Positions 1 to 64,000 of a stretch of DNA of 64,000 bases are shown here, one piece after another. The DNA is taken from assembly GCF_010499265.1 (NCBI RefSeq), contig NZ_JAAGSC010000040.1, positions 62,001 through 126,000 of the forward strand, read 5' to 3'. Made by a program: the position numbers and the translations under genes. Position 1 is the first letter of the stretch. The number at the start of each line of letters is the position of its first letter. This DNA comes from Wenzhouxiangella limi (GTDB lineage: Bacteria; Pseudomonadota; Gammaproteobacteria; Xanthomonadales; Wenzhouxiangellaceae). A model generated the notes under the pieces. It was not told the origin of the DNA and searched no databases. It saw only the letters and a program-made list of their open reading frames with translations.

Positions 1-204
1 CCGGCGCTGCAGGCCCGTCGCTGCCTGGACGCGATGACCGCCGGACAAGTGCTCGAGGTGCTGGCCACCGATCCCCTGGCCGAGCTCGATCTGCAGATCC
101 TGTGCGAACGGCTGGGGCATGAACTGCTGGCCGCGCGCGAGCGTGCGGGCGAACTGGCGATCCGGATCCGGGTCAGCGGATCGCGTCGAGCAGGCGCTGG
201 CTGA
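1..204 (+). CDS. TusA-family sulfurtransferase, 3' part only
   Basis: Frame 1 is open from the left edge to a TGA at 202-204 and encodes about 67 residues. The stretch GQVLEVLATDPLAELDL followed by CERLGHELL matches the second half of TusA/SirA/YedF proteins, small carriers that bind persulfide sulfur on an N-terminal Cys-Pro motif. That CPxP motif lies outside the window, so activity cannot be judged. The last 32 bases overlap the 3' end of adk on the opposite strand, so the two genes converge with no room for a separate terminator. The family call is good; the symbol is withheld because paralogues are common and the N-terminus is missing. Confidence 0.7.
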   Translation, partial: PALQARRCLDAMTAGQVLEVLATDPLAELDLQILCERLGHELLAARERAGELAIRIRVSGSRRAGAG

Positions 205-733
205 TTTCGTCGATGTCGCCCATCCCGTCGACTTCGACCAGCAGCCCGCGCTCGGCGTAGTAGCCGGTCACCGGCGCGGTTTGCTCGCGGTAGACGGCCA
301 GACGGTTGCGGACGACGTCTTCGGTATCGTCCGAGCGACCTTCCTCGGCGGCGCGCTTGGCCAGGCGTTGCACGATCTGTTCTTCGTCCACCGTCAGCGC
401 CAGGGCCTTGTCCACCGGCTGCCCGATGCGGCTCAAGACCGCGTCCAGGGCCTCGGCCTGGGCCAGGTTGCGCGGGTAGCCGTCGAGGATGTAGCCGTTG
501 GCAATGTCGGGCTGGCCCAGCCGTTCCTCGATCAGGCTGAGCATGAGCTCGTCGGATACCAGTTCGCCGGCATCCATCGCCGCCTTGGCCTGAAGGCCCA
601 GCGGTGTGCCGGCCTTGACTGCCGCTCGCAGCAGGTCGCCGGTCGAGACGTGCGGCACCTTGAGAAGATCTTTCAGGCGCGCAGCCTGAGTACCCTTGCC
701 CGATCCGGGCGGTCCAAGAAGAACGATACGCAT
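173..733 (-). CDS. adk: Adenylate kinase (short-lid form)
   Basis: Cytoplasmic enzyme interconverting ATP + AMP and 2 ADP. The 186-residue product opens with the P-loop GPPGSGKGT (residues 7-15), followed by the AMP-binding STGDLLR segment and the DGYPRN motif. The length is that of short adenylate kinases in Xanthomonas relatives: the zinc or beta-hairpin LID insertion of the E. coli type is absent. The start is the ATG that places the P-loop at residue 7, as is usual. It is convergent with, and overlaps, the TusA-like gene, and is divergent from pfp with about 140 bp between the starts. Confidence 0.95.
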   Translation of the reverse strand: MRIVLLGPPGSGKGTQAARLKDLLKVPHVSTGDLLRAAVKAGTPLGLQAKAAMDAGELVSDELMLSLIEERLGQPDIANGYILDGYPRNLAQAEALDAVLSRIGQPVDKALALTVDEEQIVQRLAKRAAEEGRSDDTEDVVRNRLAVYREQTAPVTGYYAERGLLVEVDGMGDIDEISQRLLDAIR

Positions 734-875
734 GGTGGGGATGTAAGGCCTTTTCAGTCAGCTCCAGAGCGCAAAGCTACCCGGGCGGCGCGGGGGTGTC
801 AAATATGGCCGATCCAGCTTGTAGACTGGAGGTCGATTTGCACGAGCGGCCGCCAGCGCCCCAGTCGAGCCAGCC

Positions 876-2162
876 ATGAGCCGAAAGAACATTCTGTACG
901 CCCAGTCCGGGGGTGTGACCCCGGTGATCAACGCCAGCGCGGCCGGCGTCATCGAGGCCGCGCGTGCCCGGCCGGACCAGATCGGTCAGGTCCTGGCCGG
1001 CCACAACGGCATCCTCGGCGTACTGCGCGAGGAGCTGATCGACACCGCGCAACTGACGTCTGCCGATCTCCACGCCCTGGCCCAGACCCCGGGCGGACTG
1101 TTTGGCTCGTGCCGCTACAAGCTCAAGGGTCTGGATGAAAACCGGCGCGAGTACGAGCGCCTGATCGAGGTCTTTCGCGCCCATGATATCGGGGTCTTTC
1201 TCTACAACGGCGGCAACGACTCGGCCGACACGGCGCTGAAGGTCTCGCAGATGGCTAAGCTAATGGGGGTGCCGGTCCAGTGCATCGCCGTGCCCAAGAC
1301 CATTGACAACGACCTGGAGGGTACCGACAACTCGCCCGGTTTCGGCTCGGTGGCCAAGTACGTGGCCGTGTCCATCCTCGAGGCCAGCCTGGACGTGCAG
1401 TCCATGGCCTCGACCTCGACCAAGGTCTTCATTCTCGAAGTCATGGGCCGCCACGCCGGCTGGATCGCCGCGGCCGGCGGGCTGGTCAAACGGCGCGACG
1501 GCGACCCGCCGCACCTGATCCTGTTCCCGGAAGTGGCATTCGACGAGCAGCGCTTTCTGGCCGCCGTGCGCCAGGCCGTTGAAACCTATGGTTATTGCTC
1601 GATCGTGGTTTCGGAAGGCGTGCGCAACGCTGACGGCAAATTCTTAAGCGACAGCGGCAGCACCGACGCCTTCGGCCACGCCCAGCTGGGCGGGGTGGCG
1701 CCGGTCATCGCCGGGCTGGTCAAGGACCGGCTGGGCTACAAGCATCACTGGGCGGTCAGCGACTACCTGCAGCGCTCGGCCCGCCATCTTGCCTCGCAGA
1801 CCGACCTGGAGCACGCCCTGGCCGTTGGGCGCACGGCGGTCGAGCTGGCCCTGGACGGCCACAGCGGGATCCTGGCCGGGATCGAGCGCGAGTCCGACCA
1901 GCCCTATCGCTGGCGGGTCCGTCCGGTCCCGCTGGATCAGGTCGCCAACCACGAAAAAAAGATGCCGGACGATTTCATCACCGAGGACGGCTTCGGCATT
2001 ACCGAGGCCTGCCGGCGTTACCTGGTGCCGCTGATTCGGGGGGAGGCCTATCCGGACTATGGAACCGATGGTCTGCCGGACTATCTGCGCTGCGGGCTCG
2101 AGCTGGTGCCGCCGCAGCTTGCGGAGTTTGACGTCGAACAAGGCGACGCCCTTCCCCGGTAG
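876..2162 (+). CDS. pfp: Pyrophosphate-dependent 6-phosphofructokinase
   Basis: Phosphorylates fructose-6-phosphate reversibly with PPi instead of ATP, in glycolysis or gluconeogenesis. The 428-residue protein begins with the nucleotide-loop equivalent YAQSGGVTPVINAS. Two positions that separate PPi from ATP enzymes have the PPi form: GGND with Asp115 where ATP enzymes have Gly (GGDGS), and Lys141 in PKTIDND where ATP enzymes have PGTIDND. Asp144 is the expected catalytic base. The assignment follows from these established family rules. The ATG at 876 follows about 140 bp of spacer shared with the divergent adk. With pckG downstream it fits a metabolism that runs carbon in both directions. 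Confidence 0.92.
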   Translation: MSRKNILYAQSGGVTPVINASAAGVIEAARARPDQIGQVLAGHNGILGVLREELIDTAQLTSADLHALAQTPGGLFGSCRYKLKGLDENRREYERLIEVFRAHDIGVFLYNGGNDSADTALKVSQMAKLMGVPVQCIAVPKTIDNDLEGTDNSPGFGSVAKYVAVSILEASLDVQSMASTSTKVFILEVMGRHAGWIAAAGGLVKRRDGDPPHLILFPEVAFDEQRFLAAVRQAVETYGYCSIVVSEGVRNADGKFLSDSGSTDAFGHAQLGGVAPVIAGLVKDRLGYKHHWAVSDYLQRSARHLASQTDLEHALAVGRTAVELALDGHSGILAGIERESDQPYRWRVRPVPLDQVANHEKKMPDDFITEDGFGITEACRRYLVPLIRGEAYPDYGTDGLPDYLRCGLELVPPQLAEFDVEQGDALPR

Positions 2163-2261
2163 CGGAAATGTATTAAGAATCCATTAAATCAAAACGTGGA
2201 TTGGTGTAAAAAATTGTTTATACTGCTGGCGGGTACTCTTACACTTCAGGAAATATTCATC

Positions 2262-5168
2262 ATGCCAGAAAGTTCCAAGAACCTCGTTTTCCGCACTTCG
2301 CTGCTGGCCGCAGCGATTGCTGCCAGTCTTTACGGCACCCAGGCCTGGGCCCAGGAAGAAGCCGAAGAGGAAGAGGCGCAGGAAACCACTGAAGAAATCA
2401 CCGACCGCGTGACCGTGACCGGCTCACTGCTGCGTCGCGACGAATTTACCTCCTCGGCGCCGATCCAGGTCGTCACCGCCGAAACCCAGGTCCAGCTTGG
2501 CCAGGTCGATACCGCTGAATTCCTGCAGGGTTCCAGCATCGCCGCCGGCTCGACCCAGCTCAACAACCAGTTCTCCGGCTTCGTCGTCGAAGGCGGTACC
2601 GGGGTCAACTCGCTGTCCCTGCGCGGCCTGGGCGCCCAGCGCACGCTGGTGCTGCTCAACAACCGCCGCCCGGGTCCGGCCGGTACGCGCGGCCAGGTGG
2701 GCGCGTTCGACCTGAACGTGATTCCCTCCTCGATCATCCAGCGCGCCGAGATTCTGAAAGACGGGGCTTCTTCGATTTACGGCTCCGACGCCGTGGCCGG
2801 GGTGGTCAACGTCATTACCCGTCGTTCTATTGACAACCCGGAGTTGACGGTCAGCGCGTCCATGCCGTTCGAGTCCGGCGGTGAGACCTATTCCGTCTCC
2901 GGCGCCTACGGCTGGAATTTTGATCGCGGCAGCGTGGTCGTGGCCGGTGAATGGCAGCTGCGCGAAGAGCTGATGACTGCCGATCGCGACTTCATGAACT
3001 GCTCGCAGGACCTGATCACCGACCGCAACGGCAACATCATCGACCGCGAAGACCGTTCGATTCTGGCTGGTACGCCGCTGGGTGGATGCGGCAACCTGTA
3101 CGCCAATACCGTCATCGACGCGATCTTCGGCGACCGCTATATCCCGGCGCCGGACGGCGTCACGATTGGCATGATCCCGGGCTACCGGCCGCGCGCCAAC
3201 GGCACCTATGCCGACGGTGGGCAGGCGTTCTACGAGGACGTGCTCAACTTCGATTTCTACTCCGAGAGCGCGATCAACCGCCAGGAGCGCATCAGCCTGT
3301 ATGGCTCATCCGACGTATCGCTGGACCTGTTCGGCGGTACCCAGTGGAACACCGAGTGGCTGTACAACCGGCGTGAAACCGAGGCCCGCGGCTGGCGCCA
3401 GTTCTTTCCGCTGACCGGCGGGGCGACCGCGGTAATTCCGTCGTTCGTCTATCCGAATAACCCCGACTTTGTTACCCCGGTCGACTCAGGTATCGCCCAG
3501 CCGGTGATTCCGTATCCGTCCAATGCCGACATCACCGTGGACTATTTCTACGTGGCCAGCGGCCTGGAGGGTGATTTGCCCTTCGGCGATAACTGGTCCT
3601 GGTCGTTTGACGCTTCCTACACCTACTCGGAAGGCGACTATGTCAACAACGTCATCGTGGCCTCGCGCTCCGGCGACGTTCGCTTTGACGACAACGCCCC
3701 GGTCGTGGACTACTTCAGCCCCGGTATTCTCAGCGGTGACGACATGGACCAGCTGATCAACGCCGTCGGCGACACCGCCAAGGGCAACACGGTGTACGAC
3801 CAGTTCGTCGCCACCGCTATTGCCACCGGCGACCTGTTCGAGCTGCCGGCCGGACCGGCTGGCCTGGCGGTTGGCGCCGAGTACCGTTACTTCAGCATCG
3901 ACGACCAGCCCGACGACTTGGCCAGAAATGGCGATCTGTGGGGTCAGTCCTCGGCCCTGGTGACCAAGGGCGATGACAACGTGACCGAGATCTTCGGCGA
4001 ACTCGAAGTGCCGCTGCTCGCTGGCGTGCCGTTTGCCGAATACATCACCTTAAATGCCTCGGCCCGCGCGTTTGACTACGAGTCTGCCGGTTCGGACTGG
4101 GTCTGGAAGGTCGGCCTGAACTGGCAGGTCAACCCCAGCCTGCGGCTGCGCGCCACCGAGGGCACGTCTTACCGCGCGCCCGCACTGTATGAACTGTTCC
4201 TTGGCGACCAGACCGCGTTTGTTGACCAGAACGCGATCGATCCCTGCATCGACTGGCAGAACAGCAGCAACGACTTCATCCGCACCAACTGCGCGGCCGA
4301 CGGCATCCCGGGCGACTTCACCGGCGGTACGTCTTCGGCCACGGTGGTGTCGGGCGGCGGTGCCGGCGTGCTGGAATCCGAGACCTCGGACGCCAGGACC
4401 GCCGGGTTCATCTTCACCCCGACCTTCATGGACGTCAGCGTTGCCGTCGACTACTTTGAAATCGAGGTCAACGACCAGGTCTCGCGCCTGGGCGGTGGTG
4501 CAATTCTCGGCGGCTGCTACGCGGCGCCGAACTTCCCCAACGCCTTCTGCGACCTGTTCAACCGCTTCCCGGCGGATGCGGCGACCAACGCACAGGCGAT
4601 CGACACGGTGCGCGACTCGTTCATCAACGTCAACAGCCAGACCACCAAGGGTGTCGACGCTTCGGTGCGCTACGACCGCGGTTTTGCTGCCGGTGATCTG
4701 TTGATCGAAGCCAACGGCACCTGGGTGTTCGAAGACGTCGTCCAGCTGTTTGATCCGTCGCTGGCCTCGGGCTTCGACTCCGACGACCTGAACGCCACCA
4801 TCGGCCGGCCGAAGTTCGTCGCCAACGGGCGTTTTGCCTTCGAGCGCGGTGACTTCACCTACACCTGGGGTCTGGACTACGTGCGCCGCACCTCCAACGC
4901 CGATCGGGTCTCAACCGAGTTCACCTACTTCGACTTCCCGAACGCGCAGCGGAATGCGGTCGCCGACGATCGTCTCTACCACAGCATCTCGGTGTTCTAC
5001 GAGCAGGCCCGCTGGAGCGTTCTGGCCGGGATCACCAACCTGCTTGACGAGGATCCGCCAACGGTTTCTACCGGGGCTGCAACGCGTCGGGGCAACATCG
5101 CGCTCAACGCGACCCAGTACGATCTGCGCGGACGCACCGGCTTTGTTCGCCTGAACTATCGGTTCTAA
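2262..5168 (+). CDS. TonB-dependent outer-membrane receptor
   Basis: Predicted 22-stranded outer-membrane transporter. I chose the ATG at 2262 (968 aa) over an upstream in-frame GTG at 2196 because an AGGAAA ribosome site precedes it and it gives a clean signal peptide ending GTQAWAQ. A short acidic Glu-rich linker leads to a TonB-box-like stretch (ITDRVTVTGS), then the plug domain (roughly residues 55-190, with the typical DGASSIYGSDAVAGVVN) and a long barrel ending in the aromatic RLNYRF signal. Glycine- and aromatic-rich extracellular loops are long. The substrate is unknown; the neighbouring secreted S9 peptidase suggests peptides. A TATACT hexamer at 2219 could be a -10 but has no good -35. 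A strong terminator follows. Confidence 0.93.
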   Translation: MPESSKNLVFRTSLLAAAIAASLYGTQAWAQEEAEEEEAQETTEEITDRVTVTGSLLRRDEFTSSAPIQVVTAETQVQLGQVDTAEFLQGSSIAAGSTQLNNQFSGFVVEGGTGVNSLSLRGLGAQRTLVLLNNRRPGPAGTRGQVGAFDLNVIPSSIIQRAEILKDGASSIYGSDAVAGVVNVITRRSIDNPELTVSASMPFESGGETYSVSGAYGWNFDRGSVVVAGEWQLREELMTADRDFMNCSQDLITDRNGNIIDREDRSILAGTPLGGCGNLYANTVIDAIFGDRYIPAPDGVTIGMIPGYRPRANGTYADGGQAFYEDVLNFDFYSESAINRQERISLYGSSDVSLDLFGGTQWNTEWLYNRRETEARGWRQFFPLTGGATAVIPSFVYPNNPDFVTPVDSGIAQPVIPYPSNADITVDYFYVASGLEGDLPFGDNWSWSFDASYTYSEGDYVNNVIVASRSGDVRFDDNAPVVDYFSPGILSGDDMDQLINAVGDTAKGNTVYDQFVATAIATGDLFELPAGPAGLAVGAEYRYFSIDDQPDDLARNGDLWGQSSALVTKGDDNVTEIFGELEVPLLAGVPFAEYITLNASARAFDYESAGSDWVWKVGLNWQVNPSLRLRATEGTSYRAPALYELFLGDQTAFVDQNAIDPCIDWQNSSNDFIRTNCAADGIPGDFTGGTSSATVVSGGGAGVLESETSDARTAGFIFTPTFMDVSVAVDYFEIEVNDQVSRLGGGAILGGCYAAPNFPNAFCDLFNRFPADAATNAQAIDTVRDSFINVNSQTTKGVDASVRYDRGFAAGDLLIEANGTWVFEDVVQLFDPSLASGFDSDDLNATIGRPKFVANGRFAFERGDFTYTWGLDYVRRTSNADRVSTEFTYFDFPNAQRNAVADDRLYHSISVFYEQARWSVLAGITNLLDEDPPTVSTGAATRRGNIALNATQYDLRGRTGFVRLNYRF

Positions 5169-5194
5169 CAAGCACAACGAAAGCAACACCTCTG

Positions 5195-5223
5195 GAGCGG
5201 CGCCCTGGGCGCCGCTCTTTTTT
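5195..5223 (+). terminator. Rho-independent terminator of the first TonB-dependent receptor
   Basis: A GAGCGGCGCC / GGCGCCGCTC inverted repeat with a CTG loop is followed immediately by six T. It sits 27 bases after the receptor stop codon. Confidence 0.88.
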
Positions 5224-5416
5224 ATGGCGCGCCAGGCATGGCGCGAAGCGTCGTGACCTGGCGCTTTCAAGCGTGCAGGAAAACCGAATCGGGAAGTGGG
5301 CAGGGGGGTGGAAATCGGTTGCCTGGTCTGCGCTTCAGCTCGTTACTTCGGGCATCAAGCCGGGCGTCAAGTTAGACAACGCTGCCGCGAGCGCCTGCCG
5401 TCTTTCAAGCCAGCAT

Positions 5417-5443
5417 AAAAAAGGCCCGCCAGAGGGGCGGGCC
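5417..5443 (-). terminator. Rho-independent terminator of the S9 peptidase gene
   Basis: Read on the minus strand, GGCCCGCC and GGCGGGCC form a stem around a short CTCT-type loop and are followed by six T (A at 5417-5422 on the plus strand). It lies 28 bases beyond the peptidase stop. Confidence 0.88.
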
Positions 5444-5471
5444 TTTGCGCCGGGTCGCGCTTGCGCTCGGG

Positions 5472-7502
5472 CTAGCTGCTGGCGTTCTTCAAGCCGCAAT
5501 CGCTGGCCAGGTAGCGTTCGATCAAGGAAAGCGTTTCGCGATGGTGGCGGGGGTACCAGGGCAGGCTGTGGGGCATGTCCTCGATGATCACCAGCTCAGA
5601 GCTCACCTTGTCGCGCACGCCGCTGTGGAAGTTGCTGGCGTGCCAGGACGGCGTGCGCACGTCGCGGTCACCGACATACAGCAGGATCGGGATATTGGCC
5701 TGCTCGGTGACCCGCATCGGGTCCAGGCCGCTGACCGTGCGGCCCTGCAGGATGCGCTGCAGCCGATTGTCGCTCCAGGTGTTGCCGAGCCGGCTCAGGT
5801 CGGCCACCGGCGCGCCGGCGATGGCGCACTGGTACGGGCTGTTTTCGCGCACGGTGGCGGCCACCGCGGCAAAGCCGCCGTAGGAGTAGCCGAACATGGC
5901 GATCCGCTCCGGGTCGGCAATGCCCTGCTCGACCAGCCATGCCGCGCCGTCGTCCTTGTCGTCCTGCATGGCCAGGCCCCACTGGTTGTCGCCGGCCAGC
6001 CACAGCTCCCGGCCGAGTCCGGCCGAACCCCGGTACTGCGGTCTCAAAACCGCATAGCCCCTGGAGGTCAGGAAGGGCACCCAGCCGGACGCATCCCAGC
6101 CCATGGCGTCACGTGCCCAGGGCCCGCCGTGCGGATTGATCACGGTCGGGAGGGGTCCGTCTTCCTCGCTCCAGCCGGCCGGCAGGTCGAGAATGGCGGG
6201 AATCTTCAGGCCGTCGCGGGCTTCATAGGTGACCCAGCGCTGTTCTCCGATCTGGTCGGGATCGATCCAGGGCCGCTGGTTGCCCAGGGTCATCACCTGC
6301 TGACGGTCGATCAGCAGGTGATACGTGGCGGGGTGGCGATGGCTGCTTGTGGTGAACAGAACGCGCGACATATCGTCGTTGTAGCCGTCGATGGATACAT
6401 TCTGGCCCTGAAAGGCGTTCTCCAGCCCCTGCTGGATTCCGGCCATCTGCGGGTCGGTGTAGACGGTCTCGAAGCGGCCACCGGCAATCGTGAAACCCAG
6501 GATCTGGTTGAAGTTGCTCGGCTGGTTGCCGAGGATGATGCTGCCGATGTTGAACTCGGGGTGGGCGACCAGCGGCTCGTCGTCGAACTCGCGCGTGGCC
6601 GGATCGTACATCCAGGCCTCGACCCGGTCGGAGAACAGGTCGTTCAACACGTAAAACTTGCCGGTCTCCTCATCCATGCCGGTGATGTTGACCGTGTAGC
6701 GCTCGCTCAAGGGCCGGCTCAGCGGTTCGTGGATCTCGAACTCACCGCTGTCGGGGTCGCGGATGAGCACGTGCTGCTGGAATTCGTTGTTGCCGTCTGG
6801 CTCGATCTGGGTTCGGGTCAGCAACTCGCCGTTTCTCGGATTGAACAGCCCCGGGGTCGCCCGTCCGCCGGCGCTGAGCAGCATTTCCGTATCCCCTGTT
6901 CTGACGTTGTAGAGGTAAAAGTTGGACTCGAAGGTCAAGCTGTTGAGTTGGCTGATGATCACGTTTTCCGGATCCAGCGGTAAGCTGTTCACCAGCGAAG
7001 CGCTGCCGGCGATTTCAAGGCAGCGCTGGGTATCCTTGCTGACGCCGATGCGCCGGGTGTTGTCGGCAAAGGCTTCGTTGAAGTCGCTGTGCTCGACGTC
7101 GGTCAGGTACGGTTTGACCACAAAAGTGGCCTCGGCGCCGGTCGCGCGGCCTTCGCCGCAGCCGCCGAGACGGCCGGTCCACTCCTGGCGTCCGAACACC
7201 AGCAGGCGGTCGGCTTTCAGCGCATTGGCGCCGATGAATTTCATCCGGTCGCCCGACGGCGTGATCACCGGTCCCCGCTCCAGGTCGTTGAGGTCCCAGG
7301 TCGCCAGGGCGGTGTCTTCGTTGTCCGATCCGGGCGCGGCGATCAGCGCGACCAGGTTCTTGCCGTCGGCGCTCATGGAGACCGACTGGATCTCGGGCAC
7401 CTTGGCGAAGCTCTCGATCGGGATGGGATCGGCCTGAGCGAATGCGGGCATCAGCGTAAAAAGCCCGCCCCAGGCAACGGTGGAAAAGAGGGATCTGATC
7501 AT
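5472..7502 (-). CDS. Secreted S9-family prolyl oligopeptidase/acylaminoacyl peptidase
   Basis: A 676-residue serine peptidase, probably periplasmic. The N-terminus (MIRSLFSTVAWGGLF to AFAQA) is a signal peptide. Residues about 30-400 form the WD/beta-propeller-like domain and about 410-676 the alpha/beta hydrolase domain. The triad is visible: Ser540 in GYSYGGFA, Asp614 in GDRDVRTP and His645 in MPHSLPW. Members cleave short peptides after proline or remove blocked N-terminal residues; which applies here cannot be told. It lies between two TonB-dependent receptor genes, consistent with digestion of imported peptides. It is divergent from pckG across about 200 bp containing an AT-rich ATAATATTATG stretch that may hold its -10. 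Confidence 0.92.
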   Translation of the reverse strand: MIRSLFSTVAWGGLFTLMPAFAQADPIPIESFAKVPEIQSVSMSADGKNLVALIAAPGSDNEDTALATWDLNDLERGPVITPSGDRMKFIGANALKADRLLVFGRQEWTGRLGGCGEGRATGAEATFVVKPYLTDVEHSDFNEAFADNTRRIGVSKDTQRCLEIAGSASLVNSLPLDPENVIISQLNSLTFESNFYLYNVRTGDTEMLLSAGGRATPGLFNPRNGELLTRTQIEPDGNNEFQQHVLIRDPDSGEFEIHEPLSRPLSERYTVNITGMDEETGKFYVLNDLFSDRVEAWMYDPATREFDDEPLVAHPEFNIGSIILGNQPSNFNQILGFTIAGGRFETVYTDPQMAGIQQGLENAFQGQNVSIDGYNDDMSRVLFTTSSHRHPATYHLLIDRQQVMTLGNQRPWIDPDQIGEQRWVTYEARDGLKIPAILDLPAGWSEEDGPLPTVINPHGGPWARDAMGWDASGWVPFLTSRGYAVLRPQYRGSAGLGRELWLAGDNQWGLAMQDDKDDGAAWLVEQGIADPERIAMFGYSYGGFAAVAATVRENSPYQCAIAGAPVADLSRLGNTWSDNRLQRILQGRTVSGLDPMRVTEQANIPILLYVGDRDVRTPSWHASNFHSGVRDKVSSELVIIEDMPHSLPWYPRHHRETLSLIERYLASDCGLKNASS

Positions 7503-7709
7503 GGCTCGGTCTCCGGAAGGGTTCAGTTCAGGTCATAATATTATGCAAGCGTAGTCGAAAGTTGCAGGCTGCGACAGTGCCGTTGGTGACGGTTTCGGGC
7601 CAGTCCAGGCAAAGGGCCGCTGCGGAATCATTGCAAGCGCCCGCCGAAGCGGCTAGCCTTTGGTTGCCGAACATCCGATCCGGTTTTTAAATCCAAACGA
7701 GTGTGTTTC

Positions 7710-9455
7710 ATGACTTCCCGGCTTGCCTCCCTCAATGAATGGGTTGCCCAGGTGGCTGCCCACACCAAAGCGCATCAAGTCCACTGGTGCGACGGTTCCG
7801 ACGCCGAAAACCGTCGCCTGATCGATCTCATGCTCGATTCCGGCGACCTGGTTCGGCTCAACGAGAAAACCCATCCCAACTGCTATCTGCATCGCTCCGA
7901 TCCCAACGACGTCGCCCGGGTCGAGCACTTGACCTACGTCTGTACTCAAGAGCGCGCCGACGCCGGGCCCAACAACCACTGGATGGCGCCGGACGAGGCC
8001 CATGCGCTGATGAACGGTCTGTTTGCCGGCTGCATGGAAGGCCGCACGCTGTACGTGGTGCCCTACTGCATGGGCCCGATCGACTCGCCGTTCTCGCGCT
8101 GTGGGGTGGAGATCACCGACAGCCCCTACGTGGTCGTCAACATGCGCCTGATGACGCGCATGGGCAGCGAGGCGCTGGCGCGCATCGAGCGCGACGGCAG
8201 CTTCGTCAAAGGGCTGCATTCCACCGGCGACCTCGATCCCGACCGGCGCTACATCATGCATTTTCCCGAGGAGCTCAGCATCCAGAGCTTCGGCTCCGGC
8301 TACGGCGGCAACGCCCTGCTGGGCAAGAAGTGCCATGCGCTGCGCATCGCCAGCTACCAGGCCCGCAGCGAGGGCTGGCTGGCCGAGCACATGCTCATCG
8401 TCGGGATCGAGAATCCGGCCGGCGAGGTTCGCTACGTGGCCGCGGCCTTTCCGTCGGCCTGCGGCAAGACCAACATGGCCATGCTGATTCCGCCCGAGCC
8501 GTATCGCGAAGCCGGCTGGAAGGTCTGGACCCTGGGCGACGACATCTGCTGGCTCCACCCCGGCGATGACGGTCGCCTGTATGCCATCAACCCGGAAGCG
8601 GGCCTGTTCGGCGTCGCCCCGGGCACCAGCGAGGCCACCAACCCCAACGCCCTGGACATGCTCAACGAGGGCGCGATCTTTACCAACGTCGCCGTCACCG
8701 ACGACAACCAGCCGTGGTGGGAGGGGCTGGACGAGCGGGTGCCGGCGCGCGACTGGCGCGGCCGCGACTACGACCCCAGAAACGGCCCGGCCGCCCATCC
8801 AAACTCGCGCTTTACCGCCTCGATCAAGTCCTGCCCGAGCTATTCCAGCCAGGCCGAGAATCCGGCCGGTGTACCCATCGATGCCATCATCTTCGGCGGC
8901 CGGCGCGCCCAGCTGGCACCACTGGTGCTGCAGGCCCGCGATTGGCAGCACGGCGTGCTGATCGGCGCCGCGATGGCCTCCGAAACCACGGCTGCCGCGG
9001 CCGGGCAGGTCGGCGTGGTGCGGCGCGATCCCATGGCCATGAAACCGTTCGCCGGCTACCACTTCGGCGACTACTGGCAGCACTGGCTGGAGGTGGGCAA
9101 ACGGCTTGAACAGACACCGGCGATTTTCCAGGTCAACTGGTTTCGGCGCGACGAGCAGGGGCGCTTTATCTGGCCCGGTTTCGGCGACAATCTGCGCGTG
9201 CTCGAATGGATCCTGGCGCGCTGCCGCGGCGAGGGCAGCGTGGTCGAGACCCCGGTCGGTTACCTGCCCGAGCTTGAGGCCATCGACCTGACCGGGCTGG
9301 AAGAGCGCCCGGACATGGCCACGCTGCTGGATTTCGACGCCGACGGTTGGCGTAAGGAGCTGACCGAAATGGCCGCCTTTTTCCAGGATTTCGAGCCCCG
9401 GGTCCCCGCCGAACTGCACCGCCAGCTGGCGCGCGCGAGCGCGGCATTGGGCTGA
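7710..9455 (+). CDS. pckG: Phosphoenolpyruvate carboxykinase (GTP)
   Basis: Decarboxylates and phosphorylates oxaloacetate to PEP with GTP, the committed step of gluconeogenesis. The product (581 aa from ATG 7710; an in-frame GTG exists at 7701) has the kinase loop PSACGKTNMAM at about residue 248, with the hyper-reactive Cys typical of GTP enzymes, plus the MGP-SPFSRCGVEITDS substrate segment and NPEAGLFGVAPGT. Length is normal for the GTP class and quite different from ATP-type PckA. No terminator is evident downstream; the next gene has its own candidate promoter. Confidence 0.95.
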   Translation: MTSRLASLNEWVAQVAAHTKAHQVHWCDGSDAENRRLIDLMLDSGDLVRLNEKTHPNCYLHRSDPNDVARVEHLTYVCTQERADAGPNNHWMAPDEAHALMNGLFAGCMEGRTLYVVPYCMGPIDSPFSRCGVEITDSPYVVVNMRLMTRMGSEALARIERDGSFVKGLHSTGDLDPDRRYIMHFPEELSIQSFGSGYGGNALLGKKCHALRIASYQARSEGWLAEHMLIVGIENPAGEVRYVAAAFPSACGKTNMAMLIPPEPYREAGWKVWTLGDDICWLHPGDDGRLYAINPEAGLFGVAPGTSEATNPNALDMLNEGAIFTNVAVTDDNQPWWEGLDERVPARDWRGRDYDPRNGPAAHPNSRFTASIKSCPSYSSQAENPAGVPIDAIIFGGRRAQLAPLVLQARDWQHGVLIGAAMASETTAAAAGQVGVVRRDPMAMKPFAGYHFGDYWQHWLEVGKRLEQTPAIFQVNWFRRDEQGRFIWPGFGDNLRVLEWILARCRGEGSVVETPVGYLPELEAIDLTGLEERPDMATLLDFDADGWRKELTEMAAFFQDFEPRVPAELHRQLARASAALG

Positions 9456-9529
9456 TCAGGCCTTATAAGTCAATGCGTTATGCTTTCAAAAAAGGTTCAG
9501 CCGGTCTTTAATAAAGTTTAACAAAGGGC

Positions 9530-9558
9530 TTTTCATGCATCTTAGATGGTGCTAGTAT
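9530..9558 (+). promoter_or_regulatory. Candidate sigma-70 promoter for the second TonB-dependent receptor
   Basis: TTTTCA at 9530-9535 and TAGTAT at 9553-9558, spaced by 17 bases, each match four of six consensus positions. They lie in an AT-rich block (about 9480-9560) within the 250-bp gap before the receptor, leaving a leader of about 140 bases. Prediction from sequence only. Confidence 0.4.
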
Positions 9559-9707
9559 CGCCGGCAGGCTGGAGCGGTGACCCGCAGAAAGGGCGCGTTT
9601 TTTCCGCTCAATCAACCGTTGTTCCGGCTCAGGCACTAGCTGTCGATACGTGTATCGAGCGACATTCTTATTAAACAGAAATCACAAAGACACATTTGGA
9701 GAGTCTG

Positions 9708-12356
9708 ATGAAGCACAACCGCAAACCCCTTGCCACGGCAATTCACTCAGCCCTCGGGGCGGGTGTGGTCGCCGGGCTGGCAATGACCGCCGCACCGGTT
9801 CTCGCCCAGGACCAGGGCGAAGAAATGACTGAGGACCGCATCGTTGTCACCGGTTCGCGCATCGTGCGCGACGACCTCGACGGTGCCGTGCCGGTCCAGA
9901 TCATCGACCGCGCGTCGATCGAATTTTCCGGCAAGACCTCGGTCGCCGACCTGCTCCGCAACCAGCCGATCAACTCCGGTGGATCCTTCCGCCCGCAGTC
10001 CGGCAGCACCGCTCAGTCGTTCGGCGGCGTTTCGCTGCGCGCCCTGGGCGAGGGCCGTACCCTGGTGCTGATCGATGGCCGCCGCGCCCCGACCGCCCCG
10101 AACGTGGGCTCGGGCCAGGACTTGAACGCCATTCCGCTGGCCGCTGTTGAACGGATCGAAATCCTGTCCGACGGGGCTTCGGCCATTTACGGTTCCGACG
10201 CCATCGGCGGGGTGGTCAACATCATCACCCGCCAGGACTTCACCGGTGCCGAACTGATGATCGGCGCCTCCGATCCCAAGCGCAAGGGCGGTGAAACCCG
10301 CGAAGCTTCGGCAATTATGGGTGTGTCGGGTGCCGACGGCCGCATCCTCGCCGGCGTGTCGAACAACAAGCGCGACATCATCTTCCAGCGCGATCGCGAA
10401 TGGTCGCGAGGCGGCAATTCCATTTTCTCGAACAACTTCCTGACCTCGGGTTTCGGGTTCCTTGATCATCCTGAGTTTGGGTCGGCCAACGTGCCGGGTT
10501 GTCAGGGTGAGGGTTTTGTCGTTTCGGGCGAGCGGTGCTTCTACGACTTCACCCTGCAGGCCGCTGACGAGGCCGAGATCGAGAACCAGTCGATCTTCCT
10601 GCGCGGCAGCTACGACATCAATCCGGACTGGTCCCTGCACCTAAACTCCGGCGTGACCCGGGTCAAGAGCTTCGGCCGCTACGCGCCGGTGCCGTCTTCG
10701 CCCTGGCTGGTCGGCGGCTTTGGCGCTATCGTGCTTGATTCGGGCCTGCCCAACCATCCCGCGACCCCGCCGGACCAGGGCGGGCTGAACCCCAACTGGC
10801 AGGACTACCAGGAATACGCCGACGATACCCTGCTGTTGACCCACCGCTTTGCCGCGAACGGCCCGCGTGATACGAACACCGACGCGTCGGTCTACGATCT
10901 GGATATTTTCATGACCGGCCGGGTGGGCGAGTACGACGTCGAGTTCGGCGCCCGCCGGGTCGAGTCGCAGTACTACGAGCTGGGCCGCAACTACGTGGTT
11001 TCCGCGCTGGCCCAGCCGCAGTTCGACAGCGGGGCCTACAACATCTACGACCCGTTCGGCAATCCGCAGGACGTGCTGCAGTCGTTCACCGCGACCATCA
11101 ACCGCGACGCCCGCTTCGTCTCGCGCGAGTACCGCGGCCTGATCACCGGTGACCTGTTCGAGATGGCCAACGGCCCGGCCGGCTTCGCCTTCGGCGCCGA
11201 ATACCGCGACGAGGACTACAAGGACATCTTCGATGACCTGCAGGCCAACGGCAACATCACCGGTTCGTCGGGCAACTCGGCCTTTGGTGATCGCGATCAG
11301 TGGGCGGTCTACGGCGAACTGCTGTTCCCGGTGCTGGAAGATCTGGAAGTCTCGCTGGCCGGTCGCTACGATGACTACTCCGACTTCGGCACCAACTTCT
11401 CGCCCAAGGTCTCGCTGCGCTGGGATCCGCTGGACACGGTCGGTTTCCGCGCCTCCTACGGCGAAGGCTTCCGCGCGCCGCCGCTGGACCTGCTGTCGCT
11501 GCAGCCGTCTTTCTCCGCCGACAGCGTGGTCCACGCGCCCACGGCTGAGAACTTCGGCAACGAGGATCTCACCGAAGCCATTCAGGTCAACGGCTTCGTG
11601 ATCGCCAACCCGGACCTGGGCGCCGAGCAGTCCGAGCAGTTCAGTTTCGGTGCGGTGTTCGAGCCGACCAACTGGCTGACGGCCACTCTGGACTACTGGA
11701 GCATTGAAATCACCGATCGCGTGGCCGGTATTGGCGCCCAGCAGATCATCAACTGCCTGGAAGGCACCACGACCAACTGCCCGCCGGGGCTGGCTAGCTT
11801 CCCCGCCGGCTCGTCCGGTCCGGACGCCGACCTTGGGCTGGGCGCCCAGTTCGGTGAGAATGGTCAGATCACCTTCCTGCAGCGCGGTTTTGCCAGCCTG
11901 GGGACGATCGAAACCGACGGGATTGACGCGTCGGTCCGGACCAACTGGGACTTTGGCGAGTTCGGCACGCTTACCTCGGAGATCAATGCGTCTTATCTGA
12001 TGACGCAGGAAATCGACAACGGCTCCAACGTTGCCGGGGAAGCCGGTCTGCCCGAGTGGCGCGCCGTGTGGGCCAACTCTCATGCCTGGGGTGATTTCAA
12101 CTTCGCCTGGAACATCAACTACATCGGTCCGCAGGATTCTGCCGAGTCGCCGAACCTGGATAGCCTGCCGTCCTGGGTGACGCACGATGTTCAGGCCAGT
12201 TACTTCACGCCCTGGAACGGTCGCATCACCCTGGGTGTGGACAACCTGGTCGACAAGGATCCCGTGTTGGATCCAGGTCAGGGTCGAGGTTTTGACTTCG
12301 AACTCTACAACGGCTACGGCCGCATCACCTACCTGCGCTACACCCAGAACTTCTAA
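9708..12356 (+). CDS. TonB-dependent outer-membrane receptor
   Basis: Second large receptor (882 aa from ATG 9708, preceded by TTGGAGAG; a TTG at 9696 is less likely). The signal peptide ends APVLAQ, a TonB-box-like EDRIVVTGSRI follows, then a plug domain with SDGASAIYGSDAIGGVVN, and a barrel ending in TYLRYTQNF with the C-terminal Phe needed for Bam insertion. It is related in organisation to the receptor at 2262 but clearly not a recent duplicate, since barrel loops differ throughout. The substrate is unknown. A strong terminator follows 36 bases after the stop. Confidence 0.93.
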   Translation: MKHNRKPLATAIHSALGAGVVAGLAMTAAPVLAQDQGEEMTEDRIVVTGSRIVRDDLDGAVPVQIIDRASIEFSGKTSVADLLRNQPINSGGSFRPQSGSTAQSFGGVSLRALGEGRTLVLIDGRRAPTAPNVGSGQDLNAIPLAAVERIEILSDGASAIYGSDAIGGVVNIITRQDFTGAELMIGASDPKRKGGETREASAIMGVSGADGRILAGVSNNKRDIIFQRDREWSRGGNSIFSNNFLTSGFGFLDHPEFGSANVPGCQGEGFVVSGERCFYDFTLQAADEAEIENQSIFLRGSYDINPDWSLHLNSGVTRVKSFGRYAPVPSSPWLVGGFGAIVLDSGLPNHPATPPDQGGLNPNWQDYQEYADDTLLLTHRFAANGPRDTNTDASVYDLDIFMTGRVGEYDVEFGARRVESQYYELGRNYVVSALAQPQFDSGAYNIYDPFGNPQDVLQSFTATINRDARFVSREYRGLITGDLFEMANGPAGFAFGAEYRDEDYKDIFDDLQANGNITGSSGNSAFGDRDQWAVYGELLFPVLEDLEVSLAGRYDDYSDFGTNFSPKVSLRWDPLDTVGFRASYGEGFRAPPLDLLSLQPSFSADSVVHAPTAENFGNEDLTEAIQVNGFVIANPDLGAEQSEQFSFGAVFEPTNWLTATLDYWSIEITDRVAGIGAQQIINCLEGTTTNCPPGLASFPAGSSGPDADLGLGAQFGENGQITFLQRGFASLGTIETDGIDASVRTNWDFGEFGTLTSEINASYLMTQEIDNGSNVAGEAGLPEWRAVWANSHAWGDFNFAWNINYIGPQDSAESPNLDSLPSWVTHDVQASYFTPWNGRITLGVDNLVDKDPVLDPGQGRGFDFELYNGYGRITYLRYTQNF

Positions 12357-12392
12357 GCCGCTTACGGCCTGGAAATTTCTGTTGCACCATCA

Positions 12393-12422
12393 CCTGGCCC
12401 GGACTTCCGGGCCAGGTTTTTT
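12393..12422 (+). terminator. Rho-independent terminator of the second receptor
   Basis: A perfect 10-bp stem CCTGGCCCGG / CCGGGCCAGG with an ACTT loop is followed by six T. Confidence 0.93.
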
Positions 12423-12508
12423 CTGCCCGCTGAAAAAAGCACCGGTTGTTGACCGGCTGACGCGATTGAGCAAGACAGCCAGAGTCTTCCGCTACCGCAC
12501 CACGTCCG

Positions 12509-13465
12509 ATGAAAAAAAATCTCCGAGCAGACGGTTTTTCGCAATGGTCCCGATACTGGGCCGGCGGCGCGCTGACCTCCCTGCCGCAGGACTTTGCCGG
12601 CAACTACGATGGTGAGGTTGCCGCGTTCTGGCACGAGCGCTTCGCCGAAACCTCGCCTTCGAGCCAACTGCTGGATCTGTGCACCGGCAACGGTCCGATC
12701 GCCCTGCTGGCCGCTGAATGGGCCGAGCAGCACGCGCATCGGCTGGACATCACCGCCGTTGACGCAGCCCGTCCGCGGCCGGATCGGGTGTCCGGCCTTT
12801 CTTCCAGCCAGCGAGCGCTGCTGCAGACCATCCGGTTTATGGGTGCAACCCCGGTTGAGTCGCTCCCCTTTGAAGACGAGTCCTTCGACCTGGTCTGCAG
12901 CCAGTACGGTATCGAGTACTGCGACCTGCAAGCGGCCGCCGTCCAGGTTGCCCGTGTGCTCCGTCCCGGCGGCGTGCTGGCCATCGTCAGCCACGAAGCC
13001 GATTCGGCTATGATGCAGACCATGCGCGACGAGCTGGCCGCCTACGACGCGCTGGAACAAAGTCGACTGCTGAAGCTGATGCGATCCTGGGGGCGCGGCC
13101 AGCTCGGCGACCGCGAATTCGCCCGCGCCGGCCAGCAGGCCCTGCGCGCGCTGCAGGCGGGACGCGATGCGGCCAGCCGATCGCCGCTGGTTCAGCAGGT
13201 GGGTCAGGCGGTTGCCGGTCTTTTGCAGCTGCCGCCGGCGATGATGCGCCAGCAGGCTGACGCCGTGGCCCAATACGCCGATCAGCTGCGGGCCGGTCGG
13301 GCGCGCCTGGACGATATGCTCAAGGTCAATCGTCGCATTGCCGAAGACCCGGCCTGGCATGCGCCTTTCGAGCGCGCCGGGCTGGTGCCGCGTTTCGCTC
13401 GGGCGCTGGTCTATGCCGGCGAACACCTCATGGGCCGCAGTCTGGTCTGGGACAAGCCGGCCTGA
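12509..13465 (+). CDS. Class I SAM-dependent methyltransferase
   Basis: A soluble 318-residue protein. The SAM-binding motif I is LLDLCTGNGPIALLA (around residue 52), motif post-I contains ITAVDAARP, and motif IV/V is SFDLVCSQYGIEYCD followed by VLRPGGVLAIVSH. This is the methyltransferase-11/25 arrangement. The C-terminal 120 residues are helical, rich in Gln, Arg and Ala, and carry no motif I recognise. The substrate is unknown. It follows the terminator of the receptor gene and is convergent with the oxygenase gene at 13490, so it appears to be a single-gene unit. Confidence 0.8.
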   Translation: MKKNLRADGFSQWSRYWAGGALTSLPQDFAGNYDGEVAAFWHERFAETSPSSQLLDLCTGNGPIALLAAEWAEQHAHRLDITAVDAARPRPDRVSGLSSSQRALLQTIRFMGATPVESLPFEDESFDLVCSQYGIEYCDLQAAAVQVARVLRPGGVLAIVSHEADSAMMQTMRDELAAYDALEQSRLLKLMRSWGRGQLGDREFARAGQQALRALQAGRDAASRSPLVQQVGQAVAGLLQLPPAMMRQQADAVAQYADQLRAGRARLDDMLKVNRRIAEDPAWHAPFERAGLVPRFARALVYAGEHLMGRSLVWDKPA

Positions 13466-13489
13466 GGCGGGCTCGCTGGCCCCGGCGCG

Positions 13490-14173
13490 CTACAGGGTCT
13501 GGGTGCCGACGTACTGGAAGCGAACGTTGAAGGCCACCGTGATGCGCTCGGTCTCGCCCTCGTAGGGGGTGACCTCGTGCAGCAGCCAGGACGGAAACAG
13601 CACCAGCTGACCGGGTTCCAGCCTCAGCATCAGCGGCGCGGCGGCAAATGGGCGCTTGAAGCGGACGCTGGCGGCGTCGACGTACATATTGGCACCCATG
13701 TGGGGACTTAAAAAAGTCAGCCGGCCGCTGTCGCTGTCGGGGTCGTCGCCGTCGTGACGCACGCAGTAGACCCCCGACCAGGAATGCAGGGGATGGTTGT
13801 GGGCGGCGAAAAAACCGCCCTTTCGGGTCAGGTGGAACCAGGATTCGCAGGCATAACGCAAATCCTTGAGCATGGCCTGGTCGTAGCCGTTGAGTTCGGC
13901 AATGGCGCGGAACAGATGGCCGAAACAGAAATCCCTGAGTTCCTGCACGCACGCTTCCGGCCAGTCGAACAGGTTGAAGCGGCTTTCGAACAGCGCCTGG
14001 TTGCGTTTGACCCGGGGCTCCGGGTTGCGGTAAGCGTCGCTCTGGGCGCGCTGCCGGAACAACTGGATGAGGCGGTCATTGAGCGCTTGCGGGTCTTCGT
14101 GGTGGGCGTGGATCAGCGGTACGCTGAAAGCGTTGGTGACGGCGAATGCCGGTTTTCTCGTCGAAGTGGCCAT
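13490..14173 (-). CDS. Putative 2OG-Fe(II) oxygenase (TIGR02466/2OG-FeII_Oxy_5 type)
   Basis: Predicted iron- and 2-oxoglutarate-dependent dioxygenase of unknown substrate (227 aa from the ATG at 14173; an in-frame start 13 codons upstream is less likely). The double-stranded beta-helix is marked by AAHNHPLHSWSGVYCV, whose His residues belong to the metal site region, and by FPSWLLHEVTPYEG with the distal His followed by RITVAFNV, whose Arg would bind the 2-oxoglutarate carboxylate. The order and spacing fit the family. It lies alone between convergent and divergent neighbours, so context gives no further clue. Confidence 0.75.
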   Translation of the reverse strand: MATSTRKPAFAVTNAFSVPLIHAHHEDPQALNDRLIQLFRQRAQSDAYRNPEPRVKRNQALFESRFNLFDWPEACVQELRDFCFGHLFRAIAELNGYDQAMLKDLRYACESWFHLTRKGGFFAAHNHPLHSWSGVYCVRHDGDDPDSDSGRLTFLSPHMGANMYVDAASVRFKRPFAAAPLMLRLEPGQLVLFPSWLLHEVTPYEGETERITVAFNVRFQYVGTQTL

Positions 14174-14399
14174 GCAATTTGCTTCAGCGTGCCGAGCGGA
14201 CTCTGGACGCATTGTCTCAGAACTTCTCCGGCGGCGAAACCAAGGCCCGATCCGCTCTCAGAGCGTGAACACCAGGTGAAGAAATGGAAAGCCATTCTGG
14301 CTGGCGTTCGACTCGGACCGGGCCAGGGCGCCCTGAACACCCGATCCCGTGGCGTTTCCGGGTTGGCGTTGGCCCGCTACGGCCGGCACAAAATGCGCC

Positions 14400-14429
14400 T
14401 TGCGCGCCGGCGCGTCGCGTCCGTACAAT
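14400..14429 (+). promoter_or_regulatory. Candidate promoter of the DUF3450-ExbB-TonB operon
   Basis: TTGCGC (14400-14405) and TACAAT (14424-14429), 18 bases apart, lie about 80 bases before the first operon gene. A second possible -10, TATGAT at 14461-14466, has a weaker TTGTTG partner. The rest of the roughly 330-base gap from 14174 to 14506 shows nothing I can name. Confidence 0.4.
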
Positions 14430-14506
14430 AGCCCGCTTGTTGTGCCGGAACGCCTTCGGGTATGATTCGGTGCTCGCGACACACGACCCTCATACACAAC
14501 TCGGGC

Positions 14507-15310
14507 ATGATCTTCATGAACTTCAGAACCCTCAGCCTCGGAATCCTCGCGACGCTCGGTCTTCCAGCGGTCGCCGTCCTGCTGCACACGGCGGTCAACG
14601 CCCAGGAAGTCGAACCCATCCTCGACACCAGTCGAGCGATGGTTCAGGCCACCGAGCAGACCCAGGAGCGCATCGACGAGCTCGATTCGCGCACGCAGAA
14701 TCTTCTCAGCGACTATCGGGCCAATCTCAAGCAGCTCGAGCAGCTCAACCGCTACAACCAGTCGCAGCAGCGCCAGGTCGACGCCCAGCGCCGCGAGATG
14801 GAATCGCTGACCAACGACATCAACAACATCGCCAGCCTCCAGCGCGCCATCCAGCCGCTGATGGAGGACATGGTCGAGGCGCTGGATCAGCTGGTCGAGG
14901 CCGACCTGCCGTTCCTGCTCGACGAGCGCCGTGCCCGCGTCGAACGCCTGCGCGCCCTGATGGACGATCCGTCGCGCTCGCCGGCCCAGCGCTACCGTCT
15001 GGTGGTCGAGGCCTACCAGATCGAAAACGAATACGGCCGCACCATCGAGGCCTATCGCGGCGATATCGAAGCCGGTGGCCGCGAATACGAAAACGTTGAA
15101 TTCCTGCGCATCGGTCGCACCGTGCTGACCTTCCGCACCGACGACGACCAGACCCTGATGCGCTTCGACCCGGAAAGCCGTGAGTGGGTCGACCTGGACA
15201 TGTCCTTCCTGCCCGACATCAAGATGGGTTCCCGAATCGCGCGTGAGCAGATTCCGCCGGACCTGATGTTCATCCCGGTGCGTGCGCCGCAGACCGAGAC
15301 GGGAGGCTGA
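14507..15310 (+). CDS. DUF3450 periplasmic coiled-coil protein, first gene of TonB-system operon
   Basis: A 267-residue exported protein; in-frame ATGs at 14507 and 14516 both give a signal peptide ending HTAVNAQ, and I cannot choose between them. The mature part is a long helical coiled coil (about residues 35-150, heptads rich in Gln, Glu, Arg and Leu) followed by a beta-rich tail with RFDPESREWVDLD. This is the DUF3450 pattern. Such proteins are consistently encoded just upstream of ExbB-like proton channels in marine and xanthomonad-like gammaproteobacteria. A scaffold or regulator role for the channel is inferred from context. The next gene begins within a few bases. Confidence 0.85.
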   Translation: MIFMNFRTLSLGILATLGLPAVAVLLHTAVNAQEVEPILDTSRAMVQATEQTQERIDELDSRTQNLLSDYRANLKQLEQLNRYNQSQQRQVDAQRREMESLTNDINNIASLQRAIQPLMEDMVEALDQLVEADLPFLLDERRARVERLRALMDDPSRSPAQRYRLVVEAYQIENEYGRTIEAYRGDIEAGGREYENVEFLRIGRTVLTFRTDDDQTLMRFDPESREWVDLDMSFLPDIKMGSRIAREQIPPDLMFIPVRAPQTETGG

Positions 15311-15317
15311 GGACATC

Positions 15318-16730
15318 ATGACTGACCGCGACCGAAGCCCCTACCAGAATTTCTTCAGGACTTTGCCCATGTCTTCATCCCTCCGCGCCGTCTCGCGTGC
15401 CCTGGCCCTGGCCGCCCTGGCCTTGGCCTTTCTGTCCCCGTATGCCGCCGCTCAGAACGAGCCCGAGACCATCGACGATGTGCTCCGGGCCATGCAGAAC
15501 GAGCGTCAGGAAGTTTCCGAGACCAACCAGGAACGCGAGGCGCGTTTTCGCCGCGAGCAGTCAGAGCAGGAAGCCGCCTTGCGCGAGTTGCGAGCTGAAG
15601 TCGACGCCGCCGAAGACGAGGCCAGCCGCCTGGAAAACCTGCGTAACGAACTCGATCGTGAACTGGAAGAGCTGCGCGCCCAGCTTTCCGAGCGCCAGGG
15701 TGAGTTTGGCGAGTTGTTCGGGGTCGCCCGCGCTGCAGCTGCCGACCTGAACGAGCAGCTGGAAGATTCGCTGATTTCCACCCAGTTCCCCAATCGTGGC
15801 GAAGATCTGGTGCGAATGGCCCAGGCCTCTTCACTGCCGACGATTGCCGAGCTTGAAAACCTGTGGTACACCCTGCTGCAGGAGGCCGGTGAACAAGGTG
15901 AAGTCGCCCGCTACGATGCCCAGGTCATTACCTCGGACAATCAGTCAGCCACTGAAACCGTGGTGCGTATTGGCCCGTTCACGGCATTCAGCGACGAAGG
16001 TTACATGGTCGCGCGCGAAGGCACCCTGCGGTACCTGGCGCGTCAGCCGGGCCGGGCTGAGGTTGCCGCCGCGCAGCGGGTCTTCGAACACAACGGCCCC
16101 GGCGTGGTTCGCGGCCTGGTCGATCCCTCGCTCGGCACGCTGCTGGGCCTGGTCGTTGAAGTCCCCAATCTGCGAGAACGTATCGACCAGGGCGGCGGCA
16201 TCGGCTACGCCATCGTGGTCGTTGCCATCCTCGGTGTCCTGCTGGCGATTTTCCGCTGGATCATGCTGGCTTTCACCGCGATGAAGGTCAAGTCGCAGAT
16301 GAAGTCCTCCACGCCGAAGAAGAGCAACCCGCTGGGCCGGGTCATGCTCACCTACGAGGAATACAAGAGCGAGGACCTGGAAACGCTGCAGCTGCGCCTG
16401 GACGACGCCGTGCTCAAGGAGCTGCCGAAGCTCGAGTCGGGTCTGAACGTGGTCAAGGTGCTGGCCGCCGTCGCGCCGCTGATGGGCCTGCTGGGTACGG
16501 TGATCGGGATGATCGTCACCTTCCAGGCCATCACCCTGTTCGGCACCGGCGATCCCAAACTCATGGCCGGCGGTATCTCGCAGGCGCTGGTGACCACCGT
16601 GATGGGCCTGATCGCCGCCATTCCGCTGCTGCTGCTGCACGCGTTTGCTTCCGCCACGGCGCGCCGCGTCGGACAGGTGCTCGAGGAGCAGTCGGTCAGC
16701 CTGGTCGCAGAAACCTCCGAAAAGGGCTGA
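15318..16730 (+). CDS. exbB: MotA/TolQ/ExbB-family proton channel with periplasmic coiled-coil extension
   Basis: A large ExbB homologue, 470 aa from ATG 15318 (GAGG site five bases upstream) or 453 aa from ATG 15369, which places a perfect signal peptide (ending PYAAAQ) at the terminus. Residues to about 220 are a Glu/Arg coiled coil in the periplasm. A membrane helix (YAIVVVAILGVLLAIFRWI) follows, then a cytoplasmic loop and the paired channel helices with PLMGLLGTVIGMIVTFQ and ALVTTVMGLIAAIPLLLL, including the conserved polar Thr residues. It would form the proton-conducting pore that powers TonB. It is translationally close to both neighbours. Confidence 0.88.
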   Translation: MTDRDRSPYQNFFRTLPMSSSLRAVSRALALAALALAFLSPYAAAQNEPETIDDVLRAMQNERQEVSETNQEREARFRREQSEQEAALRELRAEVDAAEDEASRLENLRNELDRELEELRAQLSERQGEFGELFGVARAAAADLNEQLEDSLISTQFPNRGEDLVRMAQASSLPTIAELENLWYTLLQEAGEQGEVARYDAQVITSDNQSATETVVRIGPFTAFSDEGYMVAREGTLRYLARQPGRAEVAAAQRVFEHNGPGVVRGLVDPSLGTLLGLVVEVPNLRERIDQGGGIGYAIVVVAILGVLLAIFRWIMLAFTAMKVKSQMKSSTPKKSNPLGRVMLTYEEYKSEDLETLQLRLDDAVLKELPKLESGLNVVKVLAAVAPLMGLLGTVIGMIVTFQAITLFGTGDPKLMAGGISQALVTTVMGLIAAIPLLLLHAFASATARRVGQVLEEQSVSLVAETSEKG

Positions 16731-16734
16731 TCCC

Positions 16735-17697
16735 GTGCTTGAGCACCTCTTGCCGGCCAACGTCATCGCCGTCATCGGGGACTACCTCGATGCCGGTGGT
16801 CCCGTGGTGGTGGCCCTGCTGGCCAGCACCTTTTTGATGTGGCTGTTGATCAGCGAGCGGCTGGTGTACTTCCTGTTCTCGGCCCGCCGCCTTCTGAAAA
16901 GCCAGGAGCAGCGCTGGGACGGGCTGGAGGATCACGGCAGCTGGCAGGCGCACGCTTTCCGCGAGCGCCTGATCTCGGAAGTTCGGGTCGAAAACGAGCG
17001 CTTTCTGGGCCCGATCAAGGCGCTGATCGTGATCACGCCGCTGCTGGGCCTGCTGGGCACCGTCACCGGCATGATCGAAGTCTTCCAGGTCATTGTCGAC
17101 ACCGGTTCGTCGAACGCACGCCTGATGGCCTCCGGTATTTCCAAGGCCACGATTCCCACCATGACCGGACTGGCCGTCTCCTTGACCGGGGTTTTTTCCA
17201 TCAATTTTCTCGAGCGCCGCAATACGCGCTCAGTTGCGGATCTGTCGGAAAATCTCACCGTCGAGGCCGGTCTAGGCTACGGCTCCAAGCGCCGCCTGAC
17301 TGATTCCGATCAGGAAGCCGCCGACGTCAACATCACGCCGCTGCTCGATATCGTTTTCATCCTGCTGATCTTCTTTATCGTCACGGCGACGTTTCTGGAT
17401 GAAATCGGCATTGGCCTGACCTCACCGAACCCCGATCCGCCCGAGGAACTCACCCGGCCGCCGCCAACGCTGGTGCTGGCGGTGCGCAGCGATGGTTTCG
17501 TGATGGTCGATGATGTCCGCATGGTTGATCCGCGGTCCGTCACACCGATCGTCGAAGCCTTTCGGGCCGAAAAGCCCGAGGGCGTAGTGTTGCTCAACGC
17601 GGCCCCGGATGCGCCGGTCGAAACCACCGTCCTGGTGCTGGACCAGGCCCGGCTTGCCGGGGTTGACCCGGCGCTGGCGATCCAGCGCGGCCAATAG
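16735..17697 (+). CDS. ExbB-ExbD fusion protein (TonB energy transducer)
   Basis: One uninterrupted 320-codon frame from GTG 16735, four bases after the upstream stop. Residues 1-190 are a complete short ExbB/TolQ: a first membrane helix (ALLASTFLMWLLISERL), then TPLLGLLGTVTGMIEVFQ and ATIPTMTGLAVSLTGVF. Residues 191-320 are a complete ExbD/TolR: a Lys/Arg-rich start, DVNITPLLDIVFILLIFF with the proton-relay Asp205, and a periplasmic domain. In the usual operon of this type these are two genes. The fusion is topologically possible, since the ExbB C-terminus and ExbD N-terminus are both cytoplasmic. A base error removing a stop cannot be excluded, but no intergenic remnant is visible. Confidence 0.85.
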   Translation: MLEHLLPANVIAVIGDYLDAGGPVVVALLASTFLMWLLISERLVYFLFSARRLLKSQEQRWDGLEDHGSWQAHAFRERLISEVRVENERFLGPIKALIVITPLLGLLGTVTGMIEVFQVIVDTGSSNARLMASGISKATIPTMTGLAVSLTGVFSINFLERRNTRSVADLSENLTVEAGLGYGSKRRLTDSDQEAADVNITPLLDIVFILLIFFIVTATFLDEIGIGLTSPNPDPPEELTRPPPTLVLAVRSDGFVMVDDVRMVDPRSVTPIVEAFRAEKPEGVVLLNAAPDAPVETTVLVLDQARLAGVDPALAIQRGQ

Positions 17698-17712
17698 ACG
17701 GAGCGAAAGGAA

Positions 17713-18117
17713 ATGCTAAGACGCAAAAAACGCGAGGCCGACGACAGCGACGTCAACGTGACGCCGCTGCTGGATATCGTGTTCATCATGCTGATTTTCT
17801 TCATCGTGACCGCGACCTTTATCAAGGAGCCGGGCGTGGAGGTTCAGCGGCCGGATGCCGATACTGCCGAGCAGCAGCGCCTGGTCTCGATTCTGGTTGC
17901 GATTGACTCGTCCAACACGATCTGGATCAACCGCGAAGAAACGCCGCTGGAAGGCGTGCGGCTGGCAATCGAGCGCCTGCGGCGCGAGAACCCGCGCGGC
18001 AGCGCGGTCATCCAGGCCGATGGTTCCGCCGATAGCGAATATCTGGTAGAAGTCCTGCAGCAGATTCGTGATGCCGACGTCCAGGACACCGTTGCCGTAT
18101 CGACCTTGAAATCATGA
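17713..18117 (+). CDS. exbD: ExbD/TolR-family biopolymer transport protein
   Basis: A stand-alone 134-residue ExbD with a GGAGCGAAAGG ribosome site. A basic cytoplasmic N-terminus precedes DVNVTPLLDIVFIMLIFF, whose Asp21 is the conserved protonatable residue of the single membrane helix. The periplasmic domain ends SEYLVEVLQQIRDADVQDTVAVS. It is nearly identical in the membrane motif to the ExbD half of the preceding fusion, so the operon supplies two ExbD versions. The stop overlaps the tonB start (ATGA), implying translational coupling. Confidence 0.92.
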   Translation: MLRRKKREADDSDVNVTPLLDIVFIMLIFFIVTATFIKEPGVEVQRPDADTAEQQRLVSILVAIDSSNTIWINREETPLEGVRLAIERLRRENPRGSAVIQADGSADSEYLVEVLQQIRDADVQDTVAVSTLKS

Positions 18118-18716
18118 GTAGCGTGATCAGACTGGTCACCGGGCTTCCCGGTGCGATCATTGTCACTTCGGTGCTGTTCCTGCTGCTGGCCACCGTGATC
18201 CAGCAGAATCAGGAAGTCCAGCTTTCCGAAGACCGCTCGGTGGAAATCAACGTGCTGCGCCAGCTTGAAGACACCAGCCAGCAGCGGCCCGAGGATTTTC
18301 AGCGCCCGGTGCTGGACCAGCCGCCGCCGCCGCCGCCGACGGTGTCGGATCCCTCGTTCCGACCCAGCATGGCGGTTCAGATGGGCGCGCTGCCGGACTT
18401 CTCCGGCACCGACATTGATATCGGCACGGGCTTCAACCCGGATCGCGACGCCCAGCCGCTGGTGCGCATCCCGCCGCAGTATCCGACCCAGTGCATGCGT
18501 TCGGCCAGCGAGATCGAAACCGTGGTCGTGGAATTCGATGTCACCCCGGAAGGACAGGTCGTCAACCCGCGGGTGCTCGATGCCACCAATTCCTGCTTCA
18601 ACCGGGCCGCGCTACGGGCGGTGCAGCGCTGGCGCTACCAGCCCCGGGTCATCGACGGCGTCGCCCAGCCGCGCTACGGTGTACGAACCGCCATTGACTT
18701 TGGCATGGAGGAATAG
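18114..18716 (+). CDS. tonB: TonB-family energy transducer
   Basis: A 200-residue inner-membrane protein that transmits ExbB/ExbD motion to outer-membrane receptors. It has a short N-terminus, one membrane helix (LPGAIIVTSVLFLLLATVI, about residues 11-29), a short spacer with a single six-proline run (QPPPPPPTV), and a C-terminal TonB domain (about 110-200) with RIPPQYPTQCMRSASE, VEFDVTPEGQVVNPRVLD and ALRAVQRWRYQPR. Two Cys residues flank the domain core and could pair. The spacer is much shorter than in E. coli TonB. It overlaps exbD by 4 bp and is followed two bases later by the TPR gene. Confidence 0.93.
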   Translation: MSSVIRLVTGLPGAIIVTSVLFLLLATVIQQNQEVQLSEDRSVEINVLRQLEDTSQQRPEDFQRPVLDQPPPPPPTVSDPSFRPSMAVQMGALPDFSGTDIDIGTGFNPDRDAQPLVRIPPQYPTQCMRSASEIETVVVEFDVTPEGQVVNPRVLDATNSCFNRAALRAVQRWRYQPRVIDGVAQPRYGVRTAIDFGMEE

Positions 18717-18718
18717 CC

Positions 18719-20131
18719 TTGCTGCGAACCGCCTTACATTGGCCACTTCTGGCCTTACTCGTGTTCGGTGCGGCGATTGCCCCGCACGCGCAGGCCGACA
18801 CTCTGACCCCGGCCGTGGCTAACGACCTGCTTGAGGCCTACGAACTGCTGGAAGAAGAAAAAAGCGCGGAAGCCATTACCGCCCTCAATCGCCTGATGGA
18901 GCGGCGGGGCGAACGGATGTCGGACTTCGACCGCGCCTCCGTGCTGCAGATTCGCGGATCGGCCTACGTCAACGAAGAAAATTTCGACGCCGCGCTGGAT
19001 GATTTCGAAGTCGCCATTCGCCTTGGCGCCCTGCCGGAAGAGCAGCAGAACCGTTTGCGCTTCAACATGGCCCAGCTGTATTTCGTGACCGAGCAGTACG
19101 AAAAGTCGATCGAGTTTTTCGAGGAATGGATGGCGCTGGATCCGGACATCGATGCCAACACCTATTTCATGCTCGCCGGCGCCAACTACCAGATTCAACG
19201 CTACCAGGAATCGCTGGATGCGATCAGCCAGGCGATCGAACTGGCCGAAGAGCCGGAACGCCGATACTATGAGCTCAAGAACGTGCTTTTGAGTGAACTG
19301 GAGATGGTGCCCGAGCGCACCGAACTCCTTGCCGAAATGGTGACGATCTGGCCTGACGAGCTGCAGTTCTGGCGCCAGCTGTCTTCTTTGTATCTGCAGC
19401 AAAACGAAGAGCTGAAGTCTTTCAGTGCGCTGGAATCGGCGTACCTGGCCGGCCTGATCGAAGACGGCAGCGACATCCTGGTCCTGGCCCAGTTTTATTC
19501 TTCGTTCAACAATCCGTATCGCGGCGCCCGCCTGATCGAGCGCGAGATGGAGGCCGGCCGCGTCGAACGGACCGTCGAGAACCTGGAGCTGCTGTCCCAG
19601 CTGTGGAGTCAGTCGCGCGAACATCGCGAGGCCATACCCGTGCTCAGCGAAGCCGCCGCGAAGTCGGATACCGGCAATCTTTTCTTCCGACTCGGCCAGG
19701 CCTATCTGGCCACCGAAGACAATGAAGCCGCGGCCGAGGCCTTTGAAGACGCCCTCGACAAGGGTGGTCTTGAAGATAACCAGGCCGAAGCCTGGATCTT
19801 GCTCGGCAACGCACGTTTCAACCAGGCCGAGCCGGGGGATCGTGAGCAGCGCCGCCTCGCCGACCAGGCCTTCGCCGAAGCCGAGCGTTTTGCCTCGACC
19901 CGCGCGCAGGCACGCGACTGGCGTGGCTACATTCGCGCGATCAACGAGACCGAATCGCGCCAGGCTTCGCTGGAGCAGGAGCAGTCCGAGCGGCTTGAAG
20001 CGGCCGCCGAGGAGCGCTTCCTGACTGGCTGTCGTGCCCAGCAGCTGGCCGGTACCACTCTTTCGGAGGAATGCGAGGCCGCACTCGAGGCCGCCCGCGA
20101 AGCCGAAGAGGCCGAATTCGAAGACCGCTGA
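18719..20131 (+). CDS. Exported TPR-repeat protein, last gene of TonB-system operon
   Basis: A 470-residue protein from a TTG start two bases after tonB, with a GGAGGA site inside the tonB end. The signal peptide ends PHAQA. The remainder is a helical array of tetratricopeptide-like repeats (for example RFNMAQLYFVTEQYEKSIE and NTYFMLAGANYQIQRYQES), with a Glu/Ala-rich coiled-coil tail that has a final Cys pair region. TPR proteins of this size typically end DUF3450-ExbB-ExbD-TonB operons. A periplasmic scaffold for the transducer complex is inferred, not shown. Confidence 0.87.
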   Translation: MLRTALHWPLLALLVFGAAIAPHAQADTLTPAVANDLLEAYELLEEEKSAEAITALNRLMERRGERMSDFDRASVLQIRGSAYVNEENFDAALDDFEVAIRLGALPEEQQNRLRFNMAQLYFVTEQYEKSIEFFEEWMALDPDIDANTYFMLAGANYQIQRYQESLDAISQAIELAEEPERRYYELKNVLLSELEMVPERTELLAEMVTIWPDELQFWRQLSSLYLQQNEELKSFSALESAYLAGLIEDGSDILVLAQFYSSFNNPYRGARLIEREMEAGRVERTVENLELLSQLWSQSREHREAIPVLSEAAAKSDTGNLFFRLGQAYLATEDNEAAAEAFEDALDKGGLEDNQAEAWILLGNARFNQAEPGDREQRRLADQAFAEAERFASTRAQARDWRGYIRAINETESRQASLEQEQSERLEAAAEERFLTGCRAQQLAGTTLSEECEAALEAAREAEEAEFEDR

Positions 20132-20158
20132 TTCCGTTCGATCCAGTCGATGATCCCG

Positions 20159-20187
20159 CCCCCGCCGGCCCGTCCGGCGGGGGCTTT
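20159..20187 (+). terminator. Probable terminator of the TonB-system operon
   Basis: CCCCCGCCGG and CCGGCGGGGG form a 10-bp GC-only stem around a five-base loop, followed by a short CTTT. The weak T tract makes it a poorer intrinsic terminator than the others here. Confidence 0.55.
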
Positions 20188-20213
20188 GACTGTCTGCACG
20201 TGGCGTATATAGT
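20186..20213 (+). promoter_or_regulatory. Sigma-70-like promoter of the histidine kinase gene
   Basis: TTGACT (20186-20191) and TATAGT (20208-20213) with a 16-base spacer each match five of six consensus bases. The -35 begins in the T tail of the preceding terminator. The kinase ATG lies about 48 bases beyond the -10. Confidence 0.6.
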
Positions 20214-20261
20214 GTCCCCTTGGCGGTGGTTGCCGATCGGTTTTGACTACGGGACGGTCGC

Positions 20262-23200
20262 ATGGGTTTTGATCGGGACAAACGGGGACAAAAAACGCGG
20301 CCAGCGATTGCCGCGCTGCTGCTGTGGCTTTTTGTTTCGTCGGCAGCCGCCGAGAATTACCCGGTGTTTCGTCATATCGGGGTGCTGGACGGTCTGCCTG
20401 ACCCGGCCGTCGAGGCCATGGTTCAGGATCGTTTCGGTTACGTCTGGATTGGCACCCAGGCCGGTCTGATCCGGCACGAAGGCGATCGCCTCAATCTTCT
20501 GCCGCGTGATCCTTCCGATCCCGGCGCGCTGCCCAACAACAACGTCATGACTCTGCACGCTGGCAGTGACGGGATGGTGTGGGCCGCGCTGGAGGATAGC
20601 GGTATGGTCGAGATCGGATCCGACCTGCGGATTCGTCGCCACGTCAGGCCTGATGATGACGGCGGGCCGCTGCCCTTCGCCAATATCTGGTCCATCGCCG
20701 AAGATTGCGACGGGCGCTTGTGGCTTGCCTTCCCTCGGGGTGGGGTCGGCGTCTATGACCCGATCTCCGAAGATTTCGAAATGTTTCCACAGGAGGAAGG
20801 CGCCGGGCTTCACCCAAAAGGTTTTCAAGCCCATCTGATGGTCGATCAGCGCTGCCGTACCTGGCTGGTCCAGACCACGCAGCTCAGCGTTTACGATCCG
20901 GCTGTGGATCCCGACCGGTTCACGCCCGTGCTGAGCCCGGGGTCGGACCCATTGGATTTTTTCCTGCATGCCTGGATTTCTCCGCGGGGCGACCTTCTGG
21001 TCAGCCGGCAACGGGATCTTTTGGACCTCGGCTCCATCGATCAGGCGCCCGGTGCCATGACGCCGGATATTGTGCGCACCACAACCGGCGTGATCGTTGG
21101 CATCGGTGGTTTTCCCGATGGCCGGATTTTTGTCGCCACCGAGGCGGGCCTTGAGGTGTTCGATCCCGAGACCGGCGCGGGCCGGACCATGCTTGCCCAG
21201 CCGGATCTACCGTTCAGTCTGCCGGCCTCGAACCTGGGGAGTGCGTACCTGGTTGATGCAGAGGGCGGAGTCTGGCTGGCTGTCCGAGAGGAAGGGCTGG
21301 CGTATTTGCCGCCCGACCACGCGGCATTTGCACGGATCCCGCGTCCTGCCGAATCCGGTGACCGTTTGCTGATCGAGCGCATCCGGAGCATTTCGCCGGG
21401 ATTTGAACCCGAGACCTTGTGGGTGGTGGCCGACTCCGTGCCCTATCGATTGAGCCTGCGCGATGGCTCGCATACCCCGCTGCACGAGGCTTATCCGAGT
21501 TTCCCGGCCGATCGCTATTCACGAATGAACATCCTGCAGTTAGTGGAGCGTGAAAGCGATTTGCTGACGTTGCAGCTTCGACACCTGAGTTGGCTGGGTC
21601 CGGCCCCGGGGTCAGCAGAGGACTGGATTTCCAAGGACGAAGTGAATCCGAATTTTTTTAAATTCATTCATGAAGCTGATGGCGGGCGCTACTGGCTGGG
21701 CATGGGAGACAGCGGCTTGTGGCTGTTCGATCCCGAGGATCGGTCTTCACTCCAGTTTGGGCCCGACCAGCCGAAGCCGCGGTATTTGCCGGAAGGCGCC
21801 CCGGTTGCCATGCGTACGGGACCGCGAGGGCAGAAATGGGTGGCGGGCCGGAAAGCCGTTTACCGATACGATGCTGCTGAAGGCTTCGTCCAAAAGCTCG
21901 AATGGCCGAATCGACCGATCCGCAGCCTGGCCTGGAACGGGTGGACGCTTTGGGTGGGTAGCGATCATGCGTTGATGCAGTACCGCCTGGTCGACAATGA
22001 ACTCAACTTGATCCGCACGCTGGACCTGACCGAGCTCACCGAACGAACCACCCTGTTGGAAATCCTGCCCGCCAGCGACGATTCGCAAACGCTGTGGTTG
22101 GTGCTGCGTTCCGGGATCGCCCGGCTGGATCTGGAGCGCGGGCTTTTTCGTTCCTACGGCCACGCCGAAGGGCTAGCCCTGAGCGAGTTCAGCCGTGACG
22201 CGATCGTCGCCGTTGACGACGGCCGGATCGTTCTTGGAGGCAGCGGCGGCATCGTGACGATCGATCCGTCGCGCCTGCGTCGCGAAACATTCGACCCGCC
22301 CGTCTACCTGCGCGCGCTGACGGCAGGCGACCGAAGAATTTCCCTGCCACCCGGTGCGCGCTCCCCGATCGATCTGGCCTGGGACCAAAACTCGGTTCGG
22401 TTCGAGTTTTCAGCCTTGACCTATGTCGCGCCTGAGCAAGTTCGCTATCGCGTCCGCCTCGACGGCTGGGACGAGGACTGGCTGGCGCTGGATCGCCAGT
22501 CCAGCCTGTATTACAGCAACCTGCCACCCGGCCAGTATCGCTTCGAAGTTCAGGCCGCGGGCCCGGACGGGCGTTGGGGAGAAAGAGGCGATCGCCTGTC
22601 CATCCGAATCGCCTCACCACCGTGGGCCTCGCCGCTTGCGGTGCTGGCCTACGCGGTGATGCTGGCAGCAATCCTCGGGTTGACCTGGCGCCAGGTCGGC
22701 CGTGCCCGACGCCGTCGCCGAGAGCTGCAGGACGTGTTGCAGAAGCGAAAACTTGCCGAAGGACAGCGCCAGCTTATCCAGCGTCTGAACGCGGACCTGG
22801 AGCCGCTAGCGCTGGCGCGCTGCATTGCCGCCGAGATCCAGCGCCTGACGGCGGCGAAAAGCGCCACGATCGGCTATCTTCATGAACTCATGCCGACCGA
22901 ACTGGTCACCGGCGACGGGCGTGCCGCCATGACCCGCAGCCAATGGCAGCAGCGCTTGCAACAAGCCGACGGGACCGGCGAGCAGGTCATTGATCTGCAA
23001 GCCGAGGACGGCGTCATCGCCCGGGTTCTGCTGATCCCCCCGGCCCACGGTTTCGAGGCCGACCATGAGCGCCGACTGGCCTTGCTGGTTGAGGTTGCGG
23101 GTCAGTCGCTTCACAACAGCGTGCTTCTCCAGCAGGTCAGGTTGCTGGCCGAGGAGGCCGAGCAGGCCAGCCGCGCGAAATCGGAGTTCCTGGCCACCAT

Positions 23201-24203
23201 GAGCCACGAAATCCGGACGCCGCTACACGGGGTGCTGGGCATGGCGGAACTGCTGCACGAGGGCGCCGGAGACGCTCCCCGTCAGGACTTGCTCAAGACG
23301 CTGCGAGCCTCGGGCAAGCAGCTTCAGCGCATCATCGATGACGTGCTCGATATTTCCCGGATCGAGGCAGGACGCCTGGAGTTGCTGAACGAACCTTTCG
23401 AGACCGTCTCCCTGCTCGAGCAGGTGGTCGACCTGCACGCGCCTTCGGCGGCCGCCAAGGGCCTGGATCTGCGCTTGCGCATCAGCGCCGGCTTCCCGGT
23501 ACTCGCTTTCGGCGATAGCGGCAGACTGGCCCAGATTCTGGGCAACCTGCTTAATAACGCCGTCAAATTCACTGGCGAAGGCAGCGTGGAAGTGAGCGCA
23601 GAGGTCTGCCCGGATGGACAACTGTTCCTCGCCGTGACCGATACGGGTCCGGGCATCGCTTCGAACCAGATGGAACGTCTGTTTCTGCCCTTCAGCCAGC
23701 TTGACGCCAGCCTGAGCCGCGCCCACAGCGGATCCGGGCTGGGACTGGCGATCTGCCGCCGTCTGGCCGAGGGGATGGGCGGCCAGCTGCGCCTGCGCTC
23801 CAGCGCCGGGTCGGGCAGCTGCTTTGAGCTGCGCGTGCCGGCCGGCAATCCGTTGCCTCCTCAGCGCTTCACCTCGCTGCTGACCGAGACCCGGCTAACC
23901 GCGCTGGTTGATGCGCCCACCTACCGTGTCCTTCTGCGGCTCGCTCGCCGCTGGGGTTTCCGCCTGGAGGACGGGCGGCGTTTGACGCCCCGATCCGGCG
24001 CGCTGGTTCTGTTCGACGGCCGCGATGCTGTACTGCGCGCCCAGGCCGTGGCATGGTCTCAAGCCGGATGCACGCTGTTGCGGCTGAATTCGCCTTTTGA
24101 CCGCGAAGCCCCCGACAACGCGACCGACACGGCATCGATTGCCCTGCGCTGGCCGCTGATCGAAAGCCGATTGCTCTCTGCCTTGCTGGAGCGAGTAGTT
24201 TAA
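20262..24203 (+). CDS. Two-component-propeller sensor histidine kinase with degenerate C-terminal receiver
   Basis: A 1313-residue membrane sensor. A signal peptide (to about residue 31) leads into periplasmic regulator-propeller repeats (about 40-690; first blade DRFGYVWIGTQAGLIRHEG) and a Y_Y_Y domain (about 705-775). One membrane helix (LAVLAYAVMLAAILGL, near 790-808) follows, then a GAF-like region (about 850-965). HisKA carries His982 in ATMSHEIRTPLHGVLG; the ATPase domain has NLLNNAVKF, DTGPGIA and GSGLGLAI. The last 120 residues resemble a receiver but lack a clear acidic pocket and phosphoacceptor, and no HTH output or response-regulator gene is adjacent. Such sensors usually respond to extracellular glycans; the ligand is unknown. 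Confidence 0.88.
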   Translation: MGFDRDKRGQKTRPAIAALLLWLFVSSAAAENYPVFRHIGVLDGLPDPAVEAMVQDRFGYVWIGTQAGLIRHEGDRLNLLPRDPSDPGALPNNNVMTLHAGSDGMVWAALEDSGMVEIGSDLRIRRHVRPDDDGGPLPFANIWSIAEDCDGRLWLAFPRGGVGVYDPISEDFEMFPQEEGAGLHPKGFQAHLMVDQRCRTWLVQTTQLSVYDPAVDPDRFTPVLSPGSDPLDFFLHAWISPRGDLLVSRQRDLLDLGSIDQAPGAMTPDIVRTTTGVIVGIGGFPDGRIFVATEAGLEVFDPETGAGRTMLAQPDLPFSLPASNLGSAYLVDAEGGVWLAVREEGLAYLPPDHAAFARIPRPAESGDRLLIERIRSISPGFEPETLWVVADSVPYRLSLRDGSHTPLHEAYPSFPADRYSRMNILQLVERESDLLTLQLRHLSWLGPAPGSAEDWISKDEVNPNFFKFIHEADGGRYWLGMGDSGLWLFDPEDRSSLQFGPDQPKPRYLPEGAPVAMRTGPRGQKWVAGRKAVYRYDAAEGFVQKLEWPNRPIRSLAWNGWTLWVGSDHALMQYRLVDNELNLIRTLDLTELTERTTLLEILPASDDSQTLWLVLRSGIARLDLERGLFRSYGHAEGLALSEFSRDAIVAVDDGRIVLGGSGGIVTIDPSRLRRETFDPPVYLRALTAGDRRISLPPGARSPIDLAWDQNSVRFEFSALTYVAPEQVRYRVRLDGWDEDWLALDRQSSLYYSNLPPGQYRFEVQAAGPDGRWGERGDRLSIRIASPPWASPLAVLAYAVMLAAILGLTWRQVGRARRRRRELQDVLQKRKLAEGQRQLIQRLNADLEPLALARCIAAEIQRLTAAKSATIGYLHELMPTELVTGDGRAAMTRSQWQQRLQQADGTGEQVIDLQAEDGVIARVLLIPPAHGFEADHERRLALLVEVAGQSLHNSVLLQQVRLLAEEAEQASRAKSEFLATMSHEIRTPLHGVLGMAELLHEGAGDAPRQDLLKTLRASGKQLQRIIDDVLDISRIEAGRLELLNEPFETVSLLEQVVDLHAPSAAAKGLDLRLRISAGFPVLAFGDSGRLAQILGNLLNNAVKFTGEGSVEVSAEVCPDGQLFLAVTDTGPGIASNQMERLFLPFSQLDASLSRAHSGSGLGLAICRRLAEGMGGQLRLRSSAGSGSCFELRVPAGNPLPPQRFTSLLTETRLTALVDAPTYRVLLRLARRWGFRLEDGRRLTPRSGALVLFDGRDAVLRAQAVAWSQAGCTLLRLNSPFDREAPDNATDTASIALRWPLIESRLLSALLERVV

Positions 24204-24236
24204 ACTCAGCCATCAATTGCCATTGAGGAACGACGC

Positions 24237-24821
24237 ATGGAATGGATTGGCCTGGCCTTGATCGTTGCGCTGGCGCTGTTTGCCGTCGTCATTTACAACC
24301 GCCTGGTTGCCGCTCGCAACCGCTACAAGAACGCCTTTGCCCAGATCGACGTGCAGCTGACCCGGCGACACGACCTGATTCCCAACCTGGTCGAGGTCGC
24401 CAGCAAATACATGAGCCATGAGCGTGAGACGCTTCAGGCCGTGATCGAGGCGCGCAACGGAGCGGCTTCGCAGCTCAAGGCCGCTTCCAGCGATCCGACC
24501 AACCCCGAGGCGATGAAAAAACTCGGCGCGGCCGAGCAGGGGCTTTCGGGCGCCCTGGGCCGGCTGTTCGCGCTGTCGGAGAACTACCCGGATCTCAAGG
24601 CCAATCAGAACATGATGCAGCTTTCCGAGGAGCTCACCAGCACCGAAAACCGGGTGGCCTTCGCTCGCCAGGCCTTCAACGATGCGGTGATGAGCTACAA
24701 CATCCTGCGCGAAAGTTTCCCGAATAATCTCATCGCCAACACCTTCAACTTTCAGCCGGCGCAGCTGCTCGACATCGAGGACCCGGCCAAGCGCGAGGCG
24801 GTCCAGGTCAGCTTCGGGTAA
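24237..24821 (+). CDS. LemA-family protein
   Basis: A 194-residue protein with one N-terminal membrane helix (WIGLALIVALALFAVVIY) followed by RYKNAFAQIDVQLTRRHDLIPNL, the hallmark of LemA, and the C-terminal FNFQPAQLLDIEDP/PVQVSFG motif region. The GAGGAACGACGC site precedes the ATG. LemA proteins are coiled-coil membrane proteins of unclear biochemistry that are very often paired with HtpX-like M48 proteases; that pairing holds here, with 27 bases to the next start. The gene follows the kinase by 33 bases, so it may share its transcript. Confidence 0.93.
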   Translation: MEWIGLALIVALALFAVVIYNRLVAARNRYKNAFAQIDVQLTRRHDLIPNLVEVASKYMSHERETLQAVIEARNGAASQLKAASSDPTNPEAMKKLGAAEQGLSGALGRLFALSENYPDLKANQNMMQLSEELTSTENRVAFARQAFNDAVMSYNILRESFPNNLIANTFNFQPAQLLDIEDPAKREAVQVSFG

Positions 24822-24848
24822 CCCGGCCGACTCGCCGACGGTTCGGCC

Positions 24849-26789
24849 GTGAACTTCTTCGAGCACCAGGACCGGGCGCGCCGGCAAAGCCGGTTCCTGA
24901 TCTTTCTGTTCGCGCTCGCAGTCGCGGCCGTCATCCTTGCCGTCAATGTGGTTTTGTTGGCGTCCCTGGGGGTATCCAACGCCACGAGCGCAGCGACAGG
25001 CGCCGGCTTCTTACGGGCCAACGCCGGTCTGATCCTGGGCTCGAGCCTGGTGACCGGCGCCGTTATCGGTCTGGCCAGCCTGTATCGCACGCTGCAGCTG
25101 CGCGCCGGCGGCGGGGAAATTGCCCGCTCGCTGGGCGGCACTGCGATCGACCCGGCCACCACCGATCCACTCAGGCGCAGGTTGTACAACGTAGTCGAGG
25201 AAATGGCGATCGCCTCGGGCGTGCCGGTGCCGGAAGTGTTCGTGCTCGAGCACGAGCAGGGTATCAACGCCTTTGCGGCCGGTTTTTCGCCGACGGACGC
25301 CGCCGTGGCGGTCACCCGCGGCACCCTGGAGCATCTGGACCGCGATGAACTCCAGGGTGTGGTGGCGCACGAATTCAGCCATATCTTCAACGGCGACATG
25401 CGCCTGAACATTCGCCTGATCGGCTTTCTGTTCGGCATTCTGATCCTGGCCATCATTGGTCGGCGGCTGTTGTTTTCCGCCCGCTTTGCCCGCGATTCCC
25501 GCAACGCGGCCCCGGCGGTGATGATGGGTCTGGTGGTCGTTCTGATCGGTTATGTCGGCCTGTTTTTCGGGCGCTGGATCAAGGCGGCGGTTTCACGCCG
25601 GCGGGAGTTCCTGGCAGACGCATCGGCGGTGCAGTTTACCCGCCACCCCGAAGGTATGGCCGGCGCACTGAAAAAAATCGGCGCGCTGTACGCCAGTTCC
25701 TTTATGACCACGGATGCCGAGGAAATCGGCCACATGTTGTTTGCGCGCGGCATGGGGCGGCAGATGTTTGCCACGCATCCGCCGCTCGAAGAGCGCATCC
25801 GGGCGATTGATCCCGACTTCCATCCGTCTGAATTCAAGGCGCTGGCGGCGAGCCTGGACCGGCATGCCCAGGCGCGCCGGGCCGAGGCCGAGCAGGCGGC
25901 CGAAAAAAGTCCTGGACCTGCCGGCGGCCCGGGTGGGCTGCCGCTTGATCCCGACCACCTTGCCGAAGCCATCGGCCAGCCGGACCTGCAGCAGATTTTC
26001 TTGGCCGCCGCACTGACCGCCGCGATGCCGTCGGCGCTGGAGCGTGCGGCGCACTCGGATGAATGGGCGCAGGAGGTCATCTGCTTTCTGCTCCTCAGCG
26101 CCGAGACCGAGATTCGCGAACGGCAGCTGCTGCTGATCGCCCGTTCGCTGGGCAGCGAGAGCGAGCGCCAGGTGTCCATTCTCTGGCAGGAAGGTCAGGC
26201 CCTGAATCGAGCACAGCGGTTACCCCTGCTGGAAATGGCTTTTCCGGGGTTGCGCCGCCGGCCGCACAAGGAATTGATCGGCCTGATGGGCCTGATCGAT
26301 GAACTGATCAGTGCCGACGGCCATGTTGATGTATTCGAGTACAGCCTCGCCCGGCTGACTTCTGCCCAGATTCTGGAGCTGATGCACCCGGATCGGGCGC
26401 GGCCCGGGGGATCGAAGACGCTGGCCGGAATGAACACCGAGGTGGCGCAAGTGATGGGTCTGCTGGCACTTCACGGCCATCCCGACAGTCCGGAAGCGGC
26501 GCTATCGGCTTTTCAGGCGGGCATGAAGGGTCTGGCCGATGCGGCGCCGGAGCGGCTGCCCGAAATGGACGGCTGGCCTGAGCGCCTGGACTCGGCGCTT
26601 CGACGACTGGACAAGCTGCGGCCCAAGGCCAAGCAAGCGCTGGTTGCCGGCCTGGCCCGTTGTGCCCTCCATGATGAGCACGTCGTCCAGCAAGAGCTGG
26701 AGTTGCTCAGGGTCATCGGCGGCCTGCTGCACGTGCCGCTGCCCTTGCTGGCGGGCCGCAGCGAGGAGACCGTCAGTCGTCGAGGGTGA
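24849..26789 (+). CDS. Membrane M48 metalloprotease (HtpX-like) with TerB-like C-terminal extension
   Basis: A 646-residue integral membrane protease starting with GTG. Two N-terminal helices ([20 protein letters not shown] and a second near residue 60) precede the cytoplasmic peptidase domain with [10 protein letters not shown] at about residue 174, which supplies the two zinc His and catalytic Glu. A further helix pair ([31 protein letters not shown]) leads to [11 protein letters not shown] with the third ligand. Residues about 375-646 are an unusual helical extension; [16 protein letters not shown] resembles TerB-type repeats. Role in membrane-protein quality control is inferred from the family. 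The end overlaps dodecin by 17 bp. Confidence 0.9.
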
Positions 26790-26982
26790 ATCCGACTTCG
26801 ATCGTGACCTGCCAGTGCTGGATACCGCCATCCTCGATATGACCGCGAGTCTCGAGCACTTCGAACCAGCGCAGGTTTTTCAGGGACTCCGAGGCCTTGG
26901 TGACGGCACGACGCACGGCGTCATCGCTGCTTTCGGTCGAGGACCCGGTCAGGCGAATCTGCTTGTAGACATGATCGGACAT
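26773..26982 (-). CDS. Dodecin-family flavin-binding protein
   Basis: A 69-residue protein (from the ATG of MSDHVYK) matching dodecins, which assemble into hollow dodecamers storing or buffering flavins. The key elements are present: [14 protein letters not shown] for the helix, Trp in NLRWFEV that stacks on the flavin, and Gln in [12 protein letters not shown]. It is convergent with the M48 protease gene and overlaps its last 17 bp. GGAGCGACG-like sequence upstream serves as ribosome site. Confidence 0.9.
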
Positions 26983-27057
26983 GGAACGTCGCTCCTGTTG
27001 CTTGCAAATGAATCGGCAGACTAACAGTTCGACCGGCATGACGCCGTCGCTGCGGCG

Positions 27058-27309
27058 CTATTTATCCGGATTCGTTTCATCACCTTCCATTTGAACTTCC
27101 ATGGAATATTCGATCTGACGCTCTTTCAGCCGCGTCGGCGGATTGATCCAGACGATACGTACGCCTGCGGTCTTGGCCACGCGCTCTACGGCTTGAACTT
27201 GCTCTCCGTTGTATTCGCGCGTTTTCACCGTGCCGGTATCGGTTGTGGCGCAGCCGGTCAACAGCACCACAGCGAACAGCAAAAAGGGTCGTAGCAGTCG
27301 ATAGGGCAT
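27058..27309 (-). CDS. Small lipoprotein of unknown function
   Basis: An 83-residue product with a classical lipoprotein signal: FLLFAVVLLTGC, Cys about residue 20 as the lipidated residue, then Ala-Thr-Thr, so no Asp+2 inner-membrane retention is seen and outer-membrane sorting is likely. The mature domain of about 63 residues contains VERVAKTAGVRIVWINPPTR and ends in an acidic tail. I do not recognise a family. An AGGAGATC site precedes the ATG. It may be monocistronic and lies divergent from the gamma-glutamyltransferase gene. Confidence 0.75.
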   Translation of the reverse strand: MPYRLLRPFLLFAVVLLTGCATTDTGTVKTREYNGEQVQAVERVAKTAGVRIVWINPPTRLKERQIEYSMEVQMEGDETNPDK

Positions 27310-27498
27310 GACAGATCTCCTGTTTTTAAGCTCCGCGTAGAGCCTATGACATCCATAGTAGACCCAAGAACAGGTGGTCTCGTCAAATCGGCCTCACGTG
27401 GCTTGGGCCATCCGGACTGCGTGCCCATCGAGCAGCCGAATCGCGCCAGTGGCTGCGGTATGCTTTGCACCCTGTCAAAAAAAGATGGAGACCTAAGG

Positions 27499-29289
27499 AT
27501 GCCTAGCTGCAAGGACTCAGCCCGCCAAGCGCACTTGACGGTGCATCGGATTCGACCCCGGCGCGTGCTGATGTCGATTTTTCTGCTGGGCATTCTGACG
27601 GCTTGTGCCACGCCCGAGCCGGCGTCCGTTGATGGGTCTGGTGCACCGCGACCGTCGGCCGGGGAAGTGACCGCCGGCGTCGCCGCCGCCCACCCGCTGG
27701 CGGTGGAGGCCGGGCTGGACGTTCTGGCTCGTGGCGGCACGGCCGCGGACGCCGCGGTTGCCGTGCAGGCCATGCTGGGACTGGTGGAGCCGCAGAGCTC
27801 GGGCATCGGCGGTGGGGCTTTCCTGCTCCATTACGCCGCCGACAGCGGGGAGATCACCGCCTTCAGCGGTCGCGAGACCGCACCGGCCGGCGCCGAGCCG
27901 GACATGTTTCTCGATGCCGAGGGCGAACCCTTGAGCTGGTTCGAGGCCATCGTCGGCGGCCGTGCGGTTGGCGTGACGGGCGTGATGCCCATGCTGGGCG
28001 CGGCGCAGCAGCGTTTCGGTGCCCTGCCTTGGTCGGCCTTGTTCGATGCCTCGATCGGTGCGGCCGAAGACGGTTTCGAGGTGCCGCAGCGCCTGGCCCG
28101 CTTCGCCGCCGGCGGACGCTGGCCGCAGGCCGAGGTGCCAGACGTGATCGAGTTGTTCACCAACGCCGAAGGCGAGACCATTTCCGCCGGCGAGATCTGG
28201 CGCAACCCCGCCTACGGCCAGACCCTGCGGCGCATGGCCGAGCGCGGTCCGCGCACCCTGCTGGAGCCGCCGATCTCGACCCGCATCATCGAGCGGGCCA
28301 GCCAGCCGCCGCTGCCCGGCACGCTGGTCCAGGCCGATTTCGATGCCTACGCCCCGGTCATGTCCGAGGCGATCTGCGGGGGCTTTCTCGACCACCGCGT
28401 GTGCGTTCCGCCGCCGCCGTCCAGCGGCGTCGCCCTCCTGCAGATGCTGGCCCTGCTCGAACACACCGATATCGATCAGCGCGGTCCCGACGACCCGGTG
28501 GCCTGGCTGCAGTTTGCCGAGGCCAGCCGCCTGATGTATGCCGATCGCAACCAGTACGTGGCCGACCCGGCGTTTGTCGATGTGCCGGTGGCCGGGCTGC
28601 TGGATCCCGCCTACGTGGCCGAGCGCGCCGAACTGATCGGCGATCGCGCCGGCTCGCTGCCGGAGGCCGGGTCCCCGCCCGGACTGGCCTGGGCGCCGGA
28701 CGACCGTTTCCGCCACACCGGCACCAGCCACTTCGTGGTGGTCGATGCGGCGGGCAACGTCGTCACCATGACCACCTCGGTCGAATCGATCTTCGGTACC
28801 GGCCGGACCGTGGGCGGCTTTTTCCTCAACAATCAGCTGACCGATTTTTCCTTCGTCCCGGAAGTCGACGGCGTGCCGGTGGCCAACGCGGTCGAGCCGG
28901 GCAAGCGGCCGCGCTCTTCCATGTCGCCGGTGCTGGTGTTTGACGTAGACGATCGGCTGGTCGCCGCCCTGGGCTCGCCCGGCGGCTCGGCTATCCTGGC
29001 CTACAACGCCAAGACCATCGTCGGTTTACTGGCCTGGGAACTGAGCCTGCAGGACGCCATCGACCTGCCCAATCTGGTCACCCTGGGCGAGAACTTCTTC
29101 GGCGAGGCATCGAAGTTTCCGGAGGATGTGCGCACCGGCCTGGTCGAGCTCGGCATCGACGTCCAGCCGGGCCGCGGCGAGGAGTCGGGCCTGCACGGCG
29201 TGGTGTTCCATGCCGACGGCCGGGTTGAAGGCGCGGCCGATCCCCGACGGGAAGGCATCTGGCGCACGCTGGTCGACCAGGAAGGATAA
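27499..29289 (+). CDS. ggt: Gamma-glutamyltransferase, predicted lipoprotein
   Basis: Hydrolyses or transfers the gamma-glutamyl group of glutathione and related peptides. Starting at ATG 27499 gives 596 aa; an in-frame ATG lies upstream at 27346, but it would add 51 residues without any signal character. A basic n-region (RIRPRR) precedes LLGILTAC, a good lipobox, so the enzyme is probably anchored rather than soluble in the periplasm. The autocatalytic cleavage site is visible at Thr409 in HTGTSHFVVVDAAG, followed by TTSVESIFGTG. Large-subunit motifs such as GGTAADAAVA and PQSSGIGGG are intact, and PRSSMSPVLVF is present near the C-terminus. Confidence 0.92.
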   Translation: MPSCKDSARQAHLTVHRIRPRRVLMSIFLLGILTACATPEPASVDGSGAPRPSAGEVTAGVAAAHPLAVEAGLDVLARGGTAADAAVAVQAMLGLVEPQSSGIGGGAFLLHYAADSGEITAFSGRETAPAGAEPDMFLDAEGEPLSWFEAIVGGRAVGVTGVMPMLGAAQQRFGALPWSALFDASIGAAEDGFEVPQRLARFAAGGRWPQAEVPDVIELFTNAEGETISAGEIWRNPAYGQTLRRMAERGPRTLLEPPISTRIIERASQPPLPGTLVQADFDAYAPVMSEAICGGFLDHRVCVPPPPSSGVALLQMLALLEHTDIDQRGPDDPVAWLQFAEASRLMYADRNQYVADPAFVDVPVAGLLDPAYVAERAELIGDRAGSLPEAGSPPGLAWAPDDRFRHTGTSHFVVVDAAGNVVTMTTSVESIFGTGRTVGGFFLNNQLTDFSFVPEVDGVPVANAVEPGKRPRSSMSPVLVFDVDDRLVAALGSPGGSAILAYNAKTIVGLLAWELSLQDAIDLPNLVTLGENFFGEASKFPEDVRTGLVELGIDVQPGRGEESGLHGVVFHADGRVEGAADPRREGIWRTLVDQEG

Positions 29290-29329
29290 GTCAGAGCCAG
29301 CCGTATTGTCACGACTCCGGTTGTGGACA

Positions 29330-29530
29330 CGGACTCAATGTCGTAGATCGGCGCGAGCTCCAATCGGGGGTCCTTGGAAGCGGGATCCCAGAAGAAGGCG
29401 AGGTTGCCAAAGTGACGATCGTTGTTGTGTATGAGCTGTCCGAAGGCCTCGGTCAGCAATATTCGGCTGCCGATGTTGATAGCTACATCCAAGCCCGTGC
29501 GCACGGTAACGTTGTCTCGATGCCAAAGGC
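29330..29530 (-). pseudogene. Remnant of a HipA/YjjJ-like kinase toxin
   Basis: On the minus strand the frame reads AFGQLIHNNDRHFGN then LAFFWDPASKDPRLEL and APIYDIE (about 29337-29447). This is the catalytic Asp-His-x-x-Asn loop and following segment of HipA-type kinases of the YjjJ kind (F-G-x-L-I-x-N-x-D-x-H-x-G-N-L-x-F and LAPxYD). The N-terminal two-thirds and the C-terminus are gone: downstream the frame simply continues antisense through the ggt end. The 5' limit of homology is uncertain, since the frame remains open to about 29550. Confidence 0.65.
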
Positions 29531-29548
29531 CAAATCTTGGCGCAGCTA
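29412..29548 (+). pseudogene. Possible truncated antitoxin preceding the ParE-like gene
   Basis: A short plus-strand frame from GTG 29412 ends at TAA 29548, overlapping the toxin start by 12 bases, as antitoxin genes often do. Its second half, YSAADVDSYIQARAHGNVV then SMPKAKSWRS, looks like an antitoxin C-terminus, while its first half is antisense to the HipA remnant. I read it as an antitoxin whose N-terminal DNA-binding part was lost at about 29450. This is tentative. Confidence 0.3.
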
Positions 29549-29833
29549 ATCTATTCCCGCCAAGCGCTATCGGATCTTGATCGGCGCATTGATTTTCTGC
29601 TCGAAACGGACCCGACTGCGGCAGTAGAAACCGCAGAGCTCATTTCAGAGGCAATACAAATTCTTGGGAATCATCCGCTCATCGGGCGGGTCGCTGAGCT
29701 GGACATGAGGGAGTTGGTCATCTCACGCGGTCGGACTGGCTATCTTGCGCTGGACATTGACGAGGAGGCGCACGATGCGGTGCTGATTCTTGCAATCCGG
29801 CATCAACGAGAAGCTGGCTTTGTTACGGAATAG
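29537..29833 (+). CDS. RelE/ParE-family toxin
   Basis: A 98-residue protein from a TTG start. It has the ParE layout: IYSRQALSDLDRRIDFLL (two helices), NHPLIGRVAELDMRELVISR, then GYLALDIDEEAHDAVLILA and the terminal IRHQREAG signature. ParE toxins poison DNA gyrase, RelE toxins cleave mRNA; the C-terminal AIRHQRE motif is typical of the ParE-like branch. No complete antitoxin gene is adjacent on the same strand, only the possible truncated frame overlapping its start, so this toxin may be orphaned or inactive. Confidence 0.82.
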   Translation: MAQLIYSRQALSDLDRRIDFLLETDPTAAVETAELISEAIQILGNHPLIGRVAELDMRELVISRGRTGYLALDIDEEAHDAVLILAIRHQREAGFVTE

Positions 29834-29888
29834 GTGACTGTTAGTGCGTCGTGGCGCTTTGGGCATTCAATGGCAACCGGGAATTCGG

Positions 29889-30188
29889 TTACGGATAGTC
29901 GTCTTCGCGCTGATGGCGAATTGCAACAACCGTCACGGTTTGATGGTCTTCGATCTCGAATAGCGCGACGTAGCCCGCCCCTCCAAAAGGAATGATCAGC
30001 TCGCGCAGCAGCGGATGTTCATGGTCGGCCTGGCGGCAGGAGAAGGGAAATTCTTCCAGAAATGACCAGGCGCGTTCGATGATTTGCAGAGCCCGTTCTG
30101 CTGCCGGCGGGTCGCGCTCCACCAGAAAGCGGTACAGCCGTTCAATGTCCGCCTTCGCTTCCAGCGTGAAGCGGACGCGGTAGCTCAT
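29889..30188 (-). CDS. RelE/ParE-family toxin of a complete TA pair
   Basis: A 99-residue ParE-like toxin: MSYRVRFTLEAKADIERLY, an alpha-hairpin, FPFSCRQADHEHPLLRELII, GYVALFEIEDHQTVTVVA and IRHQREDDY. Its start overlaps the antitoxin stop by 4 bp (ATGA), giving coupled translation with antitoxin first. It shares the fold and C-terminal motif with the toxin at 29537 but is too different to be a recent duplicate. Confidence 0.87.
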   Translation of the reverse strand: MSYRVRFTLEAKADIERLYRFLVERDPPAAERALQIIERAWSFLEEFPFSCRQADHEHPLLRELIIPFGGAGYVALFEIEDHQTVTVVAIRHQREDDYP

Positions 30189-30451
30189 TTTCCCTGTCTG
30201 GATTCGTCGAGGATGGCGTTCAGCGACCCCATCACTTCATCTTTCGATGCGTAGTGCCCGGTAGATTTGGCGAGCTCCGAGGAGCCTAGTCCGCGGGCCA
30301 CGAACGCGTTCTGGATCTTCCGGCGTTCGATTTGTTTGCGCAAGGCTTCTTCGGAGAAGTTGCTCAGCGACTCCCCTTCTCTCAGGACGCTTTCCGCTTC
30401 CCGGCGCAGTTCCGGGGTCACGCGCAGCGGTGGAATGGTGGCGGTTTTCAT
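30185..30451 (-). CDS. Antitoxin of the ParE-like pair (RHH-type)
   Basis: An 88-residue protein (start at the ATG of MKTATIPPLRV; an in-frame extension upstream would cross its operator). TATIPPLRVTPELRREAESV forms the beta strand and helix expected of a ribbon-helix-helix DNA-binding domain, followed by LSNFSEEALRKQIERRK. The C-terminal part would wrap the toxin. A perfect 14-bp palindrome lies 17 bases upstream of the start and overlaps the likely transcription start, fitting autoregulation. Confidence 0.82.
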   Translation of the reverse strand: MKTATIPPLRVTPELRREAESVLREGESLSNFSEEALRKQIERRKIQNAFVARGLGSSELAKSTGHYASKDEVMGSLNAILDESRQGK

Positions 30452-30467
30452 GGGCGACTCACAATGC

Positions 30468-30491
30468 ATTGCATATGCAATACATGTTATA
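30468..30491 (-). promoter_or_regulatory. Operator palindrome and -10 of the toxin-antitoxin operon
   Basis: ATTGCATATGCAAT at 30468-30481 is a perfect palindrome. On the minus strand a TATAAC -10 (30486-30491) lies just upstream, with a TTGCCG -35 at 30507-30512 at a short 15-base spacing. The palindrome would cover the start point, the usual place for antitoxin binding. Confidence 0.6.
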
Positions 30492-30539
30492 CCCGCGATG
30501 TCCATGCGGCAAGACCGGCTGAAAGCTGGCTCGATTTTT

Positions 30540-30794
30540 TCAGACGCCGGCGTTGCGTTTTTCAATTGATTTTATCGGGCTAGGGGTGATACTGACGCCG
30601 AACAAGGGCTCCAGCCAGCGGATGTGCAGCACGATCAAGTGATGGATCAGCGCGCAGCCGACGATCGTACCGGCCAGCACCAGCACGGCCTCGAACGCGC
30701 CGTTGGCGCGGGCTTCCACCCAGGCCTGGATGGGCACGATGGCGAGCATGCCGAAGATCAGCGGCAACAGCAGCAGGCTCGTGCGGCGCACCGC
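30540..30794 (-). pseudogene. Internally deleted acyltransferase-3 family remnant
   Basis: The minus-strand frame reads RRTSLLLLPLIFGMLAIVP and IQAWVEARANG, the start of the core of acyltransferase-3/OpgC-like membrane proteins (R-R-x-x-x-L-L-x-P-L-x-F-G-M), and passes directly into AFEAVLVLAGTIVGCALIHH and HIRWLEPLFGVS, which is the C-terminal helix and tail of the same family. Some 200 residues that should lie between are missing. Upstream, family similarity stops near 30794, where an unrelated antisense frame begins. Confidence 0.6.
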
Positions 30795-30797
30795 CAG

Positions 30798-31163
30798 CCT
30801 GCCCGGGCGCTGTGGCGCTGGTACAAGCCCCGGGTCGACGAGCCGGCCTATCCCGACCGCTTTCTGGTCAAGATGTTGGGCCGGGAATTTCTCGTCCCGG
30901 CCATGGATATTGAATATGCCCAGGCTGCGGGCAACTACGCCAACCTGGTCGTCGGCGGGCGCGAGTACCCGCTTCGCAGCACCATGAAGGGCCTGCTGCA
31001 GCGACTGGATCCCGAGCGATTTCGCCGCGTGCACCGCAGCTACCTGGTTCGCATTGATCAGGTGACCGAGATCAAGCCGCTGGAAAGCGGCGATGCCCGG
31101 CTCACGTTGAGCAGCGGCGCCGTCGTGCCCTGCTCGCGCCGCTATCGCGCCGAGCTGTCCTGA
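30798..31163 (+). pseudogene. LytTR-family DNA-binding protein, 5'-truncated
   Basis: The frame ending at 31163 encodes a complete LytTR DNA-binding domain: FLVKMLGREFLVPAMDIEYA, GNYANLVVGGREYPLRSTMK, LDPERFRRVHRSYLVRIDQV and a final SGAVVPCSRRYRAEL. Recognisable sequence begins at RALWRWYKPRVDEPAY (about 30804); everything before is antisense to the acyltransferase remnant. The normal N-terminal membrane or receiver part and its start codon are therefore gone. An internal ATG at 30872 could still express most of the domain, so residual function is possible. Confidence 0.65.
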
Positions 31164-31234
31164 ATCCGATGCGCGCGCCGTCTTTGATGGCGGTCTCGAC
31201 GAATGATAGCGTGGCCAGTTAGTGGCCCACTAGA

Positions 31235-33346
31235 CTACTTTCCCGGGCGCATGAACCAGCACTGGTGAATGCGCTGGTTGCGCTGGAAGTCCTTCGGGAT
31301 CGACCAGGCGGTGCGGTCCTCGACGGCGTAGCGGGTTGCCAGGGAGGGATCGAGGCGGAACTTGCGCAGATTGGTCGAAAAGATCAAGGTGCCCTCGGGC
31401 TTGAGCAGGTCCATGGCGTCGGTGATGAGTGCGACGTGATCGCGCTGAATGTCGAGGGTGTCGTCCATGCGCTTGGAGTTGGAAAAGCTCGGCGGGTCGA
31501 GAAAGATCAGATCGAATCGCTTTGGACAGTCTTTGATCCAGCGCATGCAGTCGGCGCGCACCAGTTCGTGGACCGGGCTGTTGAGCTGGTTGAGGTGCAG
31601 GTTGCTGCGCGTCCAGTCCAGGTAGGTGGCCGACAAATCAACGCTGGTGGTGCTGGCCGCACCGCCTAAGCCGGCGTGAACCGTGGCCGCACCGGTGTAG
31701 CAGAACAGGTTCAAAAAATCCTTGCTGTGAGCGTTTTCCCCGATCCAGCGCCGGACCGGTCGATGATCGAGAAACAGGCCGGTGTCGAGGTAGTCGGTCA
31801 GGTTGATCAGCAGGCGGCAGGGCCCTTCGCGCACTTCAAGAAACTCCTCGCGCTCGCCCTGCCGGGCGTACTGGCGCTCGCCGCGCTGACGCTCGCGCAC
31901 CTTGAACACCAGCCGCTGCGGTTCGGTCTCCAGCACCCCGGGCAGCACGCTCAAGGCTGAGCGCAGCCGTGACTGGGCGCGCGCCGGATCGATGCTGGCC
32001 GGCGGGGCGTATTCCTGCACGTGCAGCCAGCGGCCGTCGGTGGTCTCGTAGACGTCCACGGCCAGGGCGTACTCGGGGATATCGGCGTCGTAGACGCGGT
32101 AGCAGCTGACGTCCTCGCGGCGCAGCCAGCGGGCCAGCTGGCGCAGGTTCTTGGTGATCCGGTTGACCAGGTCGGGGGCGGCTTCACTGCAGTCCTCGTC
32201 GCGGCGCTCACCGATCTCGAAGCGCTCCAGCCGGCACTCCAGCGGACCGTTGAAGAACTGCCAGCTCTGCTCGGGCTTCAGGCCGAGGCGGCCGTCGGCG
32301 CCGTTGAGCACCATCGCCCGCCAGCCCGGAAAATGGCGCTTGAGGGTCTCGCCCAGGCGCAGGTACAGGGGAATAAGCTCGTGGCGCTCGGCCAGGCGCT
32401 CGCCGTAGGGTGGGTTGGTGGCGACCAGGCCGCAAGCGGCGTCGGCGGGCGGCCGGGCCCGGGCGATTTCGCGCTGCTCGACGCTGATCTGGTCGGCCAG
32501 GCCGGTCCGGCGCAGATGGGCCAGGCTCGCGGCCACCGATTCGGGGTCGTAATCGTAGCCCGCGATGTTGGGCAAGGATTTAAGCCCGCGCTCCTGGCGC
32601 TCCAGCGCCTCCTCCAGCAGTTCTTTCCAGACGCTCTCGTCGTGGCCGCGCCAGCCAAAAAACCCGAACCGGGTCCGCAGCAGCCCGGGTGCGGTATCGC
32701 TGGCCAGCCAGGCCGCCTCAATCAGCAGGGTGCCGGAGCCGCACATCGGGTCGACGAATCCACCGCCTGCCGTTGCCACGTCGCGCCAGCCGCCGCGCAC
32801 CAGCATGGCCGCGGCCAGGTTTTCCTTCAGCGGCGCGATCCGACCCTCGCGCCGGTAGCCGCGCCGGTGCAGGCTGTCGCCGGCCAAGTCGATGGCGACC
32901 GTGGTGGCGGTGCCTGCCATGTGCACGTTGATGCGCACATCCGGGGTCTCGGTATCGACCGACGGCCGGCTGCCGGTGCGCTCGCGGATCTGGTCGACCA
33001 CGGCGTCCTTGACCCGCTGCTCGGCAAAGCGGCTGTGGCCGATAGCCGCCCGGATACCGGTGAAATCCACCGCCAGGGTCTGCTCGGGGCCGAGGTGGGC
33101 CGACCAGTCGATCTGCCCGACGCCTTCGTACAAGGCTTGCTCGTCGGCGGCCTCGAACTGACCGACCGGCAGCAGCACGCGATTGGCCAGGCGCGACCAC
33201 AGGCAGGCGCGGTAGGCGCCGGCAAGATCATCCGAGAATTCAACCCCGCCGCGGCGGACGCGGATGCCGCCCAGCCCCAGGCCGCGCAGTTCTTCGGCCA
33301 GCAATTCTTCCAGCCCGTGCGGGGCGGTGGCAAACAGCGGCTTCAT
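31235..33346 (-). CDS. rlmKL: 23S rRNA bifunctional methyltransferase RlmKL
   Basis: Methylates 23S rRNA G2445 (N2, RlmL half) and G2069 (N7, RlmK half). The 703-residue length is that of fused gammaproteobacterial RlmKL. It contains an N-terminal ferredoxin-like/THUMP region (about 1-155), an N-terminal Rossmann methyltransferase with FVDPMCGSGTLLIEAA and the catalytic NPPYGERL, and a C-terminal Rossmann domain with LFCYTGAATVHAGLGGA and DPPSFSNSKRM. The gene is on the opposite strand to the LytTR remnant and starts about 45 bp beyond the end of the downstream GMC oxidoreductase gene. Confidence 0.95.
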   Translation of the reverse strand: MKPLFATAPHGLEELLAEELRGLGLGGIRVRRGGVEFSDDLAGAYRACLWSRLANRVLLPVGQFEAADEQALYEGVGQIDWSAHLGPEQTLAVDFTGIRAAIGHSRFAEQRVKDAVVDQIRERTGSRPSVDTETPDVRINVHMAGTATTVAIDLAGDSLHRRGYRREGRIAPLKENLAAAMLVRGGWRDVATAGGGFVDPMCGSGTLLIEAAWLASDTAPGLLRTRFGFFGWRGHDESVWKELLEEALERQERGLKSLPNIAGYDYDPESVAASLAHLRRTGLADQISVEQREIARARPPADAACGLVATNPPYGERLAERHELIPLYLRLGETLKRHFPGWRAMVLNGADGRLGLKPEQSWQFFNGPLECRLERFEIGERRDEDCSEAAPDLVNRITKNLRQLARWLRREDVSCYRVYDADIPEYALAVDVYETTDGRWLHVQEYAPPASIDPARAQSRLRSALSVLPGVLETEPQRLVFKVRERQRGERQYARQGEREEFLEVREGPCRLLINLTDYLDTGLFLDHRPVRRWIGENAHSKDFLNLFCYTGAATVHAGLGGAASTTSVDLSATYLDWTRSNLHLNQLNSPVHELVRADCMRWIKDCPKRFDLIFLDPPSFSNSKRMDDTLDIQRDHVALITDAMDLLKPEGTLIFSTNLRKFRLDPSLATRYAVEDRTAWSIPKDFQRNQRIHQCWFMRPGK

Positions 33347-33390
33347 GATCGACGAGGCAGCCCCGGAACCCGAATCTGCAGCACTTGTCG

Positions 33391-35010
33391 CTAGGCCGCT
33401 TCGGCGGTCTTGGGCACCGGCTTGGCCAGGGCTTCACCCAGAATCAGGTCGCAGGCTTTTTCCGCGATCATCACGGTCGGGGCGTTGGTGTTGCCACCGA
33501 CCAGCGACGGCATCACCGAGGCATCGATCACCCTCAAGCCCTCGATGCCGCGCACGCGCAGTTCGGGATCCACCACCGCATGCTCGTCGCTGCCCATGCG
33601 GCAGGTGCCGACCGGGTGGTAGATGGACTCGGCCTTGGCGCGGATGAAGTCGATCAGGCCGGCGCGCGTGGTGACCTCGTTGCCCGGATAAATCTCATGG
33701 CCGCGGAACGGCTTGAAGGCCGGCTGGTTGAGTACCTCGCGCGACAGGCGCACGCACTCGAGCATCATTTCCAGATCTTCCGGCGCGCTCAGATACTGGG
33801 GCTGGATGGCCGGCGGCCGGCGCGGATCGTCGGAGTGCAGGCCGATGCGGCCGCGGCTGGCCGGTCTGAGCGGGCAGGCGTGCAGGGTGTAGCCGTCGCC
33901 GGGCAGGCGGTTGCGGCCGTGATCGTCGAGCAGGGCGGGCACGAAATGCATCTGGACGTCGGGGCGGTCGTCGCGCCCGCGTCCGCTGACCAGAAAACCT
34001 CCGCCCTCGGCGATGTTGGAGGTGCCTTCGCCCTCGTGGTAGAGGAAGTACTTCAAGCCGACTCTGAGCTCGCTCAACTGGTCGTAGGTGATGGGCTGCG
34101 AGCAGCGGGTCAGGGTGCAGATGTCGAGGTGATCCTGCAGGTTGGCGCCGACGCCGTCCAGCGCATGCCGAACCTTGATTCCGGCGCGCTCCAGTTCAGC
34201 GGCCGGCCCGATCCCCGACAGCATCAGCAGCTGCGGCGAGTTGATCGCGCCGCCGGCGAGCAGCACTTCGGCCCGGGCCCGGGCGATGTGGGTCATCCCG
34301 CGGCGCTGGTAGCGCACGCCGGTGGCCCGCTGTCCGTCCAACTCCACGTTCAGGGTCAGGGCGCCGGTCAGCACCGTCAGGTTGGGGCGCGATCGGGCCG
34401 GGCGCAGGTAACCGACCGCGGTCGAGCAGCGCCGGCCGCCGCGCTGGGTGACCTGGTACAGCCCGAAACCACGCTGGGTCGGACCGTTGAAGTCGCGGTT
34501 GACGGCAAACCCGGCCTGTTCGGCGGCCCGGATAAAGACCTCGCTCAAGGGGTTGAAGTACGACAGGTCCTCGACGCTCAAGGGGCCGCCGACGCCGTGC
34601 AGCTCTGATTCACCGCGCGCCTGGTTCTGCGAGCGGATGAAATACGGCAGGACCTCGTCGAAGCTCCAGCCGGGATTGCCGGCTTCGGCCCAGTCGTCGT
34701 AGTCGCTGCGGTGGCCGCGGATGAAACACATCGCGTTGATCGAGCTCGAGCCGCCCAGTACCCGGCCCCTGGGCCAGTACAGGCGCCGGTTGTTGAGCTG
34801 GGGCTCCGGCTCGGTCTGGTAGTTCCAGTTCAGCGAGGTGAAATTGACCAGCTTGGCCAGCCCCGCGGGCATGTGGATAAAGGGATTCCAGTCGCGCGGG
34901 CCTGCCTCAAGCAGCAAGACACGGCAGTTCGGATCGGCGCTGAGCCGATGGGCCAGAACGCAGCCGGCCGAGCCGGCGCCAACGATGATGTAGTCGTAAG
35001 TCTTGGCCAT
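33391..35010 (-). CDS. GMC-family FAD oxidoreductase (choline/alcohol dehydrogenase-like)
   Basis: A 539-residue flavoenzyme oxidising an alcohol. The FAD-binding loop is VGAGSAGCVLAHRLS near the N-terminus, followed by LLLEAG and the GMC signature RGRVLGGSSSINAM; the second signature is GAINSPQLLMLSGIGP. The active-site His lies in YHPVGTCRMG and the Asn partner in GGNTNAPTVMIAEKA. The length and YWPRG-like segment resemble BetA/AlkJ, but no betB, betI or transporter is nearby, so I do not assign choline as substrate. It probably shares a transcript with rlmKL. Confidence 0.9.
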   Translation of the reverse strand: MAKTYDYIIVGAGSAGCVLAHRLSADPNCRVLLLEAGPRDWNPFIHMPAGLAKLVNFTSLNWNYQTEPEPQLNNRRLYWPRGRVLGGSSSINAMCFIRGHRSDYDDWAEAGNPGWSFDEVLPYFIRSQNQARGESELHGVGGPLSVEDLSYFNPLSEVFIRAAEQAGFAVNRDFNGPTQRGFGLYQVTQRGGRRCSTAVGYLRPARSRPNLTVLTGALTLNVELDGQRATGVRYQRRGMTHIARARAEVLLAGGAINSPQLLMLSGIGPAAELERAGIKVRHALDGVGANLQDHLDICTLTRCSQPITYDQLSELRVGLKYFLYHEGEGTSNIAEGGGFLVSGRGRDDRPDVQMHFVPALLDDHGRNRLPGDGYTLHACPLRPASRGRIGLHSDDPRRPPAIQPQYLSAPEDLEMMLECVRLSREVLNQPAFKPFRGHEIYPGNEVTTRAGLIDFIRAKAESIYHPVGTCRMGSDEHAVVDPELRVRGIEGLRVIDASVMPSLVGGNTNAPTVMIAEKACDLILGEALAKPVPKTAEAA

Positions 35011-35110
35011 GTAAACAGCGTCCGCAGCGTTGAAAGACAGTCTATCGCACCACCCAGCATAGGCTTGGGAATTAGAGCCGGCAGTCTAGGATGGCTCTTC
35101 GTCGAGGGCG

Positions 35111-36286
35111 TCAGAGGCGATTGAGCTGGTTGGCCTCTTCCAGCCCTGAGAGCGGGCAACTGGGGTTACGGGTCAGCGCGAGCAGCTTGAATTTTTCGCC
35201 CATTTCTCCAGGCAGGATCAGGCGCTTGAGTTCGCCGGCCAGGCGCAGGCGCTCGCGCTCATCTTTCTCCCGTTCGACCGCCTCATGCGTGCCCATGGCG
35301 AGCAGGAAGTCGGCCTGGGTGGTGAATCCTGCCACTTCCAGGCCGCAACCCACGCCGCCGGCGGCCAGGGCGCTGAAGTCGACGAAGGCCGAAAGGTCGG
35401 TCAAGCCCGGCCAGACGAAGGGGTCGAAATGGGCGCGATGACGGTAATGGCAGACCAGGGTGCCGCCGGCGCGCTCGGGCAGGTAGTACTCGCTTCGCGG
35501 GTAGCCGTAGTCGAACAGCAGCAGCGCGCCTTGTGCAAGCGGTTGGGAAACGGTTTGCAGCCAGCCCGGCAGGTCCAGGCAGATTTCGCTGACGTAGCCT
35601 TCGGGCAATCCGTATCCCAGGTCTTTTTCGAGTTGCTCAAAGGCGCGCTGCAGGCGCGGTTGCGGCCGCTCAAGCGCCCACTCCAGGCGCGTGTTGCCGA
35701 CCTGAACACAGCGTTCGCGCAGACCCTGGGCCGTGACCTCGAACAGGCTCACCGGCAGCGCGTCGGCGACCTCGTTGGCCACGATCACGCCGCTGAAGGG
35801 CTGCTCCGGCGGCGCAGCCAGCCATTCGACGCGCCGAGCCAGGTCGGCCGGCAGGTCGGCGAGGGTCTCGCGCTGGATTTGGCGAAGCGCGGCGCTGGGT
35901 TCGAGGATCAGGTAGCGCTGGGGAGTACGCTCAAGCGCGTTAAGCAGATCGCGCGCCAGCGCGCCCGAGCCGGCCCCGGGCTCCATGATCGTGTAGGGGG
36001 CATCCAGCGCGGCGGCGAGCTGGTCGATCTGACCGGCCAGGGCAATGGAAAAAAGACTGCCCTGCTCCGGGGCGGTGACGAAATCGCCGGCCTGGCCGAA
36101 CTTGAGCAGGCCGTTGACGTAATAGCCCAGGCCCGGCTCGTAGAGCGCCATGGCCATGTAGCGGTCGAAGGGCATGGGTCCGTCGCGCAGGATTTCATCG
36201 GCGATGCGCTCGCCCAGGCGCTGGCTCAGCTTGGCCAGTTCATGCGGCGGATCCGGGAGCTGCAGCGCGGTGGGCGGACGGTTCAT
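35111..36286 (-). CDS. MidA/NDUFAF7-family SAM-dependent methyltransferase
   Basis: A 391-residue protein of the family whose mitochondrial member methylates an arginine of a complex I subunit. Evidence is the diagnostic order: FDRYMAMALYEPGLGYY, GDFVTAPEQGSLF, the SAM motif IMEPGAGSGALARDLL, then ANEVADALPVSLFE and LLFDYGYPRSEYY. A bacterial substrate is not established. The gene is on the minus strand, divergent from the pteridine reductase gene across about 120 bp, and 100 bp upstream of the GMC gene. Confidence 0.88.
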   Translation of the reverse strand: MNRPPTALQLPDPPHELAKLSQRLGERIADEILRDGPMPFDRYMAMALYEPGLGYYVNGLLKFGQAGDFVTAPEQGSLFSIALAGQIDQLAAALDAPYTIMEPGAGSGALARDLLNALERTPQRYLILEPSAALRQIQRETLADLPADLARRVEWLAAPPEQPFSGVIVANEVADALPVSLFEVTAQGLRERCVQVGNTRLEWALERPQPRLQRAFEQLEKDLGYGLPEGYVSEICLDLPGWLQTVSQPLAQGALLLFDYGYPRSEYYLPERAGGTLVCHYRHRAHFDPFVWPGLTDLSAFVDFSALAAGGVGCGLEVAGFTTQADFLLAMGTHEAVEREKDERERLRLAGELKRLILPGEMGEKFKLLALTRNPSCPLSGLEEANQLNRL

Positions 36287-36408
36287 GCAGTCTGGTTGTC
36301 CTTGGAACTTCGTGGCCGGGATTGTAGCGATTCACCGTGCTGAGACGGCTTTGTCCACACGCAAAGAGTAAACTGATGGGCTTGTCTTTTTGCCCGGAGC
36401 CGACCGTC

Positions 36409-37164
36409 GTGCCTGAATTTTCGACCAACGCAGCTTGCGCCATCATCACCGGCGGTGTCCGCCGCATCGGCGCCGAGATCGCCCGCACCCTTCATCGGCG
36501 CGGCCTGAGCGTTTGCCTGCACTACCGCGGCTCGGAGCAGCCGGCCCAGGAGCTGGCCGATGCGCTCAACGGCGAGCGCGCCGGCTCGGCCGCGCTGGTG
36601 CAGGCCGACCTGGCTGATCCAGGTGCCGGCCAGACCATCCATGATGCCGCACTCGAGGCTTTCGGTCGCATCGATGTGCTGATCAACAACGCTTCGGCCT
36701 TTTACCCCACGCCGGTCAAGCAGGCCACCCAGGCGCACTGGGACGATCTGTTCGCCAGCAACGCGCGCGGGCCATTTTTCTTGAGCCGGACCTGCGCCCC
36801 GGAACTGGCGCGCCGTCCGGGAGCGATCGTCAACCTGGTCGATATCCATGGCCTGGTGCCGCTCAAAGACAACAGCGTCTATTCCATGGCCAAGGCCGCG
36901 CTGGTGATGCAGACCCGGGCCCTGGCCAAGGACCTGGCGCCGATGATTCGGGTCAATGGCGTGGCCCCGGGCTCGATTCTGTGGCCCGAAGGCGAGTCCG
37001 ATAGCGGTGAGGAAGCGCAGCGCGAAATCCTGCAGAAAGTGCCGCTCCAGCGTCAGGGAACCCCGGCCGATATCGCCGGGGCGGTCGCGTTCCTGGCCCT
37101 GGATGCGCCTTACGTGACCGGCCAGATTCTGGCCGTCGACGGCGGCCGGCTGCTCAACATGTAG
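36409..37164 (+). CDS. Pteridine reductase (SDR family)
   Basis: A short-chain dehydrogenase with the pteridine-reductase version of the nucleotide motif, TGGVRRIGAEIARTLHRRG, instead of TGxxxGxG. The catalytic Asp/Tyr/Lys region VNLVDIHGLVPLKDNSVYSM with YSMAKAAL is intact, as is the C-terminal DAPYVTGQILAVDGG. Such enzymes reduce dihydro- and oxidised pterins, including dihydrofolate. I prefer the GTG at 36409 (251 aa), which follows a CCGGAG site and begins a normal SDR N-terminus; an ATG at 36376 adds 11 residues. It converges with gltA. Confidence 0.87.
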   Translation: MPEFSTNAACAIITGGVRRIGAEIARTLHRRGLSVCLHYRGSEQPAQELADALNGERAGSAALVQADLADPGAGQTIHDAALEAFGRIDVLINNASAFYPTPVKQATQAHWDDLFASNARGPFFLSRTCAPELARRPGAIVNLVDIHGLVPLKDNSVYSMAKAALVMQTRALAKDLAPMIRVNGVAPGSILWPEGESDSGEEAQREILQKVPLQRQGTPADIAGAVAFLALDAPYVTGQILAVDGGRLLNM

Positions 37165-37172
37165 CCAGCGGC

Positions 37173-38465
<1,293 letters not shown>

Positions 38466-38585
38466 CGGGTTCTCCTTCAGCCGTTGGGATTCTTCAGGGC
38501 TGGCAGCGGGGGAGTTCCCGTGCCGCTGGTCCAGAAGACCTAGTATCTCACAGGCCTGTTGCACACTGCATCAGGCTGCCGGAGT

Positions 38586-39356
38586 TCAAACCCGCGGCCA
38601 CTGCTCGGCATCGATGGATTCCCGGTAGGCGTGCCAGGTCGCATGGCCGATGACCGGCAAAACGACGGCAAAGGCGAGCCACGCCGTCACGATACCGAGC
38701 AACACGCCAGCCATGATGATCAGCGCCCAGAGCGCCATGGCCGGCTTGTTGCGAAGCACAGCGTTGGTGCTGGTGATGACGGCCGTCACGGCATCAACCT
38801 TTCGCTCCATCAGCATGGGCAGGGAGAACGCGCTGGCGGTGAAGATGACCAGGCAGAACAGGGCGCCGACCGCGCTGCCGATGCCCAGAAACCAGGCCAG
38901 GTCGTTCCAGTCCGGGTTGCTGGTCTGGGGGAAGAAGATGTAGAGCGTGTTGGCCGCCCGTGCCCAGATCAACAACACCACGACCAGGATGACCGCAAAC
39001 ACTAGGGTGGCGCTGACGGACTGCGCGCAATCGGCAAGGCTGCGCGCCAGGGAGGGACGTTCACCGCGCTCCAGGCGCTGGCTGATCGCGTAAAGCGTCA
39101 TGGCCAGCCATGGACCGACAAAAACAAAGCCAGACATCAGTCCCAGGTAGAGACCGAGGTTGCCCCACAGCCAGGCCGCAAGGCTGATTGCATAGCTCAG
39201 CGCGACCATTATCAGTCCGAAGGCCAGGCTCTGGCGCGGGGCGGCTTTCAGGTCGGCCCAGCCCTTTTTCAGCCATCGCAGCGGAGCGCAGGCCTTCAGC
39301 GACCGGCACGGTGCGAGCATGGGCAGTTCAGCGTCTGGTGTCGGGGTTTTGGACAT
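38586..39356 (-). CDS. DUF2189 multi-pass membrane protein
   Basis: A 256-residue inner-membrane protein with five or six hydrophobic segments, for example SLAFGLIMVALSYAISLAAW, LYLGLMSGFVFVGPWLAMTL, VFAVILVVVLLIWA and LWALIIMAGVLLGIVTAWLA. RWLKKGWADLKAAPRQSL before the first segment and GHATWHAYRESID at the end are typical of DUF2189. The function of the family is unknown; in proteobacteria it often sits near respiratory or cytochrome genes, which is not the case here. It lies 120 bp from gltA on the same strand. Confidence 0.87.
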   Translation of the reverse strand: MSKTPTPDAELPMLAPCRSLKACAPLRWLKKGWADLKAAPRQSLAFGLIMVALSYAISLAAWLWGNLGLYLGLMSGFVFVGPWLAMTLYAISQRLERGERPSLARSLADCAQSVSATLVFAVILVVVLLIWARAANTLYIFFPQTSNPDWNDLAWFLGIGSAVGALFCLVIFTASAFSLPMLMERKVDAVTAVITSTNAVLRNKPAMALWALIIMAGVLLGIVTAWLAFAVVLPVIGHATWHAYRESIDAEQWPRV

Positions 39357-39361
39357 GGCTG

Positions 39362-39487
39362 TCAAGCCGCGATCCCGAGTTCCCAGCCCGGGAACACCAG
39401 CACCGCCGGATGGCAGCCAAGCGCGCGGGCGAGCGTCTTGCCGGACAGCTTGCTGTCGACCTTGCGGTGCTCAACAATCTGCCACAT
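39362..39487 (-). pseudogene. Possible RelE-type toxin remnant
   Basis: A 41-codon frame starts MWQIVEHRKVDSKLSG, which closely resembles the N-terminus of one RelE/ParE branch (M-W-x-I-V-E-H-R-x-V), then diverges into GKTLARALGCHPAVLVFPG and stops just before the DUF2189 start. Only the first 15 residues are recognisable, so it is most likely a truncated toxin gene. Confidence 0.4.
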
Positions 39488-39563
39488 AGCAAAGATGGTA
39501 TAGGTCCGCTTCGGACGGGTCAAGCGCGACCATCGGCGCGACGAGACGGCCAATGACGAGGCT

Positions 39564-40514
39564 TCATGCGCCGTCGGGAAGCGTCTGGTTATGCTCCTGC
39601 AGCACGGCGCACAGATCAGCATCGATGTCCGGCAGGCAGGCGTTGAGGTGTTTTTTGAAGGCCGCGGCCGCCGGCGTGATCTGGCGGCCCTGGCGCTGGA
39701 TCAGGTGCCAGTTGACCGGGACCGGCAGCTCTCGGATCCCGACCAGTGCGAGACGTCCGACCTGAAGCTCGAGCAAGACCGCGTGCAGCGACATGATCGC
39801 CACGCCGTGGCCACTCATCACGGCCTGCTTGATCGCTTCGTTGCTTCCCAGTTCCAGCGCTGGATCCAGCTTCACGCCAAACGGCCTGAGCCAGTCCTCG
39901 GTCCACATCCGCGTGCCCGAGCCGGGTTCTCGAACCAGAATGCGCTCCCCGGAGATCTGGTCGGCCGTCAGGTCCCGCCGCTGCACCCATGGATGATCTG
40001 GGGCGGCGACCATCACCAGCGGATTGAGGCCGACCGATTCGCTGACCACGCCGGCGCTTTGCGGCGGCCGGGTCATCAGGTAGGCGTCGTCGAGCCCGTC
40101 CTCGAGGCGCTTCAGCAGCTGAGCGCGCGGCACGATGGTCAGGCTCGCCTGGATGCCGGGGTGGTCTTTCTGGAACTGCCCGATCAGCGGGGGAAGAATG
40201 TACTCAGCGGTCGAGGCCGCGGCAATGCTCAGGCGCCCGCGCTCGATGCCCTTGCGCGCGGCCAGCCGCTGGCGCAGCAGCTGCAGTTCGTCGTCGATCT
40301 GGCGCGCGGCAGCGACGGCATCGCGCCCGGCGCCGGTCAGCCGCAGCTTGCGGCTGCTGATCTCGTAGAGCGGGAATCCCAGCGTCTCGGCCAGCTGCGA
40401 GAGCTGAATTGACAGGGTGGGCGGGGTCAGGTGAAGACGCTGGGCGGCCGCGCTGATCGAACCTTCCTCGGCGACCGTGCGCAGGACTCTCAACTGGTGC
40501 AGGGTGGGTTTCAC
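39564..40514 (-). CDS. LysR-family transcriptional regulator (CbbR-like)
   Basis: A 316-residue LTTR. The winged helix-turn-helix is LHQLRVLRTVAEEGSISAAA then QRLHLTPPTLSIQLSQLAE; the effector domain starts about residue 95 (RLSIAAASTAEYILPPLIGQF). The sequence of domain motifs resembles the CbbR/CysB-like branch that often controls carbon metabolism. It is divergent from icd across an unusually AT-rich 116-bp spacer with two inverted repeats of LTTR-box form, so it probably regulates icd and itself. The co-inducer is unknown. Confidence 0.9.
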   Translation of the reverse strand: MKPTLHQLRVLRTVAEEGSISAAAQRLHLTPPTLSIQLSQLAETLGFPLYEISSRKLRLTGAGRDAVAAARQIDDELQLLRQRLAARKGIERGRLSIAAASTAEYILPPLIGQFQKDHPGIQASLTIVPRAQLLKRLEDGLDDAYLMTRPPQSAGVVSESVGLNPLVMVAAPDHPWVQRRDLTADQISGERILVREPGSGTRMWTEDWLRPFGVKLDPALELGSNEAIKQAVMSGHGVAIMSLHAVLLELQVGRLALVGIRELPVPVNWHLIQRQGRQITPAAAAFKKHLNACLPDIDADLCAVLQEHNQTLPDGA

Positions 40515-40528
40515 GTCTTTTTAAGGAA

Positions 40529-40564
40529 TAGATTTATATCTAATTATAGTCTCTTAAATTTTAA
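40529..40564. promoter_or_regulatory. Candidate LysR-type binding sites between regulator and icd
   Basis: TAGAT-TTAT-ATCTA (40529-40542) and TTAAA-T-TTTAA (40554-40564) are inverted repeats separated by 11 bases, about one helical turn apart centre to centre. They lie in the AT-rich divergent gap 40515-40630, right upstream of the regulator start. T-N11-A half-site geometry is the norm for LTTR boxes. Confidence 0.5.
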
Positions 40565-40630
40565 CTTTAATCTACTTATCAAGGAAGCTACATTGTCCGG
40601 GTCAACCATTACTCAAGCTCGGAGATCGTC

Positions 40631-42115
40631 ATGAGTGTCACCGCACAGGTCGTCCAGAACTTCACGTCTTCGCAATCTTCGCTCCAGCCGGTACCCGTGG
40701 CCCTGGCCGCCGGCGACGGGATCGGTCCGGAGATCAGCCAGGCGGTCTGCCGCATTCTCGATGCGGCCGGATCCCGCGCGTCCTTCGTGCCCATCACCGT
40801 CGGCGAGCGCAGCTACCTCGACGGCGTGAGTTCGGGTGTTTCGCCCGAGGCCTGGGCCACGCTGCGCGAGCACCGGGTGCTGCTCAAGGGTCCGATCTCC
40901 ACGCCCCAGGGCGGCGGCTACAAAAGCGTCAACGTGACCCTGCGAAAGTCGCTGGGGCTGTTCGCCAACATCCGGCCTTGTCGGTCCTGGCATCCCTGGG
41001 TGGCGACCCGCCATCCCGATATGGATGTGCTGATCGTGCGCGAAAACGAGGAAGACACCTACGCCGGCATCGAGCACCGCCAGACGGCCGAGGTCACCCA
41101 GTGCCTGAAATTGATCACTCAGCCGGGTTCGGAGCGGGTGATCCGCTACGCCTTCGAACTGGCCCGGGCCCAGGGACGGCGCAAGGTGCACTGTTTTACC
41201 AAAGACAACATCATGAAGATCACCGACGGGCTGTTCCACCAGACCTTCGACCGGATCGCTGCGGAATACCCGGATATCGAATCGTCCCATCTGATCATCG
41301 ACATCGGCACCGCGCTGCTGGCCGACCGGCCGGAAATGTTCGACCTGATCGTCGCACCAAATCTCTACGGCGACATCATTTCCGATGTCGCCGCCCAGAT
41401 CACCGGGTCGGTTGGACTGGGCGGCTCGGCCAACATCGGGCCAGAGTTCGCCATGTTCGAAGCGGTCCACGGTTCGGCGCCGGACATCGCCGGACAGGAC
41501 ATCGCCAATCCCTCCGGCATGCTGCTGGCGGCGGTTGACATGCTCCGCTACATCGGCGACACCTCGACCGCGTCACGCATTCACGCAGCCTGGCGCAAGA
41601 CCCTGGCCGAAGGGCTGCACACGGCTGACATCCATCGGGCTGGCCACAGTCGGAAGCGGCTCGGTACCCAGGCGTTTGCCGACGCGATCATCGAGCGACT
41701 CGACCGGTCGGGCGCGGAGCCCGGCGCAGACTGGCCGCGGGTCCACTGCGCCTGGCCCAAAGCCACCGAGCGACCCGCCAAGCGCCTGGTCGGGGTTGAT
41801 GTCTTCCTTGACCACGACGGGCGCGATCCCGAACGCCTGGGCCGGACCGTCGAGGCACTGACCCTGAACAGCGGGCTGACGCTTTCGCTGATCACCAACC
41901 GGGGGGTAAAGGTCTACCCGAACGGCCTGCCGGAGACCTGCTGTACCGATCACTGGCGCTGCCGCTTCCGCTCGCCGAACAATGCGCCAATCGAGCACCG
42001 CCAGATCATCGAGCTGCTGGAGATGTTCGAGGCCGCCGGCCTGGATTTCATCAAGACCGAGCATCTCTATACCTTTGACGGGCAGCCCGGATTTTCTCTG
42101 GGTCAGGGCGAGTAG
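40631..42115 (+). CDS. icd: Isocitrate dehydrogenase (Thermus/Rickettsia-type, with C-terminal extension)
   Basis: Decarboxylates isocitrate to 2-oxoglutarate. The 494-residue protein has AAGDGIGPEISQAV, the substrate serine region GYKSVNVTLRKSLGLFANIRP, RENEEDTYAGIEHRQT, metal-binding DIISDVAAQITGSVGLGGS, and the cofactor region EAVHGSAPDIAGQDIANP. About 140 residues beyond the core (TERPAKRLVGVDVF to the end) form the extra C-terminal domain of the larger homodimeric class found in Thermus and alphaproteobacteria. NADP versus NAD preference is not decided here. Divergent from the LysR gene. Confidence 0.92.
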   Translation: MSVTAQVVQNFTSSQSSLQPVPVALAAGDGIGPEISQAVCRILDAAGSRASFVPITVGERSYLDGVSSGVSPEAWATLREHRVLLKGPISTPQGGGYKSVNVTLRKSLGLFANIRPCRSWHPWVATRHPDMDVLIVRENEEDTYAGIEHRQTAEVTQCLKLITQPGSERVIRYAFELARAQGRRKVHCFTKDNIMKITDGLFHQTFDRIAAEYPDIESSHLIIDIGTALLADRPEMFDLIVAPNLYGDIISDVAAQITGSVGLGGSANIGPEFAMFEAVHGSAPDIAGQDIANPSGMLLAAVDMLRYIGDTSTASRIHAAWRKTLAEGLHTADIHRAGHSRKRLGTQAFADAIIERLDRSGAEPGADWPRVHCAWPKATERPAKRLVGVDVFLDHDGRDPERLGRTVEALTLNSGLTLSLITNRGVKVYPNGLPETCCTDHWRCRFRSPNNAPIEHRQIIELLEMFEAAGLDFIKTEHLYTFDGQPGFSLGQGE

Positions 42116-42278
42116 TGTTGGGGTCGGCGAAGCCTCCCGCGCGACTGCGGCAGAGCCTGGGCGTCTGACCCCTCACCCACTTAAGCCTCATTTTCTTGAA
42201 CTCTGGTCGCTGTGCTGGCAAACTCAGGTCGTGTGTTGAAACGTGATCCGTCTTTTACTTTTGTTTTGGGGGTTCAGC

Positions 42279-44732
42279 ATGAGATTGATATTGGCAGTTT
42301 TCTTTTGGAGTGCATTTGTTTCTTGGGTATCGGCCGAAGTACCGACGGTTGTGGCCGAGACCGATCAGCATTGGATTTATTCAGATCACTCCATGCGCGC
42401 GAAACCGGTGCTGGAGGAGCCAGAGCAGCTGACCGAGGCGGAGCTTGCGCAGAAACGCGAAGAAGTGCGTCGAGAACTGACCGCCGCCAAAGACGGTCGA
42501 GCAGCGCGCGCCGAGAGCGGGGTGCCGGGGGTCTGGCGCGGCTTCGGCGGAGTGCCATTCGGTTGTAACGGTCCTGTTGATGCCATTGAGCGCGGCCCGG
42601 GCGGCAAAATTTATCTGGGCGGAGACTTTTCGGCCTGCAATGACGTAGTGGTCAACAACATTACAGCCTGGGATCCTGCCACCAACACCTTCGAAGCCTT
42701 GGGCGAGCCGGCAGGTGTCGATGGACCCGTAACTGATCTTGCCGTCGCGCCAGACGGCAGCCTGATTGTCGTGGGTTCATTCATTTTTCGCGCTGGCAGT
42801 GAGTTTGTTGACGCTGTTGCCCGATGGGATGGCGCCGCTTGGTCGGGTGTTGGCGAAGGCTTTTTTAATAGCACCATCAACTCCGTGGTTGTTGACCCGG
42901 GTACGGGCGATATCATCGTAGGCGGCGGTTTCACTCAAATTTTCCCTTCGGGACAAGATCCACTACAAGTCAATCACATTGCCAGGTGGGACGGGTCGGC
43001 GTGGAACGTGCTGGGCGATGGCTTTAACTGGACTGTTGAGGCGCTCGAACTGGTGGATGGAATGCTGTTTGCTGGCGGCCGATTCACCGGGTCCGGCGAC
43101 GGCTCACAGACGTTCGACAGAATCGCCAGCTGGGACGGCACCCAGTGGACGGGTGTTGGGGGCGGTGTTGATGGATTCAGGGTAGATTCGCTGGCTACCA
43201 ATGGAACCGAACTCTTTGTCGGCGGCAGTTTTGACAACGCAGGAGGTCAGCCGACGGGATCAATTGCTGTCTGGGATGGCGCTGCCTGGAGCGGCATCAA
43301 CGGCCCGTGCTGCATCGGCGATCTGCACTACGCCGACGGGCGCCTGTTTGTGACGGGCGGGTTCAGTCAGGTTGACGGGTCATCTTTGCCCCGAGTCGCC
43401 GTGTGGGACGGGAGTAACTGGTCTACCCCTTCAAACAGCCGCTTTTCGGGCTTCGGAGAAGCCATCTTCTCGGACGGCGGCGATGTTTTCATTGGCGGAA
43501 ATTTTTCCGTAATCGGCACCTTTTTTTGGCAGGACTACCCGGACGTTGGAACTCTGGCTAACCGCGTTGCACGCTTTGATGTTGATGATACCGAGTGGCG
43601 CGCCCTAGGCAATGGAACTGGCAATAATCTGAACGGGACTGTGCGCGATCTGCTGCAGTATCAGGGTGAACTCTGGGTTGCCGGCAATTTCGATTTTGCG
43701 GGCACGCGACCGATGCCGCTTGGCGTCGCGCGCTGGGACGGACAGCGGTGGCTGCGTGCGCCGGTAGAAGGCTCTCAATTTCTATGCGGCGTTTTCAAAG
43801 ACTTTGAGGTGGGCGCTAGCGGAGAGTTATTAGGCTTGACCTCGTGCTTTTCGTCTTCGGGGGATGTCGTTTTCAGCAGTACTGCACAATTTGACGGAAC
43901 AAGCTGGCAGCCGCTTGCGCAAGGTCTCAACGGAAACCCCGTGGGCGTCGAGGTCGATCCTGTCACGGGTAATGCCTACTTTTATGGCGCCTTTACCGAA
44001 ACGGTCGGAGATGCCCCGACCGCGGTCAACCGCATCGCGCGCTGGGATGGTGCCGCCTGGAGCTCCGTTGGCGAGGGCGCGGAGAACGGCGTGTCCCGAT
44101 CCACATCCTCGTTCGCAGACATCGACTCAATCGCCGCATACGACGGTCAGATTATGATCGAAGGATTCTTCGACCGGGCCGGCACGACCGAGGCAGATGG
44201 CTTGGCGCTGTGGAACGGAGAGGCCTGGGTTGTTCCCGGTGATGGCCTGACCATAGGCGAAAACAGCGGATTTGTCAGTGCGCTGGAAAGCCAGGGCCCA
44301 ACGGTCTTCGCGGCAGGCCGCTTCAGCACGTCCGGCGCGCAGCAGGTGACCGATATCGCGCAGTGGAACGGGACCGAATGGCTGCCGTTGGAAGGAACTG
44401 TCGGAGAGGGCATCAGGTTCTCTCCGAGAGTGTTGTCTGCGACAAACGATCTTCTTTACGTCGGCGGGTTCTTTTCAGAGGCGGGCGGCCGGCCGGCCCG
44501 TTTTCTGGCGCGGTGGGACGGCAGCGACTGGCAGTCCTTGGGCGAGGGTGCGGAGAATGGTTTAGCGCGATTCGATGGGGGTATTGGTGCCATCCTTCCA
44601 ACCTCGCAGGGCGTCTTTGTGGGCGGCAGGTTTGGTGGCTCCAGTGGGGTGACATCGCCGAACCTCATTTATTTTGCCGACCCCGATCTGATTTTTGACA
44701 GCCGCTTTGAAGACAGACCTTATTTAGAGTGA
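42279..44732 (+). CDS. Large secreted repeat protein, delta-60/beta-propeller-like
   Basis: An 817-residue exported protein from ATG 42279 (preceded by GGGGG; an in-frame GTG at 42243 is less likely). The signal peptide ends WVSA. After a charged linker come about a dozen imperfect repeats of roughly 45-55 residues built on I-x-x-W-D-G-x-x-W-x-x-x-G-x-G and L-x-V-G-G-x-F, for example VARWDGAAWSGVGEGF and MLFAGGRFTGSGDG. This pattern matches delta-60 or Kelch-like blades. It ends PDLIFDSRFEDRPYLE, similar to the I-F-x-x-x-F-E tail seen on many secreted xanthomonad-like proteins. Function unknown; base composition is visibly less GC-rich than the neighbours. Confidence 0.82.
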   Translation: MRLILAVFFWSAFVSWVSAEVPTVVAETDQHWIYSDHSMRAKPVLEEPEQLTEAELAQKREEVRRELTAAKDGRAARAESGVPGVWRGFGGVPFGCNGPVDAIERGPGGKIYLGGDFSACNDVVVNNITAWDPATNTFEALGEPAGVDGPVTDLAVAPDGSLIVVGSFIFRAGSEFVDAVARWDGAAWSGVGEGFFNSTINSVVVDPGTGDIIVGGGFTQIFPSGQDPLQVNHIARWDGSAWNVLGDGFNWTVEALELVDGMLFAGGRFTGSGDGSQTFDRIASWDGTQWTGVGGGVDGFRVDSLATNGTELFVGGSFDNAGGQPTGSIAVWDGAAWSGINGPCCIGDLHYADGRLFVTGGFSQVDGSSLPRVAVWDGSNWSTPSNSRFSGFGEAIFSDGGDVFIGGNFSVIGTFFWQDYPDVGTLANRVARFDVDDTEWRALGNGTGNNLNGTVRDLLQYQGELWVAGNFDFAGTRPMPLGVARWDGQRWLRAPVEGSQFLCGVFKDFEVGASGELLGLTSCFSSSGDVVFSSTAQFDGTSWQPLAQGLNGNPVGVEVDPVTGNAYFYGAFTETVGDAPTAVNRIARWDGAAWSSVGEGAENGVSRSTSSFADIDSIAAYDGQIMIEGFFDRAGTTEADGLALWNGEAWVVPGDGLTIGENSGFVSALESQGPTVFAAGRFSTSGAQQVTDIAQWNGTEWLPLEGTVGEGIRFSPRVLSATNDLLYVGGFFSEAGGRPARFLARWDGSDWQSLGEGAENGLARFDGGIGAILPTSQGVFVGGRFGGSSGVTSPNLIYFADPDLIFDSRFEDRPYLE

Positions 44733-44756
44733 TGCAGGGCAGCCGTTGTTTTGTTG

Positions 44757-46814
44757 CTATCCCACATCGACAAACTGCTCGGCCGGGCCGATCCAGCGCT
44801 CGATGAGTTGCCGGGCCTGCTGCCCATCGACCCGGTCCGCCAGTTGCTCGACCCGATCCAGCAAAGCTTCATCGCGAGTAAGATCGGCGATGCGGAAGCG
44901 CAGCGCGCCGGTCTGGCGTGTACCGAGTACCTCGCCGGGCCCGCGCAGCTGGAGGTCCTTTTCGGCGATGACAAAGCCGTCGGTGGTCTCGCGCATCACC
45001 TCAAGTCGCGCGCGGGCGGTCTCGCCCAGGGGTGGCTTGTACAGCAGCACACAGGCGGCCTGATCGCTGCCGCGGCCGACCCGTCCTCTGAGCTGATGAA
45101 GCTGGCTCAAGCCCAGGCGCTCGGCGTTTTCGATGATCATCAGGCTGGCGTTGGGGACATCGACGCCGACCTCGATGACGGTGGTGGCAACCAGCAGGTG
45201 AATCTCGCCGGCGCTGAAGGCGGCCATCACCGCCTGCTTGTCGGCCGGCTTCATGCGCCCGTGGATCAGCCCGACGCGAAACTCGGTCAGCTGCCGGGCC
45301 AGCTCCTGGGAGCGGGTTTCGGCGGCCTCGGCCTCGAGTACCTCCGACTCCTCGATCAGGGGACAGACCCAGTAGGCCTGGCGCTTTTCGCGCAGGGCGC
45401 GGACCAGCCGTTCGATGACCTCGCCGCGGCGCTGCTGGCTGGCGGCCACCGTGGTGACCGGCTTGCGCCCGGGCGGCAGTTCATCGATCACCGAGACGTC
45501 CAGACCGGCGTAGGCGGTCATGGCCAGAGTGCGCGGGATGGGGGTTGCGGTCATGACCAGCTGGTGCGGCTGATGCGTTCCCTTGCGGCCCTTGTCGGCC
45601 AGGGCCAGGCGCTGGTGGACGCCGAATCGATGCTGTTCGTCGACGATGACCAGGGCCAGCTCGCGAAACGCGACGGCTTTCTGGAACAGCGCATGGGTGC
45701 CGATTGCCACGGCCGCGTCGCCGGCCAGGCGTTCCAGCGCCTCGGTCCGGGCCCGGCCCTGAACCTTGCCGGCCAGCCAGACCGGCTCGATGCCCAGTGG
45801 CGCCAGGTACTCGCTCAGGGTCCGGAAGTGCTGCTCGGCCAGGATCTCGGTCGGCGCCACGATCGCGGCCTGGTGGCCGGCAGCGGTGGCCGTGACCAGC
45901 GCGGCGGCGGCGACCACGGTCTTGCCCGACCCGACGTCGCCCTGCAGCAGGCGCCGCATGGGCATTTCCCGGCTGAGGTCGGCGCGGATCTCTTCGATGA
46001 CCCGAAGCTGTGCGCCGGTGGGCCGAAAGGGCAGCGCCGCGAGCAGTTGCGCGACCTTCCCATGTGGATCGCTCAGCGCCGGCGCCCGCTGCTGCGCGCG
46101 CGCCCGGTTGACCCGCGCCAGCGCCAGGTGATGGGCCAGAAGTTCTTCCAGCGCCAGGCGCTGTACCGCCGGATGGTGGCCTTCGGTCAGCGCTTCCAGA
46201 TCCTCGCCGGGTGGCGGTGAGTGAATGACCGTCAGCGCGTCGCGCAGACCGATGGCGGGGTGATCCTCGGGCAGCAGTTCCACCAGGTCCAGTTGACCGC
46301 TTTTCAGTCGACTCAACGTCGCAGCGATCATGCCGGCCAGCCGGGCCTGGCCGAGCCCCTGGGTGGTGGGATAGACCGGGGTCAGTGAGTCCGGCAGGGG
46401 CGGTGATTCTCCATCTTTGAGCGACTGGCACTGTGGATGGGCCATTTCCAGGCCACCGGGGCTGAGCCGGACCTCGCCGAAGCAGCGCAGGCGCTGGCCT
46501 TCGCTGAACAGTTTGAGCTGCGAAGGATAGAAACGAAAAAGCCGCAGACTGATCTGGCCGGTGTCGTCGGCCAGCGTGGCCACCAGCATGCGGGTGCGGC
46601 CGTAGCGGATGTCGCGGTGGACGATACGGCCTTCGACCTGCACGCCGGTACCCGGCCGAACCTGGTTGAGCGGGGTCAGCCGGGTGCGATCTTCAAAACG
46701 CAGCGGCAGGTGGAACAGCAAATCGCTTTCGCGCACCAGGCCCAGTCCGGCGAGGCGCCCGGCCAGCTGCGGGCCGACGCCGGGCAGTTCGCTCAGCGCG
46801 CGGTCAGCGCTCAT
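44757..46814 (-). CDS. recG: ATP-dependent DNA helicase RecG
   Basis: Remodels stalled replication forks and branched DNA. The 685-residue protein has an N-terminal OB-fold wedge domain (LPLRFEDRTRLTPL, VEGRIVHRDIRYGRTR), Walker A GDVGSGKTVVAAAAL, the DEQH box VIVDEQHRFGVHQR, motif III MTATPIPRTLAMTAYAGLD, and the C-terminal helicase half with GRVGRGSDQAACVLLY and LQLRGPGEVLGTRQTG, which is the TRG region. Length is normal. It is the last gene of a minus-strand unit DUF3617-ridA-recG with gaps of 7 and 14 bp. Confidence 0.97.
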   Translation of the reverse strand: MSADRALSELPGVGPQLAGRLAGLGLVRESDLLFHLPLRFEDRTRLTPLNQVRPGTGVQVEGRIVHRDIRYGRTRMLVATLADDTGQISLRLFRFYPSQLKLFSEGQRLRCFGEVRLSPGGLEMAHPQCQSLKDGESPPLPDSLTPVYPTTQGLGQARLAGMIAATLSRLKSGQLDLVELLPEDHPAIGLRDALTVIHSPPPGEDLEALTEGHHPAVQRLALEELLAHHLALARVNRARAQQRAPALSDPHGKVAQLLAALPFRPTGAQLRVIEEIRADLSREMPMRRLLQGDVGSGKTVVAAAALVTATAAGHQAAIVAPTEILAEQHFRTLSEYLAPLGIEPVWLAGKVQGRARTEALERLAGDAAVAIGTHALFQKAVAFRELALVIVDEQHRFGVHQRLALADKGRKGTHQPHQLVMTATPIPRTLAMTAYAGLDVSVIDELPPGRKPVTTVAASQQRRGEVIERLVRALREKRQAYWVCPLIEESEVLEAEAAETRSQELARQLTEFRVGLIHGRMKPADKQAVMAAFSAGEIHLLVATTVIEVGVDVPNASLMIIENAERLGLSQLHQLRGRVGRGSDQAACVLLYKPPLGETARARLEVMRETTDGFVIAEKDLQLRGPGEVLGTRQTGALRFRIADLTRDEALLDRVEQLADRVDGQQARQLIERWIGPAEQFVDVG

Positions 46815-46828
46815 GGTGACCGGCGAGC

Positions 46829-47221
46829 TCAGTCTGCCGCGGGCAGCACCAGGACGGCGTCCATTTCCACCGGTACACCCTTGGGCAGCGCGGCGACCTG
46901 GACCGCTGCGCGGGCCGGATAAGGTTCGGAGAAATACTCCGCCATGATGGCGTTGACGGTCTGGAAGTGCCCCAGGTCGGTCAGGAAGATGTTGAGCTTG
47001 ACCAGATCGTTCAGGTGGCCGCCAGCCGCTGCGGCGACGGCTGCGAGGTTGTCGAACACCTGTCGGGTCAGGGCCTCGAAATCACCGGCCAGGACCTCCC
47101 CGGTGCCGGGTACCAGCGGAATCTGGCCCGACAGATACACCGTATTGCCCGCCCGCACCGCCTGCGAGTAAGGACCGATCGCGGCGGGCGCGCGATCGGT
47201 CTGGATGGTGGCTCGATTCAT
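46829..47221 (-). CDS. ridA: RidA-family enamine/imine deaminase
   Basis: Hydrolyses reactive 2-aminoacrylate-type imines made by PLP enzymes. The 130 residues show the family order: [57 protein letters not shown], VVKxNIFLTDL-like [13 protein letters not shown], and the active-site Arg in [19 protein letters not shown] followed by EMDAVLVLP. It is placed 14 bp upstream of recG, a linkage common in gammaproteobacteria. Confidence 0.94.
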
Positions 47222-47228
47222 GGCCGGA

Positions 47229-47666
47229 TCATTCGCACTCGCCGATACGGCGGCCGGACATTTCGATGGTGCTCTTCATCGGGCCCATCGGCGTTTCGGC
47301 CTGACTGGTGATCAGGCCTTCGCTGCGGTCGCCCATGAAGGTCAGTTCCATGGTCATGTCCATGGTCATGCCGTCGGCCTGGCAGACCATTTCATAGCTG
47401 GCGCCGTCGCTGCGCATGTCCTCGCGCGTGACCTCGCACTCTTCCATGTCCATGTCGCCCATGAACGTATCGGCCTCGGCAACGTCTTCCTCGGTCACGC
47501 AATCCGTTGTGGTGTCGGTCTGCTCGGGAAAGGGGAAGTCGGCTTCCACGGTCATGCGGGTCTCGTATTCCCACTGTCCGGGCTCGATATTGGGCGTTTC
47601 GGCCTGTGCTAGAGAGATCAGGCCCAGGGTCAGGGTCGCGGTCAGGATTCGAATCATTGCGTTCAA
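47229..47666 (-). CDS. DUF3617 periplasmic protein, Met/Asp-rich
   Basis: A 145-residue exported protein, signal peptide ending ISLAQA. A TTG start at 47666 has ACGGAG seven bases upstream; the ATG three codons later is equally possible. The mature protein has the DUF3617 opening [13 protein letters not shown] and Cys pairs (DCVTEED, EECEV, MVCQADG, GECE) expected to form disulfides. A segment [19 protein letters not shown] is rich in Met and acidic residues. The function of the family is unknown. It leads the ridA-recG unit. Confidence 0.82.
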
Positions 47667-47804
47667 GTTGCTGCTCCGTCAAAGGTGGATGGGAGGGGCC
47701 GATTTTGCCGGGCCGTTCAATACACTACGGAAATCGAGCGGTGTTCGTGCCAGCTGATTGTCCGTAGACCAGCACTGATTGTACCGCGCTGGTCCGCTCA
47801 CGCC

Positions 47805-49685
47805 TCAGCCGGGAGGCGGGTCTTCCCCGTTGGGTGTGAACCTGAGCGCAATCCCGCGACCGGCATGCTTGGCCCGGTACATGGCTGCGTCGGCCCGCAT
47901 GAAGAGTTCCGGCTCGTCGCGCCCATCCTCGGGATACAGCGCGATGCCGATGCTGCAGGCGATGGAAAGCTCGTGTTTGTCGACCTGAAACGGCCTTCGG
48001 ATCTGTTCAATGATGCGCTCGGCAATCGCCTGCGCTTCTTCGGGTGCAGACAGGTTGTGCAGCAGGGCCAGAAATTCGTCGCCGCCAAAGCGGGCGGCGA
48101 TATCGGGCTCGCGCAGGGCATTGTTGATGCGTCGGGCGACCTGCACCAGCAGCAGATCGCCTACCGCATGACCGTGGGCATCGTTGACCGGCTTGAAATG
48201 ATCCAGGTCGATGAACAGCAACCCGACCAACGTCCCCTTGCGGTTTGCCTCGCGCATTGCCTCGGCCAGCAGTCCGGTCAGGCGCGCCCGGTTGGGCAAA
48301 CCGGTCAGGGCATCCTCGTTCGCCATCCGGATCAACTGTTGCCGGTCGCGATGCCTCTGGGTGACATCGCGAACGATGCCGATCAGTGAATCCAGGTCGC
48401 CACCGGCATCGTACATCGGAGAGAGGCTGACCGCGTGCCAGCGCCAGTTGCCATCGGCGTGTTGAACCCGGTATTCATCGCTTTTGCGGGGTTTGCCGGA
48501 TTTGATCACGTTCCTCAGCATGGTCTGCAGTCGCGGCAAGTCATCCGGGTGGACGAAATGCTCGACAGGGCGGCCGATCACTTCGCGAGGTTTCAGACCG
48601 AGGTAGCTTTCGACGTTTGGAGAGGCGTAGCTGAGCTGCCCATCGATGCTGGAGAGCACAATCAGGTCACTGGCGCCCTCGACCACATGACGGAAGCGGG
48701 CCTGGCTTGCCTGGGCTTCGCGGACGCTGGTTTGCAGCATTCGAATCAGGATAAAGCTGATGGCGCTGAACACCAGCCAGGCGATGGTGCCGGCAATGAT
48801 GGCCGCGCGCCAGACGCTCAGTGCATCGGCGCGGCGGATCGAGGCGGCAATCACCAGGCCGTAGTTGCTTATCGGGCGCAGATGGACAATCCGTGCCTGC
48901 TTGTCCAGGCCGGCTGCCAGAGACTGCGTGATCGGTTCGGTCAGCGGTGGTTCCAACTCGGCGATATCCAGTATTTCAACGCCGACACCGTATTCGGCCA
49001 GCTCAGGTAATCGAAAGACCAGTCGTCCCTCCTGTGTCAGCAAGGTGATCGAAACGCCGTCCCGACTGACAAGCTCGCTGAAGGCATTTCGAAGGCTGTT
49101 GACCGACAGCATGCCCACCGCCACTCCGAGCAGGTTTCCGTCCGTGTTGCGCAGTGCTCTTGACAGGCTGATAAACCAGTTGTCCGGGTTCACCAGGGAT
49201 GCCTGGGGCGGCGAGATGAACAACTCACTGTCCCGGCTTTCAAGATGATGCAGGAAATAATCGCGGCCAGATATTTCGGGTACTTCTTCGGTCGACGACG
49301 TTACGAGGGGGCGACCGTCGCTATCAATTACGGCCAGATTCTTGATCAGCGGATGACTGTTCTGGCGGTAACCAAAGAGCGTTGTGGCCGCTGACGCGGA
49401 CAATGACCGATCTATCAGCAGCTGGCGGGCGGCCCGGGAGATGAAACGGTCCAGATCATCGAACTCCTGGAGGATCAGGCGCTGGTAAGCCAGGGCGCTA
49501 TTCTCGGCCTGCCTTTCTGCCCGCTCCGTGACGCGGTCATATAAAGACGCGGTTGCCGCCGCCAACAGCAGGCCGACGATAACGGTCAGTAATAGCCACA
49601 GCCCTTTAAGTTCAATGGATTGAGTGGCATCAGCATACACCACGAATACAACCCCCGACCTTGATTCCCCAAGAGCAATATACAC
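47805..49685 (-). CDS. Membrane diguanylate cyclase: dCache-PAS-GGDEF
   Basis: A 626-residue signalling protein making cyclic di-GMP. One membrane helix (WLLLTVIVGLLLAAATAS) precedes a periplasmic double-Cache sensor (about 55-285; SGRDYFLHHLESRDSE is typical), a second helix (AAIIAGTIAWLVFSAISFIL), a PAS domain with PAC (about 330-450; GLKPREVIGRPVEHFVHPDD), and GGDEF with DALTGLPNRARL and the active site RFGGDEF. An inhibitory I-site REPD sits exactly five residues before GGDEF. No EAL domain follows. The GTG start at 49685 is uncertain; later in-frame starts near residue 12-17 are possible. Confidence 0.92.
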   Translation of the reverse strand: MYIALGESRSGVVFVVYADATQSIELKGLWLLLTVIVGLLLAAATASLYDRVTERAERQAENSALAYQRLILQEFDDLDRFISRAARQLLIDRSLSASAATTLFGYRQNSHPLIKNLAVIDSDGRPLVTSSTEEVPEISGRDYFLHHLESRDSELFISPPQASLVNPDNWFISLSRALRNTDGNLLGVAVGMLSVNSLRNAFSELVSRDGVSITLLTQEGRLVFRLPELAEYGVGVEILDIAELEPPLTEPITQSLAAGLDKQARIVHLRPISNYGLVIAASIRRADALSVWRAAIIAGTIAWLVFSAISFILIRMLQTSVREAQASQARFRHVVEGASDLIVLSSIDGQLSYASPNVESYLGLKPREVIGRPVEHFVHPDDLPRLQTMLRNVIKSGKPRKSDEYRVQHADGNWRWHAVSLSPMYDAGGDLDSLIGIVRDVTQRHRDRQQLIRMANEDALTGLPNRARLTGLLAEAMREANRKGTLVGLLFIDLDHFKPVNDAHGHAVGDLLLVQVARRINNALREPDIAARFGGDEFLALLHNLSAPEEAQAIAERIIEQIRRPFQVDKHELSIACSIGIALYPEDGRDEPELFMRADAAMYRAKHAGRGIALRFTPNGEDPPPG

Positions 49686-49733
49686 CCTGGGAAGGGCTGC
49701 GAGAGGCAGTCCAGCCTGAAAACCTCGCCGGAT

Positions 49734-51350
49734 CTACGGCGTTGCCTGGTGGTTGCCGAAGTCCTCGTGCAGCCAGTCGCGCAGCCGGTCCATGCCGGCA
49801 GCGGGCCGCGAGTGGTCGGGAACCAGTCCGTCGACGAATCCTCGCTGGCGGAAAGGCTTCAATAGGCGGGGGTTTTTGGAGATCACGTGCACGGGGACGG
49901 CATCGCTGGCCTCATGGCCGGTGATCAGGGTGGCTGGCTGGTGATCGCCGAGGAGAATCATCAAGGTGTTGTCGTCAACAAAGCGGGCGGCGAAGTCGAG
50001 GCTGACGTGGATGGAATAGTCGACGCTGCGGGCAAAATGATCGCGGACCCGCTCGATGTCCTGCCACAGCTCCTGGGGCGTTTGCCCGGCATCACGCCAG
50101 CGCTCGAAGACCGCGCCGTCGGCGATCCCGTCCCAGTCGGGCAGCACATCTAGGATCGGCGTCCAGGGCGCGTGGCTGCTGATCAGGGCGATCTGGGCAA
50201 AAAGCGGTTGCGCCGCCTGCGGCCGCAGCGTGTCCTGGAAGCGGTGGAGGGTGTACTGATCGGGCATGGTCACCCAGTTCAGCGCGGGACCGGCGTAGTC
50301 AAGGTCGCGGGCGGCAAAAATCCGGTCGAAGCCCAGCTGTCGGCCCTCCGGCCACGGCATGATGATGGCCGGCATGACCGCCATGGTCTGGTGCCCGGTG
50401 GCGCGGAAATCGTCGATCAGGCTGTTGTGGTGGGACTCCAGCAGCAGCCGGTACCAGAGCTGGTTGTCGATCCAGCGGCCGCTGAGTGCTGTGGCGTGCG
50501 ACAGCCAGGACTGACCGCCGCGGATCGGAGATTCCAGCAGCCCGCTGACCACCGAAACCCCGGCCTGTTCGAGTTCTCCCTGCATGCGTTCCAGGGTGGG
50601 CGTGACGAGCTGGCGGTAGCGGTCGAGCTCGAAGATCGTGGCACCATACGACTCGATGAAGATCATCAGCACGTCGGTGTCGGCCAGGCCGCTGAGCGCT
50701 TCCGCCGGTCGCGGCATGTCCGGCGCTGCATCGACGAAGGCGATCCGTGCCCGATGGGTAGAGCGCACCTGTTCGAGCTGGAAGCTGAGCGTATCCCATA
50801 CCGGTGTGCGCGCCACCGGCATCAGGCGCAGGCCCTGGGTTTCCATGGCGCCCAACAGCAGGGCCGAAAAGGCCACCGCCCCGGCGAAGATCCTGTCCGG
50901 GCGCCGGTGGGCGGCGCTGATGGCCAGCACACGGGCAACCACCCAGGCCAGCACAAAGAGAAGCAAAAGAACGGCCGCAAAAATTAATACCGCGGCGACC
51001 CTGCCCAGATTGCCGTCGAGCAGGTGGAAGCTGGCGCTGAGCAGGTTGATGTCGAAATACAGATTGAGCGGACGACTGAGCACCTGGTGAATGGCGCCGT
51101 CGCTGAGGCCCAGAATCACGGCCGTCATGACCACGACAACGGCCAGCCAGCGCAGCAGGCGCGTCGCTCGCCGGTCGGGCAGCAGCGCAAAGCCGGCGGC
51201 CAGCAGCCAGGCTTCCCACGCCAGCCAGCGTCCATCGCCGAAACCGAAGCGCAGCCACAGCGGCGCAATCAGCAGCACGTTGAGCAGCAATCCCGCGCCC
51301 AGCAGGAGCAGCAACGGACGCCGCCTGGCAGCGGTGATTGAGGATTTCAC
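49734..51350 (-). CDS. Sulfatase-fold membrane transferase (LtaS/OpgB-like)
   Basis: A 538-residue protein (GTG 51350; an open frame continues 33 codons upstream). Four or five membrane helices (first PLLLLLGAGLLLNVLLIAPL) occupy about 1-165 and a periplasmic alkaline-phosphatase-superfamily domain the rest. Metal-site elements are DVLMIFIESYG, the nucleophile region SPIRGGQSWLSHATAL, ISSHAPWTP and MILLGDHQPA. This layout is that of LtaS, phosphoethanolamine transferases and OpgB, which transfers phosphoglycerol to periplasmic glucans. Divergent opgG starts 14 bp away, so OpgB-like function is the best guess, though similarity alone does not decide the donor. Confidence 0.8.
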   Translation of the reverse strand: MKSSITAARRRPLLLLLGAGLLLNVLLIAPLWLRFGFGDGRWLAWEAWLLAAGFALLPDRRATRLLRWLAVVVVMTAVILGLSDGAIHQVLSRPLNLYFDINLLSASFHLLDGNLGRVAAVLIFAAVLLLLFVLAWVVARVLAISAAHRRPDRIFAGAVAFSALLLGAMETQGLRLMPVARTPVWDTLSFQLEQVRSTHRARIAFVDAAPDMPRPAEALSGLADTDVLMIFIESYGATIFELDRYRQLVTPTLERMQGELEQAGVSVVSGLLESPIRGGQSWLSHATALSGRWIDNQLWYRLLLESHHNSLIDDFRATGHQTMAVMPAIIMPWPEGRQLGFDRIFAARDLDYAGPALNWVTMPDQYTLHRFQDTLRPQAAQPLFAQIALISSHAPWTPILDVLPDWDGIADGAVFERWRDAGQTPQELWQDIERVRDHFARSVDYSIHVSLDFAARFVDDNTLMILLGDHQPATLITGHEASDAVPVHVISKNPRLLKPFRQRGFVDGLVPDHSRPAAGMDRLRDWLHEDFGNHQATP

Positions 51351-51364
51351 GGCGGTGAACGACC

Positions 51365-52954
51365 ATGGAACAAATGGAAGCTGCTTATCGTGACACATCC
51401 TCGTCCGCGCGCCGCGTGAATCGGGGCGCGCGCTTGTTTGGTTGGGCACTGGTGGCGGGTCTGATGACGTATGCCGTCTCCACCCAGGCGCTGGAACGGT
51501 CCGACGTCGCTGACAAGGCTCAAGCCCTGGCCGCGCGCGACTGGCAGCCGCCGGATCCGCCGGCCCCGGCTCTGGCGGCTCTGGATTACGACCAGTACCG
51601 TGCGATTCGTTTCGATCCGGACCGCGCGCTGTGGCCGCAGAACGAAGGATTCCGCGTCCAGTTCTTCCATCCCGGTTTCCTGTTCAACGAAACCGTGCGT
51701 ATTCATGAGATCGACGAAGGCGCTGTTGATGACGTGCCGTTCGACCCCAAGCGTTTTCGCTTTGATCGGCCGCTGGAGGGTCCGCCGGTGGCCAGTGCGG
51801 CGGGCTATGCCGGTTTTAGGGTCCACTATCCGCTGAACCGGCCCGAGCGGCATGACGAATTCCTCGTGTTTCTCGGGGCTTCGTATTTCCGCCTCATCGG
51901 GTCAGGACAGGTCTACGGTCTGTCCGCCCGCGGTCTGGCTTTGAACAGCGGTGGCAGCGGGGCGGAAGAGTTTCCGGTGTTTCGCGAGTTCTGGCTGCAG
52001 CGACCGGAGCCGGGTCAAGAACGTTTGCGCCTGCTGGCCCTGCTGGACAGCCCCTCGGTGACCGGCGCGTTCGCTTTCGAAGTGGAGCCCGGAGACCCGA
52101 CGTCCATGGTTGTCGACGCACAGTTTTTTGCCCGTCGCGATCTGGTTCGGCCCGGTATCGCTGCACTGACCAGTATGTTCAAGCACGGCGATACCGGGCC
52201 GGTTTTAGTCGACGACTTTCGACCTCGCGTGCACGACTCCGACGGATTGCTGGTGCGCAGCAGTCGTGGAGAAGCCCAATGGCGGCCGTTGTCGAACCGG
52301 GCCCGGGTTCGACTGAGCGGGTTTGAAGACGATGCCGCGCCGGAGGGTTTCGGGCTGCTGCAGCGGCGGCGCCAGTTCGAGGATTTCCAGGACCTGGAAG
52401 CACGCTATGATTTACGACCCGGCCTATGGGTTGAGCCGCTGGCCGGTGACTGGGGCGCGGGGCGAGTGGAACTGGTCGAGATTCCGACCGAAGACGAGAC
52501 CTTCGACAATATCGTTGCCTTCTGGGTACCCGATGCGCCGATTCTGGCCGGTGAGTCTCGTCGTTATCGCTATCGGCTGACGACGGTAGATGGGTTCAAG
52601 TCAAACGAGGGCCTGGCCCAGGTGAGGGCCACGCATACGGGCCGAGCCGGAATACCGGGGCAGGAGAACTGGCGCGATCGTTCTCGACGCCGCTTCGTGA
52701 TCGAGTTTGACGGGCCCGCGCTTGCTGATGCCGAAGGCGTGGAACTGAGCGCCCGGACCCGCGGCGGCCGCTTGCTCGAGACGCGATTGGAGCATCTGCC
52801 CGAAACCCGCGCTATACGAGCCGTCGTTGCCCTGGACCCCGACGAGGAGGGCGGACCCTCCGATTTGCGCGTTTTCCTGCACGTCGACGAGCGTCCGGTG
52901 TCGGAAGTGTGGAGTTATGTGTGGTATCCGGATGAGATTGATCGACAACTTTGA
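51365..52954 (+). CDS. opgG: Periplasmic glucan biosynthesis protein OpgG
   Basis: A 529-residue exported protein needed for osmoregulated periplasmic glucan synthesis. The signal sequence (about 15-40) is preceded by a basic stretch SARRVNRGARLFGW. Family landmarks are PALAALDYDQYRAIRFDPDR, FRVQFFHPGFLFNETV, ASYFRLIGSGQVYGLSARGL, FPVFREFWLQRP, the MVVDAQFFAR motif, TSMFKHGDTG and VHDSDGLLVRSS, and the Ig-like C-terminal domain. Starts at 51365 and 51374 are both possible. Its promoter must lie inside the divergent transferase gene. It overlaps opgH by 23 bp, indicating coupled expression. Confidence 0.94.
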   Translation: MEQMEAAYRDTSSSARRVNRGARLFGWALVAGLMTYAVSTQALERSDVADKAQALAARDWQPPDPPAPALAALDYDQYRAIRFDPDRALWPQNEGFRVQFFHPGFLFNETVRIHEIDEGAVDDVPFDPKRFRFDRPLEGPPVASAAGYAGFRVHYPLNRPERHDEFLVFLGASYFRLIGSGQVYGLSARGLALNSGGSGAEEFPVFREFWLQRPEPGQERLRLLALLDSPSVTGAFAFEVEPGDPTSMVVDAQFFARRDLVRPGIAALTSMFKHGDTGPVLVDDFRPRVHDSDGLLVRSSRGEAQWRPLSNRARVRLSGFEDDAAPEGFGLLQRRRQFEDFQDLEARYDLRPGLWVEPLAGDWGAGRVELVEIPTEDETFDNIVAFWVPDAPILAGESRRYRYRLTTVDGFKSNEGLAQVRATHTGRAGIPGQENWRDRSRRRFVIEFDGPALADAEGVELSARTRGGRLLETRLEHLPETRAIRAVVALDPDEEGGPSDLRVFLHVDERPVSEVWSYVWYPDEIDRQL

Positions 52955-54794
52955 TCTGCGCCGACGGCTGTTTCTGGCGCTGGTGCTGTGCACCGGCCTG
53001 CTGGGTCTGGTGGGCCTGTTCCAGGCCCTGGCTGCGGCGGGGGTGGACCTTTTCGCGCGCATTCCGCTGGCGCTGCTGTTCGCCCTGACCTTCACCTGGA
53101 TCGCGGTTTCGTTCTGGCACGCGGTGATCGGCTTTGTCCTGGGCGTGCTTCGACGAAACCCGTTCAGCCTGCGCCCCGAGCCCGGACCGTCTGCCTCGGC
53201 TCCTGCGCCGGGTGCCCACCGTACGGCGCTGGTCGTGCCCATCTACAACGAAGATCCGGCCGCGGTCTGCTCCGGTATTGCGGCGATGGCGGCCTCGCTG
53301 CTGGCCTCCGGCCGGTCCCAGGGCTTCGAGTTTTTCGTGTTGAGCGACACCTGGGACGCCAACATTCTGGCCGCCGAGCAGACCGCGGTGGCCGATCTTC
53401 AGGGCAAGCTCGGCGAGCGTCTGCCGCTGCGCTATCGCCATCGCAGCAACAACGTGGGCCGAAAAGCGGGCAACCTGGCCGATTTTTGCCGCCGCTGGGG
53501 GCGCTGCTACCAGTTCATGCTCGTCCTCGATGCCGACAGCCGCATGGATGCGGCCAGCATGCTGCGGCTGGTCGCCACCATGCAGAGCGATCCCCGCATC
53601 GGTCTGATCCAGACCGTGCCCGTTCCGGCCGGCCAGCACAGCCTGTTCGCGCGCCTGATGCAGTTTGCCGCGGCGGTCTATTCACCCATGCTGGCCACCG
53701 GCCAGGCGTTCTGGCAGGGTCGAACGGCCAACTACTGGGGCCACAACGCCCTGATCCGGATTCCGGCGTTCATGGCCAGCTGCGGCCTGCCCGATCTGCC
53801 GGGCAAGCCACCGCTGGGCGGTGAAATCCTCAGCCACGATTTCGTCGAGTCCGCCCTGCTGGTTCGTGGCGGCTGGTCGGTGGTGCTGGATACCGCGCCA
53901 CTGGCCAGTCACGAGGAAGTGCCGGGCAACCTGGTCGACTACCTGGTTCGCGATCGTCGCTGGATGCAGGGCAACCTGCAGCATCTGCGCCTGCTGCGGC
54001 TGCCCGGGCTGCATCCGGCCAGTCGCGTGCACTTTCTGTTCGGGGCCTGTGCTTTCTTGTCGTCGATCGCCTGGCTGGGTCTGATCGTTCTGGGCCTTGT
54101 TACCATGCTGCAGCACCCGGCCGCGGCGGTCGAGCTCGCGGCCGGGGCGCAGACCTGGAGCCTGACCCTGCTGACGGCGACGCTTGGCCTGTTGTTCGGG
54201 CCGCGCCTGCTGGGCCTGCTGCTGGCCTCGCTGCAGCGGCCGCAGGCCTTCGGCGGTCGCGTCCGCCTGCTGGCCAGCGGTGTGCTCGAGGCCGTCGCCG
54301 GGGTCCTGCTGGCGCCGGTAATGATGCTGTTTCACGTGCGTTTCGCGCTGGAAATCGTGTCGGGTTCCAGCGTCGGATGGTTATCGCCGCCGCGGGGGGA
54401 TCGTGGCCTGACCTTTTTCGAAGCCCTGACCCGAACCGGCCTCGCCAGCGTGTTCGGCCTAGCCTGGATGGTTCTTGCCGCGATCCAGACGCCGCAGTAT
54501 CTGTGGTGGATGAGCCCGGTCTGGCTGGGTTTGCTGCTGGCCCCGCTGCTGACCTGGGCCTCGAGCAGCCGCCGCCTCGGCGAGGGGCTGCAGGCCGCCG
54601 GCTTGCTGCTGACGCCGGCCGAGCTGGGCCCGGCCCCGGCGCTTGCGCGCGGCCCGGTCGAGGCCCAGCGCACCCGCCTGGGACGGACACCCGCCGCGCC
54701 GCCACCGGAGTGCCCGGGTCGCATGCCGATACAGTGCCTGGGTCACGCTGTCCCGGACCGCCACAAGACCCGCTACGGGAGGATCGGTGTCTGA
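52932..54794 (+). CDS. opgH: Periplasmic glucan glucosyltransferase OpgH
   Basis: The membrane glycosyltransferase (family GT2) that builds the beta-glucan backbone from UDP-glucose. The ATG at 52932 gives 620 aa. Two helices at the N-terminus, then the catalytic domain: TALVVPIYNEDPAAV, LDADSRMDAASML (D,D pair), LSHDFVESALLVRGG (third acidic motif ED/HD) and RDRRWMQGNLQH (Q-x-x-R-W). Four or more C-terminal helices follow. It is shorter than E. coli OpgH (N- and C-terminal cytosolic extensions reduced) but normal for xanthomonads. It overlaps the following fkbM-type gene by 8 bp. Confidence 0.94.
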   Translation: MRLIDNFDLRRRLFLALVLCTGLLGLVGLFQALAAAGVDLFARIPLALLFALTFTWIAVSFWHAVIGFVLGVLRRNPFSLRPEPGPSASAPAPGAHRTALVVPIYNEDPAAVCSGIAAMAASLLASGRSQGFEFFVLSDTWDANILAAEQTAVADLQGKLGERLPLRYRHRSNNVGRKAGNLADFCRRWGRCYQFMLVLDADSRMDAASMLRLVATMQSDPRIGLIQTVPVPAGQHSLFARLMQFAAAVYSPMLATGQAFWQGRTANYWGHNALIRIPAFMASCGLPDLPGKPPLGGEILSHDFVESALLVRGGWSVVLDTAPLASHEEVPGNLVDYLVRDRRWMQGNLQHLRLLRLPGLHPASRVHFLFGACAFLSSIAWLGLIVLGLVTMLQHPAAAVELAAGAQTWSLTLLTATLGLLFGPRLLGLLLASLQRPQAFGGRVRLLASGVLEAVAGVLLAPVMMLFHVRFALEIVSGSSVGWLSPPRGDRGLTFFEALTRTGLASVFGLAWMVLAAIQTPQYLWWMSPVWLGLLLAPLLTWASSSRRLGEGLQAAGLLLTPAELGPAPALARGPVEAQRTRLGRTPAAPPPECPGRMPIQCLGHAVPDRHKTRYGRIGV

Positions 54795-55581
54795 GCGCCT
54801 GAAGAATGGCCTGGGTCTGCTGCGCTCGCTGTTGATCTACCGGCGTCCGGGTCGGCAGCGCGCCTTGAGGAGGTTTTACCGGGTCTTTGTCCAGCCCGGT
54901 GACCGGGTGTTCGATGTGGGCGCGCACCTGGGCGACCGAACGACGGCTTTCGCCGCCCTGGGCGCGCGCGTGCTGGCGCTGGAGCCCCAGCCTCGCCTGT
55001 TTGCCTGGCTGCAGCGCCTGGTCGGGCGGCACGAGGCGGTGACCTGTTTGCCGCTCGCCGTCGGCTCTGAGCCCGGCACCCTGGAGCTGGCCACCAGCCG
55101 GACCAACCCAACCGTGGCCAGCCTGTCGCCGCAGTGGCGCGCGCGCGTGGTCCAGGCGCAGCCGGGCTTTGCCGGCGTGAACTGGGATAGCCGGCTACGC
55201 GTCGAGGTCACCACCCTGGATCACCTGATCGCGCATTACGGCGAACCGGTCTTTTGCAAGATCGACGTCGAGGGCTTCGAGCCGGAGGTGCTGGCCGGCC
55301 TGTCGCGCCCCTTGGCCGCGCTGTCGGTGGAGTTCGTGGCGGGCGCGTTGGACCAGGCCCTGGCCTGCGTGGAACGGCTCGAGCAGCTCGGCGCTTATCG
55401 CTACCAGGTCGTTGAGGGCGAGCGCCGGGAGTTTTTCCTGGCCGAGTGGATGGATGCCGAAGCCATACGAGCCTGGCTCGAAGCCGGCGCCGGGGGCCTG
55501 GCCTCCGGCGACCTATACGCACGAAGGTCGGTTAACGGGGGCGATGGCGGTGCCAAGAACCACGCCCATCGTTTAGTGTAG
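54787..55581 (+). CDS. FkbM-family methyltransferase
   Basis: A 264-residue SAM-dependent O-methyltransferase starting with GTG 54787, preceded by a GGGAGG site, and overlapping opgH by 8 bp. It has VFDVGAHLGDRTTAFAALGA as SAM motif I, LALEPQPRLFAWL, and the FkbM signature VFCKIDVEGFEPEVLAGL. The enzyme would methylate a hydroxyl of a sugar or lipid-linked precursor; which one is not shown. Its coupling to opgH suggests either glucan decoration or membership of the biosynthetic block that begins with the next gene, 28 bp downstream. Confidence 0.88.
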   Translation: MSERLKNGLGLLRSLLIYRRPGRQRALRRFYRVFVQPGDRVFDVGAHLGDRTTAFAALGARVLALEPQPRLFAWLQRLVGRHEAVTCLPLAVGSEPGTLELATSRTNPTVASLSPQWRARVVQAQPGFAGVNWDSRLRVEVTTLDHLIAHYGEPVFCKIDVEGFEPEVLAGLSRPLAALSVEFVAGALDQALACVERLEQLGAYRYQVVEGERREFFLAEWMDAEAIRAWLEAGAGGLASGDLYARRSVNGGDGGAKNHAHRLV

Positions 55582-55609
55582 AAGAACATTGCTTGAAGGC
55601 GGGCCCCTG

Positions 55610-56395
55610 ATGATCCATCGCTGGCAACATCTGACTTCCCCGGAGCTGGCCGAGCTCGCCGGAGCCGATGCGCTGGCGGTGATGGTCCTGGGGGCAATCG
55701 AGCAGCATGGCCCGCACCTGCCGCTGTCGACCGACCTGGACATCGCCACCGGCCTGCTGGAGCGGGCGCTGGCGCAGCTCGATGACAACATCGATGCCTT
55801 TGTGCTGCCCTCCCTGGCGCTCGGGGCCAGCGATGAGCATGCCGGTTTTGTCGGCACGCTGTCGCTGTCGGCCGGCCAGATGAGCCGCCAGCTCGAGCGC
55901 ATCGGCGCGGCCGTGGCCGCCGCCGGCGTTCGCCGCCTGGTGCTGGTCAACGGGCACGGCGGCAACATCGGCTGGCTGGGGCCGGCGGCGCTGGAGCTGC
56001 GGCGGCGATACGAGCTGCTGGTGGTCAAGGCCAGCTACATGGCCTTCCGCGCTCCCGAGCATCTGCTCGGTGCTGCGGAACTGCGCCTGGGGTTGCACGG
56101 CGGACAGGCCGAGACCGCCATGATGATGCACCTGCACCGCGAGCGGGTGCGGACCGAGAAACTTGAGTCTTTCGCTTCCTGTGCCTCGGATCGCCCGTCT
56201 GATGCCGCGCTGGGCCCGGAAGCCGACGCCGCCTGGGCCTGGCTGGCCGAGGATCTCAACCCGGCCGGCGTTGTCGGCGATGCAGCGGCCGCCACCCCGG
56301 AGCTGGGGCGCCGGCTGGTCGACTTTTACGCCGCCAGGCTGGCTCAGGTGATGCGCGAGGCTGTCGCCACCGGCCTTGGCAGCTGGCGCGGTTGA
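55610..56395 (+). CDS. Creatininase/ArfB-family amidohydrolase
   Basis: A 261-residue metal-dependent hydrolase (ATG 55610; an in-frame TTG lies seven codons upstream). The metal-binding hallmark is GAIEQHGPHLPLSTDLDIA with Glu31, His33 and Asp42, followed by GHGGN in LVNGHGGNIGWLGPA and HGGQAETAMMMHL. The family includes creatininase, ArfB (which deformylates the formamidopyrimidine made from GTP in archaeal flavin and F420 synthesis) and MftE. Being followed by ribA and a RibD-type reductase argues for an ArfB-like reaction here; that is inference. Confidence 0.87.
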   Translation: MIHRWQHLTSPELAELAGADALAVMVLGAIEQHGPHLPLSTDLDIATGLLERALAQLDDNIDAFVLPSLALGASDEHAGFVGTLSLSAGQMSRQLERIGAAVAAAGVRRLVLVNGHGGNIGWLGPAALELRRRYELLVVKASYMAFRAPEHLLGAAELRLGLHGGQAETAMMMHLHRERVRTEKLESFASCASDRPSDAALGPEADAAWAWLAEDLNPAGVVGDAAAATPELGRRLVDFYAARLAQVMREAVATGLGSWRG

Positions 56396-56440
56396 CGCTC
56401 GATTGCTCGCGTTCGGCGAGCTTTGGCTGAGACGGCGCGT

Positions 56441-57595
56441 CTACTTGGCCGCGTCCAGGACCTCTTCCAGCAGGTGTCCGGAGCGGCTGGCCTTGGCGGT
56501 CAGGTAGCGGCGATTCTCGTCGGTGACCTGGCCATAGAGCTTTTCGCGGCCGGCGACCTCGATACCGCCCTGGGCCAGTGCCCGCAGCTTGGAGGGATTG
56601 TTGGTCAGCAGTCGAACTTTCCGGATGTTCAGGGCTGCGAGCATGTCGACGGCGACGCAGTAATGACGCTCGTCCTCGCCAAATCCCAGGATCTGGTCGG
56701 CGTCGACCGTATCGTGGCCCTGATCCTGCAGCGTGTAGGCGCGCAGCTTGTTGGCCAGTCCGATGCCGCGGCCCTCCTGGGCCAGGTAGAGCAGCACGCC
56801 GCCACCCATTTCCTCGATTGTGCGCACGCCCGAGCGCAGCTGCTCGCCGCAGTCGCAGCGCAGACTGCCGAACAGGTCGCCGGTCAGGCAAGCCGAGTGC
56901 ATTCGCACGGGTACCGCGTCGGGCCACTGTTCGGGGTGCCCGATGACCACGGCGACGTGTTCGCGCAGGCCGTCCGGTTCCCGAAAAAGCACGAAGCGCG
57001 ATTCGGCCACGTCGTTCAGCGGCACACGCGCCTCGCTGACGCGCTTGAGCAGACCTGCGGCCAGTTCGAAGCAGTGTTCGGCAGCGCGCGCCGGCACCGT
57101 CAGCAGCTCGCCCCGATCGATCTGGGTCTGAATCGCCCGGCGCTGCCGGTCGTTGAGGCGCACCGTCAGCGCCGCCGGGATCAGCAGGGCGCGGCGCATC
57201 AGGGCGAGCGCGGCGCGCTCGGTCACCGTGGCCGGCTGCGGCTCGGCGAACAGCTCGCGGTCCAGCGGCGCATCCGCGCAGGCGGCCTGCAGCACGATGC
57301 CGGCGCTGACCGCCGACGCGGTCGGGCGCAACGGCAGGCTGGCGGCTTCGGCGCGGGTGTTTACGCCCAGGCTGCGAAGGCGGTGGCGGGTGATCACCAG
57401 ACGTGCCGAACGGTGGCCGGAAAAGCCGGCGAGTTCCTCATCCGGCAGCCCTTCGACTGGCTGCACCAGCACGCTGGGGGCGCGCGCCGTTTCAGATCCG
57501 GTATCGTCGTCGATGACCACGGCGACGCCGCGACGAAGATCGAAGATGGCCCGTTCGGTCTGATGCATGTGGATCGGATCGTTCTTTGGAGACAT
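56441..57595 (-). CDS. ribA: GTP cyclohydrolase II with degenerate RibB-like N-terminal domain
   Basis: Opens the imidazole ring of GTP to a diaminopyrimidine. The 384-residue protein has a C-terminal cyclohydrolase II domain (about 195-384): zinc Cys in SACLTGDLFGSLRCDCGEQL, LYLAQEGRGIGLANKLRAY, DTVDADQILGFGEDERHY and LLTNNPSK. The first 190 residues align in pattern with 3,4-dihydroxybutanone-phosphate synthase (AIFDLRRGVAVVIDDD), but the catalytic DRENEGD is replaced by TGSETAR, so that half should be inactive. SACLTGD also replaces the usual SECLTGD. It may serve the adjacent cluster rather than bulk riboflavin synthesis. Divergent from the next gene by 40 bp. Confidence 0.88.
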   Translation of the reverse strand: MSPKNDPIHMHQTERAIFDLRRGVAVVIDDDTGSETARAPSVLVQPVEGLPDEELAGFSGHRSARLVITRHRLRSLGVNTRAEAASLPLRPTASAVSAGIVLQAACADAPLDRELFAEPQPATVTERAALALMRRALLIPAALTVRLNDRQRRAIQTQIDRGELLTVPARAAEHCFELAAGLLKRVSEARVPLNDVAESRFVLFREPDGLREHVAVVIGHPEQWPDAVPVRMHSACLTGDLFGSLRCDCGEQLRSGVRTIEEMGGGVLLYLAQEGRGIGLANKLRAYTLQDQGHDTVDADQILGFGEDERHYCVAVDMLAALNIRKVRLLTNNPSKLRALAQGGIEVAGREKLYGQVTDENRRYLTAKASRSGHLLEEVLDAAK

Positions 57596-57635
57596 ATTTA
57601 CGGTAGTGTGACAGCCGCGGTCGAATTGTGAATTC

Positions 57636-58472
57636 ATGATGGCATATTCATCGGCATGGGGCCTGCTGCTGGGGCTGCGCGGGCTGGACTGGTCGGCGCT
57701 GAAAGTCCACCGCAGCGAGATCCTGGGTTCCGATATTGAAATCGCTGCCGGGGGCGAGTGGCGCGTCGACCGCCCTTTGCCTGGCCATGAGGCCGCCCTG
57801 CTCGACGTGTTGCTGCCGCTGGTGACCCGTCCCGGCGACCTTGTCATCGGCCAGCTCGGGCAGAGCCTGGACGGCCGCATCGCCACCGAAAGCGGGGATT
57901 CCTGGTACATCAACGGCGAGATCGCGCGGACTCACCTGCATCGTCTGCGCGCCCTGGTCGATGCAGTGCTGGTCGGTGCGGGCACGGCGGCCGAGGACCG
58001 GCCGAATTTAACCGTGCGTCACGTCGATGGCCCCGATCCGGTGGCGGTGATTCTCGACCCGCGCGGGCGGGTTGATCCCGTCGGGCCGCTGTTTGATCGC
58101 GCTGCAGGCCAGCCCCCGGTGGTGCATCTGGTCGGGCCGGATACCGATCTGCCGGCCGCGCCCTTCGGCGTCGAGCGCCAGGTCGTGGCCTGCGGCAAGG
58201 ACGGCCAGGTAGCGCCCCAGGCGGTCATCCGGGCGCTGGCCGAGCGCGGACTGCGCCGGGTGCTGATCGAGGGCGGCGGGGTCACGGTCTCGCGCTTTGT
58301 CCACGCCGACGCGTTGCACCACCTGCATTTGCTGATTGCGCCACTGATCATCGGCTCGGGACGACCCGGGCTGGTGCTGCCGCCCATCGAGCGCCTGAGC
58401 GCGGCGCGCCGCCCGCCCATGCGCAGTTTTCCGCTGGGCGATGAGCTACTGGTCGACGTGCGCCTGGCCTGA
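57636..58472 (+). CDS. RibD C-terminal-type reductase, stand-alone
   Basis: A 278-residue DHFR-fold NADPH reductase. From residue 70 it follows RibD reductase closely: IGQLGQSLDGRIATESGDSW, HRLRALVDAVLVGAGTAAED, PNLTVR and VLIEGGGVTVSRFV. There is no deaminase domain with its zinc HAE/CxxC motifs; the first 70 residues are unrelated to it. In flavin synthesis this domain reduces the ribosyl side chain of a pyrimidine to ribityl. Shares a 40-bp divergent gap with ribA, which must hold both promoters or parts of them. Its end overlaps the convergent membrane protein gene by 27 bp. Confidence 0.88.
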   Translation: MMAYSSAWGLLLGLRGLDWSALKVHRSEILGSDIEIAAGGEWRVDRPLPGHEAALLDVLLPLVTRPGDLVIGQLGQSLDGRIATESGDSWYINGEIARTHLHRLRALVDAVLVGAGTAAEDRPNLTVRHVDGPDPVAVILDPRGRVDPVGPLFDRAAGQPPVVHLVGPDTDLPAAPFGVERQVVACGKDGQVAPQAVIRALAERGLRRVLIEGGGVTVSRFVHADALHHLHLLIAPLIIGSGRPGLVLPPIERLSAARRPPMRSFPLGDELLVDVRLA

Positions 58473-59357
58473 CGACGGGGCCAGCAGCACCAGCACGCCG
58501 GGCAGGCTGGCCAGCAGAACCAGCACACCGTAGGTAATCGAGACAGCCACGCCCTGCTCGGGCGGCAGGCCGCTGATCAGCCAGACCGCACCGGCCGCGC
58601 CCTCGCGCAAGCCCCAGCCGGCCACGGACACCGGGACCAGCATCGCCAGCAGCGCCGGCAGCGCCATCATCATCAGCTGCACCAGCGGCAGTTCAACGCC
58701 AATGCCGCGGGCGCCGGCAGCAAAAACCAGCAGGTAGCTGACGACAATAGCGATCGAACTGGCCAGCTGCACCGGCCAGGCCCGGCGGGCCAGCAGGGCC
58801 CGGCGCAGGTCGGGGCCGATCTGCGCGATCCAGCCGGCCCGATCCCGCAGTCGCCGCGCCACCAGGGCGCCGAATACGCCGATCAACGCCAGGCCCAGAC
58901 CGGCCGTCAGCAGCGCCGGCGCGAAGCCTTCGCGCCAGGGCGGGTAAAGCGTGACCACCAGCGCGGCCAGTGCCACGACCACCAGCTGGCCGGAGGCGCG
59001 TTCCAGGATGACAGCGCGCCAGGCCACGCCGGTCTGGCCTGAGCGGCGGGCGTGGCGCTGCGCGCGCCAGGCATCGCCAACCACGCCGCCGGGCAGAACC
59101 TGGTTGATGAACCCGGCCAGGTAGTAGTCGGCCAGCGCCCGGCCCGGCGCCAGATCCAGCCCCAGCCGATGCGCGGTGAAGCGCCAGCGCCAGGCCGACA
59201 GCGCCGTCTGGGCCAGGCTGACCAGCAGGGCAAAGATGAGCCAGCCGGGATCCAGGGCCCCGACCTCGGCGGCGATCCGGGCCGGATCCAGCCACAGCGC
59301 CAGCCCGGCCAGCAGGACCAGGCTGATCAGCCAGCGCGCGCCCGGGCCCAGCTTCAC
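58446..59357 (-). CDS. UPF0104/LPG-synthase-transmembrane-region family protein
   Basis: A 303-residue polytopic membrane protein with about eight helices (WLISLVLLAGLALWLDP, LIFALLVSLAQTALSAWRW, VVVALAALVVTLYPPW, LLTAGLGLALIGVFGALVA, ASSIAIVVSYLLVFAAG, TYGVLVLLASLPGVLVLLA). Motifs NQVLPGGVVGDAWR and WGLREGAAG are those of the family that contains the flippase half of MprF and archaeal AglD. The GTG start overlaps the methyltransferase stop (GTGA). A role moving a lipid-linked intermediate across the inner membrane is inferred from family and context. Confidence 0.87.
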   Translation of the reverse strand: MKLGPGARWLISLVLLAGLALWLDPARIAAEVGALDPGWLIFALLVSLAQTALSAWRWRFTAHRLGLDLAPGRALADYYLAGFINQVLPGGVVGDAWRAQRHARRSGQTGVAWRAVILERASGQLVVVALAALVVTLYPPWREGFAPALLTAGLGLALIGVFGALVARRLRDRAGWIAQIGPDLRRALLARRAWPVQLASSIAIVVSYLLVFAAGARGIGVELPLVQLMMMALPALLAMLVPVSVAGWGLREGAAGAVWLISGLPPEQGVAVSITYGVLVLLASLPGVLVLLAPSSGQAHVDQ

Positions 59358-60202
59358 GAGGTCGGCAGGGCCAGCAGGTCGACGTGGCCGACGCGCAGAC
59401 CGAGCTCGCCGGCGACCAGCGCGCCGGACCTGCGCTCGTGCCATTGCTCGATTCGCTTGGCTTCCTGCGCTGCCTGCTCAACGGCCGCATCGCGCCAGCC
59501 CTGCAGCAGCGGCGGGCCCAGGCGCAAGGTGAGCGCATCACCTGCGGCGAGTAGCCAGTCGCTGGGCCGGGTATCGACGTCGAAGCGATGGTCAGCAAAG
59601 ACCCGGGGCAGGACCCGGGCCGCCGCCGGACCCAGCGCGGCGCCCAACCCCTTGTCGCTGCACTGATGCCGGTTGAACTGCTGCCTGACGAATCGATCGT
59701 CTGGATCGCTGATGCTGCGCTGCCGGATGTCCAGAAAACACCAGTCGCCGGTCACGCTCAGGGCCAGCAGCGCGCCACACCGGTGCTTGCGGCAAGCTTG
59801 CGCCAGGCGCGTCAGCCAGTCCTCGGACACCAGGTCGAACAAGGCCGAAGCGGTGACCAGGTCGTGCTCGGCGAGAAATGCCAGATCGCTGTCGGCCAGG
59901 TCGGTGTGGCGGGTCTCGATGTCCAGTCCAGGCGCGGGCGGGCGCGCTGCGCTGCGGTCCTGGAGCCAGTCGAGCAGGGCCGGATCGCGATCGACCATCA
60001 GCCAGCGCTGCCGGCCCGACAGCCGGGGTGCGAGCCAGCGCAGGTTGTTGCCGTGGCCGCAGCCCAGGTCGACGATGCGCAGGGTGGGGCGGTCGCTGAG
60101 CGCATGCTCAAGTTTCTCGGCCAGCGCCGCGCTGCGCGCGGCGTGGTCGGCTGGCTCGCGCAGGCTCAGCCAGTCGGCGGCGAAGGTCTCCTGCGCGCTC
60201 AT
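59354..60202 (-). CDS. Class I SAM-dependent methyltransferase
   Basis: A 282-residue soluble protein starting at the ATG of [12 protein letters not shown], which overlaps the glycosyltransferase stop by 4 bp. The SAM site is IVDLGCGHGNNLRWLAPRL, with the acidic LMVDRDPALLDWL and the motif IV region EHDLVTASALFDLVSEDW. The C-terminal half contains FVRQQFNRHQCSDKGLG, which I do not recognise from well-studied methyltransferases. It is tightly embedded in the five-gene minus-strand run from the dehydrogenase to the UPF0104 gene, so it should modify the same molecule. Confidence 0.85.
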   Translation of the reverse strand: MSAQETFAADWLSLREPADHAARSAALAEKLEHALSDRPTLRIVDLGCGHGNNLRWLAPRLSGRQRWLMVDRDPALLDWLQDRSAARPPAPGLDIETRHTDLADSDLAFLAEHDLVTASALFDLVSEDWLTRLAQACRKHRCGALLALSVTGDWCFLDIRQRSISDPDDRFVRQQFNRHQCSDKGLGAALGPAAARVLPRVFADHRFDVDTRPSDWLLAAGDALTLRLGPPLLQGWRDAAVEQAAQEAKRIEQWHERRSGALVAGELGLRVGHVDLLALPTS

Positions 60203-61269
60203 GCCGATGTCAGCGCCTCGGCCAGTCGGCGAGCGCTGCCGGTCCAGCCTGGAAGCTGGTCGCGGCGCTCGATGGCCGCTTCGGTGCATCGCCGGCGCAG
60301 GCTCTCGTCGCTCAGCCAGCGCGCTAGCGCCCGGGCCAGCGCATCGGCGTCGCCGGGCGGCACCCGCAGTCCGGTGTCCTCGGGCACGGTGTCGGCCAGC
60401 GCGCCGCCGCTGGTGGCGATGACGGGCAGGCCGCGGGCGAGGGCCTCGGTGACGACCATGCCGTAGCCCTCGTAGTGCGACGGCAGCACGCAGACCGAAG
60501 CCCAGCGGTAGTCGCCCTCCAGCTCGGCGGCGTCGCGCTCGCCGCTCACTTCCACCCGCCCGTCCAGGCCCAGCCGCGCGATCTGCTCGCGCACGGCAGC
60601 GGCAAAGTCTGGCGCGCGCGCATCCGAGCCGCTCAGGCGGCAGCGCCAGGGCAGGTGGCGCAAGCTGTCCAGCGCAGCGACCAGAAGGTCCTGGCCCTTG
60701 CGCGGGGTCAGGCTGGCGACGCACAGCAGGGTTTCGGTTTCCGGCTCGCGGCCCGTTTGCCTGCGCGCCAGGGCAGCCGGCGCCAGCTGGGCGCGCTCGA
60801 CCCCGGGTTCGATCACGATCGCTTGCTTTTGCGTCAGGCCCAGGGCCTGCAGGCGTCGGGCGGTGAACGCGCTGGTGACGACGATCGCATCGCACAAGGC
60901 CAGGGCCTGGCGCTCCGAGCTCAGCAGGCGCTCGCGCTGGGCATCGTTCAGCCCGGTCTCGTCGGCCAGCGGATGGTGGACCAGGCCGACCAGCTTCAGT
61001 CTGTCGGCCTGGGTGGCAACGGCCTCGGGCACCGCGCCCAGGGCGAGGCCGTCGATCATCACCCGCGACTGCTCGGGCAGCGCGGCAAGGGACTCGGCCA
61101 TGCTGGCCCGGGCGGCGGTATCGGCCAGCGGAAAACGGCCGCTCAGCCCGGTCACCGTCACCGTCCAGCCGAGGGCGCGCAGTTGTTCAACGATGCGGGC
61201 GTCGAACAGGTAGCCGCCGGTGCGCTGGCCGGGATCGCCCGGCACAATCAAGTGCAGGGCCTCGCTCAA
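60199..61269 (-). CDS. GT4-family glycosyltransferase
   Basis: A 356-residue GT-B-fold enzyme. The N-terminal domain has [18 protein letters not shown] and [10 protein letters not shown]; the C-terminal Rossmann domain shows [17 protein letters not shown] and the donor-binding [19 protein letters not shown], with the E-x(7)-E retaining GT4 motif (EGYGMVVTE). Nucleotide-sugar donor and acceptor are unknown. It overlaps the neighbouring genes by 4 bp on each side (ATGA), so translation is coupled. Confidence 0.9.
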
Positions 61270-61664
61270 AGCGCTCCCTCGTAGCTGGCCCAGGCCAGGT
61301 GCGATTCCTTGAGGCTGACTTTCAGTCCGCTCAGTCCCTCGGCGGCCGGCCCCAGCCGACCTGCGCGCACGGCCTCGGCCAGACGGTCGAAGACCACCCG
61401 GGCCATGAACTCGGTGGTGGTGTTGCGGCCGCGAAAAGCCTCGATCTCGTCGAGGTTGCGGTAGTTGAAGTCGGCCAGGATTTCGCCCAGCACTTTTCCG
61501 GCCAGGCCGATGTCGACGATCAGGTCATCCTCATCGAGCTCGGAGCGGCGAAAGCTGGCGGCGACCACGTAGGTCGCCCCGTGCATCTTCTGCGCCGGCC
61601 CAAAGATCTCGCCGCGGAAGCTGTGGGCGATCATGAAATGGTCGCGAACGGTCAATTCGTACAT
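61266..61664 (-). CDS. 6-pyruvoyl-tetrahydropterin synthase/QueD homologue lacking catalytic residues
   Basis: A 132-residue T-fold protein. Aligned by eye with E. coli QueD it keeps the fold landmarks ([37 protein letters not shown], and the pterin-anchoring Glu in [10 protein letters not shown]). The catalytic Cys four residues before the HGH motif is Ala24, HGHxY has become HGATY so the third zinc His is lost, and the Asp-His dyad of LDHxYLND is Asn-Tyr in FNYRNLDE. It probably still binds a pterin or pyrimidine but not by QueD chemistry. Overlaps the glycosyltransferase by 4 bp and lies 25 bp after the dehydrogenase end. Confidence 0.87.
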
Positions 61665-61689
61665 GGGTGTTTCTCCGATTGCGGGATGT

Positions 61690-62664
61690 TCAGGAATAGA
61701 CGATGCGATGGCACAGCACCTCGCCGCTGCCTTCGGCCAGGCGCGGCATCAGCTGCGGCAACTCGTCGAAGCGGCTCTGGCCGCTGATCAGGGTATCCAG
61801 GCGCGGATCGTCGAGCAGGGCCAGGGCCAGGGCCAGGCGGCGGCGGTGGTCCCAGCGTGGGCGGCGCGCCGGCGGCAGCTGGCCGACCTGGCTGGAGCGC
61901 AGGGTCAGGCGGCGGGCGTGGAAGGCCTCGCCGAACGGGGCGCTGGGTTGTGCGGTGCCGTACCAGCTCGCTTCGACCACGCAGGCCTCGGTGCCGGCGC
62001 AGCCCAGCGCGGTTGCCAGTCCGGCTTCACTGGCGCTGGTGTGGATGACCACGTCCTGATCTTCAGGCGCCTGCGCGGGTTGGGCAAAGTGCGCGCCCAG
62101 CAGGTCGGCCAGCGCCGCGCGTTCGGGCTGGAGATCGACCAGCGTGACGCGGGTGCCGGGAATCCGGGCGGCCAGCCAGGCGACCAGGCAGCCGACCACG
62201 CCGCCGCCGATGACGCCGACCCGGTCGCCCGGTCCAACGCCGGCATCCCAGACCACATTGAGCGCCGTTTCGGCGTTGGCGGCCAGGACGGCGCGCTCCG
62301 GCGGGACCTCATCGGGCAGCGGCAGGACGGCGCTGGCCGGGACCACGTAGCGGTCCTGGTGCGGAAACAGGCAAAACACCGGCTGGCCCTGCAGCTGTGC
62401 GGGCCCGTGTTCGACTCGGCCGACGCTGGCGTAGCCGTACTTGACCGGGCCGGGGAAGTCGCCTTCCTGGAACGGGGCGCGCATGGCCGCATACTGACTC
62501 GGCGGCACCTGGCCCTGGAAGACCAGGGCCTCGGTGCCGCGGCTGATGCCGCTGCACAAGGCGCGCACGCGCACCTCGCTGGCGTCAGGCTCGATCAGTT
62601 CCTGCTCGAAGATTTCGCCCTGGCCGGGCTCGCGGACCCAGAAGGCCCTCGCGGTGAGCGTCAT
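61690..62664 (-). CDS. MDR-family (zinc-type alcohol dehydrogenase-like) oxidoreductase
   Basis: A 324-residue medium-chain dehydrogenase, start at the ATG of [10 protein letters not shown]. The N-terminal GroES-like domain contains [17 protein letters not shown]; the Rossmann part has [19 protein letters not shown] and [13 protein letters not shown]. Typical catalytic-zinc ligands are only partly recognisable (the CSGISRGTE form lacks the usual G-H-E motif, although HQDRYV is present), and the structural-zinc Cys cluster is absent, so it may be zinc-independent, as in bacteriochlorophyllide- or quinone-reductase-like members. First gene of the five-gene minus-strand run. Confidence 0.85.
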
Positions 62665-62762
62665 GAACTTAGGCTTCCCAGAGTTGTTGGCGTCATGGTC
62701 GAGGATACGCGGTGAGGCCGACGTTGACGGAAATTTACGCGCCGGATGGCATTGTGAAGATA

Positions 62763-63512
62763 ATGTCCACGATGACGCATACAAGCTGCGATTCTGAGAA
62801 TCGGCCAGCGCGCGCGGGCGGCGGCGTCTGGCTGCTGCCGATCACGGTGCCCGCCCTGGGGCTGGCCGCACTGGCGCTGGTCGGCGCGGATCCGCACACC
62901 CTGCTGAGCGCCGTCGCACTGGCTGCGTTGCTTGCGGCTGCGATTCGTCATCTGGCCAGCCGCAGCGGCGCGCGTCTGGGCCGCGCCAGCCAGGTGACGC
63001 TGGCCCGCGCCGGACTGGTCGCCGTGCTGGCCGCGGCGCTGTTCGAACCTGCGCTGTACCGTGAGCAGGGCTGGACCATCGCCGGTCTGGCCCTGCTGGT
63101 CCTGGCGCTGGACGGCGTCGACGGCTGGCTGGCGCGGCGCTTCGACGAGTGCAGCGAGTTCGGTGCGCGCTTCGACATGGAGGTCGATGCCGGCTTGATC
63201 ATGGTGCTGTGCCTGGGCGCGATGGCCGCCGACCTGGCCGGTCCCTGGGTCCTGCTGATCGGCCTGATGCGCTACGGATTCTTGCTGGCGGCCAGCGTCT
63301 GGCCGTGGTTGAGCGCCCCGCTGCCGGGGAGTTTCCGGCGCAAGCTGGTGTGCGTGTGGCAGGTCAGCGCGCTGGTGCTGGTCATAACGCCGCTGGTCGG
63401 TTCGCCCACGGCCAGTATTTTGCTGCTCTCGGCGCTGGTCGGACTGGTGCTGTCCTTTGGCCTCGATGTCGCCTGGCTTAAGCGGCACCAGGCCTCCCCT
63501 TTAGCCACCTGA
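62763..63512 (+). CDS. CDP-alcohol phosphatidyltransferase
   Basis: A 249-residue integral membrane enzyme (ATG 62763; ATG 62772 also possible) that joins a CDP-linked lipid to an alcohol with loss of CMP. The full family motif D-G-x2-A-R-x8-G-x3-D-x3-D is present in DGVDGWLARRFDECSEFGAR followed by FDMEVD. Six hydrophobic helices surround it. The acceptor alcohol cannot be read from sequence; phosphatidylglycerol-phosphate and phosphatidylserine synthases are normally encoded elsewhere, so this copy is probably specialised. Divergent from the dehydrogenase by about 100 bp and 9 bp before yceI. Confidence 0.88.
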   Translation: MSTMTHTSCDSENRPARAGGGVWLLPITVPALGLAALALVGADPHTLLSAVALAALLAAAIRHLASRSGARLGRASQVTLARAGLVAVLAAALFEPALYREQGWTIAGLALLVLALDGVDGWLARRFDECSEFGARFDMEVDAGLIMVLCLGAMAADLAGPWVLLIGLMRYGFLLAASVWPWLSAPLPGSFRRKLVCVWQVSALVLVITPLVGSPTASILLLSALVGLVLSFGLDVAWLKRHQASPLAT

Positions 63513-63521
63513 GGAATCATC

Positions 63522-64000
63522 ATGAAAGCTTTCCTGATTGCCGCACTGGTCACGCTGGTCGGTTTGAGTGCGGCGCAGGCCGAGCCGCGCGAGTTCGTCA
63601 TCGATGATGAACATTTTTCCATCGGTTTCCTGATCAAACACGTCGGCTACGCCGATCAGCTGGGCCAGTTCCTGGAAGCCAGCGGGCGCTTCGTCTGGGA
63701 CGAGGAGGCCAACGAACTGCACAGCGGTGAGGTGGTGGTCGAGGCCGCCAGCGTCTTCACCAACCACCGCGAGCGCGATCAGCACCTGCGCAGCGATGAT
63801 TTCCTGCACGCCGGCCGCTACGACCAGGTCCGTTTCGAAGCGACCCGCTGGGAGCCGGAAGCGGACAATCGCGGGACCCTGCACGGCGAGCTGACCCTGC
63901 TCGGACAGACCCACCCGGTGGCGCTGGAGGTGACCATCAACCAGCGCGCGGTCTACCCCTTCGGACACGAACGCTATACCGTGGGCATGTCGGCGCGGAC
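63522..64000 (+). CDS. YceI-family periplasmic lipid-binding protein, 3' end outside window
   Basis: The first 159 codons are present, from an ATG with a GAGGA site nine bases after the previous stop. The signal peptide MKAFLIAALVTLVGLSAAQA is followed by the YceI beta-barrel: FVIDDEHFSIGFLIKHVGYA, GRFVWDEEANEL, VVVEAASVFTNHRERDQHLR, SDDFLHAGRYDQVRFEATR and GELTLLGQTHPVALEVTIN. YceI proteins bind long polyprenyl chains in a lipocalin-like pocket. Co-transcription with the CDP-alcohol phosphatidyltransferase suggests it carries a lipid made by the cluster. Confidence 0.93.
   Translation, partial: MKAFLIAALVTLVGLSAAQAEPREFVIDDEHFSIGFLIKHVGYADQLGQFLEASGRFVWDEEANELHSGEVVVEAASVFTNHRERDQHLRSDDFLHAGRYDQVRFEATRWEPEADNRGTLHGELTLLGQTHPVALEVTINQRAVYPFGHERYTVGMSAR

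Follow-up and report, generated by a model that had tools for sequence, protein, structure and literature searches.

The window, the stretch of 64,000 nucleotides of the Wenzhouxiangella limi genome that was analysed, carries roughly a dozen neighbouring genes that form a cluster common to very different bacteria of four phyla. The genes and their neighbours are given below with strand, family match and E-value.

49734..51449, minus strand: predicted LtaS/EptA-like lipid-headgroup phosphotransferase, a membrane protein with a C-terminal alkaline-phosphatase/sulfatase-superfamily domain (PF00884, 3e-11)
51365..52954, plus strand: MdoG/OpgG periplasmic glucan protein, a neighbour of uncertain membership (PF04349, 2e-173)
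52827..54794, plus strand: GT2-family glycosyltransferase, MdoH-like by position, also a neighbour of uncertain membership (PF13632, 8e-19)
54787..55581, plus strand: FkbM-family methyltransferase (TIGR01444, 7e-27; Pfam FkbM methyltransferase, 3e-15)
55589..56395, plus strand: creatininase-family hydrolase, candidate FAPy formamidase with a BrbF/ArfB-like reaction (PF02633, 2e-62)
56441..57574, minus strand: GTP cyclohydrolase II (RibA), whose N-terminal domain resembles a decayed RibB (PF00925, 3e-55)
57636..58472, plus strand: stand-alone RibD reductase domain (pyrimidine ribosyl reductase) without deaminase (PF01872, RibD_C, 4e-33)
58446..59444, minus strand: UPF0104/LPG_synthase_TM membrane protein, candidate flippase (PF03706, 8e-38)
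59354..60202, minus strand: SAM-dependent methyltransferase, MT (PF13649, Methyltransf_25, 5e-10)
60199..61269, minus strand: GT4 glycosyltransferase (PF00534, 2e-31)
61266..61664, minus strand: PTPS-IV subfamily protein with an FGPAQ motif and no CxxxHGH (PF01242, 4e-23)
61690..62664, minus strand: MDR dehydrogenase, weakly BchC-like (TIGR01202, 2e-12, below cut-off)
62712..63512, plus strand: CDP-alcohol phosphatidyltransferase (PF01066, 2e-14)
63522..64000, plus strand: YceI-family lipocalin-like protein that runs past the window end (PF04264, 3e-37 for the full gene in L003)

All genes that the earlier note had named between 54787 and 64000 were indeed found, with Pfam matches above cut-off except for the MDR dehydrogenase, for which the match with ADH_zinc_N (4e-5) was below cut-off as well. 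The start of the FkbM gene is not certain, its open frame reaching back to 54643, and the YceI gene extends to the equivalent of position 64103. The tight packing that had been claimed for the five minus-strand genes also holds, with 4-bp overlaps at GT4/MT and PTPS/GT4, a 25-bp gap between MDR and PTPS, and 91 bp shared by the open frames of MT and UPF0104. As to the limits of the cluster, the 3' end had been placed correctly, since an HrpB-like helicase (identified by eye) follows YceI in this genome, but the 5' end had been drawn too tightly: the enzyme encoded at 49734..51449, a membrane protein with a fold of the LtaS/EptA class, belongs to the system, which is new in this analysis. The PTPS-IV identity of the PTPS homologue and a published gene neighbourhood, both described below, had been missed as well.

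Conservation was assessed at the best 80 of at least 589 related loci, all from other genomes; distant relatives are absent from this sample and contig ends shorten some of the loci. The sample overlaps with the set of Wenzhouxiangellaceae genomes used below (at least L046 and L047 match genomes of that family set). Part of the comparisons used 8 of the 14 cluster loci of the family set. Among these best 80 loci, MDR-PTPS-GT4-MT showed identical order and strand at 75, in four phyla. Within the stretch, MDR was present at 80, GT4 at 79, MT at 77, the CDP-alcohol transferase at 72, UPF0104 at 61, RibD_C at 51, the creatininase at 47, RibA at 43 and FkbM at 21 of the same 80 loci, while YceI, found at 22, is an accessory member. 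HrpB was seen at a single locus of the 80, in the genus of the window. MdoG-like and MdoH-like genes were present at 18 and 16 of the 80, respectively, and were rejected as core members on these counts. Eight of the cluster genes are retained in three genomes of ~1.0-1.1 Mb with 29-31% GC.

Several genes were found fused or joined elsewhere. GT4 and MT are fused in L144 and L119, the CDP-alcohol transferase forms a single open frame with the phosphotransferase in L106 and with FkbM in L141, and FkbM adjoins the phosphotransferase in L136, L139, L140 and L154. In Actinophytocola, MT was not found in the cluster (L113) and adjoins the phosphotransferase elsewhere in the genome (L146). Domains, linkages, fusions and co-inheritance can be read directly from the sequences. 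The co-conservation on which the earlier note had made its reading depend is thus present at the 80 loci, and the idea of one functional unit is borne out by it together with the gene fusions and the genome-level co-occurrence given below. A shared pathway for the cluster genes is well supported.

The window RibA has kept its zinc cysteines (CLTGD...RCDC) and the QEGRGIGL stretch. The riboflavin operon of the same genome, on contig C34, encodes a RibBA that contains the only other RibA domain found in the genome; since the zinc cysteines have been lost from that domain, no intact GTP cyclohydrolase II other than the window RibA was found. The earlier note had allowed that this ribA might simply be the housekeeping copy, and to this extent it could be, since riboflavin may depend on it; RibA would then be located here by chance and the remainder would be a separate glycolipid cluster. 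However, intact-type RibA was found in 20/22 cluster-positive and 6/21 cluster-negative genomes of the family (Fisher 3e-5). At the initial threshold of E 1e-50 it had been called in 25/43 family genomes, including 5/21 cluster-negative ones (Fisher 9e-6), and when residues were inspected in 12 matches that were weaker or odd, G072 was added as the sixth cluster-negative genome. Among the cluster-negative members of the family, seven with near-complete genomes (95-99%), namely G079, G099, G051, G058, G065, G020 and G109, have one RibA-domain match each, without zinc cysteines. As intact RibA tracks the cluster, a mere housekeeping role does not fit; RibA and the creatininase also co-occur at clusters of several phyla, and RibD_C and PTPS-IV likewise indicate this heterocycle. 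The housekeeping role was rejected on the tracking and the pairing, and we consider it improbable.

The pairing is tight: the creatininase is present at 40/43 RibA-positive and 7/37 RibA-negative loci of the best 80 of at least 589. Its motifs EQHG..LP..TD, HGGN and ET, which we take to be the metal site, are conserved in 53 sequences. From work on SCO6655 we assume that a Tyr at the discriminating position of RibA leads directly to the deformylated product, and the window RibA has this Tyr. Within the same best 80 loci, RibA proteins without the Tyr lie beside a creatininase in 17/17 cases and the RibA loci without creatininase (3/43) are all of the Tyr type, whereas 23 Tyr-type proteins adjoin a creatininase. 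The solved structures nearest to the window RibD are 2hxv and 6p8c, a 2,5-diamino-6-ribosylamino-pyrimidinone-phosphate reductase. No deaminase family was found by Pfam in the window RibD, and the NCBIfam RibD models match its reductase half only. Cluster-type RibD_C is absent from most actinobacterial clusters among the best 80, and a search for RibD-like proteins in 10 actinobacterial genomes returned only matches of 27-37% identity. The proposed start of the pathway (GTP cyclohydrolase II, creatininase-family hydrolase, RibD_C) is supported.

The N-terminal domain of RibA gave no Pfam match to RibB, and hhalign assigned a RibB remnant a probability of 22%. The best match of the structural model of the window RibA was the two-domain RibBA 4i14, with RibBX 6mnz fourth; over both domains the TM-score was 0.33-0.35, indicating that domain placement differs. 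Judged by the model, the domain looks like a decayed RibB.

The PTPS homologue belongs to the PTPS-IV subfamily of COG0720. FGPAQ was found at 79 and FGPAR at one of the best 80 of at least 589 loci, with HGA at all 80, and no motif cysteine was seen in 15 aligned sequences. None of the signatures of PTPS-I (CxxxHGH), PTPS-II (CxxxxxHGH) or PTPS-III (ExxHGH) is matched by the cluster PTPS, and QueD (PTPS-I) and biopterin synthase were rejected on the HGA in place of HGH and the missing cysteine. Its kin include SCO6650 (3d7j), which matches the PTPS profile at E 5.5e-60 and, like the proteins of AGeNNT cluster-node 62, shares FGPAQ with the window protein. For this node the available text of the AGeNNT paper (PMC5445326) describes a neighbourhood with PF00925 and PF01872/RibD_C; only these two neighbours are named there, PF00925 under the label 'GTP cyclohydrolase I/FolE2', and neither a pathway nor a product is given. 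The earlier statement that no pathway with this set has been described stands for pathway and product, none having been found for the whole cluster in the openly licensed literature, but not for the neighbourhood, which is in print. A shown function was likewise not found in the literature for SCO6650, deposited as uncharacterised, or for the FGPAQ subfamily with its hundreds of members. PTPS-IV is stated, as an unpublished result, to act in archaeal F420 synthesis (PMC5041015). That statement and database names for the homologue could point to coenzyme F420 or a queuosine-type product, but a match to CofH (FO synthase) was not found in the window's genome at E 0.001, on which F420 biosynthesis was rejected, and the altered PTPS motif speaks against both; such a product is highly improbable.

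The lipid side of the system is connected to PTPS-IV at the level of whole genomes. Among 369 genomes of the class Gammaproteobacteria, the phosphotransferase was found in 12/17 PTPS-IV-positive and 1/352 PTPS-IV-negative genomes (Fisher 7e-18) and the CDP-alcohol transferase in 16/17 and 1/352 (Fisher 7e-26), values that take genomes as independent and ignore kinship; counted by family, the phosphotransferase occurs in 7/9 PTPS-IV families of the class. The exceptions without PTPS-IV are G427 (CDP-alcohol transferase) and G520 (phosphotransferase). At most three phosphotransferase candidates were scored per genome, with a subfamily model built from PTPS-IV-linked members; the unlinked finds are independent of that linkage. 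The gene is mostly unlinked to PTPS-IV, lying on a different contig in 8/12 genomes, which in draft genomes does not imply distance. It was also found in 15/20 further PTPS-IV genomes without a linked copy (16 of the 20 actinobacterial; only PTPS-positive genomes were taken). In 5/17 of the PTPS-IV-positive genomes of the class, among them the three of ~1 Mb, it was not found, and the genes around unlinked loci, of which a few were run against Pfam, revealed no common acceptor gene.

The phosphotransferase model (pLDDT 83.8) has seven N-terminal helices followed by an alkaline-phosphatase-like domain. E266, S314, D502 and H503 are invariant in 14 sequences; conserved acidic, Ser/Thr and Asp-His residues with membrane helices are presumably hallmarks of the LtaS/EptA type, and all are present here. 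No match to PDB sequences was found at E 0.001. The best Foldseek matches were LtaP, MCR-1, EptA, LtaS, EptC and GacH, and 17 of the best 20 are named headgroup phosphotransferases, with TM-scores of 0.27-0.55 for the 20; since these scores are low and arylsulfatases and a phosphonate hydrolase appear from rank 21 down, the matches set the superfamily and not the substrate. An arylsulfatase was rejected, as the conserved serine lies in G.SWL with no PxR (by eye), C/S-x-P-x-R being what we take as the formylglycine motif, and in view of the fold matches. From the fold and the association with the CDP-alcohol transferase we infer that the enzyme probably transfers a headgroup from lipid. In the CDP-alcohol transferase, DG.DG..AR........GARFDME.DA is conserved in 63 sequences and the window sequence fits DxxDGxxARx8GxxxDxxxD, which we assume to be the motif of CDP-alcohol phosphotransferases.

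These enzymes bear on two other explanations. The product could be a diffusible pigment, cofactor or signal with membrane genes for export only, for which UPF0104 and YceI could serve and with which the missing phosphotransferase of the ~1-Mb genomes would agree. However, CDP-alcohol transferases link a phospho-group to an alcohol and are not exporters, and fusions of this one to FkbM and to the phosphotransferase, each in one genome, make a diffusible product doubtful to the point of having little chance. Alternatively, two products might meet late: the acceptor would be a pyrimidine or pterin that is soluble and carries sugar and methyl groups, and the CDP-alcohol transferase would make an ordinary anionic phospholipid whose headgroup (e.g. 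glycerol phosphate) is put onto the heterocycle or a periplasmic glucan. In line with this, the CDP-alcohol transferase matches pgsA (6e-7, 30 bits, cut-off 109), its Streptomyces counterpart matches archaetidylinositol-phosphate synthase (2e-5), both far below cut-off, the glucan genes adjoin the cluster at the 18 and 16 loci mentioned above, and in G247 and G456 the CDP-alcohol transferase lies beside the phosphotransferase, apart from PTPS. The ~1-Mb genomes, however, keep the CDP-alcohol transferase among the heterocycle genes with no phosphotransferase found, and we regard two products as rather unlikely.

The reading that we prefer, and to which we give an even chance, is that one pathway makes a lipid-borne, GTP-derived heterocycle, its genes being divided between the window cluster and, in other genomes, another small locus. 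It is based on the conservation at 80 loci, the core kept in ~1-Mb genomes, the genome-level association, the fusions, the MT beside the phosphotransferase in Actinophytocola, the fold matches, the RibA-creatininase pairing and the formamidase of S. meliloti (PMC9478397). Less easily accommodated are the Tyr-type RibA beside creatininase, the scarcity of actinobacterial RibD_C, the exceptions G427 and G520 and the low TM-scores. All substrates, the reaction order, flipping, acceptor, product and lipid steps are put forward here as predictions. GTP would be opened by GTP cyclohydrolase II to 2,5-diamino-6-ribosylamino-pyrimidinone 5'-phosphate, either directly or through FAPy, a formyl compound that would lose its formyl group to the creatininase-family hydrolase. 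RibD_C would then reduce the ribosyl to a ribityl group and, as the cluster has no deaminase, the 2-amino group would stay. The MDR dehydrogenase may oxidise a side-chain hydroxyl (at C2' this would permit pterin closure), while PTPS-IV, which has the T-fold but neither the usual motif cysteine nor the second HGH histidine, may bind and reshape the ring. GT4 would add a sugar and MT one or more methyl groups, after which the CDP-alcohol transferase would join the product to a phospholipid and FkbM would methylate it. UPF0104 is, as a guess from its family, the candidate flippase, and YceI may act as a carrier. Finally, the LtaS/EptA-like enzyme would take the phospho-headgroup off the lipid and pass it to an acceptor in the periplasm or at the surface, a step that is not universal given the 5/17 genomes in which this enzyme was not found.

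More tentatively, and with the chances somewhat against it, this may represent an unrecognised and widespread lipid class: a phospholipid with a GTP-derived pterin or ribityl-diaminopyrimidine headgroup carrying a sugar and methyls. Its synthesis would need no GTP cyclohydrolase I, it would be flipped, and many lineages would use a dedicated enzyme of the LtaS/EptA type to hand it to a polymer of the periplasm or the surface. If true, there would be a GTP-derived class of envelope chemistry in four bacterial phyla, a redox-active or light-absorbing decoration of the envelope of streptomycetes, of halophilic and marine gammaproteobacteria and of bacteria with streamlined ~1-Mb genomes, and riboflavin annotation would be questioned wherever a genome has no intact GTP cyclohydrolase II besides the cluster RibA. 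SCO6650 and the FGPAQ subfamily are now linked to a full set of genes, including fusions and a predicted lipid-headgroup phosphotransferase, which indicates clearly where to search: in extracts of lipid and envelope, besides cytosolic cofactors.

The toxoflavin, roseoflavin and F420 pathways likewise divert intermediates of the riboflavin pathway, but to our knowledge none has PTPS-IV, a CDP-alcohol transferase or an LtaS-like enzyme. SCO6655, a GTP cyclohydrolase II of S. coelicolor reportedly studied by Spoonamore in 2006, is said to form FAPy and to have Met at position 120. Of the cluster RibA proteins of Streptomyces, six whose starts are comparable have the discriminating Met at 119-122 (exactly 120 in two), and two more (L111 and L112) have this Met in longer open frames, whereas the window type differs by its Tyr and its extra N-terminal domain. 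With respect to RibBX/split RibBA (6mnz), the C34 protein is a RibB with a decayed RibA, and the window protein, which retains RibA and appears to have lost RibB, seems its mirror image. BrbF of S. meliloti, annotated as a creatinine amidohydrolase, was demonstrated to be a FAPy formamidase that frees formate from the GTP-cyclohydrolase product (PMC9478397). The window candidate is likewise a creatininase-family protein with putative metal-site motifs, but it scores only 20 bits with the ArfB model (cut-off 180) and sits in this cluster instead of a riboflavin operon. The window phosphotransferase shares with LtaS, LtaP, EptA, MCR-1 and GacH the combination of membrane helices and an alkaline-phosphatase-fold domain, but it is only 11-16% identical to them in the matches listed and forms a separate subfamily that is tied to PTPS-IV.

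The genes in the last part of the window appear to constitute a biosynthetic cluster that branches from riboflavin precursors. All genes named in the earlier note were found at the places it gave them when the window sequence was analysed by Pfam and NCBIfam domain searches. The window (C32:62001-126000) belongs to an assembly of 3.35 Mb that is 99.6% complete. The YceI gene runs 103 bp beyond the window end and is followed by an opposite-strand helicase gene, named HrpB-like by eye. The relevant features are:

49734-51449, minus strand: LtaS/EptA-like membrane protein (predicted phosphotransferase), outside the stretch given in the earlier note
51365-54794: MdoG plus an MdoH-like glycosyltransferase; the pair separates the phosphotransferase from FkbM, an arrangement shared with many Halomonas loci
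54787-64000: cluster, with FkbM, creatininase, RibA, RibD_C, UPF0104, a methyltransferase (MT), a GT4 glycosyltransferase, a PTPS homologue, an MDR dehydrogenase, a CDP-alcohol transferase and YceI

An order-wide PTPS search of 151 genomes gave 17 matches, 15 of which were true relatives (including the window's own); the remaining two (L036 and L037) shared no other cluster gene. At the 14 near-relative loci (window's own excluded, 9-20 kb fetched around each), tblastn identified UPF0104, MT, GT4 and PTPS in 14/14, and, with several loci ending at a contig edge, MDR, CDP-alcohol transferase and RibD_C in 12/14 each, RibA and YceI in 11/14, creatininase in 10/14 and FkbM in 9/14. When 84,980 species genomes were scanned with the PTPS alignment, at least 589 relatives were confirmed, of which the best 80 were retained. 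At these best 80 of at least 589 loci we found MDR (80/80), GT4 (79/80), MT (77/80), CDP-alcohol transferase (72/80), UPF0104 (61/80), RibD_C (51/80), creatininase (47/80), RibA (43/80), YceI (22/80), FkbM (21/80), MdoG (18/80) and the MdoH-like protein (16/80), and, as a control, HrpB (encoded next to the cluster in the window genome but unrelated to it) in 1/80. The order and strand of MDR-PTPS-GT4-MT were identical in 75 of the same 80 loci, which are spread over Pseudomonadota, Actinomycetota, Gemmatimonadota and Acidobacteriota. The 24 actinobacterial rows of the MDR tree form a single well-supported group, which suggests that the cluster is old in Actinomycetota. In the same tree the MDR of L055, a contig labelled Rhodovulum, nests within the Halomonadaceae and is probably a binning error.

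Three genomes of about 1.0-1.1 Mb (locus GC 29-31%) have kept eight cluster genes in the order of the window, and at their loci none of RibA, creatininase, FkbM and the phosphotransferase was found. That such small genomes retain YceI, CDP-alcohol transferase, MDR, PTPS, GT4, MT, UPF0104 and RibD_C argues that these form the core. At one of the three loci (L130, about 13.6-18 kb) PRA-CH, MOSC, EamA, ThiF and MoaA genes come after the cluster, a possible tie to molybdopterin chemistry; L131 and L132 have frames of similar size there, compared by size alone.

The window PTPS is a member of the PTPS-IV subfamily by its FGPAQ motif, the mark of this subfamily according to PMC5445326, which describes 561 sequences and names PF00925 and PF01872 as their neighbours. 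PMC5041015 gives the motifs of the remaining PTPS subfamilies and mentions unpublished F420 work on PTPS-IV; CofH had no match in the window genome. Among the best 80 of at least 589 loci, FGPAQ was present in 79/80 and HGH was replaced by HGA in 80/80. The closest solved structure is that of SCO6650 of S. coelicolor (3d7j), reportedly described by its authors as a protein without zinc and catalytic triad that does not perform the PTPS reaction. The window genome also holds an unusual triple fusion, unlinked to the cluster contig, in which a single 439-codon open frame (C33:2474-3490) carries three tandem PTPS domains.

The window RibA has its zinc cysteines and catalytic stretch intact. The second RibA domain of the genome, which has lost these, lies in the riboflavin operon on contig C34 (operon genes identified by eye; matches to PF00926 and PF00925). 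This copy (L004:5235-6353) is of the RibBX type, with an intact RibB and, in its RibA half, no zinc cysteines. The window RibA is the sole intact GTP cyclohydrolase II found in the genome, so that the objection foreseen in the earlier note, that this ribA is simply the housekeeping copy, holds for one half. Against the other half, intact-type RibA tracks the cluster: among 43 genomes of the family it was found in 20/22 PTPS-IV-positive versus 6/21 negative genomes (Fisher 3e-5). It was not found in two positives: G119, where the contig carrying the cluster stops short of the RibA place, and G165, which is 63% complete. Of the six negatives that do have it, G114 and G072 carry other RibA proteins (identity 48% and 38-40%, with the cysteines), the copy of G129 is close to where a contig ends, and the completeness of G152, G157 and G162 is 65-84%. 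From nine cluster-negative genomes without a further copy, ten RibA-domain copies were read; these, and likewise the second copy of G072, matched RibBX and lack the zinc cysteines. In seven near-complete cluster-negative members of the family a RibBX-type copy is the only one. The best match of the window RibA model was a two-domain RibBA, with RibBX fourth, and the N-terminal half of the protein seems to resemble a decayed RibB. The RibBX of the riboflavin operon and the RibA of the cluster thus look like mirror images.

Creatininase was found at 40/43 RibA-positive versus 7/37 RibA-negative loci among the best 80 of at least 589. In the same set, all RibA proteins that lack Tyr at the discriminating position (residue 119-122 in six RibA proteins of Streptomyces clusters) adjoin creatininase (17/17), and the three RibA proteins without creatininase all have Tyr, as do 23 that lie beside one. 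Met at position 120 reportedly makes SCO6655 halt at FAPy, the formyl compound. For S. meliloti, PMC9478397 reports a FAPy formamidase, annotated as creatininase, with activity shown. Together with the residue pattern, this is consistent with RibA and creatininase being consecutive enzymes, in actinobacteria at least.

RibD_C is part of the cluster in most proteobacteria. In two proteobacterial genomes where the fetched stretch lacked it, a copy with 44-50% identity lies elsewhere, and a search of 10 actinobacterial genomes gave only RibD-like matches (27-37% identity). By the cluster in L074, L075, L077 and L088 (Amycolatopsis, Nocardiopsis) lies an inositol-monophosphatase-family gene (named from L074 only), the product of which could be the phosphatase that acts on what RibD_C makes. 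UDP-glucose may be the donor for GT4, a hint that comes from family F20, a GalU-type uridylyltransferase (named from L060 only) encoded near the cluster at seven loci, L060 included (Marinobacter, one Thioalkalivibrio).

At 16 of the best 80 of at least 589 loci (three actinobacteria among them) a relative of the phosphotransferase lies no further than about 10 kb from PTPS-IV, and such a relative was also found at 4/8 near-relative loci. A profile search of 369 genomes of the class identified the phosphotransferase in 13, PTPS-IV in 17 and both in 12; in these 12 the two lie on different contigs in 8 and 1.9 Mb apart in 1. The single genome with only the phosphotransferase is 85% complete, and the five with only PTPS-IV comprise the three ~1-Mb genomes plus two members of a single family. 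With the window protein as query, the CDP-alcohol transferase was found in 16/17 PTPS-IV genomes and one other of the 369; in the seventeenth, G433, it fell below that threshold and scored 117 bits with the cluster profile. In G456 and G247 it adjoins the phosphotransferase or lies no more than about 5 kb from it, and is separate from PTPS. Of 20 further genomes (16 actinobacterial), all PTPS-IV-positive and picked for having no linked copy, 15 carry the phosphotransferase elsewhere. Unlinked phosphotransferase genes adjoin missing cluster pieces, namely MT (L146) and FkbM (L136, L139, L140, L154). In L106, a Burkholderiales bin, CDP-alcohol transferase and phosphotransferase share one frame (the latter half falls short of the Pfam sulfatase model and scores 502 bits with our own profile). 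After domain checks, CDP-alcohol transferase was also found fused to FkbM (L141), and GT4 to MT (L144, L119). These fusions add weight to membership of one system.

The phosphotransferase model (pLDDT 83.8) has seven N-terminal helices followed by an alkaline-phosphatase-like domain. Among the 20 best matches of a fold search, 17 were LtaP, LtaS, MCR-1, EptA, EptC or GacH, and the others were an unnamed superfamily member (twice) and PbgA. Since TM-scores were 0.27-0.55 and arylsulfatases come next in the list, the predicted fold clearly places the protein in the superfamily only and does not set its substrate.

RibD_C could reduce the ribosyl carbon, after which MDR would oxidise the next hydroxyl. 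The resulting ketone would be the one that GTP cyclohydrolase I makes, and would close on the 5-amino group to give a dihydropterin. If true, this is a pterin route without GTP cyclohydrolase I, and such a bypass would explain a PTPS fold without classical activity. For the CDP-alcohol transferase, UPF0104 and the LtaS/EptA-like enzyme a lipid-headgroup role makes most sense, in which a phospholipid-linked headgroup would be made, flipped and transferred. The main rival to a heterocycle that is itself the headgroup is a heterocycle that accepts it. With MdoG and the MdoH-like gene close by, a periplasmic glucan may be the acceptor.

The PTPS-IV neighbourhood with GTP cyclohydrolase and RibD_C is already in print. 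In the open-licence literature searched we found no report of the genes on the lipid side, the link to the phosphotransferase, the fusions, the minimal set or the RibA/creatininase pattern, and the product may well belong to a new class.
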